From IMG/VR virus record IMGVR_UViG_3300042391_000951, positions 1 through 47,467 of that record: a DNA stretch of 47,467 nucleotides. The stretch is one strand, 5' to 3'. Below, in pieces: positions 1 through 47,467 of the stretch. The notes below the pieces were generated by a model. It was given only the letters and a program-made list of their open reading frames with translations, did no database searches and was not told the origin of the DNA. This DNA comes from a virus. A program made the position numbers and the translations under genes. How positions within the stretch are numbered: position 1 is the first letter of the stretch; each line of letters starts with the position of its first letter.

Positions 1-1272
1 ACACAGCGCAATGACTATGCCTATGACATTAGGTACACTGTGGCTCCATACATTGTGAAAAATGTGGCCAGTCAGTACTTTCCGGTTAGCACTTTTTCTG
101 GAATACACAAAAGCTACCCCTATTGGTTTACCGGACAAAATACTGCGGTGCTGGAATATCAAGAACAGCTCAACGCATTGTACAGCCTTACAGTGAGTGG
201 TGACAATCCCAAATACAGTGCTCTAGCAGAAGAACGCAAAAACTTCTCATCCAGCATGAGAGATATTGTAAAATACAACTATGCTCCGCGCAGTACAGAA
301 AGCAGTTCAGGCGCCGACGGCAAGAGTAATGAGATTGGTGCCAACTTGACAGAAGACCTTATGAGTCCAGGAGATCTTGCCAATTGCAAAATCAAGATTA
401 TTGGCGACCCAGACTGGATTCAGCAAGGCAGTTTGTTTCAACCAGTCACACCAGGCTCATACAATGTTGAGGCCACCACTGGCTGGAATGAAGATGGCAG
501 TATTGGGTTTGATTGTGGTGATGTGTTGTTTGAAATTGTGTGGCAACGCCCTGAGGATTATGATCTGGCCACTGGCCTTGCAGACCCCTATGCCGTGACA
601 CAGAAAAAATACGGCAATCGCGAGCCCATACAAAGCCGTGTGTATATCTGTACCAAGGTCATTAGCGAATTTAGGCAAGGCAAGTTTGAACAAACAGTTG
701 AAGGCACCCTATATAGATATCCCAAACCTGATGGCACCAATGCCATTGCTCCTGTACAGGACAACAAAACCAGCGAGCGTGGCCAGGCCAGCACCGCAGG
801 TGCGAGCGGGACACCAGATGAGTCTAGCGCAGAAACTGCAAGACTCAAGGCACAAAGCAAGCGTCTAAAAAGCGCGGCTGAAACACCAAAGCCAACGTCA
901 ACAACTGGAACAACACCTACATCGTCAACGGCCCAAGGTGTTCAACAACTACTGAACCCACCTACTACCTTGGCTAATCCAACGCTGACTCAGTTGCAAT
1001 CTAGCCCAGTATATAATGCGGCAAGACGCAGTGGGCAAACACCACAAGCATCCTTAGATGCGGCCAGACAGGCATTTGCTGCCACTGCTGGCGGAAGTCC
1101 GGTAACTAGTAATGGGCAGGCAGTGTCCACGTCACAGGTAGGCGGGCCACCCAAACTTGGAGGGGGAGGTGCAGGATTGTCAGCAGATCAGGCTAGACAA
1201 GCACAGAATATTCCGCAGAATCCCACAAACAGCACTAACCCAAGCGAACAAACTATGGCAAGAACTACTTAA
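1..1272 (+). CDS. Putative baseplate hub-like tail protein (5' partial)
   Basis: The frame is open from base 1 (TQRNDYAYDIRYTV...), so the true start lies outside the window; the GTG at 40 is an internal Val codon, not a start. At least 423 residues are visible. The first ~240 are globular and contain GDPDWIQQG (about residue 135) and VISEFRQGKFEQTVEGTLY (about residue 225), which look like the GDP(x)(I)QQ and 'F..G.F.Q.' strands of phage hub/late-control proteins. The remaining ~180 residues are low complexity (Ala, Thr, Gln, Pro, Ser), ending in a Gly-rich patch. The gene lies 9 bases upstream of the gp5-like spike, where a gp27-like hub would be expected. The hub role is inferred from position and these weak motifs; another tail or baseplate component is possible. 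Confidence 0.55.
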   Translation, partial: TQRNDYAYDIRYTVAPYIVKNVASQYFPVSTFSGIHKSYPYWFTGQNTAVLEYQEQLNALYSLTVSGDNPKYSALAEERKNFSSSMRDIVKYNYAPRSTESSSGADGKSNEIGANLTEDLMSPGDLANCKIKIIGDPDWIQQGSLFQPVTPGSYNVEATTGWNEDGSIGFDCGDVLFEIVWQRPEDYDLATGLADPYAVTQKKYGNREPIQSRVYICTKVISEFRQGKFEQTVEGTLYRYPKPDGTNAIAPVQDNKTSERGQASTAGASGTPDESSAETARLKAQSKRLKSAAETPKPTSTTGTTPTSSTAQGVQQLLNPPTTLANPTLTQLQSSPVYNAARRSGQTPQASLDAARQAFAATAGGSPVTSNGQAVSTSQVGGPPKLGGGGAGLSADQARQAQNIPQNPTNSTNPSEQTMARTT

Positions 1273-1281
1273 GGAAAATAA

Positions 1282-2799
1282 ATGGCAGAAAGTTATCAAC
1301 GCAGTCGAGGAAGAGCACAGAACTACAAGCTAGATCGTGGTGGTGTTCCCGCAGAGTTTGGGCCATTTACTGGTGTTGTAATGAGCACTGTGGATCCCAC
1401 ACGCAGTGGTCGCCTTCGTGTGTTTATTGAAGCCTTTGTTGATGGTGGCCCAGAAGCCATGGAAGATGAATCAAAATGGACCACGGTCAGCTACATGCCA
1501 TCCTTTTATGGCAACACGCCCATGACCGAAACTGAAGGAGCAACCAGCACGTATGGAACCTATCCAGGCAACTCCAACAGCTATGGCATGTGGTTTACCC
1601 CGCCAGATATTGGAATCACAGTAATTTGTATCTTTGTCAACGGGGATAGATCGCAAGGATTTTACATTGGTGCAATTCCTGAACAGGGTCTGGGCAACAT
1701 GATTCCGGCCATTGCTGCCAGCACCAAATATGAAGTTGGCAACGCAAATCAAAAAGAATATTTTGCCAAGGCCACAAGACTACCAGTAAGCGAAATCAAC
1801 CTCAACAACATTGAACTCTTTAATGATCCTAGATTTTTTGATGCAATAAAACCAGTGCATGGTTATCTAGCTCAGGCATTATTTCAGCAAGGCTTGATTG
1901 AAGATCTAGAGCGCGGCACCATAAGATCCAGCAGTCAACGCGAAACCCCATCAGCAGTGTTTGGCGTTTCAACCCCAGGCATACCAATCTATCAAGGCGG
2001 CATGAGCCCCAATGACATTAGAACCAAACTTGACGCCGGCGAAATCAAGCCCAGTCAGGCCAAAGTGATTGGTCGCGTGGGTGGCCACAGTCTAGTCATG
2101 GACGATGGCGACCTAGATGGCGACAATGCTCTGTTTAGATTGCGCACAAGTCTGGGCCATCAAATCACCATGAGTGATACTGGTAACTTCTTTTACATTG
2201 TGCATGCTAATGGGCAAGCATGGTTGGAGTTTGGGGTAGAAGGCACAGTAGATGTGTACGCCACAAACTCAGTAAACATTCGCACCAAGGGCGACATTAA
2301 TTTTCATGCAGACCGAGATATTAATATGTTTGCTGGGCGCAATGTCAATACCAAGTCTGTGGAAAATACACACATTGAAGCCATGAAGGACATGACAATC
2401 ACCAGTCAAGGTGCTTGGACAGCCTACAGCAAATCAACCATTGGAGTCAAAGCCGACGGCACACTGACATTAAACAGTGCTGGCGGTTCATGGGGTGCTG
2501 GCCCCAGTTTGGTCTTGCAAGCTGGCGGCATTGATCTTAACGGCCCCAGTGCTGATCAAATTGAAACGCCCAATCCTCTAACAAAAACACTGCTGGACGA
2601 AACAGAGTTTGATACCAGCAAAGGATGGATTGTGGTTCCTGAAGGGATTGAAAGTATAGTAACTCGTGCGCCCACACACGAACCATACCCGTATCACAAC
2701 AAAGGTGTTGATGTCAAAATTCAATTTGAGGAAGGACAACCCAGTCCGCCTCCAGGCGCAGTGCCTGTTCCCCCAGGCGTGGAAATAGTGGCCAAATAA
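1282..2799 (+). CDS. gp5: gp5-like baseplate spike with OB-fold and beta-helix, no lysozyme domain seen
   Basis: A 505-residue protein that should form the trimeric central spike under the tail tube. Residues 27-133 read as the gp5/VgrG N-terminal OB-fold: FTGVVMSTVDPTRSGRLRVFI at the start and PPDIGITVICIFVNGD...GFYIG at the end. From about residue 324 to 420 there are short strand repeats (VDVYATNSVNI, GDINFHADRDINMFAGRNVN) typical of the VgrG/gp5 C-terminal triple-stranded beta-helix. T4 gp5 (575 aa) carries a lysozyme domain between these two parts; nothing lysozyme-like is visible here, so peptidoglycan cutting must be done elsewhere or not at all. The C-terminal end is Pro-rich (PSPPPGAVPVPPG). 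The ATG is preceded by AAGGA at 1271-1275. The next gene starts 1 base after the stop. Confidence 0.8.
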   Translation: MAESYQRSRGRAQNYKLDRGGVPAEFGPFTGVVMSTVDPTRSGRLRVFIEAFVDGGPEAMEDESKWTTVSYMPSFYGNTPMTETEGATSTYGTYPGNSNSYGMWFTPPDIGITVICIFVNGDRSQGFYIGAIPEQGLGNMIPAIAASTKYEVGNANQKEYFAKATRLPVSEINLNNIELFNDPRFFDAIKPVHGYLAQALFQQGLIEDLERGTIRSSSQRETPSAVFGVSTPGIPIYQGGMSPNDIRTKLDAGEIKPSQAKVIGRVGGHSLVMDDGDLDGDNALFRLRTSLGHQITMSDTGNFFYIVHANGQAWLEFGVEGTVDVYATNSVNIRTKGDINFHADRDINMFAGRNVNTKSVENTHIEAMKDMTITSQGAWTAYSKSTIGVKADGTLTLNSAGGSWGAGPSLVLQAGGIDLNGPSADQIETPNPLTKTLLDETEFDTSKGWIVVPEGIESIVTRAPTHEPYPYHNKGVDVKIQFEEGQPSPPPGAVPVPPGVEIVAK

Positions 2800-2800
2800 C

Positions 2801-4684
2801 ATGAGCAGTTTTACATTTAATCTTGACAGTTTGAAATCCAGCGTTGGCTCAGGAACTGCCAGTGTTGAAAGTGGCCTTTATTCCAAAACAAAAGATGAAG
2901 ACTTGATCTACAAAGGAGCAGATACCATTGTATGGGATCGCTCCAATGCTGAACGACTACGCAGAGGACTTCCAAGTTTAACTGATATTGGATATCCAAG
3001 ACCTCCTGAAGACACGCCTGCAGAAACTGCACCAGCCACAGCGGCTGACGGCTCTGCAAAAACATTTGAAATAAAAGGCCCTCCAGGAATGACTCGAGAG
3101 CAGGCCCTGGAAATTTTTAAAAAACAAGCTGGCACAGGTGGCCTAGTAGGATTTAAATCTGGCGACGTACTCAGTGCCGCAACACAGTCTGCTGATGGAC
3201 TAGAGTCAGCTCAGGCATCGTTACAACAATCTTTAGCTGGAGTTGGTGGCAGTTTAGGCGGCGGCCTAGGCGGCATCAACGTTGGGCAAGTACAAAGCGG
3301 TATTGCACAAGCAGGTGGTGCTCTGGGAGGATCACTGGCAGGAATTGCTCCAGGACTGACTGCCTTGGTAGGTCCCGCAGTGAGTTCAATTGCTGGCGGC
3401 GCAGGCGGAATAGTAAACAGCGCAAAAGCACTGGCCGGCGGCAGCATAGTATCTGAACTAGCCGGGCTCAGTAGTGGCATTGGCAAAGCACTAACTGGTG
3501 GCGCTGGAATGGTAGGATCTATTGCAGCCACTTCTATCAGCACAATCAACAAAGTAATAACCTCAGTACCAGTAACCAACCCCATCAACGTTGCAAATTT
3601 TGCCACAGCTACCACAGCACTTGGTCCCATTGGATCAATGAATACCAGCCAAGTCACTGCCACTTTGGCTCAGGCCAGCAAACTAACTGGACAAGCATTT
3701 AGTTCTGTTAGTGCCACAGGTGCAGGCGGGTTTGGTCTAGACGTAAGTCAATTGGAAACATCAGGATTTGTCAAGCCAGGAACCAGTAACTTTATATCAG
3801 ACGCTTCTGCATCAGTCAACAGTGTGTTAAAATCGCCATCTGTGTGGACTGGAAAAGAAGGTGTTGGTAGTTTGTCAAGTCTGCTGAGTAACCCTGGCGC
3901 ACAGAGTAAAATTCAACAGGACTTGATGGCCAAAGGTGTTGCTGGCCTAGGCGCAGTGGGTGTTCCAGTTGGGGCTCTTTCAGCACAGGGTCTGGCTGGA
4001 ATGAGTCTCAACGCCGCAAAGAGCTTGCCCGGCGCAGAAGCGTTTGCCAAAGGATTACCAATTCCAGGTGACGTTAGTGGTGCAATCAAAGCTGGGTTTG
4101 ATACCAATGTACGTGACGCGGCATTTGCAGTAAATTTAGCTGACGTCAAAGTACCTGAACCATTCAAAGCTATTGATATTCCAATACCCAAAAACAACAC
4201 AGTGTCAAGAGCCACTGTGGATGCGGCTTCTAGTCGCATTGCAGGCAATGAAAAAATACCCACACCTAACTATGGACCGCCTGCTCCAGCTGACGAATCT
4301 GTAGCAGTACAACAGCTCAAGGAACTACAGGCTTTGTTGATTGAAATTGTCAATGACTTAAACAAACGACTGAAAGAAATATATACTACTGAGGATCAAG
4401 TCAAGGCCTTGCAAAATCAACAGCAAATTACTTCTAATGAATGGAGTGCAGTAAACTCTGAATATCAAACCGGCAGAAATTACTACAACGACACTGTGGT
4501 ACCAAAACTGGCTAACTTTACAGAGGTGTACAATCGTGCCGAAAACAATGTGAGAGTGATACTCAGCGGAGATTACAAAACCCTGGAAAAATTTCTTACG
4601 CTCGGTGTAACCCGCAGTCGAGCAGTGAGGGAACAGCTGATGTCCCTGCAATATAAAATAGCAGGCTACGGTCCTGAAACGTAA
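2801..4684 (+). CDS. Gly/Ala-rich tail or baseplate protein of unknown function
   Basis: 627 residues, not recognised. Residues about 140-250 are a long run of small and hydrophobic residues (VGGSLGGGLGGINVG, GIAPGLTALVGPAVSSIAGGAGG) with no charged residues for long stretches. The middle (about 250-470) is also Ala/Ser/Gly-rich. The last ~130 residues are quite different: Gln/Glu/Lys/Asn-rich and likely coiled coil (VQQLKELQALLIEIVNDLNKRLKEIYT). It sits between the spike and gp25 genes, so a baseplate-hub role is likely. A tape measure was considered, but tape measures are usually longer, more helical throughout, and encoded further upstream. An extended chain that inserts in the hub or touches the host membrane would also fit. 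The start codon lies directly after the gp5-like stop (TAAcATG). Confidence 0.7.
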   Translation: MSSFTFNLDSLKSSVGSGTASVESGLYSKTKDEDLIYKGADTIVWDRSNAERLRRGLPSLTDIGYPRPPEDTPAETAPATAADGSAKTFEIKGPPGMTREQALEIFKKQAGTGGLVGFKSGDVLSAATQSADGLESAQASLQQSLAGVGGSLGGGLGGINVGQVQSGIAQAGGALGGSLAGIAPGLTALVGPAVSSIAGGAGGIVNSAKALAGGSIVSELAGLSSGIGKALTGGAGMVGSIAATSISTINKVITSVPVTNPINVANFATATTALGPIGSMNTSQVTATLAQASKLTGQAFSSVSATGAGGFGLDVSQLETSGFVKPGTSNFISDASASVNSVLKSPSVWTGKEGVGSLSSLLSNPGAQSKIQQDLMAKGVAGLGAVGVPVGALSAQGLAGMSLNAAKSLPGAEAFAKGLPIPGDVSGAIKAGFDTNVRDAAFAVNLADVKVPEPFKAIDIPIPKNNTVSRATVDAASSRIAGNEKIPTPNYGPPAPADESVAVQQLKELQALLIEIVNDLNKRLKEIYTTEDQVKALQNQQQITSNEWSAVNSEYQTGRNYYNDTVVPKLANFTEVYNRAENNVRVILSGDYKTLEKFLTLGVTRSRAVREQLMSLQYKIAGYGPET

Positions 4685-4692
4685 AAATACCC

Positions 4693-4700
4693 CATAAATA
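4693..4700 (+). promoter_or_regulatory. T4-type late promoter-like element (CATAAATA)
   Basis: Matches 7 of 8 bases of the T4 late consensus TATAAATA and lies in the only gap before gp25. If the usual spacing applies (last A at about -6), transcription would begin at about 4706, inside the gp25 start codon at 4705. It would thus give either a leaderless gp25 message or serve mainly the downstream genes. Confidence 0.45.
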
Positions 4701-4704
4701 CTGT

Positions 4705-5082
4705 ATGGCAAAGACATTTATTGGTTTTAATACTCAAGGACAATACAAAAAATTTACCTTGACTGGGTTTGAGTTAATCAAACGCGATCTTCTCAACGCC
4801 TTTAACATACGGCAAGGGCAGTTGCCTGGCCGCCCAGAATACGGCACTATTCTCTGGGATTACTTGTTTGAAAATCAACTTGAAGAATTACAAAACAGTA
4901 TCACTCGTGAAGTGCAACGTGTGGCTGGCGGCGATCCTCGAATCTACATCAGTGACGTACAAACTTTCCCCCAGGAAAATGGCATTTTGATACAGGTTGA
5001 ACTTGCTGTAATACCGTCTACTGATGCCGAGCGACTAAGTATTTTTTTCAACAACACAACTCGCACAGCCTCCTACGTATAA
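4705..5082 (+). CDS. gp25: Baseplate wedge protein gp25 (GPW/gp25 family)
   Basis: 125 residues, the normal size for gp25 (T4 gp25 is 132 aa). The protein is part of the inner baseplate wedge ring and starts sheath polymerisation. The family core is visible: a helix followed by GRPEYGTILWDYLFENQ (about residues 46-62), a central helix LQNSITREVQRVAGGDPRI, and a terminal strand pair (VQTFPQENGILIQVELAVIP). The order gp5-like, gp25, gp6 is the usual baseplate order in marine T4-like phages. No clear ribosome binding site precedes ATG 4705, but the N-terminal sequence MAKTFIGFNTQ fits the family and no later Met is a better start. Confidence 0.9.
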   Translation: MAKTFIGFNTQGQYKKFTLTGFELIKRDLLNAFNIRQGQLPGRPEYGTILWDYLFENQLEELQNSITREVQRVAGGDPRIYISDVQTFPQENGILIQVELAVIPSTDAERLSIFFNNTTRTASYV

Positions 5083-5101
5083 CCTAGCCGTTTTTGATGC
5101 C

Positions 5102-5109
5102 GATAAATA
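5102..5109 (+). promoter_or_regulatory. T4-type late promoter-like element (GATAAATA)
   Basis: Seven of eight bases match TATAAATA. With standard spacing, transcription would start near 5115, leaving a 14-base leader that contains the AGAGG ribosome binding site (5116-5120) nine bases before the gp6 ATG at 5129. The geometry is good, so this is a likely functional late promoter for gp6 and the giant gene. Confidence 0.6.
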
Positions 5110-5128
5110 AAACATAGAGGCTCTAACA

Positions 5129-8100
5129 ATGGCAACCACAACAAGACAAACAGCAATATTTGGTGTAGAAGACTGGAAACAGATCTACCAAACCTATCGC
5201 GAAGCAGACTTCCAAAGCTACGACTTTGAAACCCTGCGCAAAAGTTTTGTAGATTATCTGCGTTTGTACTACCCAGAAACTTTCAATGATTATATTGAAA
5301 GTTCAGAATTCATTGCGTTGTTAGACGTCATTGCTTTTATGGGCCAGGCCATGGCCTTCCGCACAGATCTAAACACTCGCGAAAACTACCTGGACACTGC
5401 TGAACGTAGAGACTCAGTGATCAAATTGGCTAATCTTGTAAGCTACACAGCCAAGCGTAACACAGCCGCCCAGGGTCTGCTCAAAGTTCTCAATGTTACC
5501 ACAACAGAAAACGTGGTTGATTATCAAGGCGTAAATTTGGCCAACGTCACTGTGGATTGGGCTGACCCCACAAATCCTGACTGGCAAGAACAGTTTACAG
5601 CAATTATCAATGCTTCACTGTTGGATACTCAGCGCATTGGTCGTCCAGGCAATCGTCAAACCATGCTGGGTGTTAGAACTGACGAGTATGGTATTAACTT
5701 GGTGCCTGGCTATTTGCCCATTGTTCCGTACACGGCCACAGTTGACGGCATTTCAATGCCGTTTGAGGCCATGAGCTCAACCAGTGTTGGTCGAGATTAT
5801 TTGTATGAGCCCAGTCCCACTGTTGGCAACCCATTTAATATTTTGTTTCGCAATGATCAGTTGGGGTTCCAAAGCGCCAACACTGGTTATTTCTTTATGT
5901 TCAAGCAAGGTGTTTTGCAAAATCAAGATTTTAACCTAGCTGAAAAAATTTCTAATCGCACAGTAAACGTCAATATTGAAGGCATCAACAACGAAGATCA
6001 TTGGTTGTTTCAGCTTGACAACGTGGGCAATGTGTCACGTGAGTGGAAATATACTGAAAACATTTATAGTGCGGCAGCTGAACAAATTGGCACAGACCTA
6101 AGTCCCATTTATACAATTACCAGTAGAACCAACGATCAAATCACCATGGTGTTTGGCGATGGTGTGTTCTCAGAAATTCCAGTGGGCACATTCCGTGCCT
6201 ATGTTCGTGCGTCAAACGGTTTGCAGTACATTATCAACCCTGAAGAAATGCAAGCTGTGACCATTCCCATCAGCTACATCAGTCGTAGCGGTAACTTGCA
6301 AACCATCACCTTCACTTGCGGCATTACTCGTCCAGTAAGCAACAGTCAAGCACGTGAAAGCGTTGAAGCAATCAAGCAACGTGCTCCTGCTCGCTACTAC
6401 ACACAAAACCGCATGGTCAACGGTGAAGACTACAACCTCTTCCCATACACACAGTACAATTCAATTGTAAAATCAAAAGCATTGAACCGTTCGTCAATTG
6501 GTACCAGTCGTTATCTGGACTTGATTGACAACACTGGCAAATATTCAAGTATCAACACCTTTGGCAGTGATGGCGGATTGTGGGAACAAAATATTCTTCC
6601 TACTATCCTGTTCTCTTGGACCAGTCGAAATGAAATTGCCGACGTTGTGACCAATCAGGTGCAACCGCAACTGGCTGACTCTACCATGCGCCAGTTTTAT
6701 TATGGTAACTTTCCAAGGGTCACAGAAACAAACTTACCTTATGCCACCACCTGGTTAACAGGAACCACCTGGCAACAAAGCACTACTTTGGCCAACGAGA
6801 CCACCGGCTATTTTGTCAATGGTTCAGGCGTACCAGTACCTGTAGGCAACACCACAACCACAATGTTGAAATATGCAGCCGTGGGAGCATTGATTAAATT
6901 TGTTGCACCCACTGGTTATTACTTTGATGGCAATAACAAACTGCAACAGGGCACTGCAACTCGAGCTGACGAAACCACAGAAATTTGGGCTAGCCCACTG
7001 CAAGTTGTTGGCGATGGCTACAACAACGGAATTGGCAATCTGAGTTCAGGTGCCGGACCAATCACAATCAACAACTTTGTGCCTACGGGCGCCATTGTTG
7101 ACACACTGATTCCGTTGTTTGTAACTGATTTGCCCTTGGACCTTGAACAGGCCATGGCTGAACAAATCTTGTTGTATCGCAACTTTGGTATTGGCTATGA
7201 CAGTAACGGCAGTTTACCAATTACAAATTATACCCCAGGCTCCTGGTACTTGATTACCAGCACTAACCTGGCACAAGATGCTACTTGGAGTCAACAGTAC
7301 GCTGGTAACACTTCGGGCGCTAACCTTGACGCCAGCTGGCTGGTACAGTTTACAACAGAAAATCAAAACTATACCATTAGTTTTCGCGGCCTGGCCTATT
7401 ACTTTGGATCAGTGTTACAAACACGATTCTTCTTTTATGGTGACCAACAAGTATATGACAGCCGTACTGGCACAGTGATCAAGGACTTTATCAATGTGTT
7501 GGCAGTGAACACACAACCTGACAGCACTGCTACCTTGCCTGGAAACATCTATATGACCATCACAGGACAACCGGTAGAAAGCGACGGCTATGTGGATGAC
7601 TTCCAGGTGCTAGTAGGCTACCGAGACAGTGACAATGACGGTGTTCCAGACAATCCAGATTTCTTTGACGAAATTGTTGCACCCACAGTTGATGCCAATC
7701 AAAAGTTGATATTTTTGCAAAAGACCATAGACTTTGATAACCTGCAACGTTTTCTACTGGTTGAGCCAGGCGTTGTCAACAGCGACTATCCCACCTATGA
7801 TGATTTAGAATTGGTAAAACTAGAGTGGAGCCCAGGACAGGTATTTTATGCCTACGCTGACGAAGATTTTTATCAACTGTCTGTTGGTACCACTGGTGTG
7901 CGCACCTTGATTGATGTCAGCAACGAATGGATTGCCAGAACTGGCCGCCAGGCTCTGTACTATCAGTATCGCCACAACTCACCACTAACCAATAGAATTG
8001 ATCCAGGCACAACCAACATCATTGACTTGTATGTTGTGACCCTGGCCTATTATACAGCATACCAAAACTGGATTCGTGACACAACTGGCACTGTGACTGA

Positions 8101-8587
8101 GCCTGCACAGCCCACAATTGATGAGCTTTCAACAGCGTATCAAGGACTGAATGATTATAAAATGTTGAGCGATAATATTATTTTAAATTCCGTAACATTT
8201 AAACCGTTGTTTGGAGAAAAGGCTGCAAGTAGTTTACGAGCCACAATCAAAGTTATTCGTGCTTCAAATTCCACTGCCAGCACCAGCGAAATAAAAAGCG
8301 CAGTTGTGGCAGCCATGAACGATTATTTCTCAATTGACAAATGGAACTTTGGAGACACTTTCTACTTCAGTGAACTTGCGGCTTACTTGCATCGTACACT
8401 GGGATCAATTATTAGCTCAGTGGTACTAGTACCACTGGACACACAAAAATACTTTGGAGACCTTTACGAAATTCGTTCAGAACCCAATGAAATTTTTGCC
8501 AACGGTGCCACAATCAACAACATTGATGTGATTGAAGCATTGACCAGTACCAACCTGCGTACTGCACCAGGTAGCGGAGTAATTTAA
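5129..8587 (+). CDS. gp6: Baseplate wedge protein gp6-like (baseplate J family), enlarged
   Basis: 1152 residues. Gp6 dimers join the six wedges into the baseplate ring. The first ~120 residues carry the recognisable gp6 start in marine T4-like phages (FETLRKSFVDYLRLYYPETFNDY, SSEFIALLDVIAFMGQAMAFR, LDTAERRDSVIKLANLVSYT). Baseplate-J-like segments follow: ITMVFGDGVFSEIPVGTFRAYVR near residue 340, and ARESVEAIKQRAPARYYTQNRMVNGEDYN near 415. The C-terminal part ends with VTFKPLFGEKAASSLRATIKVI and a short helical domain. T4 gp6 is 660 aa, so about 500 extra residues are present, mainly in the middle (about 500-950), where Tyr/Thr-rich beta-type sequence resembles the neighbouring giant protein. 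The stop TAA overlaps the next ATG by one base (8587). Confidence 0.85.
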   Translation: MATTTRQTAIFGVEDWKQIYQTYREADFQSYDFETLRKSFVDYLRLYYPETFNDYIESSEFIALLDVIAFMGQAMAFRTDLNTRENYLDTAERRDSVIKLANLVSYTAKRNTAAQGLLKVLNVTTTENVVDYQGVNLANVTVDWADPTNPDWQEQFTAIINASLLDTQRIGRPGNRQTMLGVRTDEYGINLVPGYLPIVPYTATVDGISMPFEAMSSTSVGRDYLYEPSPTVGNPFNILFRNDQLGFQSANTGYFFMFKQGVLQNQDFNLAEKISNRTVNVNIEGINNEDHWLFQLDNVGNVSREWKYTENIYSAAAEQIGTDLSPIYTITSRTNDQITMVFGDGVFSEIPVGTFRAYVRASNGLQYIINPEEMQAVTIPISYISRSGNLQTITFTCGITRPVSNSQARESVEAIKQRAPARYYTQNRMVNGEDYNLFPYTQYNSIVKSKALNRSSIGTSRYLDLIDNTGKYSSINTFGSDGGLWEQNILPTILFSWTSRNEIADVVTNQVQPQLADSTMRQFYYGNFPRVTETNLPYATTWLTGTTWQQSTTLANETTGYFVNGSGVPVPVGNTTTTMLKYAAVGALIKFVAPTGYYFDGNNKLQQGTATRADETTEIWASPLQVVGDGYNNGIGNLSSGAGPITINNFVPTGAIVDTLIPLFVTDLPLDLEQAMAEQILLYRNFGIGYDSNGSLPITNYTPGSWYLITSTNLAQDATWSQQYAGNTSGANLDASWLVQFTTENQNYTISFRGLAYYFGSVLQTRFFFYGDQQVYDSRTGTVIKDFINVLAVNTQPDSTATLPGNIYMTITGQPVESDGYVDDFQVLVGYRDSDNDGVPDNPDFFDEIVAPTVDANQKLIFLQKTIDFDNLQRFLLVEPGVVNSDYPTYDDLELVKLEWSPGQVFYAYADEDFYQLSVGTTGVRTLIDVSNEWIARTGRQALYYQYRHNSPLTNRIDPGTTNIIDLYVVTLAYYTAYQNWIRDTTGTVTEPAQPTIDELSTAYQGLNDYKMLSDNIILNSVTFKPLFGEKAASSLRATIKVIRASNSTASTSEIKSAVVAAMNDYFSIDKWNFGDTFYFSELAAYLHRTLGSIISSVVLVPLDTQKYFGDLYEIRSEPNEIFANGATINNIDVIEALTSTNLRTAPGSGVI

Positions 8588-11500
8588 TGGCAACAGTTCG
8601 TAGTGTTGATTTTCTTCCTGAAATTTTTCAGACTGATGCCAACAAGCAATTTTTAAGAGCCACTCTTGATCAGTTGATTCAAGAGCCCAAGTTTAAAAAG
8701 ACTCAAGGCTTTATTGGGCGCACAGTGGGCCCAGGTGTAAATCCCAACGACAAATATGTAGTTGAACCCACAGATACTCGAGCCAACTATCAACTTGAGC
8801 CTGGCGTTATTAGTTTGGTTCCAGACACTGACACTATTCAAAATGCAATCACATATCCAGGCTTGAATGATGCTATTGGATTCCAGGGTGGCAACAACGG
8901 CAGACCAGATCGCTTGTACGAAAGTGAATATTACAGCTGGGATCCGTTTGTTGACTTTGACTCATTTGTAAACTTCAGTCAGTATTTTTGGTTGCCCAAC
9001 GGACCCGAAGTGGTTGACGTAGCGGCAACAGGCGTAGCAACATCAGACAATTTTATAGTAGATCGCGAAAATGGTGTGTATACTTTCTCAGGCGTGGCTG
9101 GAGAAAATCCTATTATTGAATTGGTGCGTGGCGGCAGTTACACATTCCAAGTTGCGCAAAACAACAAAGAAACTGTGAACTATCGTGTGCGCAACCAAGG
9201 CATTAGTTCATATGTGATTGACTTCCAGAACAACCCAACACTGACTTTGTCTCGTGGTAACACCTATGTGTTTAACCTGACACTAAACGGCGACTTCCCA
9301 TTCTGGATTAAAACTGCGCCAGTCACTGGCCTTGGCAGTCCCTACAACAGCGGTGTTAGCCGCAATGGTGCAGTGACTGGACTTGTGACATTTACTGTGC
9401 CACAAGACGCACCAGATACTTTGTACTACATCAGTCAAACACAAAGCAACATGCAAGGCGAGTTGAATATTGTGGACGGCGTACCGGGTACAGGTCCAGG
9501 ATTTTGGATTCAAGCCGCCCCTGGTGTGAGTGGTCTCATACCCACAACACCCAATATCAGCAGTCGCGATGTGTTTGGTGTAACTGGCAACGGTGAAGAT
9601 TTGGGCACTATTGTTTTCAACGTGCCCAGTAAAACAGCGCAGAGTTTTTACTACGATCTCAACCCCATTACTTCAATTGACTTGATAACTGGACTAAAGT
9701 TTGATGAAATCAACAACCAACCAGTTGATCAATTTATTTTACAATACGGCGGCATTGACGGCATCACAAACTTGAATGGCCGCACACTGATATTCACTAA
9801 TCCTCTTACAGATGACACTGATGGCGGATGGCTACGCACAACGTTGTTTGATCCTTTAGAGCCTGGCGCTGCCAACAATGGCCTAGCAGGCAGTTTTGAC
9901 TCACTACCATATGACCAAACTCTGATAATTGAACCTGAACAACGCTATCAGCGTTGGCAAATTTCTTATGTCAACGTTGCTGGTACAAATTATCTTTACT
10001 GTTCCAAGATTGCTGACATTGCGCCCTTGGACAAGTTCAACATTGGGTACGGCAATACGTACAGTAATACTCAATGGTACAAAGACGCTACTGGCACATT
10101 CAAACAAGTTCCATTGTTGACAGCAGTACAAGATACCTTGTACTATCAAGACGGAACTGATCCTGAAATCTTTGGCACTATCAAGTTGCTTGAGCAAACT
10201 GGTGCGTCTACTTTGTTTGTGGATCAAATTTTGGGACGTAAAACCTACACCAGTCCCAACGGAGTTGAATTTAGCAATGGTCTCAAAGTTAGATTTACAA
10301 GCGACGTAAGTCCAGCCAGTTATGGATCAGGCACTACTTCAATTACCTATACCGAAACTGAATCAGGCACAAATTATATCACGTCTAACAGCAGTAATAA
10401 TTTGTATGTAGGGGAACAAATTGTATTCAATAGCCCAAGCCTTGGAGGCCTGTTGCCTGGTCAAACTTATTATGTGCGAAGCATAGCGGCCAGCGGGTTA
10501 AAATTTACAGTCAGCACCGTGGACGGCGGCCCAGCAGTTTCTTTATTGACTGGAACTGGCACGGCCTTTGCAACCTCAATCAGCAATGTAGAATATTATG
10601 TTAGCGGTGTTGGCACCAGCATTGAACTGTTGCCAGTAAGAGATTTTACCACACCAGAAACCTATGTGGTTGACGCATTTGACAGTACCATTGCCACAGA
10701 ACCTGACCAACTGGACTATCTCACAATTAGCCGAGCCAGCAAAGACCTCAACGCATGGACACGTAGCAACCGCTGGTTCCACATTGATGTGATCAATGCC
10801 ACAGCTGACTACAACAACTCTGTGGCTGTGTTGGACAACAACTATCGAGCCAAACGCCCAGTTATTCAATTCCGTCCAGGTATTAGACTCTGGAACATGG
10901 GCACCAGCGGCAAAGCGCCAGTTGATATCATTGACTTTGATGAAACTGATGCCTTTAGTAATATTGAAGGATCAACCAGTTACAGCACAGATGGTTACAC
11001 TTTTGTAGAAGGCACACGAGTAATCTTTGCCGCAGACACAGATGCAGACGTGCGAGACAAAATTTACATTGTGAGTTTTGTAACCCCTGACACTGTTGCT
11101 CCACTAATAGCACAACCTATTATTGTGTTGACCCTGGCTGCTGATGGTTTGATCAGTCTTGATCAAAGCACTGTCTGCTTGTATGGCAACAGCTTGCAGG
11201 GTCTAACCTTTTGGTATGATGGCACTGAGTGGACTCAAGCACAGCAAAAAACTGGTGTACAGCAAGCCCCATTGTTCAACGTGTATGACCCCCAAAGCGT
11301 AAGTTTTGGCGACGGAACCAAGTATCAGTCTACAACTTTTGCAGGCAGCAAACTATTCAGTTATGCTGTGGGCGACAGTTCTATATTGGATCCAGTACTG
11401 CAATTCCCCCTGCAATACTTGAACATCAACAACGTTGGTGACATTGTGTTTGTCAACAACTTGTACAATGACACATTCTTGTATGTGGTTGACAACGTTT

Positions 11501-14500
11501 CTGTAACCAGTGACATCAGCTCAGGCTCAGTGCGAGAATATACCACACGAGAAACTTATCAAAAGTTGTTGGGTTGGCAAACTGCCATCTCAGACAGCAA
11601 AGTTTACCAACAGTTTAAATTTAGTTACAGTGGCACCACACTAAAACTTGACGTGTCTGTGTTGAATCAAGTAACTTCCGCTGTGCCTGTGATCAAAGTC
11701 TATTTTGGTAGTGAGTTCCAAGATCCAGGAACATACACTTATATTACCACTAGTAACAGTACCACAATCACTTTGAATGGTACCTATGTGCTTGGCGACA
11801 TCATTGAAGTGTTGGCTCTAAGCAATCAAACCAGTCAAGCGGCGTTTTATCAGGTGCCCAATAATCTTGAATCAAATCCGCTTAATGCCAACAGCCCCAA
11901 TTTTACCTTGGGTACTATTCGCCAACACTATCAGAGCATTTGCGAAAACTTGCTGACCTTGAGAGGTCCGGTAAACGGCGCCAACAACACTAGGGACCTT
12001 GGTGATATCATACCTTATGGTCTTACAATTTTACAACAAAGCTCACCACTGACTCTGGCAGGTTATTTCATGCGCAGTCAAGACTACAATATATTTGCGG
12101 CGTTGCAATACAACAGCCAAGAGTATTTGAAGTTCAAAGCACAGATGTTAGACTCAGTAATCAGTCAAAACATTGGGTTCAATTCAACCGCACAGATTCT
12201 TGACACTGCAATTCAAAATATCACGTTGGGCAAGCTGGATAGTCAGCCATTCTATTGGGGTGACATGATCCCACAAGGGGTCACAACCTACAGCAACAGC
12301 TACACTGTGAGTTTTATTACTCGTCCCACATTTGACACTGTTCAAGTGTATAACTTTGAATCAGCAAATTATCTTGGCCTTTGTGTATACATCAACGATG
12401 TAATTCTGGTACGTGGAGTAGACTATGATGTTGCCACAGATGGCCCACGTCTTACTATCACCCGCACATTGAATTTGGGTGACATTGTGTTGATCAACGA
12501 GTATTCAGAAACTTATGGTGCATTTGTTCCCAACACACCTACCAAAATGGGATTGTACCCAGCCTACATTCCTGTTATCACTGATCAAGTAACCAGTACT
12601 GGAACCGAAACTGTTATTATCGGGCACGATGGCAGTGTTACCAAAGCGTTTGGCGACCTGCGTGACGAAGTGCTGTTGGAGTTTGAAAAACGAGTTTACA
12701 GCAATCTCAAGTTGGATGGAAATCCTGTACCAATAACAATTGAAGAAGTATTGCCCGGTGAGTTCCGCGAAACTGGATTTACATTTGAAGAAATCAATAC
12801 TATTTTTGCTCAAGACCTATTGAGCTACTGTGGCTGGAACAAACTGGATTACAAAACACAAAACTTCTCGGCCAATAACGAGTTCACGTGGAATTACAGC
12901 ACTGCTACCAACAAGCTCAATAATGAAAATTTATTGGGTGCCTGGCGCGGTATCTATCGCTATTTCTATGACACACAACAGCCAAGTCTGAGTCCTTGGG
13001 AAATGTTGGGATTGGCAGAGAAACCACTGTGGTGGGAAGGTCGCTATGGCACAGCGCCATACACATCAGACAACTTGGTTTTATGGGATGACCTAGAAGC
13101 CGGCTATGTTGCTGATCCTGTGGCCCCATTCTATCGTCCTGAGTATGCTCGTCCAGGCTTGACCAAGGTAATTCCAGTTGATGATCAAGGCAACTTGGTC
13201 AGCCCATTTGTCAGTGTGGTCAGCAACTATCAAGAAAATCAATTCCAGAAGTCGTGGGCCATTGGTGATGGCGGCCCAGTTGAAGCGTCATGGTGGAACA
13301 GCAGTGCATATCCTTTCTCAGTAATGCATGTGCTTGCAGTCACACGCCCAGCCAAGTTCTTTGCACTGTTTGCTGACCGCGATCGATACAAGTATAACGA
13401 AGATTATCAACAATATCTGTACGACAATCGTTACCGCCTGGATGCCAATGGAGTTCAAGTGTATGGCAATGGTGTCAGCAAAGCCAGTTTCATGGACTGG
13501 ATTGTGGACTTTAACCGTCAGACTGGTATTAATTCTACTGATGCATTACAAGCAGACCTCAAGAGTCTTGACGTAAGACTGTGCTATCGCATGGCCAGCT
13601 TTAGTGACAAACAGTATATTAAACTTTACACTGAAAAGTCCAGTCCCAACTCTACCAATACTGCGTTGCAGATTCCTGATGAGAGTTACAATGTATTGCT
13701 GTATAAGAATCAGCCGTTTGATCGAGTAATTTACAGCTCAGTTGCAGTGCAAAAAGTTGCAGGCGGATATGCAGTATTTGGTTATGGTAACAGCCAGCCT
13801 TACTTCAACATCCTGGAAAGCAAGGCAGTGGGCAAAATGCAAACAATTACCACGTCAGGCATTACTATCAAAGTGCCAACATTTTACACTGATAACGTTG
13901 TACAAGTTCCATACGGATTTATCTTTACCAACGCAACCAGTGTAGCAGACTTTTTGTTAAGCTACGGACAATTTTTACAGCGTCAAGGACTGGCATTTAC
14001 CAACATTGCCAATGGTTATGTGCTGGACTGGGGCAGAATGGTCAACGAATTCCTGTACTGGACTGCACAAGGCTGGGGCGAAGATGCTATCATTAATTTG
14101 AATCCCTTGGCAGCAGGATTGGATATCACACGACCACAAGCTATTGTGGACAGCGTCAACGCTGAAACTACTGAGAATTTAATACTGGATCAAAACTCAC
14201 GCGAAATATCCAGCCGCAATCTCAATGTTGTGCGCCTGGGCAACTACTTTTCTATCCAGCCCCTGAGCACACAAAGTCTCAGCTACATTGATCTGCGCTA
14301 CACCAACTATGAACACATGATTGTGTTGGACAACCAAAGTGTGTTTGGTGATTTGATTTATGATCCAATCACTGGCGCTAGACAAAGTCGTTTGAATTTG
14401 ATTGCGGCCACTAGCGATGAATGGAACGGCAGTGTTGACGCTCCGGGCTTTATTTTAAATCAAGACAACGTTGAAGAGTGGACTGGCCTGCGCACTTACA

Positions 14501-17500
14501 CCAAAGGCGAAATTGTCAAATACAAGAACGTGTACTGGTCAGCATTGACCATTGTACAACCAACAGACAAGTTTGATTTTAATGTTTGGACACAGAGTGA
14601 CTTTACTCAAACTGAAATAGGTCTGTTGCCAAACTTGGCCAACAAAGCAAATCAATTGGCCAACAGCTATGATATCAATCAAGCCAACCTTGAAGGCGAC
14701 AATGACTTGCTCAGTTATGGCTTGACTGGATTTAGACCACGACAGTACATGTCTGCTTTGAATCTTGATGATGTAAGCCAGCTCAATGTGTATAGACAGT
14801 TCATTGGGGACAAAGGTTCTGTATTGTCAGCTGAATTGTTTAAATCAGCTAACCTGGGCAAAGAGTCTGCTGACTACGACATTTTTGAAAACTGGGCAGT
14901 TCAACGTGCTGTGTATGGCGCCAATGCCAACCGCAGTTTCTTTGAATTGCGTTTGAATCGTGCGCTACTAAATCCAAACCCCAGTCTGATACAAGTGGTG
15001 ATTCCACAACAACAAAGTTCAGCTGACCAACAAATTTTACTGAGTGCGGTGTGGAGACAAAGCTACAAACTCACAAGCCCTGATATTCTGCCCACCACCA
15101 TAGAATTGCCAACCGACATTGGTTTGCCCACAGCTGGGTATGTAAATCTTGATGATGCAGATATCACAGTGTTTGACATCAACAATCCAGCCAGTCTCAA
15201 TGCCAACATTGACAATATTGAAGTTGGTACCAGTATCTGGGTGGCCAAAGTCAACAGCTATGACTGGAACATCTATCGAGCACAGGCAGTGCCAGGAGTA
15301 ATTCAGCACGTATGTGACAACTTGAATGGCACCAGCCGAGTAATTTTTAGTCAAAATCACGGACTTGTTGCGGGTAACAAACTGATTATCAAATTCTTTG
15401 ACACTGAAATCAACGGTGTTTATCAAGTGCTGTCAGTGTCTAATCTAACCACAGTAAACATTAGCTTTAGATTCACTGGTAGTCGCACAGTGGCCAACGG
15501 ATCTGGCCTGGGATATACTTTGCAAACCATGAGGGTATCACAAGCCAGTGACGTTATTAACTTGCCTTACGCAAATAACATTTTGCCAGGTGCTAAAGTC
15601 TGGGTTGATGACAACGGTCAAGGTTTGTGGGAAGTTCTTGAAAAGAACGAAGTATTTTCAGATGTCACAAGCCTAAGTCCAATACTGCTAGACGCAGGCG
15701 AACAGTATGGCTCAAGTGTGGCACAGGCACAGAATAGATTGGCTGCCTTGGTTGGTAGTCCACGTTACGGTTTTGGCAATGTGTCAGATCCCGAGCTTGC
15801 TCAAGGTGCATTGTACCTATACGTTAAAGCCTACACTGATCAATATCAACCAGTGACTCCGTTGGGAAATACTGACGCTGTATTCAAACTTGATGCTACT
15901 GGCATTCGTGGTTATGGCAATGCTGTGGACTTTGGGAATCAAGCCTGGGCTATTGCTGGAGCCAGCAACAGTACTGACCAACTCAGCATGTCAATCATTG
16001 CCGCAAGTGGCGATGGGTCAACAGTCACAATCACATTCCCTACAATGACCAGTGCACCTTTTAGCATTGGCGATTCAGTAGTGATTACTGGGGTTAATCC
16101 AGACAGTTACAACGGCACTTGGACACTGACCAACTGCACTTCTAGCCAGTTGCAATTTGCTAGTACCAACACCAACATTTACTTGTCGGGCGGCAAAATC
16201 ACACAAAACAGCAACTACAGCACACAAGTTGGTACTGCCTGTGTTATCTATCGAGATCCTGCACTGGGTCAGCCTGGCGCAGTGCCTTTCGCACAGTGGC
16301 AATTGTTGACACCACCTGCTGTAACCAGTCCATTTGGAGCACCTGGCACTAGAGAATTTGGCTACAGCGTGGCCATGAGTCTTGATGAACGTTGGGCTTA
16401 TGTAGGATCACCTGCCACAAACGAAGTTCATGCTTATGGACGAGTTGATTATGAAAATCAATTTGCTCGAGCACGTGGAGATGGTGTAACTAAAACCTAC
16501 AACATTGCTGATCGAATTCAAATCAATGCTTCAACACAGCTCAAGATCACAATTGATGGAACTATACAAACCCTAGGAACCAACTATACTGTTGCACCAT
16601 CCCTTGGCTCAGTGACATTTACAATTGCCCCGCCTGCTGACACGCTGATAGATATTCAACGAATTTTCACGCAACAGCTTGACGCACAAAACTATTATGA
16701 TGTGATTCAAAGCGCAACCTCAGGTTCAGGCACTGGCGCCAAGTTTACTATTGTGCGTGTGCGTGGCCAAGTGGGCCAAACTCCTGGCGGCGAAGGCAGC
16801 GTGGGTACTACCAGTTTGGGTTCAGGATATGCAGTAAATGACACTATTGATATTGCGGCATCAACATTTGGTGGCGGCTCAAGTCCAGCAAACGACATTG
16901 TGCTTACAGTGTTGACTGTGGGCACTGGCGGTGCGTTGGGATTATTCTCAATTGCTTACACAGCCCCCACATTGACCAGCACATTCTCATTAAACGAGTA
17001 TTTCTTTACAGCAACAACAATCAACAGTTTCAGCGTCACAGTTGATGATGCGTTACAAAGACCAAATCTTGACTACACATTCAACACCACAACTGACGAT
17101 TTACGATTTGAAAATGTTCCGCCTGCTGGTTCTGTGATTATTGTCAACGCTCAGGGCTACTTTGAATATGTGTCCACGATTGACACTTCTGACGTACCTG
17201 GTGGATTGGTAGCAGGTGATAGATTTGGCGAAAGCATTGCTATAACCACAGACGGGCGACAGATCATGGTTGGTGCTCCTGATAGTGGTATCAATGGTGA
17301 AACTGAGTCTGGTGCAGTGTACATTTTTGATCGAAACGTACAGAAGTTTATCTACAATTCAGATAATTCCACAATTTCTGGTTATGAATTTACCTTGCTT
17401 GGTACCCCAGTTGGTCCTATCAGTGTGATAGTAAACAATGTGTTCTTGCAAAATGAATACACAACACTTCCAAGTGCTCCTAACACGTTTGAGTGGAACG

Positions 17501-20500
17501 GTGCAAACACAGTAACAATTAATGCAGAGCTACAAACTGGTGACATAGTTGAAATTGAAACTAATCAATTTAGATTTGTGCAACGAGTAGATCAAGAAAC
17601 TGCGGCTGAGTTTTCCAACTTTGGTCAAGCTGTTGACATTTGCCCGTACAACTGTAGTCTCTATGTTGGTGAACCCAACAGCAGTGTACAAGTATTCAAG
17701 GGTGGTATTGTTGAACGCAATGTAAACCAAAGCCGTATCTATGGTACGACCACTGCTACAACTGCTAACCCAACATTAGCGGCGGCCAGCACAATTCGTG
17801 TCAATGACATGGATGTATTGGTACCCGGCAGCTGGTCTAGTGCCAGCACTTATCCAGTTAACACTGTGGTAACCAATACTGTTGGCAGTACAACAACTAT
17901 CTATCTAAGTTTGCAAGCAGTTCCTGCACTGACTTTGATTACCAACACTTCGTACTGGCAAGTAATTACATCAACCACGGTACTTGCCAGCGTAAATGTG
18001 CGAGCACTTGCCGCGCAGATCAATGTGTCTGTGCCAAACGTTAGTGCCACAGTTGATGTCAACGGATACATGACTATTGCAGTCAAGAACAATGATGCGG
18101 CAGCTGAATTTAACAAAGTACAAGTTGCTCCTGGGTCAGGTTCAGGAACATCATTCAATAATCTAGGGTTTGAAACATTTGTTTGGACACAAAATATTTT
18201 AAGCCCGTACCCTGTTGATTATGCACAGTTTGGCGGCAGCGTCAGCATTGATGATTCAGCAGTGAATCTTGTGGTAGGTGCGCCCAATGGTACCTTGTAT
18301 CTAGAAACTGTGTTTGACGATGGTACAACATTCTTTGATTCTGGCAGTACCATATTCTTTACAATTATTGTACAGAGTGGTGCCGCATACACGTTTGATT
18401 ATTTGCCAAGTTCTAGTTTGGTAGTGACTAACCCAGGCAAATTTGTATTTGGACAACAGGTCAGCAACAGTGAAGTACAATCGTTAGACTCATTTGGTGT
18501 GGCAGTAAATTACACTGGTGGTGTGCTCATGGTGGGCGCACCCAAGAACGATGTTGGTGATTCAACTTCAGCGTTTGGTGCTGTATTTGTGTTTGAAAAC
18601 CCCAATCGTTTACCTGCTTGGACAATACAAACAATAGAACAACCAGTAGTGGATGTGCGGTTGTTGAACTCGGTATTCTTGTATGATAGAATTTCCAGTG
18701 CAGTTACTGAACACCTGGATTGGCTCAACCCGTTACAAGGCAAAATACTAGGCGCCGCAAGACAAAACATTGACTATATTGGTGCTGTAGATCCTGCCAG
18801 TTACAATGTTGGTCCTCTCAACGTTAGAGGCACAACTTGGGTTGGTGGCCACCTGGGAGAAATTTGGTGGGACACTAGTTCTGTAAGATTTATTGACCCC
18901 AATCAAGACGACATTACCTATGCGGCTCGACGTTGGAGCCAAGTGTTCCCTGGCAGCGAAATTGATGTCTATCAATGGATTGTAAGTTCAGTACCACCGG
19001 CGCAATACATTGGCGAAGGCGTGATTAAAGATACGCTGAGCTACGTTGTAAATTCTCGCTTGACCAAAGATGGCACCATTGCTACCGATTACTATTTCTG
19101 GGTTCGTGGTATTACTGTGACTGCAACAGCACTGGGCAAAACATTGCCAGCATCTACTGTTGCCAACTATATTGAAAACCCAAGAGCCAGTGGAATACCT
19201 TATGTTGCACCAATCAATGCCAGCACAATTGCTATCTATAATTCGGGTGATTACATTGAAGCTCAAGATACAATTATTCACATTGAATTTGATCGTGAAC
19301 TTACCAATGATAATGTACACGTTGAATATGAACTGATCCCACAAGATCGTGCTGATGGCTTCTTGAGTGGCAATCTTTACCGCAAACTGCAAGACAGTTT
19401 CTGCGGTGTTGACAGTTTTGGTAACCTTGTACCTGACCCTAATCTCAGCATAGCTGAACGTTATGGCGTACAGTTCCGTCCACGTCAATCTATGTTTGTG
19501 GATCGATTTGCGGCTCTTAAAAACTACCTGAATCGATGCAATACTGTGTTGGCACAGTATACCATTGCTGAAAGCCGCAGTTTTAATTTGCTTAACAGTG
19601 CAGAGCCAGAACCAGGATCTAGTACTGGCTTGTGGAACTTGCGTGTGGCCAACTTGGAAATCTTGGGATTCCAGAATATCTATACAGTGCCCTTGGGTTA
19701 TCGATATCTTGTGGTCACTGACAGTAGCAACCGTGGTTTGTGGACAATCTACACTGTAGAAAACAGTGACCAAATCCCAGGTGAACGAGCGTTGATTCTA
19801 ACACGAGTTCAGGGTTACAATACCCCAGACTACTGGAGTTACATTGATTGGTATCGCCCTGGGTACAATTCCAGCACCAAGGTCATTACGGAAGTTCCAG
19901 TATTCAGCTCATTGACCACACTGGAAGTTGCTGTTGGCAGCAGTGTCAAAGTCACAGCCAATGCTCAAGGCAAGTGGGAAATTTACCTGCGCACTGATCT
20001 TGGTTATGAACGTGTGGGCTTGCAAGATGGGACCATAGAGTTTTCTGCAGAGCTTCATGATTATGCTCTGGGACGTTTTGGTTTTGACGTTGAAGTTTTT
20101 GACGCTCAATACTATGACCAAGAGCCTGTGATTGAAACACGCAAAGTTATCCAGGCCATCAACGAAGAATTGTTTGTTGACGACCTGGCAATTCAACGCA
20201 ACAAAGCCCTGGTGCTGATGTTTAACTATGTGTTGAGTGAATTCTCAGCGCCAGAATGGTTGGTCAAGACCAGTCTGATTGACGTTGATCATAGAATTCG
20301 TGATTTGGTTCCGTACCAAAACTACGTGCGTGATAACCAAGAATTTGTGTCAGACTATATTCAAGAAGTCAAGCCTTATCACGTGAGTGTGCGCGAGTTC
20401 AACTTGAAATACACTGGCTTTGATGAATTCTTTGGCGACATGAGTGACTTTGATGTGCCAGCATACTATGATGTTTCTTTAGAAGTTCCGCAGTATGTGA

Positions 20501-23500
20501 GCCCAATTTTGTTACCATACTATCACAGTGACAGCTTTAATGCGGCGTTTAACACCAAGAGCGACGTTCCTGCCAACAGTACAGTATGGACATCATGGCC
20601 ATGGAGTCAATGGTATAACAATTATTTGTTAACACTTGACGACATTAGAATGATTGAATTTGGTGTTGGGTATACTGAAGCACCTCAAGTGGTTATCACT
20701 GGCTCGGCTACTGTGCCTGCCACGGCTGTGGCAGTGATCAACAGCGTAGGACAAGTGGTAGCAATCAACATTGTTGACGCAGGCTCTGGCTATAATGCAA
20801 CGCCAACTGTGACATTTAACGGTGGTAACGGTTCAGGCGCCAAGGCCTATCCTATCATGAACTATGATGCGGTAACTGACACACCCACTGGTCTAGTGCG
20901 TAGCTTTAAAACTGTGATCAAGTATGACCGATTCCAGTATGTCAGCAGTGTGCTTACATGGAGTCCTGATGGCACCTATCAAGACGGTACCTTGGTTCGT
21001 TACGAAGATCGTGTGTGGCAAGCGTCAAGCCCAGATTCAACCGCAGTGGTTGGACCTGATTTTAATCTAGAAGACTGGACCCCAGTCAACGCTGGAACCT
21101 ACAACAACGGCCTGGGACTAACTGGTGTTGATCGTACCATGGGCTTGTATGTTGCAGGGGTGAACAACCCCGGGCTTGAATTGCCTTTGTTGATTGATGG
21201 CGTTGACTATCCGGGTGTGCAAGTGTATGGTGATTACTTCCTTGGCAATCCCACATTTGTAGACGCAGAATACACAAGCGAATTTACAGACGCTACCTTG
21301 GGTGATCGATTCAGCGACATCAACGCAGACGGTGGCCAGTTTATTGGTCCTTACGAAGGACATGCACCAGAAGAACTGGTAAACGGATCAGAATACGACA
21401 CCTTGGATTTCCGAGTGTACACACGCCCAGGCTCAGATTGGAGCTTTGATGGACATGGATTCCAACTGGGAAGTCGTCGATTCATCTTTACTCCTGCGTT
21501 GACCAGCACATTTAGTTGGGCTGACGTGGTTGATCGTCCTGTGGAAATTGTTGTTAGCAATCAAACACAAGGCGTTGATTTAAGAAAAAATATTGACTAC
21601 AGTGTTGACTACAACGAACAAACAATCACCATCAACACTGGTGTAGCCGATGGTGAAATTATCAATATCACAGTTTACGAATTGGGTGGCGGTAGCCAAC
21701 TGTTTAGAAACAACTACAACGGTGGTGATGTTGGAGACAGCGTTGTAATTCCAGTAAACAGTGTAGAAATAACTGACATTGCAGTGTTCTCAAATGGCGA
21801 GTTAACCACTGGCATTAGTTGGGAACCCTATGTTGACAGTGTGACCTGGGACATTGTTGATCCCTACAGCAAATTTGACACAGTGAAATCCACAGCGGCA
21901 TTTGCCGGATCAGTGACTGGAACAACATTGACCGTTACCGCAGTGACTTCAGGAACAGTGATAGCTGGACAATTCATCACAGGTGCTTATGTAGAATCCA
22001 ACACATTTGTTGTTGATCAAATTGAGCCATTGTTGTTTGGTGAAACCCTGGGCGGCATAGGACGATACAATGTAACAGTATCTCAAACTGGATTCCCAGG
22101 CAACATTGTGGGTGCTAGTTTCTATCGTGCGCTTCAAAATGTGCCAGCTGGTACCAATATTACTGAAACTTTGTATTGGTTTAAATTTGTACCAACACTA
22201 CAAACTCTTGTGAATTTTGGAACAACCTATACTGGCGCTGAAGGCTTGGCCTTGGTGGCATTTAGTCTTACCACTGTGAGTGCTGGGAACTTTGCTGTTG
22301 GCAACACCTACACTATTGCGTCACTTGGCACAACAAATTTCACAGCAATTGGCGCGGCATCAAACACCGTGGGCACACAATTTACAGCTACTGGTGTTGG
22401 CACAGGCTCTGGCACAGCAACATATGATTACAGTTGGAGTACCCCGCAGGTACAATATTTTGTGGTTGATAACAACACAGTGTCAACCAAGACTTTTATC
22501 TTGACCAACAGTTTGCAAGGGTCAAACAACGCCAACATGATTGTCACAAGAAATGGCTTGCGACTACGCCCATACGAAGGAATTGAGTGGTTTGGTGACG
22601 GATCCAGTACCGAGTTTGGATTGCCGCAACGTGGTGGTTTTGGCCAAGACATTATTGATGCACCCAACGATATATTTGTTTGGGTTGATAATGTATTGCA
22701 ACCACAGAGTTTTGGTGCACAATCAGGCACCTACAGTGTCAGCAATTATACTGGTTCCAACACTCCTGGTCGTCAGGTGGTGTTTAACGATCCTCCGCCA
22801 GCAGGTGTAAGAATCTTGATTTCGGTTGATACCCAAGCTGACTATACCATAATAAGCAATCAATTACAAATCATTACCTCAGTTAACGTAGGCGACAGCA
22901 TTGCAGTTACCACATGGAACGATACTGCGCAACAGGCTCCGTTGACTTTGGTATTCCAAGGTCCAATTGTTACTGGTGTAACTGTTGCTGAAGGTTACGA
23001 CAGCACAGTATTTGATGCGGCAGCTATTTCAGAAACGCCAGGATCATTTGACTTCTCAACAGGTACTGCGGTGGCTAACAATGACTTCTGGCTTGAACGT
23101 GCTGGGGTTGAGGCCAGCAGACTTTGGGTAACACTGGATGGTCAACGACTGTTTGAAGGTCAAGACTTTGTGGTTGCCGGTGAGTATCTTGAGCTCAGTA
23201 GCGGCGCTATTGGCACCTTACAAATTCTAGCAGTTACTGAATTTACCAGCAGCCTAGTTCCAGAAGCCATGGCATTCCGCATATTCCAAGACATGCGCGG
23301 CGTGCAAGCCACCTATAGAATCACTGCGGCCACTAGTACATTTGTGGCGCAACCTATTGGTCAAACTGACAGTGTGATCTACGTAGACGACGTAAGAAAA
23401 CTCAGTGAACCAGCTCTTGACGTTGGTATTTTTGGTGTGGTTACAATCAACGGTGAACGCATCATGTACCGCACTGTAAATTATGACAACAATTCTATCA

Positions 23501-23994
23501 CTGGACTGTTGCGTGGAACTGCTGGTACTGCGGCTGCTGATCATGACGTGGGCACAGACGTATACGATACTGGACGCGGAAACTTGTTGCCAGAGCAGTA
23601 TCAAGACTATGTGGTCAAAGACAACAGCATGGGCGATGGTACAACCACTGTGTTCTACGCTCCAAGTATTGTGTTTGAAGATTTCTTGGACTCCAGCAGT
23701 GAGCGTCCTGCAATTGAAGTTTATGTGGGCGGCACCCGTCAATACGCTTATAGTGATACTAGCGCAACTTCAAAGTATCGATATTTTGTAACTGACTTTG
23801 ACCCACTGGCGGTGGACTTTATTGTGGATAACAATGTAATACCTCCACTCACAGCCCCAGCAGCCGGCGAAGAAGTAACGATCTTGGTACGTCAAGGAAT
23901 CAGCTGGTATCAGCCAGGACTAACCACTGCTAGCGACGGTATTGCCCTGCAAGATACAGAAACGTTCCAGGCAAGGTTCTTGCGTGGTCTATAA
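8587..23994 (+). CDS. Giant multidomain tail/baseplate structural protein (5135 aa)
   Basis: A single open frame of 15.4 kb directly after gp6, where marine T4-like phages carry a very large virion protein (sometimes labelled VrlC; recalled, not checked). Visible parts in order: N-terminal wedge-like region (1-180); two cupredoxin-like modules (about 181-380); many copies of a beta module of the type (V)x(V/I)DgxxQxxxxDYT (for example near residues 1280, 2660, 2820, 2945); a CBM5/12-like aromatic module (about 1965-2003); seven FG-GAP-like blades (2371-3339) with inserted domains, one of them aromatic (3083-3125); another CBM5/12-like module (4125-4164); a widespread phage module TYTIASLGTTNFTAIG (4573 on); a segment GVVTINGERIMYR near 4955; and the C-terminus ALQDTETFQARFLRGL. 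The composition suits an extended, mostly beta fibre or baseplate arm that contacts the host surface. No enzyme active site was recognised. No frameshift or internal stop occurs. Confidence 0.85.
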   Translation: MATVRSVDFLPEIFQTDANKQFLRATLDQLIQEPKFKKTQGFIGRTVGPGVNPNDKYVVEPTDTRANYQLEPGVISLVPDTDTIQNAITYPGLNDAIGFQGGNNGRPDRLYESEYYSWDPFVDFDSFVNFSQYFWLPNGPEVVDVAATGVATSDNFIVDRENGVYTFSGVAGENPIIELVRGGSYTFQVAQNNKETVNYRVRNQGISSYVIDFQNNPTLTLSRGNTYVFNLTLNGDFPFWIKTAPVTGLGSPYNSGVSRNGAVTGLVTFTVPQDAPDTLYYISQTQSNMQGELNIVDGVPGTGPGFWIQAAPGVSGLIPTTPNISSRDVFGVTGNGEDLGTIVFNVPSKTAQSFYYDLNPITSIDLITGLKFDEINNQPVDQFILQYGGIDGITNLNGRTLIFTNPLTDDTDGGWLRTTLFDPLEPGAANNGLAGSFDSLPYDQTLIIEPEQRYQRWQISYVNVAGTNYLYCSKIADIAPLDKFNIGYGNTYSNTQWYKDATGTFKQVPLLTAVQDTLYYQDGTDPEIFGTIKLLEQTGASTLFVDQILGRKTYTSPNGVEFSNGLKVRFTSDVSPASYGSGTTSITYTETESGTNYITSNSSNNLYVGEQIVFNSPSLGGLLPGQTYYVRSIAASGLKFTVSTVDGGPAVSLLTGTGTAFATSISNVEYYVSGVGTSIELLPVRDFTTPETYVVDAFDSTIATEPDQLDYLTISRASKDLNAWTRSNRWFHIDVINATADYNNSVAVLDNNYRAKRPVIQFRPGIRLWNMGTSGKAPVDIIDFDETDAFSNIEGSTSYSTDGYTFVEGTRVIFAADTDADVRDKIYIVSFVTPDTVAPLIAQPIIVLTLAADGLISLDQSTVCLYGNSLQGLTFWYDGTEWTQAQQKTGVQQAPLFNVYDPQSVSFGDGTKYQSTTFAGSKLFSYAVGDSSILDPVLQFPLQYLNINNVGDIVFVNNLYNDTFLYVVDNVSVTSDISSGSVREYTTRETYQKLLGWQTAISDSKVYQQFKFSYSGTTLKLDVSVLNQVTSAVPVIKVYFGSEFQDPGTYTYITTSNSTTITLNGTYVLGDIIEVLALSNQTSQAAFYQVPNNLESNPLNANSPNFTLGTIRQHYQSICENLLTLRGPVNGANNTRDLGDIIPYGLTILQQSSPLTLAGYFMRSQDYNIFAALQYNSQEYLKFKAQMLDSVISQNIGFNSTAQILDTAIQNITLGKLDSQPFYWGDMIPQGVTTYSNSYTVSFITRPTFDTVQVYNFESANYLGLCVYINDVILVRGVDYDVATDGPRLTITRTLNLGDIVLINEYSETYGAFVPNTPTKMGLYPAYIPVITDQVTSTGTETVIIGHDGSVTKAFGDLRDEVLLEFEKRVYSNLKLDGNPVPITIEEVLPGEFRETGFTFEEINTIFAQDLLSYCGWNKLDYKTQNFSANNEFTWNYSTATNKLNNENLLGAWRGIYRYFYDTQQPSLSPWEMLGLAEKPLWWEGRYGTAPYTSDNLVLWDDLEAGYVADPVAPFYRPEYARPGLTKVIPVDDQGNLVSPFVSVVSNYQENQFQKSWAIGDGGPVEASWWNSSAYPFSVMHVLAVTRPAKFFALFADRDRYKYNEDYQQYLYDNRYRLDANGVQVYGNGVSKASFMDWIVDFNRQTGINSTDALQADLKSLDVRLCYRMASFSDKQYIKLYTEKSSPNSTNTALQIPDESYNVLLYKNQPFDRVIYSSVAVQKVAGGYAVFGYGNSQPYFNILESKAVGKMQTITTSGITIKVPTFYTDNVVQVPYGFIFTNATSVADFLLSYGQFLQRQGLAFTNIANGYVLDWGRMVNEFLYWTAQGWGEDAIINLNPLAAGLDITRPQAIVDSVNAETTENLILDQNSREISSRNLNVVRLGNYFSIQPLSTQSLSYIDLRYTNYEHMIVLDNQSVFGDLIYDPITGARQSRLNLIAATSDEWNGSVDAPGFILNQDNVEEWTGLRTYTKGEIVKYKNVYWSALTIVQPTDKFDFNVWTQSDFTQTEIGLLPNLANKANQLANSYDINQANLEGDNDLLSYGLTGFRPRQYMSALNLDDVSQLNVYRQFIGDKGSVLSAELFKSANLGKESADYDIFENWAVQRAVYGANANRSFFELRLNRALLNPNPSLIQVVIPQQQSSADQQILLSAVWRQSYKLTSPDILPTTIELPTDIGLPTAGYVNLDDADITVFDINNPASLNANIDNIEVGTSIWVAKVNSYDWNIYRAQAVPGVIQHVCDNLNGTSRVIFSQNHGLVAGNKLIIKFFDTEINGVYQVLSVSNLTTVNISFRFTGSRTVANGSGLGYTLQTMRVSQASDVINLPYANNILPGAKVWVDDNGQGLWEVLEKNEVFSDVTSLSPILLDAGEQYGSSVAQAQNRLAALVGSPRYGFGNVSDPELAQGALYLYVKAYTDQYQPVTPLGNTDAVFKLDATGIRGYGNAVDFGNQAWAIAGASNSTDQLSMSIIAASGDGSTVTITFPTMTSAPFSIGDSVVITGVNPDSYNGTWTLTNCTSSQLQFASTNTNIYLSGGKITQNSNYSTQVGTACVIYRDPALGQPGAVPFAQWQLLTPPAVTSPFGAPGTREFGYSVAMSLDERWAYVGSPATNEVHAYGRVDYENQFARARGDGVTKTYNIADRIQINASTQLKITIDGTIQTLGTNYTVAPSLGSVTFTIAPPADTLIDIQRIFTQQLDAQNYYDVIQSATSGSGTGAKFTIVRVRGQVGQTPGGEGSVGTTSLGSGYAVNDTIDIAASTFGGGSSPANDIVLTVLTVGTGGALGLFSIAYTAPTLTSTFSLNEYFFTATTINSFSVTVDDALQRPNLDYTFNTTTDDLRFENVPPAGSVIIVNAQGYFEYVSTIDTSDVPGGLVAGDRFGESIAITTDGRQIMVGAPDSGINGETESGAVYIFDRNVQKFIYNSDNSTISGYEFTLLGTPVGPISVIVNNVFLQNEYTTLPSAPNTFEWNGANTVTINAELQTGDIVEIETNQFRFVQRVDQETAAEFSNFGQAVDICPYNCSLYVGEPNSSVQVFKGGIVERNVNQSRIYGTTTATTANPTLAAASTIRVNDMDVLVPGSWSSASTYPVNTVVTNTVGSTTTIYLSLQAVPALTLITNTSYWQVITSTTVLASVNVRALAAQINVSVPNVSATVDVNGYMTIAVKNNDAAAEFNKVQVAPGSGSGTSFNNLGFETFVWTQNILSPYPVDYAQFGGSVSIDDSAVNLVVGAPNGTLYLETVFDDGTTFFDSGSTIFFTIIVQSGAAYTFDYLPSSSLVVTNPGKFVFGQQVSNSEVQSLDSFGVAVNYTGGVLMVGAPKNDVGDSTSAFGAVFVFENPNRLPAWTIQTIEQPVVDVRLLNSVFLYDRISSAVTEHLDWLNPLQGKILGAARQNIDYIGAVDPASYNVGPLNVRGTTWVGGHLGEIWWDTSSVRFIDPNQDDITYAARRWSQVFPGSEIDVYQWIVSSVPPAQYIGEGVIKDTLSYVVNSRLTKDGTIATDYYFWVRGITVTATALGKTLPASTVANYIENPRASGIPYVAPINASTIAIYNSGDYIEAQDTIIHIEFDRELTNDNVHVEYELIPQDRADGFLSGNLYRKLQDSFCGVDSFGNLVPDPNLSIAERYGVQFRPRQSMFVDRFAALKNYLNRCNTVLAQYTIAESRSFNLLNSAEPEPGSSTGLWNLRVANLEILGFQNIYTVPLGYRYLVVTDSSNRGLWTIYTVENSDQIPGERALILTRVQGYNTPDYWSYIDWYRPGYNSSTKVITEVPVFSSLTTLEVAVGSSVKVTANAQGKWEIYLRTDLGYERVGLQDGTIEFSAELHDYALGRFGFDVEVFDAQYYDQEPVIETRKVIQAINEELFVDDLAIQRNKALVLMFNYVLSEFSAPEWLVKTSLIDVDHRIRDLVPYQNYVRDNQEFVSDYIQEVKPYHVSVREFNLKYTGFDEFFGDMSDFDVPAYYDVSLEVPQYVSPILLPYYHSDSFNAAFNTKSDVPANSTVWTSWPWSQWYNNYLLTLDDIRMIEFGVGYTEAPQVVITGSATVPATAVAVINSVGQVVAINIVDAGSGYNATPTVTFNGGNGSGAKAYPIMNYDAVTDTPTGLVRSFKTVIKYDRFQYVSSVLTWSPDGTYQDGTLVRYEDRVWQASSPDSTAVVGPDFNLEDWTPVNAGTYNNGLGLTGVDRTMGLYVAGVNNPGLELPLLIDGVDYPGVQVYGDYFLGNPTFVDAEYTSEFTDATLGDRFSDINADGGQFIGPYEGHAPEELVNGSEYDTLDFRVYTRPGSDWSFDGHGFQLGSRRFIFTPALTSTFSWADVVDRPVEIVVSNQTQGVDLRKNIDYSVDYNEQTITINTGVADGEIINITVYELGGGSQLFRNNYNGGDVGDSVVIPVNSVEITDIAVFSNGELTTGISWEPYVDSVTWDIVDPYSKFDTVKSTAAFAGSVTGTTLTVTAVTSGTVIAGQFITGAYVESNTFVVDQIEPLLFGETLGGIGRYNVTVSQTGFPGNIVGASFYRALQNVPAGTNITETLYWFKFVPTLQTLVNFGTTYTGAEGLALVAFSLTTVSAGNFAVGNTYTIASLGTTNFTAIGAASNTVGTQFTATGVGTGSGTATYDYSWSTPQVQYFVVDNNTVSTKTFILTNSLQGSNNANMIVTRNGLRLRPYEGIEWFGDGSSTEFGLPQRGGFGQDIIDAPNDIFVWVDNVLQPQSFGAQSGTYSVSNYTGSNTPGRQVVFNDPPPAGVRILISVDTQADYTIISNQLQIITSVNVGDSIAVTTWNDTAQQAPLTLVFQGPIVTGVTVAEGYDSTVFDAAAISETPGSFDFSTGTAVANNDFWLERAGVEASRLWVTLDGQRLFEGQDFVVAGEYLELSSGAIGTLQILAVTEFTSSLVPEAMAFRIFQDMRGVQATYRITAATSTFVAQPIGQTDSVIYVDDVRKLSEPALDVGIFGVVTINGERIMYRTVNYDNNSITGLLRGTAGTAAADHDVGTDVYDTGRGNLLPEQYQDYVVKDNSMGDGTTTVFYAPSIVFEDFLDSSSERPAIEVYVGGTRQYAYSDTSATSKYRYFVTDFDPLAVDFIVDNNVIPPLTAPAAGEEVTILVRQGISWYQPGLTTASDGIALQDTETFQARFLRGL
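15697..18603 (+). repeat. Seven FG-GAP-like blades inside the giant tail protein
   Basis: Seven degenerate copies of the pattern (F/Y)Gx(S/A)V...(L/I/Y)xVG(A/S)P...V(Y/F) are spread over residues about 2371-3339. The clearest are EFGYSVAMSLDERWAYVGSP (2585), RFGESIAITTDGRQIMVGAP (2879), NFGQAVDICPYNCSLYVGEP (3011), QFGGSVSIDDSAVNLVVGAP (3214) and SFGVAVNYTGGVLMVGAP (3303); two weaker ones start near 2371 and 2439. FG-GAP repeats form the seven-bladed propeller of integrin alpha chains. The copy number of seven fits one closed propeller, with beta modules inserted between blades. Confidence 0.65.
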
Positions 23995-23998
23995 CCTA

Positions 23999-24006
23999 GG
24001 TAAATA
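23999..24006 (+). promoter_or_regulatory. Weak late promoter-like element (GGTAAATA)
   Basis: Six of eight bases match TATAAATA, located between the giant gene and the 49-aa gene. Initiation would fall near 24012, two bases before ATG 24014, so it would mainly supply the strong ribosome binding site of the gene at 24160. Weaker than the elements at 5102 and 24761. Confidence 0.3.
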
Positions 24007-24013
24007 AAATATC

Positions 24014-24163
24014 ATGTCAACTACCCCGCAAAAACAGACCGCACAACCCGCCCCACAGGCCAAACCGCGCCGACCCAACGAAACTGGGTCGATCAGCGTA
24101 CAAGCTCACATGCGTATTTTTGATCCAAAAACACAGAAAACATACGTGGAGGGACGAGCATGA
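24014..24163 (+). CDS. Small conserved-looking virion-operon protein (49 aa)
   Basis: ATG at 24014 to TGA at 24161-24163 encodes 49 residues: a Gln/Pro/Ala-rich basic first half (TPQKQTAQPAPQAKPRRP) and a structured second half (GSISVQAHMRIFDPKTQKTY). The stop overlaps the next start as ATGA at 24160. The second half resembles the N-terminal strand pair of the next protein (MRIFDPKTQKTYVEGRA against VKIHNPKTGEVLVDKKNA), so the two may be paralogous pieces or join the same beta sheet. No strong ribosome binding site precedes the ATG. A frameshift fusion with the next gene was considered, but no slippery sequence is seen and the next gene has its own strong ribosome binding site. Function unknown; likely a structural or chaperone partner. 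Confidence 0.6.
   Translation: MSTTPQKQTAQPAPQAKPRRPNETGSISVQAHMRIFDPKTQKTYVEGRA
24148..24153 (+). promoter_or_regulatory. Ribosome binding site GGAGGG deciding the 24160 start
   Basis: GGAGGG lies 6 bases before ATG 24160, inside the 49-aa coding region. It is the strongest ribosome binding site seen in the window and shows that the 24160 gene is translated on its own and not only by read-through or frameshift. Confidence 0.7.
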
Positions 24164-24765
24164 TAGTACCCGGATTGTGCAAGATTGAGGGATTTGTAAA
24201 GATACACAACCCCAAAACTGGTGAAGTTCTAGTGGACAAAAAGAACGCAATTCACTATGAAAACATTTCAGTGGCCATGGCACAAACTCTTAGTGATCGT
24301 GGCCTGGGATACATATACGAAATGGCATTTGGCAACGGCGGTAGCTCAGTAGACCCCACTGGCGTTATCACATACTTGCCCCCAAACACCACAGGCCAAA
24401 ACGCTGACCTGTACAACCAAACTTATTCTAAAGTTGTAAACGATAACTCTGCGGCAGACACTGACCCGGCCAACAACAAAATGACAGTTTTGCACACAGC
24501 CGGCAATGTTTATACAGATATCTTAGTAACTTGTTTGTTGGACTATGGCGAGCCCCCAGAACAGCAGGCATTTGACAACTCAACCAACTTCAACGGTGAG
24601 TTTGTTTTTGATGAACTTGGGCTAAAATCATGGAACGGGGCCGCAGATAATTTGCGCTTGATCACTCATGTGATTTTCCACCCCGTACAAAAGAGTTTGA
24701 ACCGTCAAATTCAAATTGACTACACATTGAGAATTCAGACGTTGAGCAATATCAACGCTGTATAA
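24160..24765 (+). CDS. Putative virion structural protein (201 aa)
   Basis: 201 residues, beta-rich, without signal peptide or membrane segment. It begins CKIEGFVKIHNPKTGEVLVDKKNAIHYENISVAMAQTLSDRG, a start I associate with conserved hypothetical virion proteins found next to the giant tail protein in marine T4-like phages (recalled, not checked). The end reads LITHVIFHPVQKSLNRQIQIDYTLRIQTLS, again strand-like. It lies between the giant tail gene and the tail fibre, and the fibre gene's late-promoter element overlaps its last codons. A baseplate or fibre-attachment role (the position of T4 gp8 to gp10) is inferred from context only. ATG 24160 is chosen because of the GGAGGG six bases upstream and the ATGA overlap. 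Confidence 0.75.
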   Translation: MIVPGLCKIEGFVKIHNPKTGEVLVDKKNAIHYENISVAMAQTLSDRGLGYIYEMAFGNGGSSVDPTGVITYLPPNTTGQNADLYNQTYSKVVNDNSAADTDPANNKMTVLHTAGNVYTDILVTCLLDYGEPPEQQAFDNSTNFNGEFVFDELGLKSWNGAADNLRLITHVIFHPVQKSLNRQIQIDYTLRIQTLSNINAV

Positions 24766-24768
24766 ATA
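24761..24768 (+). promoter_or_regulatory. T4-type late promoter, perfect consensus TATAAATA
   Basis: Exact match to the T4 late promoter, placed 24 bases before the tail-fibre ATG. Initiation would be near 24774, giving a 19-base leader with AGGA (24776-24779). It overlaps the stop codon of the preceding gene. Confidence 0.75.
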
Positions 24769-24792
24769 TAGAAATAGGAACAGGTAACTGAC

Positions 24793-26583
24793 ATGGCTTA
24801 TGTAATTAACTTAACTGACGGCAGCACGTTTGCAACAATCGCAGACGGTACCGTCAACACTGCCAGTAGCATGATATTGGTGGGTAAAAACTACGCCGGT
24901 TACGGCGAGTTTTTAGACGAAAACTTTATTCACTTGCTAGAATGTGGATCAAACACCACAGCACCGGCAGCACCGCTGACTGGGCAACTGTGGTGGGACA
25001 AGACCAACAACTTGCTCAAAGTCTATAACGGCACAACATTTAAAACAATTTCAGCGGCAACTGCAAGTGCAACAGCACCTACTTCCAACGTTGCTGGTGA
25101 CCTGTGGTACGATTCAGTTAACCAACAGTTGAAAGTCTACACTGGAGCGGCATTTATTGTAGTTGGTCCAGCATTCACAAGCTCACAAGGTACTACTGGT
25201 GCTATTCCTGAAACCATTAATGACTCTGGTTCCACCCCGCACTTTATTACCAGCTTGTATGTTAACTCAACACGAGTAGCTATTGTTAGTAAAGACGCCA
25301 GCTTTACCCCAGCGGCACCTATTAACACAACCTTTCCCACAATCTTTTGCGGTATCACACTGGCCAGTTCTGGTCTGGGTGCCACTGCTGTGTTTGCTGG
25401 TAGTGCAACCAACGCCCAGTTGCTTGACAACTTGGACAGCACTGACTTCATGCGAGCCACAGCCAACACTGCAACCACTGGTACTGTCAAGGTATTGAAT
25501 GACACTGGTTTCTTTGTTGGTACAGCCAACGTATTCAACGTCAACACCACAGCCACTGATGCCAATATCAAGAGTGATATTTCAGGCGGTAACTTGCGTA
25601 TTCAAGCCAACGTGGGCGGAACTACATTTACTGTGGCTCAGGCCCTGGGTGCCACTGGTGTATTTGCCGTGAGCAATGCAATGACCGTGGGCACCACAGC
25701 CAGCGTGACTGGTAACATCACTGGCGGTAACATTGTCACTGCTGGTTTGGTAACATCAACTGGTAACGTTCGTGGTGGTAACATTGTTAGTGTTGCAACA
25801 GTTTCGGGCGTTAGTATTGTGGCCAGCGGTAACGTTGACGGCGGTAACATTCAAACTTCTGGTTTGGTCAGCGCCACAGGTAACGTTACATCAGCCGCTA
25901 ATATTGCTGGTACATATTTCATTGGTAACGGTTCGCAACTGACAGGCTTGAGCTTGGGTGTTAGCGTTACCAAATTCGTTAACGGTACCACTGAAGGTAA
26001 CGTTGGTGCCACAAACGGTAACATCAACTTCAACGTGGGCGGTGTAGCCAACGTTGTGGTAATTGACACAAACACTGTGTATGCCAACATTGTTAGTGTG
26101 CGATCAATTGCCAAGACTGGTACCAACGCAGTTGGTAACATTGGTTCTAGTTCCAACTACTTTAACCAAGTGTTTGCCACAGCCACAACAGCCTTGTACG
26201 CTGACGTTGCAGAACGCTTTGAAGCTGATGAATTGCTTGAGCCTGGCACAGTTGTTGAACTGGGCGGTGTCAAAGAAATCACACGTTCCACAACTGATTT
26301 GAGTGAAAATGTGTTTGGCGTGATAAGTACTAGACCAGCATACACCATGAACGGTGGCGCAGGCGAAGATGACACTCACCCCAAGGTAGCTATGACTGGT
26401 CGAGTACCAGTAAAAGTCATTGGCTACATCAAGAAAGGCGACAGATTGGTGTCTGCAGGTGAAGGCCTAGCAAGATCTGCCGCACCTGGTGAAGCAACAG
26501 CTTTCAACACAATTGGCCGAGCCTTGGTTGACAAACACACCCCAGAATCAGGTACAATTGAAGCTATTGTAACAATAAAATAA
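24793..26583 (+). CDS. Tail fibre protein with repeat shaft and C-terminal Peptidase_G2-like domain
   Basis: 596 residues. The N-terminus (MAYVINLTDGSTF, GKNYAGYGEFLDENFIHLLE) is the standard start of a marine T4-like tail-fibre family. Two copies of a module P(x)GxLW(W/Y)D....LKVY(N/T)G..F follow at 59-86 and 96-124. The shaft (about 290-400) is a run of Gly/Asn/Val repeats (GNITGGNIVTAG, GNVRGGNIVSVA, GNVDGGNIQTSG), as in fibrous beta-helical tail proteins. From about 445 the sequence changes to GSSSNYFNQVFATATTALYADVAERFE and then a compact domain (GVISTRPAYTMNG, VAMTGRVPVKVIGYIKKGDRLV). This end resembles the Peptidase_G2-type C-terminal domain that trims phage fibres or serves as a tip; the assignment is by memory of the family. 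The product probably contacts the host receptor. Confidence 0.8.
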   Translation: MAYVINLTDGSTFATIADGTVNTASSMILVGKNYAGYGEFLDENFIHLLECGSNTTAPAAPLTGQLWWDKTNNLLKVYNGTTFKTISAATASATAPTSNVAGDLWYDSVNQQLKVYTGAAFIVVGPAFTSSQGTTGAIPETINDSGSTPHFITSLYVNSTRVAIVSKDASFTPAAPINTTFPTIFCGITLASSGLGATAVFAGSATNAQLLDNLDSTDFMRATANTATTGTVKVLNDTGFFVGTANVFNVNTTATDANIKSDISGGNLRIQANVGGTTFTVAQALGATGVFAVSNAMTVGTTASVTGNITGGNIVTAGLVTSTGNVRGGNIVSVATVSGVSIVASGNVDGGNIQTSGLVSATGNVTSAANIAGTYFIGNGSQLTGLSLGVSVTKFVNGTTEGNVGATNGNINFNVGGVANVVVIDTNTVYANIVSVRSIAKTGTNAVGNIGSSSNYFNQVFATATTALYADVAERFEADELLEPGTVVELGGVKEITRSTTDLSENVFGVISTRPAYTMNGGAGEDDTHPKVAMTGRVPVKVIGYIKKGDRLVSAGEGLARSAAPGEATAFNTIGRALVDKHTPESGTIEAIVTIK

Positions 26584-26596
26584 GTAGGAAACAGGA

Positions 26597-27553
26597 ATGA
26601 CATACGTATCCGCAGGATTAATACAGGCCACAGACTACAATGGTTTTGTAAGTACCAATGGCGCCAACGTCAATGCTATTTGGAGTACCGGCACTAGTGA
26701 TCGTGGATATGGTCAATCTGCTATTACCACGGTAAGCGCCGCAGGAACAGTGTCAGCTACACAATGGGCCAGTTTGGTAAACACATTGGCTTCAATTGGC
26801 AGTCAGCAAAACACATCAATTGTTCCTAGAACAGCACCAACTACCGGTACGCTGGTTAGTATTTTGCCCACTATCAGCACTGACATCACCAACCTAACAA
26901 CGTTAAGAAACAATGCTGTGGCAGTGGGTGCTCAATTTACCGGCTGGTCAGGAACAAACTCAAAAACAGCCGCAACATCGGGCGCTACCTGGACCATTAC
27001 TTTTACCAATACAATTACCTGGGCCAGTGCAGATGCCGCACGTTACTTCTTCAACGCTGGCGGATTGGTCAAACTAGATGTAAGCAAAACTGCTACTGGT
27101 GCGCTGGGCGATCCTGAATGGAACGACTTGGCCAACACGCTTTGCGGTGATATCTATATTTCTGGCGCGGCAGCCAGCCATACCATTGCTGGCACAGCAT
27201 ACACCGGCGTGACCAAGGTTGGTGGTGCTGGTTTACCAAACACCCTGGCAACTACTCTGGGTTGGTACAACCTTACGACAACAAACCAAATTATCTACAA
27301 GCAGTTTGCTGACACAGCCCCATACACCAACAACTTTATCCAACATTCAGCACGTACAGCTGGAACAGGTACACAGTTGATCATAACCACATTATGGTCA
27401 GCTAGTGACGGTGATGCAATTTCGGGTGGTACTGCAAGTTCGGGTGCAACACCTGGCACAGCACCAACAACCATTGCCACCTATTTCCCGCCCAGCACAA
27501 CTTATCTAAGCAACAGCTGGGGCACACCCACTGTAGCGGCAACAACAACTTAA
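26597..27553 (+). CDS. Putative tail fibre-associated structural protein (318 aa)
   Basis: 318 residues, rich in Thr, Ala, Ser and Asn, without signal peptide. The N-terminus (YVSAGLIQATDYNGFVS...GYGQSAITTVSAAGTVSATQWASLVNTLASIG) matches a module often seen in marine T4-like virion proteins near the fibres. The middle has a beta-rich part with WTITFTNTITWASADAARYFFNAGGLVKL, and the C-terminal part has IYKQFADTAPYTNNFI and ILI-type strands, ending in a Pro/Thr-rich tail. The leader (TAGGAAACAGG) resembles that of the preceding fibre gene (TAGGAACAGG), so the two are probably expressed together. It is the last gene before the operon terminator. The exact role (fibre tip, collar or adhesin) cannot be told. 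Confidence 0.75.
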   Translation: MTYVSAGLIQATDYNGFVSTNGANVNAIWSTGTSDRGYGQSAITTVSAAGTVSATQWASLVNTLASIGSQQNTSIVPRTAPTTGTLVSILPTISTDITNLTTLRNNAVAVGAQFTGWSGTNSKTAATSGATWTITFTNTITWASADAARYFFNAGGLVKLDVSKTATGALGDPEWNDLANTLCGDIYISGAAASHTIAGTAYTGVTKVGGAGLPNTLATTLGWYNLTTTNQIIYKQFADTAPYTNNFIQHSARTAGTGTQLIITTLWSASDGDAISGGTASSGATPGTAPTTIATYFPPSTTYLSNSWGTPTVAATTT

Positions 27554-27558
27554 TCCAA

Positions 27559-27587
27559 AAAGGGGCAATTGCCCCTTTACTTTTCCC
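27559..27587 (+). terminator. Palindromic intrinsic terminator of the structural operon
   Basis: Bases 27559-27578 form a perfect 20-base palindrome (AAAGGGGCAATTGCCCCTTT) followed by ACTTTT. The GGGGC stem with an AATT loop, A-rich left flank and T-rich right flank fits an intrinsic terminator that could work in both directions. It begins 6 bases after the stop of the 318-aa gene. Confidence 0.8.
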
Positions 27588-27604
27588 TGAAATTTTGTTA
27601 TAAT
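27576..27604 (+). promoter_or_regulatory. Sigma70-like promoter of the accessory operon
   Basis: TATAAT at 27599-27604 is a perfect -10. A 4/6 match to -35 (TTTACT, 27576-27581) lies 17 bases upstream, in and just after the right arm of the terminator stem. Initiation is predicted at about 27610-27612, on or next to ATG 27610, so the first gene might be read from a leaderless message. The element differs from the TATAAATA class of the structural genes, which points to separate timing (early or middle) for the accessory operon. Confidence 0.6.
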
Positions 27605-27609
27605 ACAGC

Positions 27610-27918
27610 ATGGATACCAATGCCTTGATTGCTCACGCACGAGCAAGATTTAATCATGCGGCTTCAAAACGGCTGCTCAAAGAAAAGTACGAAGCTCGGA
27701 TGCTGTTTGCCTATGCTGGCGGCATGTGGCGTGCTGGCCCAGAATTACTGGCCCTGCTACAAAGTGTGCCTGTTGAAGATGATATTGTGTTACTGGACTT
27801 GTATGAAAATCCTGTAAAAGTATCACCACTAGAACTACAACACCTAGCAATGCAACGTTGGCAAGAGCAAATGAATGCTTGGTTAGTAGAACATGAAGAA
27901 AATGCTAGCAAACGATGA
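27610..27918 (+). CDS. Small conserved phage protein (102 aa), function unknown
   Basis: 102 residues, mostly helical and charged, no signal peptide. Readable features are a helix with FNHAASKRLLKEKYEARMLF, a short loop GGMWRAGPELL, a strand DDIVLLDLYENPVKVSP and a C-terminal helix LEHLAMQRWQEQMNAWLVEHEE-like. A similar small protein, with the same succession KEKYE.....GG.W.A...... and D..NPVKV, is common next to tail fibres in T4-like marine phages (recalled). It is the first gene after the sigma70-like promoter and overlaps the next by ATGA at 27915. A role as adaptor or assembly factor is possible but unsupported. Confidence 0.7.
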   Translation: MDTNALIAHARARFNHAASKRLLKEKYEARMLFAYAGGMWRAGPELLALLQSVPVEDDIVLLDLYENPVKVSPLELQHLAMQRWQEQMNAWLVEHEENASKR

Positions 27919-28745
27919 CTACTGGCGCACTGATATTTGCATTCGACAATGAACAAACCGATTATGTTGCTATGGCTGGATGGAGTGCTGAAAACATTCA
28001 CCGGCACCTTGACATTCCAGTGGCCGTTGTTACCAATGCCCCAGACCAAGCACGAGCGTACTCAGGAATTGATAGAGTCATTGAAGCGGTACCTGAATCT
28101 GGGGGAACCCGTTATTTTGAGGATTATCAAAGTACTGTTACATGGCACAACGCTGGTCGTGTGGACGCCTATGCGCTTTCGCCGTGGGAACGGACCTTGG
28201 TACTAGATGCTGACTATGTTGTGGCCAGTTCACAGCTACGTCCAGTTCTAAACAGCAATCAAGAATTTTTGTGCTACAAAAATGCCATGAGTGTAAACGG
28301 TGATCTAGACGGGCTCAATGTATTTGGGCAACATCGTTTTCCCATGTGGTGGGCTACAGTAATGTATTTTCAAAAATGCAACCATGCCAAGTTTGTATTT
28401 GACAGCATGAATATGATAAGACAAAACTGGCAACACTACCGTGATATATATGGCATTGATCGCAAAACATATCGCAATGACTTTGCGCTGAGTATTGCAC
28501 TGGGAATAGTAAGTGGGCACACTCTGGACGTAGATGAGATTCCTGGGTCTTTGGTCAGTGTCATGCCTGAACATAGATTAACAAAACTAGACAAGGATTT
28601 TTATCAAGTACAGTATGCTGACACCCAAGGAAAGCCACAACGTGTGGGCCTGGCAGGCATGGATTTTCATGCCATGGGCAAACGAGATTTAGGAGAGATA
28701 GTTGAGACCGATAGCAGAACAAGGCTTCTTGATAGTTGCCATTAA
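27915..28745 (+). CDS. GT-A-like glycosyltransferase with DAD motif
   Basis: 276 residues, no membrane segment. The strand-helix start GALIFAFDNEQTDYVAMAGWSAENI and LDIPVAVVTN, followed by WHNAGRVDAYALSPWERTLVLDAD, fits the nucleotide-sugar binding half of a GT-A fold. D98-A-D100 is the expected metal/nucleotide DxD motif at the end of the LVLDAD strand. The acceptor half has MWWATVMYFQK and a His near the end (AGMDFHAMGKRD), which may be a late metal ligand. This is a lineage of short phage glycosyltransferase-like proteins; donor and acceptor are unknown. It overlaps the previous gene by ATGA, and the next gene begins inside its last 44 bases. Confidence 0.65.
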   Translation: MTTGALIFAFDNEQTDYVAMAGWSAENIHRHLDIPVAVVTNAPDQARAYSGIDRVIEAVPESGGTRYFEDYQSTVTWHNAGRVDAYALSPWERTLVLDADYVVASSQLRPVLNSNQEFLCYKNAMSVNGDLDGLNVFGQHRFPMWWATVMYFQKCNHAKFVFDSMNMIRQNWQHYRDIYGIDRKTYRNDFALSIALGIVSGHTLDVDEIPGSLVSVMPEHRLTKLDKDFYQVQYADTQGKPQRVGLAGMDFHAMGKRDLGEIVETDSRTRLLDSCH

Positions 28746-29487
28746 CACACCCGAATGTAACTATGTGAATTGCGCCGATTCCTTGGCCAAGAGCATCAAG
28801 TACTATCATCCTGACGCTCAGATTTGCCTGCTTACAAATGAAGATGTGCAACCAAGCAAGATGATTGATTATGTTCGCCCGTTTCCCTATCCCTTGGTAG
28901 AGGATGCTTGGGCCAATGACTGGCAAGTGTTCCGTGCCAGTCCTTTTAGAGAAACAATCAAACTAGAAGCAGATATGCTGATCACCAGACCCGTGGATTA
29001 CTGGTGGACTATCTTGCGCAACCGTGATGTTGTAGTAAGCACAGGCTGTAGAGATTGGCAAAACCGCCGTGCCAGTTCGCGTCACTATCGTCAGGTGTTT
29101 GATGCCAACAACTTGCCTGACGTTTACAACGCTATTACATACTGGAGACTGAGCAAAACTGCACAGGAATTCTTTGACACAGTGCGCATGATCTTTGAAA
29201 ATTGGGCGGACTATCGTGCGCTGTTGAAGTTTCCTGAAGAAAAAGCCAGCACAGATGTTGTCTACGCTATGGCGGCCAATATTATTGGTCCTGAACGTTG
29301 CACCATGCCCTTTGCCAGCTACCCACAAATTGTACACATGAAGCGCCATGTCATTGCCGGCCAGCGAGAAAAATGGCAAGATGAATTGCTGTGGGAATAC
29401 AATGATTACATCATGCGTATCAATACCATAATGCAGTGGAATCCATTTCACTATCATCACAAAGAATGGATCAATGACACAAGATGA
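28702..29487 (+). CDS. GT-A-like glycosyltransferase, TTG start
   Basis: 261 residues. FLIVAINTPECNYVNCADSLAKSIKYYHPDAQICLLTN is a Rossmann-like start of the GT-A type, and IKLEAD (E89-A-D91) at the end of a strand takes the place of the DxD motif. The second half contains WRLSKTAQEFFDTVRMIFENWADYRALLKFPEEKASTDVVYAMA and a His-rich end (VHMKRHVIAGQ, PFHYHHKEW). TTG 28702 is the only possible early start: the codon before it is TAG, and AGGAGAG (28691-28697) sits just upstream. It overlaps the preceding gene by 44 bases. Together with the genes at 27915 and 29796 it makes a set of three distinct glycosyltransferase-like proteins. Substrate unknown. Confidence 0.6.
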   Translation: MRPIAEQGFLIVAINTPECNYVNCADSLAKSIKYYHPDAQICLLTNEDVQPSKMIDYVRPFPYPLVEDAWANDWQVFRASPFRETIKLEADMLITRPVDYWWTILRNRDVVVSTGCRDWQNRRASSRHYRQVFDANNLPDVYNAITYWRLSKTAQEFFDTVRMIFENWADYRALLKFPEEKASTDVVYAMAANIIGPERCTMPFASYPQIVHMKRHVIAGQREKWQDELLWEYNDYIMRINTIMQWNPFHYHHKEWINDTR

Positions 29488-29809
29488 ATTTTTAAACATC
29501 TGGCTGGACGTTCCCAAGCCCCAGCCAGTGTTTTATCGACTGTATCACGACAGCACTGGTGTGCCGTTATTCTACAGCATGGAAGATAGCCCCGGTACAT
29601 ACATTGAAATAGATCAAGCGACCTTTGCTCGCAATCAATTCAACGTGCGAGTACGGGACAGCAAGCTGGTAGAAATCACCTGGAAGACTTCTGCTAAGTT
29701 AGTGCCCAGTGATACAGGAACACCGTGTCATCCACAGGATGTCACAATAGTTGTTGGTGAAGACAACCCACATCAAAAATGGAGCAAGAGAATATATGAA
29801 GGAAATTGA
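29474..29809 (+). CDS. Small conserved phage protein (111 aa), function unknown
   Basis: 111 residues, no signal peptide. The sequence begins TQDEFLNIWLDVPKPQPVFYRLYHD and continues GVPLFYSMEDSPGTYIEIDQATFARN and DSKLVEITWK, which reads as a small beta-sheet protein. A similar protein (F.EI...PVF.RLYYD..G.p..Yt.E...G.YIEI.....) is widespread in T4-like marine phages (recalled). It overlaps the gene before by 14 bases and the gene after by 14 bases, so it lies embedded between two glycosyltransferase-like genes and may help one of them. No catalytic motif seen. Confidence 0.7.
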   Translation: MTQDEFLNIWLDVPKPQPVFYRLYHDSTGVPLFYSMEDSPGTYIEIDQATFARNQFNVRVRDSKLVEITWKTSAKLVPSDTGTPCHPQDVTIVVGEDNPHQKWSKRIYEGN

Positions 29810-30719
29810 CGTTGCAGACCTAGACTGCATCTATCTAAGCTATGATGAACCTAACCGAGAAGAATTTTGGGTCAAGATTAAAAACATGGTTCCCTGGGCC
29901 AAGCGTGTGGATGGCATCAAAGGATCAGACGCCGCACACAAAGCAGCCGCCAGGGCCAGTGACACTGATCGTTTTGTTCTTGTTGATGGCGATAACATCC
30001 CTAACGGAACTTTTTTTAATCAAACGCTGGTACTTTCTACGCCGGAACATGAGAATGCTGTGTTCCGCTGGCGTGCTCGTAATCATATCAACGGATTGAT
30101 GTATGGCAATGGTGGCCTCAGTAGTTGGACACGAGAATTTGTGTTGAACATGAAAACACACGAAGCCAGTGACGGAAGTGTTGACACCCAAGTTGAGTTT
30201 TGCTTTGATCCCTTGTACTGGGCCATGCATGATTGCTACTCAACAACATATCCCAATGGATCCCCATTCCATGCTTGGCGTGCGGGGTTTCGTGAAGGTG
30301 TTAAGATGTGTTTGCAACGTGGACGCCGCCCCAGTATTGACGAGTTCAAAGGACAAGTACTTAGAAATTTGGACAACATGACCATATGGCACAACGTGGG
30401 CGCAGATGTTGAATACGGTGAGTGGGCCATTACCGGGGCTAGACAAGGTACCTACATGACCATGCTCACAAACTGGGATCATATACAGGTGCAGGACTTT
30501 GACGCTCTTGCTGATCTGTGGTTAACAGTAAAGGACAGTCAGCCTCGTATACTTGCCAACCAGTTGGGTCCAGAACTGGGCACACAACTAGACCTGCCCA
30601 TGGCCATATTAGAAGCTGAACAATCAGCGTTTTTCAAACATCACTACAATTCACAGTGGCAAAACCGTGGGGTAATGACTCGTGAAATAGATGTAATTAG
30701 ACAACAAGAAGGATGGTAA
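29796..30719 (+). CDS. GT-A-like protein with VDGDN motif (putative glycosyltransferase)
   Basis: 307 residues from ATG 29796. An in-frame upstream start at 29751 exists, but ATG 29796 is preferred because GGAG (29781-29784) lies 11 bases before it and the protein then begins KEIDVADLDCIYLSYDEPN, the natural start of the first strand. D64-G-D66 in RFVLVDGDN is the expected DxD. The acceptor half has RARNHINGLMYGNGGLSSW, a stretch typical of this group of phage glycosyltransferase-like proteins, and ends with a Trp/Asn-rich helix. The previous gene overlaps by 14 bases; the next starts 3 bases downstream. Donor and acceptor unknown. Confidence 0.6.
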   Translation: MKEIDVADLDCIYLSYDEPNREEFWVKIKNMVPWAKRVDGIKGSDAAHKAAARASDTDRFVLVDGDNIPNGTFFNQTLVLSTPEHENAVFRWRARNHINGLMYGNGGLSSWTREFVLNMKTHEASDGSVDTQVEFCFDPLYWAMHDCYSTTYPNGSPFHAWRAGFREGVKMCLQRGRRPSIDEFKGQVLRNLDNMTIWHNVGADVEYGEWAITGARQGTYMTMLTNWDHIQVQDFDALADLWLTVKDSQPRILANQLGPELGTQLDLPMAILEAEQSAFFKHHYNSQWQNRGVMTREIDVIRQQEGW

Positions 30720-30722
30720 TCA

Positions 30723-31643
30723 ATGAAAAAATTAATAGCAACACTTTTGACTGTATTGGCATTGCAGGCCCATGCACAAGTAATCACACTCAAATCTCCA
30801 TACAATGCACAGCATGCTGGACATTCGGCCATATACAAGATATTTGAGCATGCTAACTCTAGCCAAAAGAAATACACGTTCATGCTAGAACTCAAACCTG
30901 GAGGACAAGGTACTATTGCGTTGAAAGACATGGACAGGACTCCAGCCACAGCACTAGGGCTGATTGCCGCGCCCTATGTACAAAATACCATCGACGGTGT
31001 ATTAAACGAAGCAGACTACGTGCCTGTTACCAGTTTGGGAGATGCTTGTTGGTTCATTATTAGCAACGTGGGAGATGAAAAAGAAGGGGTCAAGAGTTTG
31101 CTATCTGCTTCTCCTGACTTGGTGGGTAGTGTTGTGGGCATTGGTTCAGCAACACACTTGGCAATGATAGAAATCAGCGACAAATTAAACAGACCTTACA
31201 GATACGTTAATTTTAAAAGTGCGGCTGAGGGCAATGTGTTGTTAGCTGGAAACAATGGTGTCAACTTTGGTATTGCACCCAATGCAGAGTTTTTGAACTT
31301 AAAAAATATTAATCCAAGCATGCAACGTCTTGCCATGCATTGCGAACGTAGACATCCACAAGCACCGCATGTGGCCACCACACGTCAACAAGGTATTGAT
31401 GCACCGTATGTGTTTAATACTGTGTTGGCCAGTGTAAACATGCCTGTAGAACGCCGACAAGAAATTAAAACTATACTAGATAACGCTATACTAGCAATTG
31501 GGCAAGATCAAATCTTGGCAATTAGTGACTTTAATCCGCCAGTGTTTAGGCAACTCAATGTGGAAGAATACCACAAACAGAAAATGGTTGCAATGAAACG
31601 TGCATTGACCAAACATCGTTCAAAAATTGAGGCTGCAAAATGA
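30723..31643 (+). CDS. Secreted TctC/Bug-type periplasmic binding protein-like
   Basis: 306 residues with a clear Sec signal peptide: KK at 2-3, hydrophobic LIATLLTVLAL, cleavage after A18 (AHA|Q). The mature part resembles receptors of tripartite tricarboxylate transporters (TctC/Bug): LELKPGGQGTIALKDM near residue 58, matching the 'N.pGagG..g....' segment, a middle GSVVGIGSATHLAMIEI, and YRYVNFKSAAEGNVLLAGNNGVNFGIAPN, matching the 'V.YKGs..a...Ll.GqvD....' segment. Bug proteins are usually about 320 aa, so the length is right. The Gly/Asp contacts for a carboxylate ligand are not fully conserved, so the ligand is uncertain. Such proteins are rare in phages; the gene is the only exported product of the operon. 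AGAAGGA (30707-30713) precedes the ATG by 9 bases; the end overlaps the next gene by ATGA. Confidence 0.65.
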   Translation: MKKLIATLLTVLALQAHAQVITLKSPYNAQHAGHSAIYKIFEHANSSQKKYTFMLELKPGGQGTIALKDMDRTPATALGLIAAPYVQNTIDGVLNEADYVPVTSLGDACWFIISNVGDEKEGVKSLLSASPDLVGSVVGIGSATHLAMIEISDKLNRPYRYVNFKSAAEGNVLLAGNNGVNFGIAPNAEFLNLKNINPSMQRLAMHCERRHPQAPHVATTRQQGIDAPYVFNTVLASVNMPVERRQEIKTILDNAILAIGQDQILAISDFNPPVFRQLNVEEYHKQKMVAMKRALTKHRSKIEAAK

Positions 31644-32725
31644 AAAGAGTAGTACTGGCTGTTCCTGACCCTTGGAATTATTTTAATCAATTCCCTGACT
31701 ACAGCCTAGCCATTATTAATCCAGACAGTGATCCTAGCCGCAAACAATATCTATTAGATAATTTAGACTGGAGTTTGTTGGTCACGTGTGATAGCGCACA
31801 ACATCGCGACGGTGGCGATTACGGCAACGAACAAATGGTAATGTACACTTCGGGCACCACTGGAGATTCAAAGTTTTTTAGTTATTCTACTACTCAAGTA
31901 CAGCATGTTGTTGATAACATAATTGCCAGCTACGAATTAACAGCCAATGATCGATTTTTAAGTGTCATGCCCTTGTGGCACGGTCACGGACATATCTTAA
32001 ACTATGTTGTTGCAAAAGTTGGAATGCAGGTACATCATGCTCGGCTGTCCGACTTGAAAAAACCAATAGAATTTAGCCCAACTTGGGTGTCTGCAATTCC
32101 TGACATACTTAGAGTAATGTCACGCACCCAAAAATTCCCCAACTTGCGTTTTGCTAGATCAGCTAGTGTTGCATTGCCTGATCAAGTTTTTAATGATTTA
32201 AAAACATCTTTTAACACCCCGGTGATTGAATCTTTTGGCATGACTGAAGCATGTAGTCATTGCTTTACCAATCCCTTATATGGTGAACAACGTATAGGAA
32301 CCATTGGACTTCCTGACGGGATCAACGCAGACATACGCAACGGCAGCCTATGGCTGCGCGGCCCACAATGTCACACAGCAGATTGGTTTGACACTGAAGA
32401 CCTGGCCGAGCAAGATTCTGCAGGATATTACAAAATACTAGGGCGTAGGTTAGACCGATTAACGTTACATGGGATCAAACTGGATCCATTAAGCATAGAA
32501 AATCAATTGTATAATCTCATACCGCAGTTGACCGAAGTTGCGGTGTTTGGAGAAAACAAAACAATGTGTGTGTATGTTGGCGATGTGGCCCCCAGTCGGG
32601 TGCGACAATCATTAAATGATATTTCTGCATATTGCAATCCTAAATTTCTCAAACAAGTTGAAAGCATACCTAAAAACACCGCAGGAAAAATATCACGTTC
32701 ACTGCTAAAGGAAATTTACAATTGA
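31640..32725 (+). CDS. Short ANL-superfamily AMP-forming ligase
   Basis: 361 residues; ordinary ANL enzymes (acyl-CoA synthetases, adenylation domains) are about 500 or more. Core motifs are intact: TSGTTGDSK (70-78, phosphate loop), SFGMTEA (198-204), WFDTEDL (249-255, ribose Asp), GRRLDRLTLHGIKL (268-281, hinge) and NTAGKISR (346-353) with K350 in the position of the catalytic Lys. The ~100-150 residues normally before the TSGTTG loop are cut to 69, so the N-terminal subdomain is reduced, though the frame begins cleanly with ATGA overlap and no fragment is seen upstream. It should adenylate a carboxylic acid; whether it passes the acyl group to CoA, a carrier or a sugar amine is not visible. 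No carrier protein gene is present nearby. Linked to the SGNH gene by TTGA. Confidence 0.8.
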   Translation: MKRVVLAVPDPWNYFNQFPDYSLAIINPDSDPSRKQYLLDNLDWSLLVTCDSAQHRDGGDYGNEQMVMYTSGTTGDSKFFSYSTTQVQHVVDNIIASYELTANDRFLSVMPLWHGHGHILNYVVAKVGMQVHHARLSDLKKPIEFSPTWVSAIPDILRVMSRTQKFPNLRFARSASVALPDQVFNDLKTSFNTPVIESFGMTEACSHCFTNPLYGEQRIGTIGLPDGINADIRNGSLWLRGPQCHTADWFDTEDLAEQDSAGYYKILGRRLDRLTLHGIKLDPLSIENQLYNLIPQLTEVAVFGENKTMCVYVGDVAPSRVRQSLNDISAYCNPKFLKQVESIPKNTAGKISRSLLKEIYN

Positions 32726-33432
32726 AAATTCTAGTAAACGGACCCAGTGTGTCACGAGGCCCAGGGTCGTGGCCTTACTTGTTGCAAGAGCACTACACTG
32801 CTGACCTTGTTAATTTGAGTCAAGCAGGTGCTGGAAATACCTACATTCACGAAACTACTGTAGCTGAACTTGCACAACGATCTTATGACCTAGTGGCAAT
32901 CATGTGGGCAGATCAACAGCGCCTGGACATCAAAGTAAAAAACATTGATTATTTTCAAGATACCATCTACACCAGTAAATTCCAAAAAACCATGAACGAC
33001 TGGCCAGAGAAGATTGTGGAGCCTGTTAACGACCAAGACTATGTACAAGACAACTGGGTGTTTGGTTGCGGGTATATCAATACCAAGGATCCTTGTTTGG
33101 TAGAACTTTTTGACTCTTATTACCAGCACACTGATGTTGACTCTCGCTACTTTAGCAGTATCATCAAAATGATCAGTCTGCAGGGTGTGCTTAAAAATCT
33201 TGGAATAAAGTATGTGTTCTGTGGTGTACGTACTTTGCCATTGTTGGATCGCTACAAACATCTATATCAGTTACTGGATTGGAATTGCATAATCAACGAC
33301 TTTACTCCCCATCACGTGGCCTACCGGGACAACTGCTGGGAACCTGATCAAATCCACCCTGGTCCAGCCGCACACCGAGAATTTGCCGACCACATGATTG
33401 CTCAATTTCAACAAAGACATACAGTTACATAA
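32722..33432 (+). CDS. SGNH/GDSL-like hydrolase, TTG start
   Basis: 236 residues. Block I is NGPSVSRG (S9 nucleophile; the family has GDS), block II is LSQAGAGN (32-39, oxyanion Gly/Asn region), and block V is PDQIHPG with D209 and H212 as the DxxH pair. Block III (GxND) is not obvious: IMWADQQR occupies the place. The family hydrolyses or transfers ester-linked acyl groups. It starts at TTG 32722, one base inside the TGA of the ANL ligase gene, so an activating enzyme and an esterase/acyltransferase are translationally paired. No signal peptide, so it acts in the cytoplasm. The end shares one base with the next gene (TAATG). Acyltransferase on a glycan or small molecule is a reasonable inference; not demonstrated. 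Confidence 0.65.
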   Translation: MKILVNGPSVSRGPGSWPYLLQEHYTADLVNLSQAGAGNTYIHETTVAELAQRSYDLVAIMWADQQRLDIKVKNIDYFQDTIYTSKFQKTMNDWPEKIVEPVNDQDYVQDNWVFGCGYINTKDPCLVELFDSYYQHTDVDSRYFSSIIKMISLQGVLKNLGIKYVFCGVRTLPLLDRYKHLYQLLDWNCIINDFTPHHVAYRDNCWEPDQIHPGPAAHREFADHMIAQFQQRHTVT

Positions 33433-34418
33433 TGATTAATATTCCGCACATTGATCTTAAGATTTGGAATCCTGAATTCAAAACAATTGAAATTGTTTCA
33501 GAGTTACAACAGCACAGCAGTGTGTCTATCAGCATTGACGGCGAAGGATCTGATTGTGAAACGCTGGGCTTGTATAAACTATTGGATGCAGTATGCAGTA
33601 ACTTAGGTTACACCCCCGACGCCATAAGCATACACACTTGCAATCAATTAGAACATCATCCTTGCTATAAAATTATCAAGCATCCACCGTTGTATATTCC
33701 CAGCGGGCAACAGTTTGCAACTCAGCACACGCTACCAGGGAAGCGTTGGGACACATTGAAACATTTTGGTATGTTTATTGGGCGTAGCAGTTGGCAACGA
33801 CTGTGGATGGCCAGTCACACATGGAGTAACTACAGCGATAAAACTGTTATGACGTATCACTATGACAGTAGTGTTGACTATCATCGCACACATTTAAGTT
33901 TTGATGAACTAGCACATCAAATAGGATTGCCCAAGGCAGTTGATACAGCTGGTAAGTTTATGCAACAATTACCTATCAAAAACGAAGCTGTTGACAGCTA
34001 TCCTATTCTAACTCCGGCACACTTTGCCATATCCAAACTGTACCCTGATTTTTTTGTGGAAATAGTATGTGAAACTTTTTTAAGCGGTAACAGCTTCTAC
34101 CCCACAGAAAAAACCTGGAGACCTTTTATATGTCGTACACCGTTTTTGACTCTGGGCCCACGTGGCTTTTTGGCAAACTTACATACGCTGGGGTTTAAAA
34201 CATTCTCTCAGTGGTGGGACGAAAGCTACGATCAAGACGCAGACCTAGACAACGGACGGGTAGCTATCAACTGCATACAGCAAACACAACAACGCTTGAG
34301 CAAATTGAGCACAGTAGAACTAGAAGGTATGTATATTGACATGAAAGATACTTTAGATTATAACTATCAACACTTCATGCAGTTAAAAGAAAAGGACTTT
34401 GCAAAAATATGGCCATGA
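33432..34418 (+). CDS. TEK-KP family protein 1 (possible GT-B-type glycosyltransferase)
   Basis: 328 residues, one of four related proteins here. Shared features: a middle motif (F/Y)xxx(I/L)GRx...R (here FGMFIGRSSWQRLW, 112-125) and a C-terminal block VCETFLSGNSFYPTEKTWRPF followed by TPFLTLGPRGFLANLHTLGFKTFSQWWDESYD (212-267). The arrangement Glu - about ten residues - TEK, then a Pro and a small-residue loop, is reminiscent of the nucleotide-sugar binding half of GT10 fucosyltransferases (FE....TEK) and other GT-B enzymes. That relation is inference from motif shape only. The first ~110 residues are specific to this copy. It shares one base with the SGNH gene and overlaps the radical SAM gene that follows. 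Confidence 0.7.
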   Translation: MINIPHIDLKIWNPEFKTIEIVSELQQHSSVSISIDGEGSDCETLGLYKLLDAVCSNLGYTPDAISIHTCNQLEHHPCYKIIKHPPLYIPSGQQFATQHTLPGKRWDTLKHFGMFIGRSSWQRLWMASHTWSNYSDKTVMTYHYDSSVDYHRTHLSFDELAHQIGLPKAVDTAGKFMQQLPIKNEAVDSYPILTPAHFAISKLYPDFFVEIVCETFLSGNSFYPTEKTWRPFICRTPFLTLGPRGFLANLHTLGFKTFSQWWDESYDQDADLDNGRVAINCIQQTQQRLSKLSTVELEGMYIDMKDTLDYNYQHFMQLKEKDFAKIWP

Positions 34419-35818
34419 ACAAAGGCGACGAAACAGTAGACAACAAGAGCCAGTTCCTAAACTCTGCTGAACAAATGGCAGAGAATCTAGGACCTGCACT
34501 GTGCTTGGCCAAGTGGAAGCAAGTAAGTCTGCACTTGCCCACAGGACTCAACAACTCATGCTACCATCCTCCCTTGCACTCAATACCCATTGATGCTATT
34601 CAACGCAATCCCAGTGCCCTACACAATACTGAACACAAGAAAGCTCAACGACAGCAAATGCTGGCAGGCAACCGCCCTGCAGAATGCTCCTACTGTTGGA
34701 ACATGGAAGATCAAGGCAAACTCAGCGACAGACACTATAGATCTGGGGAGCCCTGGGCCGCAGTGGACTTTGAAAAGATTAAAAACTCCACTGGAGACGA
34801 AGATGATGTTATACCCAGTTATGTTGAGGTTAATTTCAACAACGCTTGTAACCTCAAGTGCAGTTATTGCAGTCCCCAGTTTAGCTCTAGCTGGTCAGAC
34901 GAAGCTAACCGTCTTGGTGCTTTCCCTACTTCTGCACCACATAATGCTCCTGAACACTTTACAGGGGCTAGACGTGTTATTCCCGCCAGGGAACACAATC
35001 CCTATGTTGAAGCATTTTGGCAGTGGTGGCCCACACTATACCCTGAGCTTAAACACTTTAGAATGACTGGCGGGGAACCCTTGCTAGATCGAAACACCTA
35101 CAGAGTATTTGACTATGTACTGGAACATCCCAAGCCTGATCTGCATCTAAACGTTACATCAAATTTTTCAGTGGACGAAAAGTCATGGCAACGGTACTTG
35201 GGCTATGTAAAACGCCTGTGCCAAGAGGGCAACCTAGAGCATTTTATGCAGTACGTGAGCCTGGATGCCTGGGGCACACAAGCCGAGTACATACGCAATG
35301 GTTTGAATTTTGATCTGCTGTGGGACAGAGTAAATCAATTCTTGACCGAGGTACCCAGCTACAATTCATTAACGTTTATTGTTACCATGAACAATCTTTC
35401 AGTGTGCAGTCTTGAAAATCTTTTTGCCGGCATTTTGGGCCTGCGACAGACCTACTCAAAGACCTATCAACGTGTGTGGTTTGATACGCCTGTGCTACGT
35501 GAGCCTGTGTGGCAAAGTTTACAAATCTTACCCGAAAGCTATGCTGAAAGACTGGAACACTTGTGGGCCTGGATGATACGCCAAAGCGAACAACCCAGCG
35601 ACCCATTTCACGGGTTTAAAGATTATGAACTGGCTAGGTTGGACAGAGACATTGCTTGGATGCGAGCAGGGCAGGAAAAAGATCATGCCGTTGCCAAAGC
35701 AGACTTTTATAGATTCTTTAGTGAACACGATCGTCGACGCGGAACTGATTTTCTAGCAACTTTTCCTGAAATGCGAGCCTGGTGGGAGGAGTGTGCATAT
35801 CATGCTAGGCAAACGTAA
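34409..35818 (+). CDS. Radical SAM protein 1 (CHPP-type N-terminal Cys domain)
   Basis: 469 residues. The radical SAM triad is CNLKCSYC (C147, C151, C154) and the SAM-binding GGEP is at 221-224, so the catalytic core is complete. The N-terminal ~100 residues hold another Cys set (C32, C51 in CYHPP, C93 and C96 in CSYCW) that probably binds an auxiliary iron-sulfur cluster. It shares with the protein at 36898 the sequence pattern NP..LHNT..KKA.R.QMLAG.RPA.C.YCW and an ending FFS..D.RRG.DF...FP. Two starts are possible: ATG 34409 or ATG 34415, the latter forming ATGA with the previous stop. The reaction cannot be told; related phage proteins are usually only called twitch-domain radical SAM. 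It sits between TEK-KP 1 and 2. Confidence 0.85.
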   Translation: MAMNKGDETVDNKSQFLNSAEQMAENLGPALCLAKWKQVSLHLPTGLNNSCYHPPLHSIPIDAIQRNPSALHNTEHKKAQRQQMLAGNRPAECSYCWNMEDQGKLSDRHYRSGEPWAAVDFEKIKNSTGDEDDVIPSYVEVNFNNACNLKCSYCSPQFSSSWSDEANRLGAFPTSAPHNAPEHFTGARRVIPAREHNPYVEAFWQWWPTLYPELKHFRMTGGEPLLDRNTYRVFDYVLEHPKPDLHLNVTSNFSVDEKSWQRYLGYVKRLCQEGNLEHFMQYVSLDAWGTQAEYIRNGLNFDLLWDRVNQFLTEVPSYNSLTFIVTMNNLSVCSLENLFAGILGLRQTYSKTYQRVWFDTPVLREPVWQSLQILPESYAERLEHLWAWMIRQSEQPSDPFHGFKDYELARLDRDIAWMRAGQEKDHAVAKADFYRFFSEHDRRRGTDFLATFPEMRAWWEECAYHARQT

Positions 35819-36905
35819 GATCATTGTGGATGAATGGGCCGAAGTATGGGACTTGCTAAAGCCCCATGCTGATGCTAGTTTTTGGCAGTGGCCCGACACA
35901 CCTGATTTAGATGCAGTGTACGTTGTGGGCCGTGTGGTGCTACGTGATCGCTGGGCTGACATCACAGCCTGGGCAGACCAGCATCCAGGACAGGTTGTTT
36001 TTTCAAACCCTGCTGAAGGTTCTGAAACCATACTGCTACAGCTTCGACGACTGCGTATTACCGAGCACATAATGGATCGGCGCATGGGATTGTTAACGTC
36101 GGGCAACTTAGGCATAGATTTGCCTTACTGCCAAACTGACTGTTACTTTTCAAACATTGTTGAATACTTAGAGAATTTACGAGCACATGAAAGTGTGCCG
36201 CAGATGCGTCACAAAACACACAAGCCCTATAGCTTTCTCATGCTGAATGGTCGATTAAGACCGCACCGCAAGGCCATGATTGATGCCTTGCGTGAGCGTG
36301 ATTTACTGGATCAAGCACTATGGACCAATCTAAATGCCCAGGTTGAAATGGCCTTTACCAGCCAGCTGGTGACAGCGCAGACCGAGCCCATTAGACTGTT
36401 ACCGCCCGAATACGAAATTGAACGTGCTCGACCCAACATGAGCACAGCACCTGAACATGTGTTTGCCAAGCATCATTTGTTTGGCGACACCTGGGGCGAT
36501 GCCATTGTGAATCCTGATGCGTACATTGACACTTACTTTAGTGTGGTAACCGAAACCATTTATGACTATCCGCACACGTTTAGAACTGAAAAGATCTGGA
36601 AGCCCATGATAATGGAGCACCCATTTGTTGTGGCAGCCAATGCTGGCTATTATCGTGACCTGCATCAGGCCGGATTTCAAACGTTCCACAAGTTAATTGA
36701 CGAGAGTTTTGACAGTATAGCGGACCCACAGCAACGATTGGATCGCATAGTTGACACTGTGGCGGATATCTGCTATAATGGTGCTAGTAGTTTCATGGCA
36801 GCAGCCGCAGATGTTTGTAAATACAATTATCTACATCTTCGCGAACACAACCGCCGCGAACGACAACAGCTTCCTGAGCAATTGGCAAAATACATCAATG
36901 AATGA
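35802..36905 (+). CDS. TEK-KP family protein 2
   Basis: 367 residues from ATG 35802; a GTG at 35793 is in frame but the ribosome binding site GGGAGGAG (35784-35791) is too close to it and well placed (10 bases) for the ATG. Shared family features: a GQVVFSNPAEG strand (63-73), YSFLMLNGRLRPHRKAMIDAL (143-163), and FSVVTETIYDYPHTFRTEKIWKP (246-268) with TEK at 262-264, then HPFVVAANAGYYRDLHQAGFQTFHKLIDESFD. This copy and the one at 40682 match best, so they may be recent relatives or do similar reactions on different acceptors. The GT-B/GT10-like assignment is inferred from motif shape. The start overlaps radical SAM 1 by 17 bases and the end overlaps radical SAM 2 by 8. Confidence 0.72.
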   Translation: MLGKRKIIVDEWAEVWDLLKPHADASFWQWPDTPDLDAVYVVGRVVLRDRWADITAWADQHPGQVVFSNPAEGSETILLQLRRLRITEHIMDRRMGLLTSGNLGIDLPYCQTDCYFSNIVEYLENLRAHESVPQMRHKTHKPYSFLMLNGRLRPHRKAMIDALRERDLLDQALWTNLNAQVEMAFTSQLVTAQTEPIRLLPPEYEIERARPNMSTAPEHVFAKHHLFGDTWGDAIVNPDAYIDTYFSVVTETIYDYPHTFRTEKIWKPMIMEHPFVVAANAGYYRDLHQAGFQTFHKLIDESFDSIADPQQRLDRIVDTVADICYNGASSFMAAAADVCKYNYLHLREHNRRERQQLPEQLAKYINE

Positions 36906-38244
36906 TTTGGAATTTAGACAGCAGGTGCTAGACCCTATTAGTTCTAGTTTTTGTGCGGCCAAGTGGTACAATGCGACCATTTGGTTGGGGTCAGGCATGA
37001 CAACAAGTTGTCACCATCCCCCGGCCCATTTGGTGGACAAAGATAAAGTCCGTGCCAACCCTAGGCTCCTGCACAATACTGATCAAAAGAAAGCAGATCG
37101 TGCGCAAATGCTTGCTGGAGAGCGCCCAGCAGGTTGCGAGTACTGCTGGAAAATTGAAGACATGGGACGCGATGCTGTGAGCGACCGTGTGTACAAAAGC
37201 AAAATATACTCCATCAAGGCACTAGATGACGCTAGAAATACACCCGCCAATAACGACGTTAACCTACGCACCCTGGAGATTGCTTTTGATCGTACTTGCC
37301 AGTTTGCTTGTAGCTATTGCAACCCTGCATTTAGCACAACATGGGTTAATGATATTCGACGTAACGGAGCCTATACCAACCTTGTTAGTGATGGGCGCAA
37401 CCATTTCACTCACACTCATGACAGTAGTCAGAAGTACAAAATTACAGAAGCTAATCCATACATTGATTCTTTTTTTGCATGGTGGGACTCGGATCTGCAT
37501 CACACACTGCAAGAGCTCAGAATCACAGGCGGAGAGCCCCTTATGTCAGCCCACACCTGGAGACTCATTGACTGGTTTAAAGAGCATAAGGGCAAGAGTA
37601 CTACACGCTTGGCTATCAATAGTAACCTGGGAACTGATGTCGATATTGACCGTTTACTCTCGAGTACTCAGGGCATGCAAATAGACCTGTACACTTCAAA
37701 CGAAGCACTAGGATCGCAGGCCGAATACATACGCGATGGCTTGGTTTGGGCGGACTGGGTCAACAATGTCAATCGCTTGTTAGACAGCAAACAGTTCCGT
37801 GGTATACATGTGATGTGTACCATTAATGCCTTGTGCTTGGACAGTTTAGATAGTCTATTAGATTGCATACTAAATTGGAAAACCAAATACGGACGTGAAG
37901 CCATTAGTTTCACATTGAACATCTTGCGTTTCCCCAGCTTTCAAAGCCCGCTGATACTGCCCACAGCATCGAAAACACACTATAAAACAGTGTTGGAAAC
38001 TTGGTTGTTACAAAACAGTCACAGTGAATTCTTGCACGAACACGAGATCAATCATTTACAAAGATTAATTGATTACTTGGATGTGGTAAAAACTCCGCAC
38101 TCAGACACATTTGAAATGCCCAAGCTACTGAATGACTTTAAACAGTTCTTCTCACAGTATGATCAACGTCGCGGCAAAGACTTTGGCACTGCGTTTCCCA
38201 ATTTAAAAGACTGGTATGACTCAATACAAATACAACAGCACTGA
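36898..38244 (+). CDS. Radical SAM protein 2 (CHPP-type N-terminal Cys domain)
   Basis: 448 residues from ATG 36898; an upstream in-frame ATG at 36751 would put about 50 residues of TEK-KP coding sequence in front and is unlikely. Radical SAM triad CQFACSYC (C134, C138, C141) and GGEP at 211-214 are intact. N-terminal Cys set: C19, C38 in CHHPP, C80 and C83 in CEYCW. It is the closest relative of the protein at 34409 in this window, sharing the Cys domain, the ITGGEPLM core and the RRGKDFGTAFP ending. The two differ in the loop after the triad and in the second half, which suggests different substrates. Reaction unknown. The end overlaps radical SAM 3 by 29 bases. Confidence 0.85.
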   Translation: MNDLEFRQQVLDPISSSFCAAKWYNATIWLGSGMTTSCHHPPAHLVDKDKVRANPRLLHNTDQKKADRAQMLAGERPAGCEYCWKIEDMGRDAVSDRVYKSKIYSIKALDDARNTPANNDVNLRTLEIAFDRTCQFACSYCNPAFSTTWVNDIRRNGAYTNLVSDGRNHFTHTHDSSQKYKITEANPYIDSFFAWWDSDLHHTLQELRITGGEPLMSAHTWRLIDWFKEHKGKSTTRLAINSNLGTDVDIDRLLSSTQGMQIDLYTSNEALGSQAEYIRDGLVWADWVNNVNRLLDSKQFRGIHVMCTINALCLDSLDSLLDCILNWKTKYGREAISFTLNILRFPSFQSPLILPTASKTHYKTVLETWLLQNSHSEFLHEHEINHLQRLIDYLDVVKTPHSDTFEMPKLLNDFKQFFSQYDQRRGKDFGTAFPNLKDWYDSIQIQQH

Positions 38245-39478
38245 TCTAGTTCGTGCCACAGAGCTAACTGACCGTGAAGAATTCTTGTTAAAAGAATCCA
38301 AAACCTTCTGCATGTATCCTTGGATTCATTTGCATGCCTATCCCACCGGCGAAGCATATCCTTGTTGTCATGCTGAAATGAAGCCAGGCATTGTGGGCAA
38401 CTGTAGAACCAACACACTAGCGGAAATATGGCAGGACCAGCCCATGCAAAAGCTACGTGCAGACATGTTGAGCGAAACTCCCCATGCCGCCTGCACACGC
38501 TGTTATGAACAAGAAGAGTCGGGCTTTTTTAGTGGCCGTAAGAGTGCAAACAAGCATCATGGACATCACATAAAGAAGCTGGCGGAAAATCCTTTTGAAA
38601 TGACCTATTGGGATATTCGTTTCAGTAACCTATGCAACCTAAAGTGTCGTAGCTGTGGACATATCTTTAGCTCACAATGGTATCAGGATCAAGCCAAGCT
38701 GGCAGGGCCAGAATGGAAAGCTCGCAACACAGTTCTTAACTATGCTGGCCGTACAGAAACAGACATATGGTCGCAACTGGAGCCCCATTTAGACTATGTG
38801 GAACAGATATACTTTGCAGGTGGTGAGCCATTATTAATGGAAGAACACTACAGAATCTTGGAAGAACTTGTTAGACGCGGCCGCTTTGATGTGCGTTTAA
38901 TATACAACACCAACTTCACACACACTGATTTAAAGGGCCGTAGTGTATTTGATTACTGGAAGCAGTTTCGATCAGTAGCAGTGGGTGCTAGCCTAGACGA
39001 TTCAGGCACCAGAGGCGAATACATACGCAAAGGCACTGACTGGGCTCAAGTAGAACAGAACCGCAGAGACATGTTGCGTGTGTGTCCCGAAGTGGACTTC
39101 TATATCAGCCCTACCCTGAGCATCTTGAATGCTCTGCACTTGCCGGACTTTCATCGTGACTGGGTGGAAAAGGGCTTGATTCGCGCTCAGGACTTGAATG
39201 TAAATATCCTACAAGACCCTGCATACTATAGAATAGACATAGCGCCTGCCGAATACAAAGGCGTGTTGCTGGCCCGATACCGCGAACATATTGAATGGCT
39301 TCGCAATCAAGACCCCTTGCAACGAGCCACAGTGGGTTTTGAAAGCGCCATTACTTTTATGACAGCCACAGACAATACTCATTTAATAGACTCTTTCTGG
39401 CGTAAAACACATGAGCTTGATGCCATAAGAAATGAATCAATATTGGATACAATTCCAGAATTACGAGCACTAAAATGA
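38216..39478 (+). CDS. Radical SAM protein 3 (N-terminal twitch-type Cys domain)
   Basis: 420 residues. The N-terminal domain has the pattern CxxPWxHLxxxPxGxxxPCC (C32, C50, C51), then GNCRTNTLAEIWQDQPMQKLRADML and CTRCYEQE (C93, C96). That order and the 'GN...l.eIW....m..lR..m' link are those of a twitch/SPASM auxiliary-cluster domain, but placed before rather than after the barrel. The radical SAM triad is CNLKCRSC (C140, C144, C147), GGEP is at 202-205. The end, ILDTIPELRAL, matches the ending of the other twitch-type copies. Proteins of this type are frequent in marine phages, with no known reaction. Overlaps the preceding gene by 29 bases and the next by ATGA. Confidence 0.88.
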   Translation: MTQYKYNSTDLVRATELTDREEFLLKESKTFCMYPWIHLHAYPTGEAYPCCHAEMKPGIVGNCRTNTLAEIWQDQPMQKLRADMLSETPHAACTRCYEQEESGFFSGRKSANKHHGHHIKKLAENPFEMTYWDIRFSNLCNLKCRSCGHIFSSQWYQDQAKLAGPEWKARNTVLNYAGRTETDIWSQLEPHLDYVEQIYFAGGEPLLMEEHYRILEELVRRGRFDVRLIYNTNFTHTDLKGRSVFDYWKQFRSVAVGASLDDSGTRGEYIRKGTDWAQVEQNRRDMLRVCPEVDFYISPTLSILNALHLPDFHRDWVEKGLIRAQDLNVNILQDPAYYRIDIAPAEYKGVLLARYREHIEWLRNQDPLQRATVGFESAITFMTATDNTHLIDSFWRKTHELDAIRNESILDTIPELRALK

Positions 39479-40689
39479 ATATACCACATGACAAATTCTG
39501 TGTACTGCCCTGGGTGAGCCTAGAAGCCTCACCCATAGGTACTGTGCGCCCTTGCTGTTTGGCCGATGATGAAATTGTGGACAATGCAGGCCGCAAGTTT
39601 GAATTGAGCACTGCTGACTTTGCAGACATACAAAACAGTGATCACATGCGTGGGTTGCGAGAAGAATTTTTGGCAGGCAACAAGCCACAAACATGTAGAA
39701 AATGCTGGAATGAAGAACGTGGTGGTCGTACTTCAAAACGCATGCACACCTTGGACAGACTCAAGCACAGTATTGCACACACTGAATGGACAGCAGATGC
39801 CAAGCCGCTAATGTTCTTGGATCTCAAGCTGGGCAACATCTGCAATTTAAAATGCCGTATCTGCGGTTCATGGTCGAGTAGCCAGTTTGCCGCAGAAGAA
39901 ATTGCACAGTTGCCCCCTGAAGAAAAGAAAAAGTCACACGCTTATACTATGCTACGAGCCGGGGCTTGGCCCAGAGAGAACACTCAGTTCTGGCAGCAGA
40001 TTGATTCAGTTGTAAATGACATACGCTATATAGAGTTTACTGGTGGTGAGCCGTTCATGATTGAAGAACACTTTGCAATGTTGCAGGGCATAGTGGATCG
40101 TGGTATTGCGCATCAAGTGGAAATACACTACAACACAAATGGCACACAGTATCCTGAGGCAGCAGAGGCAATATGGCGGCATTTTAAAACAGTAGAAATA
40201 GCATTCAGCTTGGACGACGTGGGTGAGCGCTTTGAATATCAACGCACAAACGCTGTGTGGGCAGATGTGTGTGCCAACCTAGATCGTTTCCGTGACTTAA
40301 AAGAAATCCACCCCAATATTGAACTGCAAGTATGCACCACAGTGAATGTGTTTAACGTGCGTTACCTTGGGGACATTGCAGCCTGGTTAGAACGCAATCG
40401 CAAAAGTTTTACGTTTGTGTACTGGAATATGATGCACGATGCTTGGTACTTCAGTATCGCTTGCTTGCCTGACAGGGTCAAACGGGCCATTACTGAATAT
40501 CTCAATGGTGTTGACACCATTTACAGATCAGAATTTGATCGCATAAGAGACTTTATGAATTCAGGTGCGTCAACTGATGGGTTCATGACTAGAATGAAAA
40601 TAGCAGATCTAGACCGCAAACGCAATCAGGATCTACAGGCTGTAGCGCCAGAGTTAGCTGAGCTGATTGAGTACAATAAAAATGCCTAA
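39475..40689 (+). CDS. Radical SAM protein 4 (N-terminal twitch-type Cys domain)
   Basis: 404 residues with all parts of the type described for the gene at 38216: FCVLPWVSLEASPIGTVRPCC (C9, C27, C28), a helix SDHMRGLREEFLAGNKPQTC, CRKCW (C74, C77), triad CNLKCRIC (C123, C127, C130) and TGGEPFM (GGEP 190-193). It starts almost at the first Cys motif, so it lacks the ~25-residue extension of the preceding copy. The region between triad and GGEP (EEKKKSHAYTMLRAGAWPREN) is longer and basic. It ends LQAVAPELAELIEYNKNA. ATGA couples it to radical SAM 3, and the next gene, TEK-KP 3, overlaps its last 8 bases. Reaction unknown. Confidence 0.88.
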   Translation: MNIPHDKFCVLPWVSLEASPIGTVRPCCLADDEIVDNAGRKFELSTADFADIQNSDHMRGLREEFLAGNKPQTCRKCWNEERGGRTSKRMHTLDRLKHSIAHTEWTADAKPLMFLDLKLGNICNLKCRICGSWSSSQFAAEEIAQLPPEEKKKSHAYTMLRAGAWPRENTQFWQQIDSVVNDIRYIEFTGGEPFMIEEHFAMLQGIVDRGIAHQVEIHYNTNGTQYPEAAEAIWRHFKTVEIAFSLDDVGERFEYQRTNAVWADVCANLDRFRDLKEIHPNIELQVCTTVNVFNVRYLGDIAAWLERNRKSFTFVYWNMMHDAWYFSIACLPDRVKRAITEYLNGVDTIYRSEFDRIRDFMNSGASTDGFMTRMKIADLDRKRNQDLQAVAPELAELIEYNKNA

Positions 40690-41560
40690 GTTAGTTTATG
40701 AATCTCCAGGATCGTTAAATTCACAATGGATTCAGCCCATTGTGGAACAATACTTTACGGTAGAGCCATACCGGGCTGATCAATATTATGATCGTCACAC
40801 ATTGCTAGTGCAAAATCAACCTGCCATAACACCTGCTGGACAACGCATTCAAGATCAGGGCGGCACAATAGTATTTGATAATTTATGGGAACAGCCTTGT
40901 TCATGGACCGGTGGGTATAGACTGGAACACGCCAATTGGTTCTGGTACAACGAAAGTCTGCACTATCAACATCTAGGTTACGATCAGTATGAACCTGTTC
41001 GCAGTTATGACTATTTGGCACTGATTCCCATGCGTAAAATACACCCACACAGAGACTGGTTGTTGCGGGCCCTTGAGCCCTGGCTAGATCAATGCGTTTG
41101 GAGTTACTTGGAACGCGGACGCAGTCTGCCCAATGATACAGACACTTCTGATCTAAAAGGACAACGTTACATGAATCCCGAGTGGTACAACCGCACTTGT
41201 TTTAGCATAGTGGCAGAAAGCACTGTGAGTGCCAGGGAAATTTTTATCACTGAAAAGACATTCAAACCCATGGCATTTCAACATCCGTTTGTGGTGTGGG
41301 CGCAGGCAGGTGTGCTGAAAAGACTACAAGATCTAGGATTTGAAACGTTTAAAAACTTATTTGATCAAGCATATGATTCTGAGCCAAATGATCGCCGGCG
41401 CTTGGCTCTGCTGGTTGATGCAGTAAATGATTTCAAGCCAATAGAGTACAGCAAAGAAACTGTGCAAAAATTACAGCACAATCACAATCATTTCTTCAGC
41501 AACACCGTTGCCCAGCGTGTGCAAAAAGAAATAGTAGAACCATTAACAGCACTGATATGA
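40682..41560 (+). CDS. TEK-KP family protein 3
   Basis: 292 residues from ATG 40682; a TTG at 40667 is in frame but would only add five residues and has no better ribosome binding site. Family features: GTIVFDNLWEQP (61-72), YDYLALIPMRKIHPHRDWLL (109-128), CFSIVAESTVSAREIFITEKTFKP (173-196) with TEK at 190-192, then HPFVVWAQAGVLKRLQDLGFETFKNLFDQAYD. It is the most compact member and so shows the shared core best. Its position between two radical SAM genes, with an 8-base overlap on one side and ATGA on the other, argues that TEK-KP and radical SAM proteins act in one pathway. Glycosyltransferase activity is inferred only. Confidence 0.72.
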   Translation: MPKLVYESPGSLNSQWIQPIVEQYFTVEPYRADQYYDRHTLLVQNQPAITPAGQRIQDQGGTIVFDNLWEQPCSWTGGYRLEHANWFWYNESLHYQHLGYDQYEPVRSYDYLALIPMRKIHPHRDWLLRALEPWLDQCVWSYLERGRSLPNDTDTSDLKGQRYMNPEWYNRTCFSIVAESTVSAREIFITEKTFKPMAFQHPFVVWAQAGVLKRLQDLGFETFKNLFDQAYDSEPNDRRRLALLVDAVNDFKPIEYSKETVQKLQHNHNHFFSNTVAQRVQKEIVEPLTALI

Positions 41561-42849
41561 ACAAGCCAGAAAATCTTTGTCTTGCTCCTTGGGTACACAC
41601 ATATCTAAGCCCGCAAACCGAACGGCGTATGTGCTGTGCCAGTCGTGAACCTGCACAGAACTTTGAACAGTATATAGACACAGCCGCGGGAACCGGTCGA
41701 TATATACCCGTGACTCTTGAGGCGCACTGGAACTCGGAGCACATGCGAAGTGTGCGCCGTAGAATGATGAACGGGGAGACTCTCCCAGAATGCGAAGTAT
41801 GCAATGATAAACTGCTTAACACATCCGTATATCGCGATTATTTTTCACAATTATTCGGAGCAAGAACTGCTGAAGTATGGGATAACACTCTCCCAGATGG
41901 ATCGACTAGTATGCGCCCTGTGTCATGGGATTATAGGTTCAGCAACTTGTGTAATTTTAAGTGCAGAACCTGTGGAGACATGTTATCAAGTGCATGGGAG
42001 TCAGAACAAAAGACCTGGAATATGGTTGATGTTTCAAACAGTAAAAACAATTGGATGGTGCCCGAGATTCGCAAAGAAATATCTTTATTTCAAGACACGC
42101 AAATTGAAGCCGAATTTAATGATGCTGTGGAGCGTCATTCAGTAGAAGAGATCTACTGGGTAGGCGGGGAACCGCTGATGTATGAACAGCATTGGCGTTA
42201 CATGAAAAGAATTATAGAATTAGGGGACGGGGACAAATTATATGCAAGGTACAATACTAATCTTAGTCGTGTGGATTATCGTGGTGTTAATCTTTTTCGG
42301 GATATTCTTGTTCATTGCCGTGACTGGCAAATCTGCGCCAGCCTTGACGGAACAGGAGAAATTGGAGAATACATACGCACAGGCCTGGACTATGGGATAT
42401 TTTTAGAAAATTTCAAGCAAGGAGTACAATACGCAACAAACCGCAGACAAATGCGTCTTGATTTTACTCTTACCCTGCCAGGCATGTTTGAAATACACAA
42501 CATGGAACAATTGGCCGAAAGCATGGGTGTAGAGTTGTTGGCCAAGGTTATATTCTCATTTACCTCGGACATTGCAATGAGTCCATTGTGTTTGCCCCGT
42601 GAGTTGTTAATGCCCTGGATTGATGAACTGTACTCCGGTGCTTGCACACAGGTCATTCGAGACCTGCTACAACAGTTGGCCACAAGACCCACATTTGCAG
42701 AACAGTGGCCTGATCAATGGCAACAAGGCCTGCGCCAAGGCAAAGCTCGTGTGTTAAAACTGGAACAAATAAGAACACAATCAGTCACAATGACTGACAT
42801 TCTGGGCTCCCGTCCAGAAGTACTTAAATGGTGGATGCAAATTGCTTGA
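41557..42849 (+). CDS. Radical SAM protein 5 (N-terminal twitch-type Cys domain)
   Basis: 430 residues. NLCLAPWVHTYLSPQTERRMCC (C8, C26, C27), helix HMRSVRRRMMNGETLPEC, CEVCND (C79, C82), radical SAM triad CNFKCRTC (C132, C136, C139) and WVGGEPLM (GGEP 203-206). It carries an insertion of about 35 residues between triad and GGEP (NMVDVSNSKNNWMVPEIRKE) and ends SRPEVLKWWMQIA. Compared with the copies at 38216 and 39475 the Gly of the 'PxG' turn is replaced (SPQTE), so the auxiliary-cluster loop differs. ATGA couples it to TEK-KP 3; the next gene begins inside its last codons. Reaction unknown. Confidence 0.87.
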   Translation: MNKPENLCLAPWVHTYLSPQTERRMCCASREPAQNFEQYIDTAAGTGRYIPVTLEAHWNSEHMRSVRRRMMNGETLPECEVCNDKLLNTSVYRDYFSQLFGARTAEVWDNTLPDGSTSMRPVSWDYRFSNLCNFKCRTCGDMLSSAWESEQKTWNMVDVSNSKNNWMVPEIRKEISLFQDTQIEAEFNDAVERHSVEEIYWVGGEPLMYEQHWRYMKRIIELGDGDKLYARYNTNLSRVDYRGVNLFRDILVHCRDWQICASLDGTGEIGEYIRTGLDYGIFLENFKQGVQYATNRRQMRLDFTLTLPGMFEIHNMEQLAESMGVELLAKVIFSFTSDIAMSPLCLPRELLMPWIDELYSGACTQVIRDLLQQLATRPTFAEQWPDQWQQGLRQGKARVLKLEQIRTQSVTMTDILGSRPEVLKWWMQIA

Positions 42850-43885
42850 TCAAATCAAAATGACCCTACGTGGGAACCACAGTGAACTGGACGTTTACAT
42901 AGACGTTGCTGACAACAGTCTCAGCCGCAAATGGCTGGTTGCGCTTAACAATCTGATAGCTCAAGACTGTCATCTTGAAAAGAACTACTGCTGGATGGGC
43001 TGGACTGAAAGTGCAAGAAACGCTGAGTATCTATGCACACAGATCAATCGCAGTATACACGCAATCAATGCCAGCGACCTGGGCTACAGGATTGTAAACT
43101 GGTTCTCACCCGCCAATGTAATACAACCGGACCTTGATGTTGATCACGAGCGTATGAATCAGTTGCACAGGTATTTTGAAGACCTACAGGGCTGGAGTGG
43201 CGGTATCAGCACGTACTATCAGCAGGCCACACCCGAAACACGCTGGCACATACGGCAGTTAAACTTGCTGTGCCATGAACTAGAAAATCTTGTGCTGAGC
43301 ATGCGTAAAGTTGTACAAGCACCTGAATGGCGCCGCCCCAGCCAGCTGATGTGCTGGCTCAATGCACCGCGTTTTGCGCTTGAAGAGTCTGATTACGAGT
43401 TGTTTGGTATTGATACAATCAACAGAAAGCTGGGCGGAGTCTACGTGGGTGTAAATAAAGCAGTGGGCAAGCACCACTGGGAGGTATTCAATGATGAAGG
43501 AAGAGACAGCAGGATTGCCGAATTGGTTACAACCGGACTTCGAGTCCAGACTGAAGCCGCTGGTGACTTTGATATTGAATGGGCCCGTGATCCCGGCGCT
43601 TACCATTGGCAACAGCAAAAGCTCACGGAGTTCCGAGATTGGCTCCGAGCAAATGATTTTGATCCTGAGGAAAAAGCTCTCACTATTGGCCATCCGCAGG
43701 TTGCGCAAGTGGATCTTGAGCGAAGTTTTGGCACCCAGGATTATCAAGCAATCTGGCGCCAGCTAGCTGATCACATGGATGTGTATAAAATTCAAACTGC
43801 TGATGCCAAAGCTACATATGAGTATCGCTGGAGTGATCCAGACTATGCAGATCAACAAATAAGGAAACTATCATGCACTGGTTAA
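42842..43885 (+). CDS. Orphan protein of the radical SAM operon (347 aa)
   Basis: 347 residues, not recognised. The start may be TTG 42842 (overlapping the previous stop by 8 bases) or ATG 42860, six codons later. Visible features: a beta-type start SELDVYIDVADNSLSRKWLVALNNLI, WMGWTESARNAEYLCTQINRSIHAIN, an acidic segment VIQPDLDVDHERMNQLHRYFEDLQG, then helices RQLNLLCHELENLVLSM, a CWLNAPRF turn and a strand VYVGVNKAVGKHHWEVF. The His/Glu pairs (DHERMNQLH, CHELE) could bind a metal. There is no signal peptide or membrane segment. Similar orphans accompany twitch radical SAM genes in other marine phages as far as I recall. It precedes, and overlaps by 13 bases, the 33-aa gene. Confidence 0.7.
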   Translation: MLDQIKMTLRGNHSELDVYIDVADNSLSRKWLVALNNLIAQDCHLEKNYCWMGWTESARNAEYLCTQINRSIHAINASDLGYRIVNWFSPANVIQPDLDVDHERMNQLHRYFEDLQGWSGGISTYYQQATPETRWHIRQLNLLCHELENLVLSMRKVVQAPEWRRPSQLMCWLNAPRFALEESDYELFGIDTINRKLGGVYVGVNKAVGKHHWEVFNDEGRDSRIAELVTTGLRVQTEAAGDFDIEWARDPGAYHWQQQKLTEFRDWLRANDFDPEEKALTIGHPQVAQVDLERSFGTQDYQAIWRQLADHMDVYKIQTADAKATYEYRWSDPDYADQQIRKLSCTG

Positions 43886-43974
43886 GAAAAATTTGGGACA
43901 GAATCACACTAGAGATTCGCTATCGTAAAAAACTAAAAGAACTGCGCAAAAGAGATCCGTTTATCTACAAATGA
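43873..43974 (+). CDS. 33-residue basic aromatic-rich small protein
   Basis: ATG 43873 to TGA 43974. The peptide begins MHWLRKIWDRITLEIRY, continues with RKKLKELRKR and ends DPFIYK. AAGGA at 43861-43865 lies 7 bases before the ATG, the start overlaps the preceding gene by 13 bases and the stop forms ATGA with the carbamoyltransferase gene, so it is well embedded in the operon. Eleven Lys/Arg and five aromatic residues (W3, W8, Y17, F30, Y32) make a basic, probably amphipathic helix with an aromatic C-terminus. Similar very short proteins with 'RYRKKLKELRKRDPF' occur in T4-like marine phages as far as I recall. It could bind membrane, RNA or a partner enzyme, or be a substrate of the radical SAM enzymes. 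No function is assigned. Confidence 0.7.
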   Translation: MHWLRKIWDRITLEIRYRKKLKELRKRDPFIYK

Positions 43975-45461
43975 AACACATACTTGGAGTCAGTGCTGGC
44001 TTTCATGATGCGGCCCTGACCTTAATCAACGATCATGGTGACATTGAGTTTGCTGGACACAGCGAACGCTACAGCAAACTCAAAAACGATGAAAATTTAT
44101 CATTGGGGTTACTGCACGAAGTAACCAAATACAATATACAGCACATAGCCTACTACGAAAGACCCTGGGCCAAACAGCTACGACAACTGTACGCAGGTCA
44201 AGGGATTGAGTGGAACAAACTGACTGCAAAGCAGATACTAACCCAGCAGATTGGTCAAGAGTTTGGTGCATTTCCCAGTGACAGAATCAGCACACACAAT
44301 CATCATTTATCGCATGCGGCGGCTGGATTTCAGACCAGCACATTTGATCGTGCCACTGTGGTGGTAATTGACGCTATAGGTGAATGGGACACAATATCAA
44401 TCTGGGGAGCAGAATATGATTCAAAAGGTCAAGCAGTTTATAAGCGATTGTGGAAACAAACTTACCCACATTCCATCGGACTCTTTTATAGTGCAATCAC
44501 TAGCCGCGTTGGCCTACGCCCACTAGACGAAGAATACATTACCATGGGCATGGCAGCCTGGGGCAAACCCGCCTGGTACGAAAGCATGAGCATGGCCGTG
44601 GTCAAAGACTTAAAGTCAGTGACCATGCACAACAACCATCACACTGGTTTCCCAGACACGTTCCTTGAAGCCGCCACCAATGAAGACATTGCTTGTGCCG
44701 CGCAAATAGTTGCTGAAGATCTAATTGGGCAGGTAATGCAACGTGCTCGTGACTTCAAGTGGAGCAGTAACCTTGTGTACATGGGCGGTGTGGCGCTGAA
44801 CTGTTTGGCCAATAGAAACCTGGGCAAATGGTTTGATAGTATTTGGATTATGCCTTGTCCCGGCGATGCTGGATCAAGTCTTGGTGCCGCGGCTCTGGTG
44901 CATGGCGGACAGATCAACTGGGTCAATGCTTATCTTGGACACAATATACCTGGTAAGTATCCGGTACAAGCATTGTTAGACGAATTGGTAACCAATCGCA
45001 TTGCTGGAGTGGCATCAGGTAGAGCTGAGTTTGGGCCACGTGCTCTGGGCAATAGAAGCTTGCTGGCCGACCCCAGAGGCAGTAGAATCAAGGATCAAGT
45101 AAATGGAATTAAACGCAGACAACAATTCAGACCCTTTGCGCCTGTTATTCTGGAGGAGCTGGTTGACATGTACTTTGATATGCCTAGTGGTTTCAGTAAC
45201 AGTAGGTACATGCAGTCAATCGCTCGTTGCAGGCATCCTGACTTATTTCCTGCTATCATTCACGTTGACGGCACTAGTCGTGTACAAACAGTACCGCGTG
45301 ATGGGTCAGGCATACGAAAACTGCTAGAAGCATGGTATGACTTGACTGGGTGCCCAATGCTGTTGAACACTAGTTTGAACATACGTGGTGAGCCCATGGT
45401 TAATGATCGTGCAGATGCTGACCGCTTTGAACAATTATACGGGGTGCGAGTGTTTTCATGA
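43971..45461 (+). CDS. O-carbamoyltransferase (NodU/CmcH/TobZ family)
   Basis: 496 residues. The family makes carbamoyl-adenylate from carbamoyl phosphate and ATP and passes the carbamoyl group to a hydroxyl of a sugar or small molecule. Kae1-like N-terminal domain: ILGVSAGFHDAALTLI (4-19), NHHLSHAAAGF (110-120, metal-binding His pair), IDAIGEWDTISIW (133-145), MGMAAWGKP (192-200), YMGGVALNCLANRNL (270-284), GDAGSSLGAAA (298-308). C-terminal domain: EFGPRALGNRSLLADPR (353-369), RPFAPVILEE, VQTVPRDG, LLNTSLNIRGEP (464-475). All main motifs are present. The length is somewhat below the usual 550-600, with short linkers. ATGA couples it to both neighbours. The target may be a glycan or the operon's small-molecule product; DNA is another possibility known for phage carbamoyltransferase-like genes. 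Confidence 0.9.
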   Translation: MKHILGVSAGFHDAALTLINDHGDIEFAGHSERYSKLKNDENLSLGLLHEVTKYNIQHIAYYERPWAKQLRQLYAGQGIEWNKLTAKQILTQQIGQEFGAFPSDRISTHNHHLSHAAAGFQTSTFDRATVVVIDAIGEWDTISIWGAEYDSKGQAVYKRLWKQTYPHSIGLFYSAITSRVGLRPLDEEYITMGMAAWGKPAWYESMSMAVVKDLKSVTMHNNHHTGFPDTFLEAATNEDIACAAQIVAEDLIGQVMQRARDFKWSSNLVYMGGVALNCLANRNLGKWFDSIWIMPCPGDAGSSLGAAALVHGGQINWVNAYLGHNIPGKYPVQALLDELVTNRIAGVASGRAEFGPRALGNRSLLADPRGSRIKDQVNGIKRRQQFRPFAPVILEELVDMYFDMPSGFSNSRYMQSIARCRHPDLFPAIIHVDGTSRVQTVPRDGSGIRKLLEAWYDLTGCPMLLNTSLNIRGEPMVNDRADADRFEQLYGVRVFS

Positions 45462-46027
45462 ACGTAACCAGAGTATCACTGCCAACCAAGAGCCAGGTGT
45501 TGATTCTTGAAGACTTTTTCCCACAACATACTTTGCAACACTTGCACGACTTGTGCAGGGAATGGCATCCAACACTGAATACTGATTGGGTGCAACCTTA
45601 TGAGTTTGCCGGGCGTCCTAGATGGAACTATCAAGGCAATCATCATGGGTGGCAAGAAGCCAAATTATTCATGAGCAGTGAACATGTGCTGAGCAGACTG
45701 CAAGGCGAAATACAAAGCGACCGCTTGGCTTTTGACAGTGCAGTGATGTGGATGGATCAAGCGGGCTTTGGTACCTTAGGCCCGCATCAAGAAAACAGCG
45801 GCACGTATCTTGCACAGATTTACCTAGCTGAAACAGAGCATCCTTACACAGGCACAACCATACACAACAGCAACAAACAGATCTTGTTTCAGTTGCCCTA
45901 TCGTGACAACATGGGCTGGTTCTTTGACACTGGACGTACAGTAATGCATGGTAGAGAACACGATGTTCCCGAAGGTATCAACAGATTTACCTTGATGGCT
46001 TGGTTCAAGCCGTTAGTTGAGGGTTAA
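45458..46027 (+). CDS. 2OG-Fe(II) oxygenase-like protein
   Basis: 189 residues, double-stranded beta-helix type by motif order: VLILEDFFPQHTLQHLHDLC at the start (typical of prolyl-hydroxylase-like proteins), H110-x-E112 in GPHQENSGTYLAQIYL, then GWFFDTGRTVMHGREHDVPEGINRFTLMAWF with H164 or H168 as the distal iron ligand and R176 as the 2-oxoglutarate anchor. HxE instead of HxD is less common but occurs. It would hydroxylate a substrate of the pathway, for instance the molecule carbamoylated by the preceding enzyme, with which it is coupled by ATGA. It is the last gene of the operon; its stop TAA overlaps the stop of the opposite gene. Cytoplasmic, no signal peptide. Confidence 0.7.
   Translation: MNVTRVSLPTKSQVLILEDFFPQHTLQHLHDLCREWHPTLNTDWVQPYEFAGRPRWNYQGNHHGWQEAKLFMSSEHVLSRLQGEIQSDRLAFDSAVMWMDQAGFGTLGPHQENSGTYLAQIYLAETEHPYTGTTIHNSNKQILFQLPYRDNMGWFFDTGRTVMHGREHDVPEGINRFTLMAWFKPLVEG
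46024..46027. other. Convergent overlapping stop codons (TTAA)
   Basis: The TAA of the + strand oxygenase gene (46025-46027) and the TAA of the - strand amidinotransferase gene (46026-46024) share the palindrome TTAA. There is no space for a terminator between the two operons, so their transcripts must overlap or end inside the opposing gene. Confidence 0.9.
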
Positions 46028-47064
46028 AGATAAGACTCTAGTCCGCCACGACGTCGGATATCTTGTGTACAGCAACTAATACCACCATCCCAGAAATAGC
46101 TGTGACGCAGTTCTGAAATAATGGGATTGATACGATGTTTTTTACAGTAGTCAAACACTTCTTTGTTGTAGGCTGAGAAGATAACATTTTCTTCGTCTAG
46201 AACCAAGCAGTTCACATCAAACACAGTTTCAGCAACAAAGCCAGTCCACTTGGTTAGATAAGTGTCCACAAACTGTGTGAACTCAGGAGTGGGTGTTTGT
46301 CCTTGCACATACCAAGCACCGGGTGATTGTTCATACTTGAACTTGCCCACTTCCATTGCGGCCCAGATTGAGCTATCCCAAATCTTGCACACATCCCAGC
46401 CCGGGAAGTCACGGGCTAGATCCAAGTTAACATCGTGCTTTGAACTCAGCAACACTCCGGGCTTGAGAATAGCAAACACAGCGTCGCCATGGCCATCAGT
46501 GATAGCTTCATGGATCCGATATTCAGGACCTAGCACATTGTCCACAATCCAACGAGTCTGTTCAGGCTTTAGGAAGTCTGAGTTATCAAAGAATACATCA
46601 CGGCCAACACGAACAATACAGCTGGCACTTGCACCGTTGAGTATGCAATTTTCATCCCAGCCTGTGGGGCCGTGTGGGTTGATGACTGATCCCGGTTGCG
46701 CAGTTTCGTATTCATTGCATATACCATCCAGTTCTTGCATGGCCAACACACGCAACAGTTTGTCACCAAGCGTGATTTGCCAGTCTCTGGGAGTAAGTGG
46801 TGGAAGTGCTACCCCACTTCCACTAACTTGATTTTCTTGAAACCAGTCTTTATTGGGTAGGTCTGGTCGTCGAACTCGAGCACCCGACTTTTCTATTGTT
46901 TTCTGCAAGTTGGTAAGGTCTTCCGCAGTCTCAGCAAGGATTTGCTGAAGTTGGTTGCGCACTTGTGCGTTTTCTATGAAGTCAAAGTAATCAGGTGTGT
47001 ACGCACGGCCTACAATGACTTCTTCAAGTGGCTGCCAACTGGTGTAAGAGTTAATAGGATTCAT
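46024..47064 (-). CDS. Amidinotransferase (glycine/inosamine-phosphate type)
   Basis: 346 residues. The family moves the amidino group of arginine to an amine (glycine in AGAT, an aminocyclitol phosphate in StrB1). C331 in DGGISCCTQDIRRRG is in the position of the catalytic Cys of AGAT (GGFHCWTCDVRRRG), and H192 in DGHGDAVF matches the catalytic His (HIDATF). PLTPRDWQITLGDKLL (89-104) and RVGRDVFF (152-159) are also typical, and the ending RRRGGLESYL matches AGAT closely. The Asp-containing FDAA segment before RVGRD is replaced by NGASASC (143-149), so the third triad member is unclear. The gene is on the opposite strand and convergent with the carbamoyltransferase operon; its start overlaps TEK-KP 4 by 14 bases, so these two form their own operon. 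Confidence 0.85.
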   Translation of the reverse strand: MNPINSYTSWQPLEEVIVGRAYTPDYFDFIENAQVRNQLQQILAETAEDLTNLQKTIEKSGARVRRPDLPNKDWFQENQVSGSGVALPPLTPRDWQITLGDKLLRVLAMQELDGICNEYETAQPGSVINPHGPTGWDENCILNGASASCIVRVGRDVFFDNSDFLKPEQTRWIVDNVLGPEYRIHEAITDGHGDAVFAILKPGVLLSSKHDVNLDLARDFPGWDVCKIWDSSIWAAMEVGKFKYEQSPGAWYVQGQTPTPEFTQFVDTYLTKWTGFVAETVFDVNCLVLDEENVIFSAYNKEVFDYCKKHRINPIISELRHSYFWDGGISCCTQDIRRRGGLESYL

Positions 47065-47467
47065 TTAGTTGCTCGAGTAGAATATTTAAGCGTTGTGTCT
47101 TGTGTTGTAAAAATAACTGCTGGTTGTGTTCTATGTCTGCTCTAGAAACTTCAAAGCGATCCTTTAACCGGTATTGTGATTGTTCAATGGCACCGCACAA
47201 TTTTTTCCAGCGTTCGGTGTGATCGGGAATACGATCATATGAGTTATCAAGTATAGTATCAAACACCCGATAGCCCATATCCCGTAGCAGTTGCAAGCTA
47301 CCCGCAGGACCAGCAATAAAGAATAACTGCCCATGCTTGATGGGCTTGAACGTTTTTTCTGTTAGGAATATACCTGCACAACCATCTGCATCAAAGTGTG
47401 TTTCCATCACAATGTTACAGTATGCATTGGCAAAGTACTTGGGCTCTTGTATGCTGTGGTTGTTGCG
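47051..47467 (-). CDS. TEK-KP family protein 4 (5' partial, C-terminal 138 aa)
   Basis: The frame is open to the right edge of the window, so the N-terminus lies beyond it; the GTG/ATG near 47410 are internal. The visible 138 residues are the family's C-terminal block: YFANAYCNIVMETHFDADGCAG, then FLTEKTFKPIKHGQLFFIAGPAGSLQLLRDMGYRVFDTILDNSYD and a basic helical tail. The Glu - TEK - KP - G..G.L..L...G(F/Y) - D.SYD order is the same as in the three + strand copies, although the loop after KP is different (KHGQLFFIAGPAG). It is co-transcribed with the amidinotransferase, linking the family also to amidination. Glycosyltransferase activity is inferred only. Confidence 0.75.
   Translation of the reverse strand, partial: RNNHSIQEPKYFANAYCNIVMETHFDADGCAGIFLTEKTFKPIKHGQLFFIAGPAGSLQLLRDMGYRVFDTILDNSYDRIPDHTERWKKLCGAIEQSQYRLKDRFEVSRADIEHNQQLFLQHKTQRLNILLEQLNESY

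Follow-up and report, generated by a model that had tools for sequence, protein, structure and literature searches.

Propellers in integrins and in phage tails

The propeller of the integrin alpha chain (FG-GAP/Cage, PF01839; alphaV, alphaIIb and alpha5) has seven blades, each with an FG...GxP motif. In some of these blades the A-B loop holds a Ca2+-binding DxDxDG sequence, and alpha chains can carry one inserted I domain (PMC3192720). Phage tails also contain decorated propellers. In the nozzle protein of podophage SU10, a propeller of seven blades carries a fibre dock loop on blade 1 and has nozzle domains inserted between blades 2 and 3 (PMC9509320). This nozzle lines the DNA channel of a short-tailed phage and, like T7 gp12, forms a hexameric ring next to the adaptor; no relation to FG-GAP repeats has been shown for it. 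The receptor-binding protein of the staphylococcal phages phi11 and 80alpha is built on a five-bladed propeller platform (PMC7048315). It is a baseplate protein, trimeric and the product of an unrelated gene. Finally, stand-alone FG-GAP proteins occur in uncultured phages and in Atu_ph07, a jumbo phage that belongs to the same broad group as the phages treated here. The Atu_ph07 "hemagglutinin" gp320 (L199, positions 4019-5200, minus strand) has FG-GAP_2 repeats (E=5e-18) in only 393 amino acids, without large inserts, and has a homologue in Sinorhizobium phage Phosso (34% identical). Its gene lies in the CDS 284-329 range, which is reported to be rich in virion proteins (PMC6102473).

The propeller described here is encoded in a viral DNA stretch of 47,467 nucleotides (the window; IMG/VR record IMGVR_UViG_3300042391_000951, positions 1 to 47,467), and all features of the window given below lie on the plus strand. 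It is predicted to have the integrin-like fold, yet it differs from an integrin in matching PF14312 and not PF01839, in its lack of DxDxDG calcium loops, in having several inserts rather than one, and in being part of a phage virion protein. In comparison with SU10, it is inserted in a wedge-position protein of a phage of the contractile-tail type, and its gene context is that of a baseplate wedge, not of a nozzle. The sequence-only reading had supposed that such a decorated propeller in a phage tail was undescribed. With regard to the general kind this is too strong, as the SU10 nozzle is already published. However, the literature searched gave no account of a myophage baseplate protein that contains an FG-GAP propeller; the block is real and, as a variant of a known fold, probably undescribed.

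The carrier protein

The open reading frame at 8587-23994 encodes a giant protein of 5,135 amino acids. An identical protein of 5135 residues is encoded in a longer viral record (L001, IMGVR_UViG_3300042363_000729, 122889 bases). On both sides of the propeller the protein matches phrog_10938, annotated as virion structural protein (E=1.5e-221 and 4.6e-62), and these core blocks are collinear with giants of four cultured jumbo phages: PA5oct gp355 (3857 amino acids), Atu_ph07 gp180 (4449), 121Q 582 (3323) and SCTP-2 140 (3807). The gene stands directly 3' of a gp6-like baseplate wedge gene (5129-8587; phrog_10646, E=3.9e-275), which in turn follows a gp25-like wedge gene (4705-5082; phrog_43, E=4e-10). 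The position directly after gp6 is the same in PA5oct and Atu_ph07, and in T4 it is occupied by gp7. Compared by hhalign, T4 gp7 shows no detectable sequence homology (probabilities of 0.3 and 0.2 per cent), and T4 gp6, 8, 9 and 10 gave no match either; the case for a wedge role is thus built on gene order and on the relatives.

The PA5oct record marks the giant homologue as detected in virions by mass spectrometry. In virions of phAPEC6 a hypothetical protein of 382 kDa, gp245, was found, numbered next to the baseplate wedge protein gp244 (PMC7247149); its size and numbering suggest that it is another homologue. The gp25-gp6-giant order, together with the PA5oct virion data, points to the baseplate as the location of the protein, and the phage-tail setting that had been proposed from the sequence is supported by the phrog matches and the gene context. 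Two other regions of the protein gave matches of their own. Residues 185-297 (9139-9477) match the gp9-type fibre-connector family phrog_677 (E=6e-18), and near the C-terminal part, outside the propeller, there is a weak, sub-threshold match to CBM_5_12 (residues ~4124-4146; 20956-21024).

Seven blades and one predicted propeller

The stretch 15697-18603, in which an integrin-like seven-bladed propeller had been proposed, corresponds to residues 2371-3339, and its seven blade motifs are real. The FG/YG...GxP motifs start at residues 2374, 2443, 2591, 2880, 3012, 3215 and 3303; neighbouring motifs are 69, 148, 289, 132, 203 and 88 residues apart, in keeping with the range of about 70 to about 290 given earlier. 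The propeller as a whole is slightly longer, covering residues ~2366-3352 with its inserts (15682-18642). Pfam FG-GAP_2 (PF14312) matches it with E=7.2e-14 and 52 bits (cut-off 23), while a scan of the window with PF01839, the integrin alpha FG-GAP family, gave no match. In the propeller-bearing records tested, PF14312 is found in the giant frame only. Profiles of single blades recover other blades, from blade 3 to blade 4 at 3e-6 and from blade 6 to blade 4 at 7e-6, although such links exist for some pairs and not for all.

Blade 1 (EQYGSSV..LVGSP..GALYLYV) is encoded at 15700-15861. Blade 2 is divided into strands A-B (RGYGNAVDFGNQAWAIAGAS; 15907-15972) and strands C-D (GTACVIYRD...WQLLTPP; 16231-16320), and is followed by blade 3 (REFGYSVAMSLDERWAYVGSPATNEVHAYG; 16351-16458) and by blade 4 (DRFGESIAITTDGRQIMVGAPD..GAVYIFDR; 17218-17352), which has the best FG-GAP_2 match. 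After blade 5 (SNFGQAVDICPYNCSLYVGEP; 17614-17721) comes blade 6, again in two parts, strands A-B (AQFGGSVSIDDSAVNLVVGAP; 18223-18297) and strands C-D (SGAAYTFDYLPSS...GKFVFGQQV; 18370-18462). Blade 7 (DSFGVAVNYTGGVLMVGAP..GAVFVFENP..WTIQ; 18487-18642) leads back to the core, as judged from alignment with propeller-free relatives. These assignments are based on the motifs and on conservation in 97 homologues. Relatives were collected from IMG/VR with the window propeller (14 records), with an alignment (the best 80 of 198) and with the core (the best 80 of 590). In the 97 homologues the pair of F, Y or W with Gly is kept at all seven blade positions in 92-100% of sequences, and the six spacings vary (45-133, 49-186, 52-409, 105-223, 146-269 and 85-114 residues). 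The blades therefore appear as the constant element and the inserts as optional ones.

Structure prediction, the check proposed in the sequence-only reading, was run with AlphaFold2 on residues 2300-3370 with 37 sequences, and its scores favour a single closed propeller (mean pLDDT 80.3, pTM 0.81). Low confidence is mainly found at the insert in blade 2, at one loop of blade 6 and at the ends. Among solved structures this model is best matched by integrin alphaV and alpha5 chains (E ~1e-7), with a target TM of 0.54 over 1028 columns for alpha5 4wk2_A. As an independent check, the most compact relative, L157 (695 amino acids, 62 sequences), was modelled and gave pLDDT 82.8 and pTM 0.85. Its model matches 503 solved chains at E<=1e-3, the first being the alpha5 propeller 4wk2_A (E=4.3e-10, target TM 0.58), and it reaches a target TM of 0.77 with CIAO1, a seven-bladed WD40 protein. 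Searches of PDB sequences, with the single segment and with a profile, returned weak matches only, including integrin alpha (E 0.3-0.8).

It could be imagined that the seven FG-GAP-like hairpins lie apart, in small beta domains that share no axis, since the blade spacing reaches 289 residues and the blade 2 insert and some short stretches are modelled with low confidence. However, both models have as their top matches seven-bladed propellers over nearly the whole length, and in some relatives the spacing of blades 1-3 is near-canonical, which makes such an arrangement very improbable. Ring closure was read from pTM and from the TM-scores to known seven-bladed propellers. The models thus support one closed, integrin-like propeller of seven blades into which other domains are inserted.

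The acidic loops had been suggested to bind calcium. This suggestion is not supported: the blades of the window contain no DxDxDG-type loop, TTDGRQI and LDERWAYVG are short turns, the A-B loop is 5-8 residues long in the family, and the sole recurrent DxDxDG match in relatives falls in the hairpin before the propeller. The A-B turn of blade 5 contains a CxxxC sequence (residues 3019-3023; 17641-17655) that is invariant in a 37-row alignment and absent from the L166/L173-type branch. It is a possible metal or disulphide site.

The inserted domains

That other domains interrupt the propeller, as proposed earlier, is corroborated by the models of the window and of L157 and by the varying spacings. 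The insert in blade 2 (I2; 86 amino acids, 15973-16230) is nearly private to the lineage of the window, with an occupancy of 0.08 in 96 relatives. It is modelled with pLDDT below 50 (segment residues 165-246). A similar module is present in the N-terminus of the L145 protein, and a search of I2 against cultured phages gave no match. The largest insert, I3 (~244 amino acids; 16459-17190), resembles in its first part the N-terminal domain of the T7 tail fibre (PF03906, E=6.2e-5, 23.2 bits, just below the cut-off of 25.2), and is missing in L157 and L173. By contrast, I4, a beta module of ~78 amino acids (17353-17586), and I5 (~160 amino acids; 17722-18201) are retained by nearly all relatives. 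I5 includes an aromatic module (residues ~3080-3135) that has no Pfam match and that recurs in the C-terminal parts of relatives (E=9e-8). Glycan binding by this module is only a guess, and within the propeller Pfam gave no confident match to a carbohydrate-binding module.

Several of the insert modules are found again in N-terminal and C-terminal regions of these giant proteins, and controls with shuffled modules gave zero matches. Judged from their sequences, the inserts resemble tail modules that can be interchanged. At every distance, identity is highest in the core, lower in the blades and lowest in the inserts (0.78, 0.69 and 0.55 for pairs with a core identity of 0.75-0.85). Faster evolution of the inserts is as expected if they are exposed at the surface.

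Insertion of the propeller as a unit

The propeller block follows a core hairpin (KVWVDDNGQGLWEVLEK, residues 2337-2355; 15595-15651) that was located by alignment with L156 and PA5oct and is present in propeller-free relatives. The conserved core blocks, at window residues 2236 and 3345, are separated by 1109 amino acids in the window, compared with 139 in L156, 117 in 121Q, 314 in PA5oct and 401 in SCTP-2, the last four being free of FG-GAP repeats. L156, whose core is ~47% identical to that of the window, constitutes a natural empty site: its hairpin, KVWIDSNSNGKYDTYEK, runs directly into the segment that follows the propeller. The block is a single-unit, optional insertion after the core hairpin. 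The absence of the propeller from L156 may also be due to misassembly.

In the cultured phages PA5oct gp355, 121Q 582, Atu_ph07 gp180 and SCTP-2 140 have the same gene position and a collinear core, and lack the FG-GAP propeller at the insertion site. At this site Atu_ph07 gp180 (L016) has instead 1528 residues without FG-GAP (residues ~1658-3186), with a weak tail-sheath-like match; the site seems to be open to other large inserts. On a maximum-likelihood tree of the core, midpoint-rooted and with the cultured phages on long branches, two changes are needed. As L014 lies outside L156, the uncultured clade is taken to have gained the propeller once and L156 to have lost it. The propeller does not seem to be essential to the core, as its loss in L156 seems to be tolerated. 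With tblastn, neither the window propeller nor a compact relative gave a match among cultured phages, and the one pattern scanned in bacterial and archaeal genomes likewise gave none, and hence no cellular donor.

Possible roles in the baseplate

On the basis of these results, it is possible to speculate about the role of the propeller. In uncultured jumbo phages, a closed FG-GAP_2 propeller inserted after the core hairpin of a giant baseplate protein in wedge position would most likely serve as a rigid hub on the periphery of the baseplate. Its loops would display beta modules of a repertoire that also supplies the rest of the protein. Through lateral contacts, these modules would dock tail fibres or adjacent proteins of the baseplate, touch the host surface, or do both. 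The likeness of I3 to the T7 fibre domain, together with the fibre dock of SU10, hints by analogy at docking. The evolution rate of the inserts fits exposure and does not separate fibre docking from receptor binding; a role in docking or host contact is what we infer for the propeller. To this reading as a whole, from the single-unit insertion to the peripheral hub with its displayed modules, we attach about even chances.

Alternatively, the propeller itself might bind a glycan or a protein on the host surface, as an accessory receptor-binding platform whose inserts tune specificity. Adhesion is a frequent function of propellers in this superfamily, for example in integrins, PVL and tachylectin (PMC8023676), the phi11/80alpha platform offers a baseplate precedent (PMC7048315), and the inserts change more rapidly than the core and differ in presence between relatives. 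They are, however, moderately variable and not hypervariable, with an identity that falls smoothly with that of the core, and neither a ligand-binding motif nor a calcium loop nor a confident carbohydrate-binding module was recognised, so that we regard direct receptor binding as rather improbable. It is also conceivable that the block is a purely structural spacer, widening or bracing a large jumbo-phage baseplate, with no specific partner and with inserts as neutral decoration. The dispensability of the block across relatives and the free gain and loss of inserts would suit such a spacer, but the blades are intact and constrained in 97 relatives, which suggests a conserved role, and I4 and I5 are kept in almost all of them; a mere spacer is therefore unlikely. 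A wider scenario would go further: an integrin-type adhesive propeller may have been captured once by a phage baseplate and made into a plug-in platform exchanging fibre-type modules, diversifying docking or host contacts while the wedge core stays untouched. This is conceivable, though we consider it doubtful.

With this protein, the contractile-tail baseplate would join the known settings of decorated seven-bladed propellers. L157 and L156, plus the cultured jumbo phages, constitute a natural pair with and without the block in which its role can be tested. The protein also illustrates how tail proteins of jumbo phages grow, with modules being inserted and exchanged in the loops of a stable fold. 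Further along the same contig, at 34409-45461, lies a run of radical-SAM/SPASM genes (34409-35818, 36751-38244, 38216-39478, 39475-40689 and 41557-42849), followed by a carbamoyltransferase gene (43971-45461; PF02543 and PF16861).
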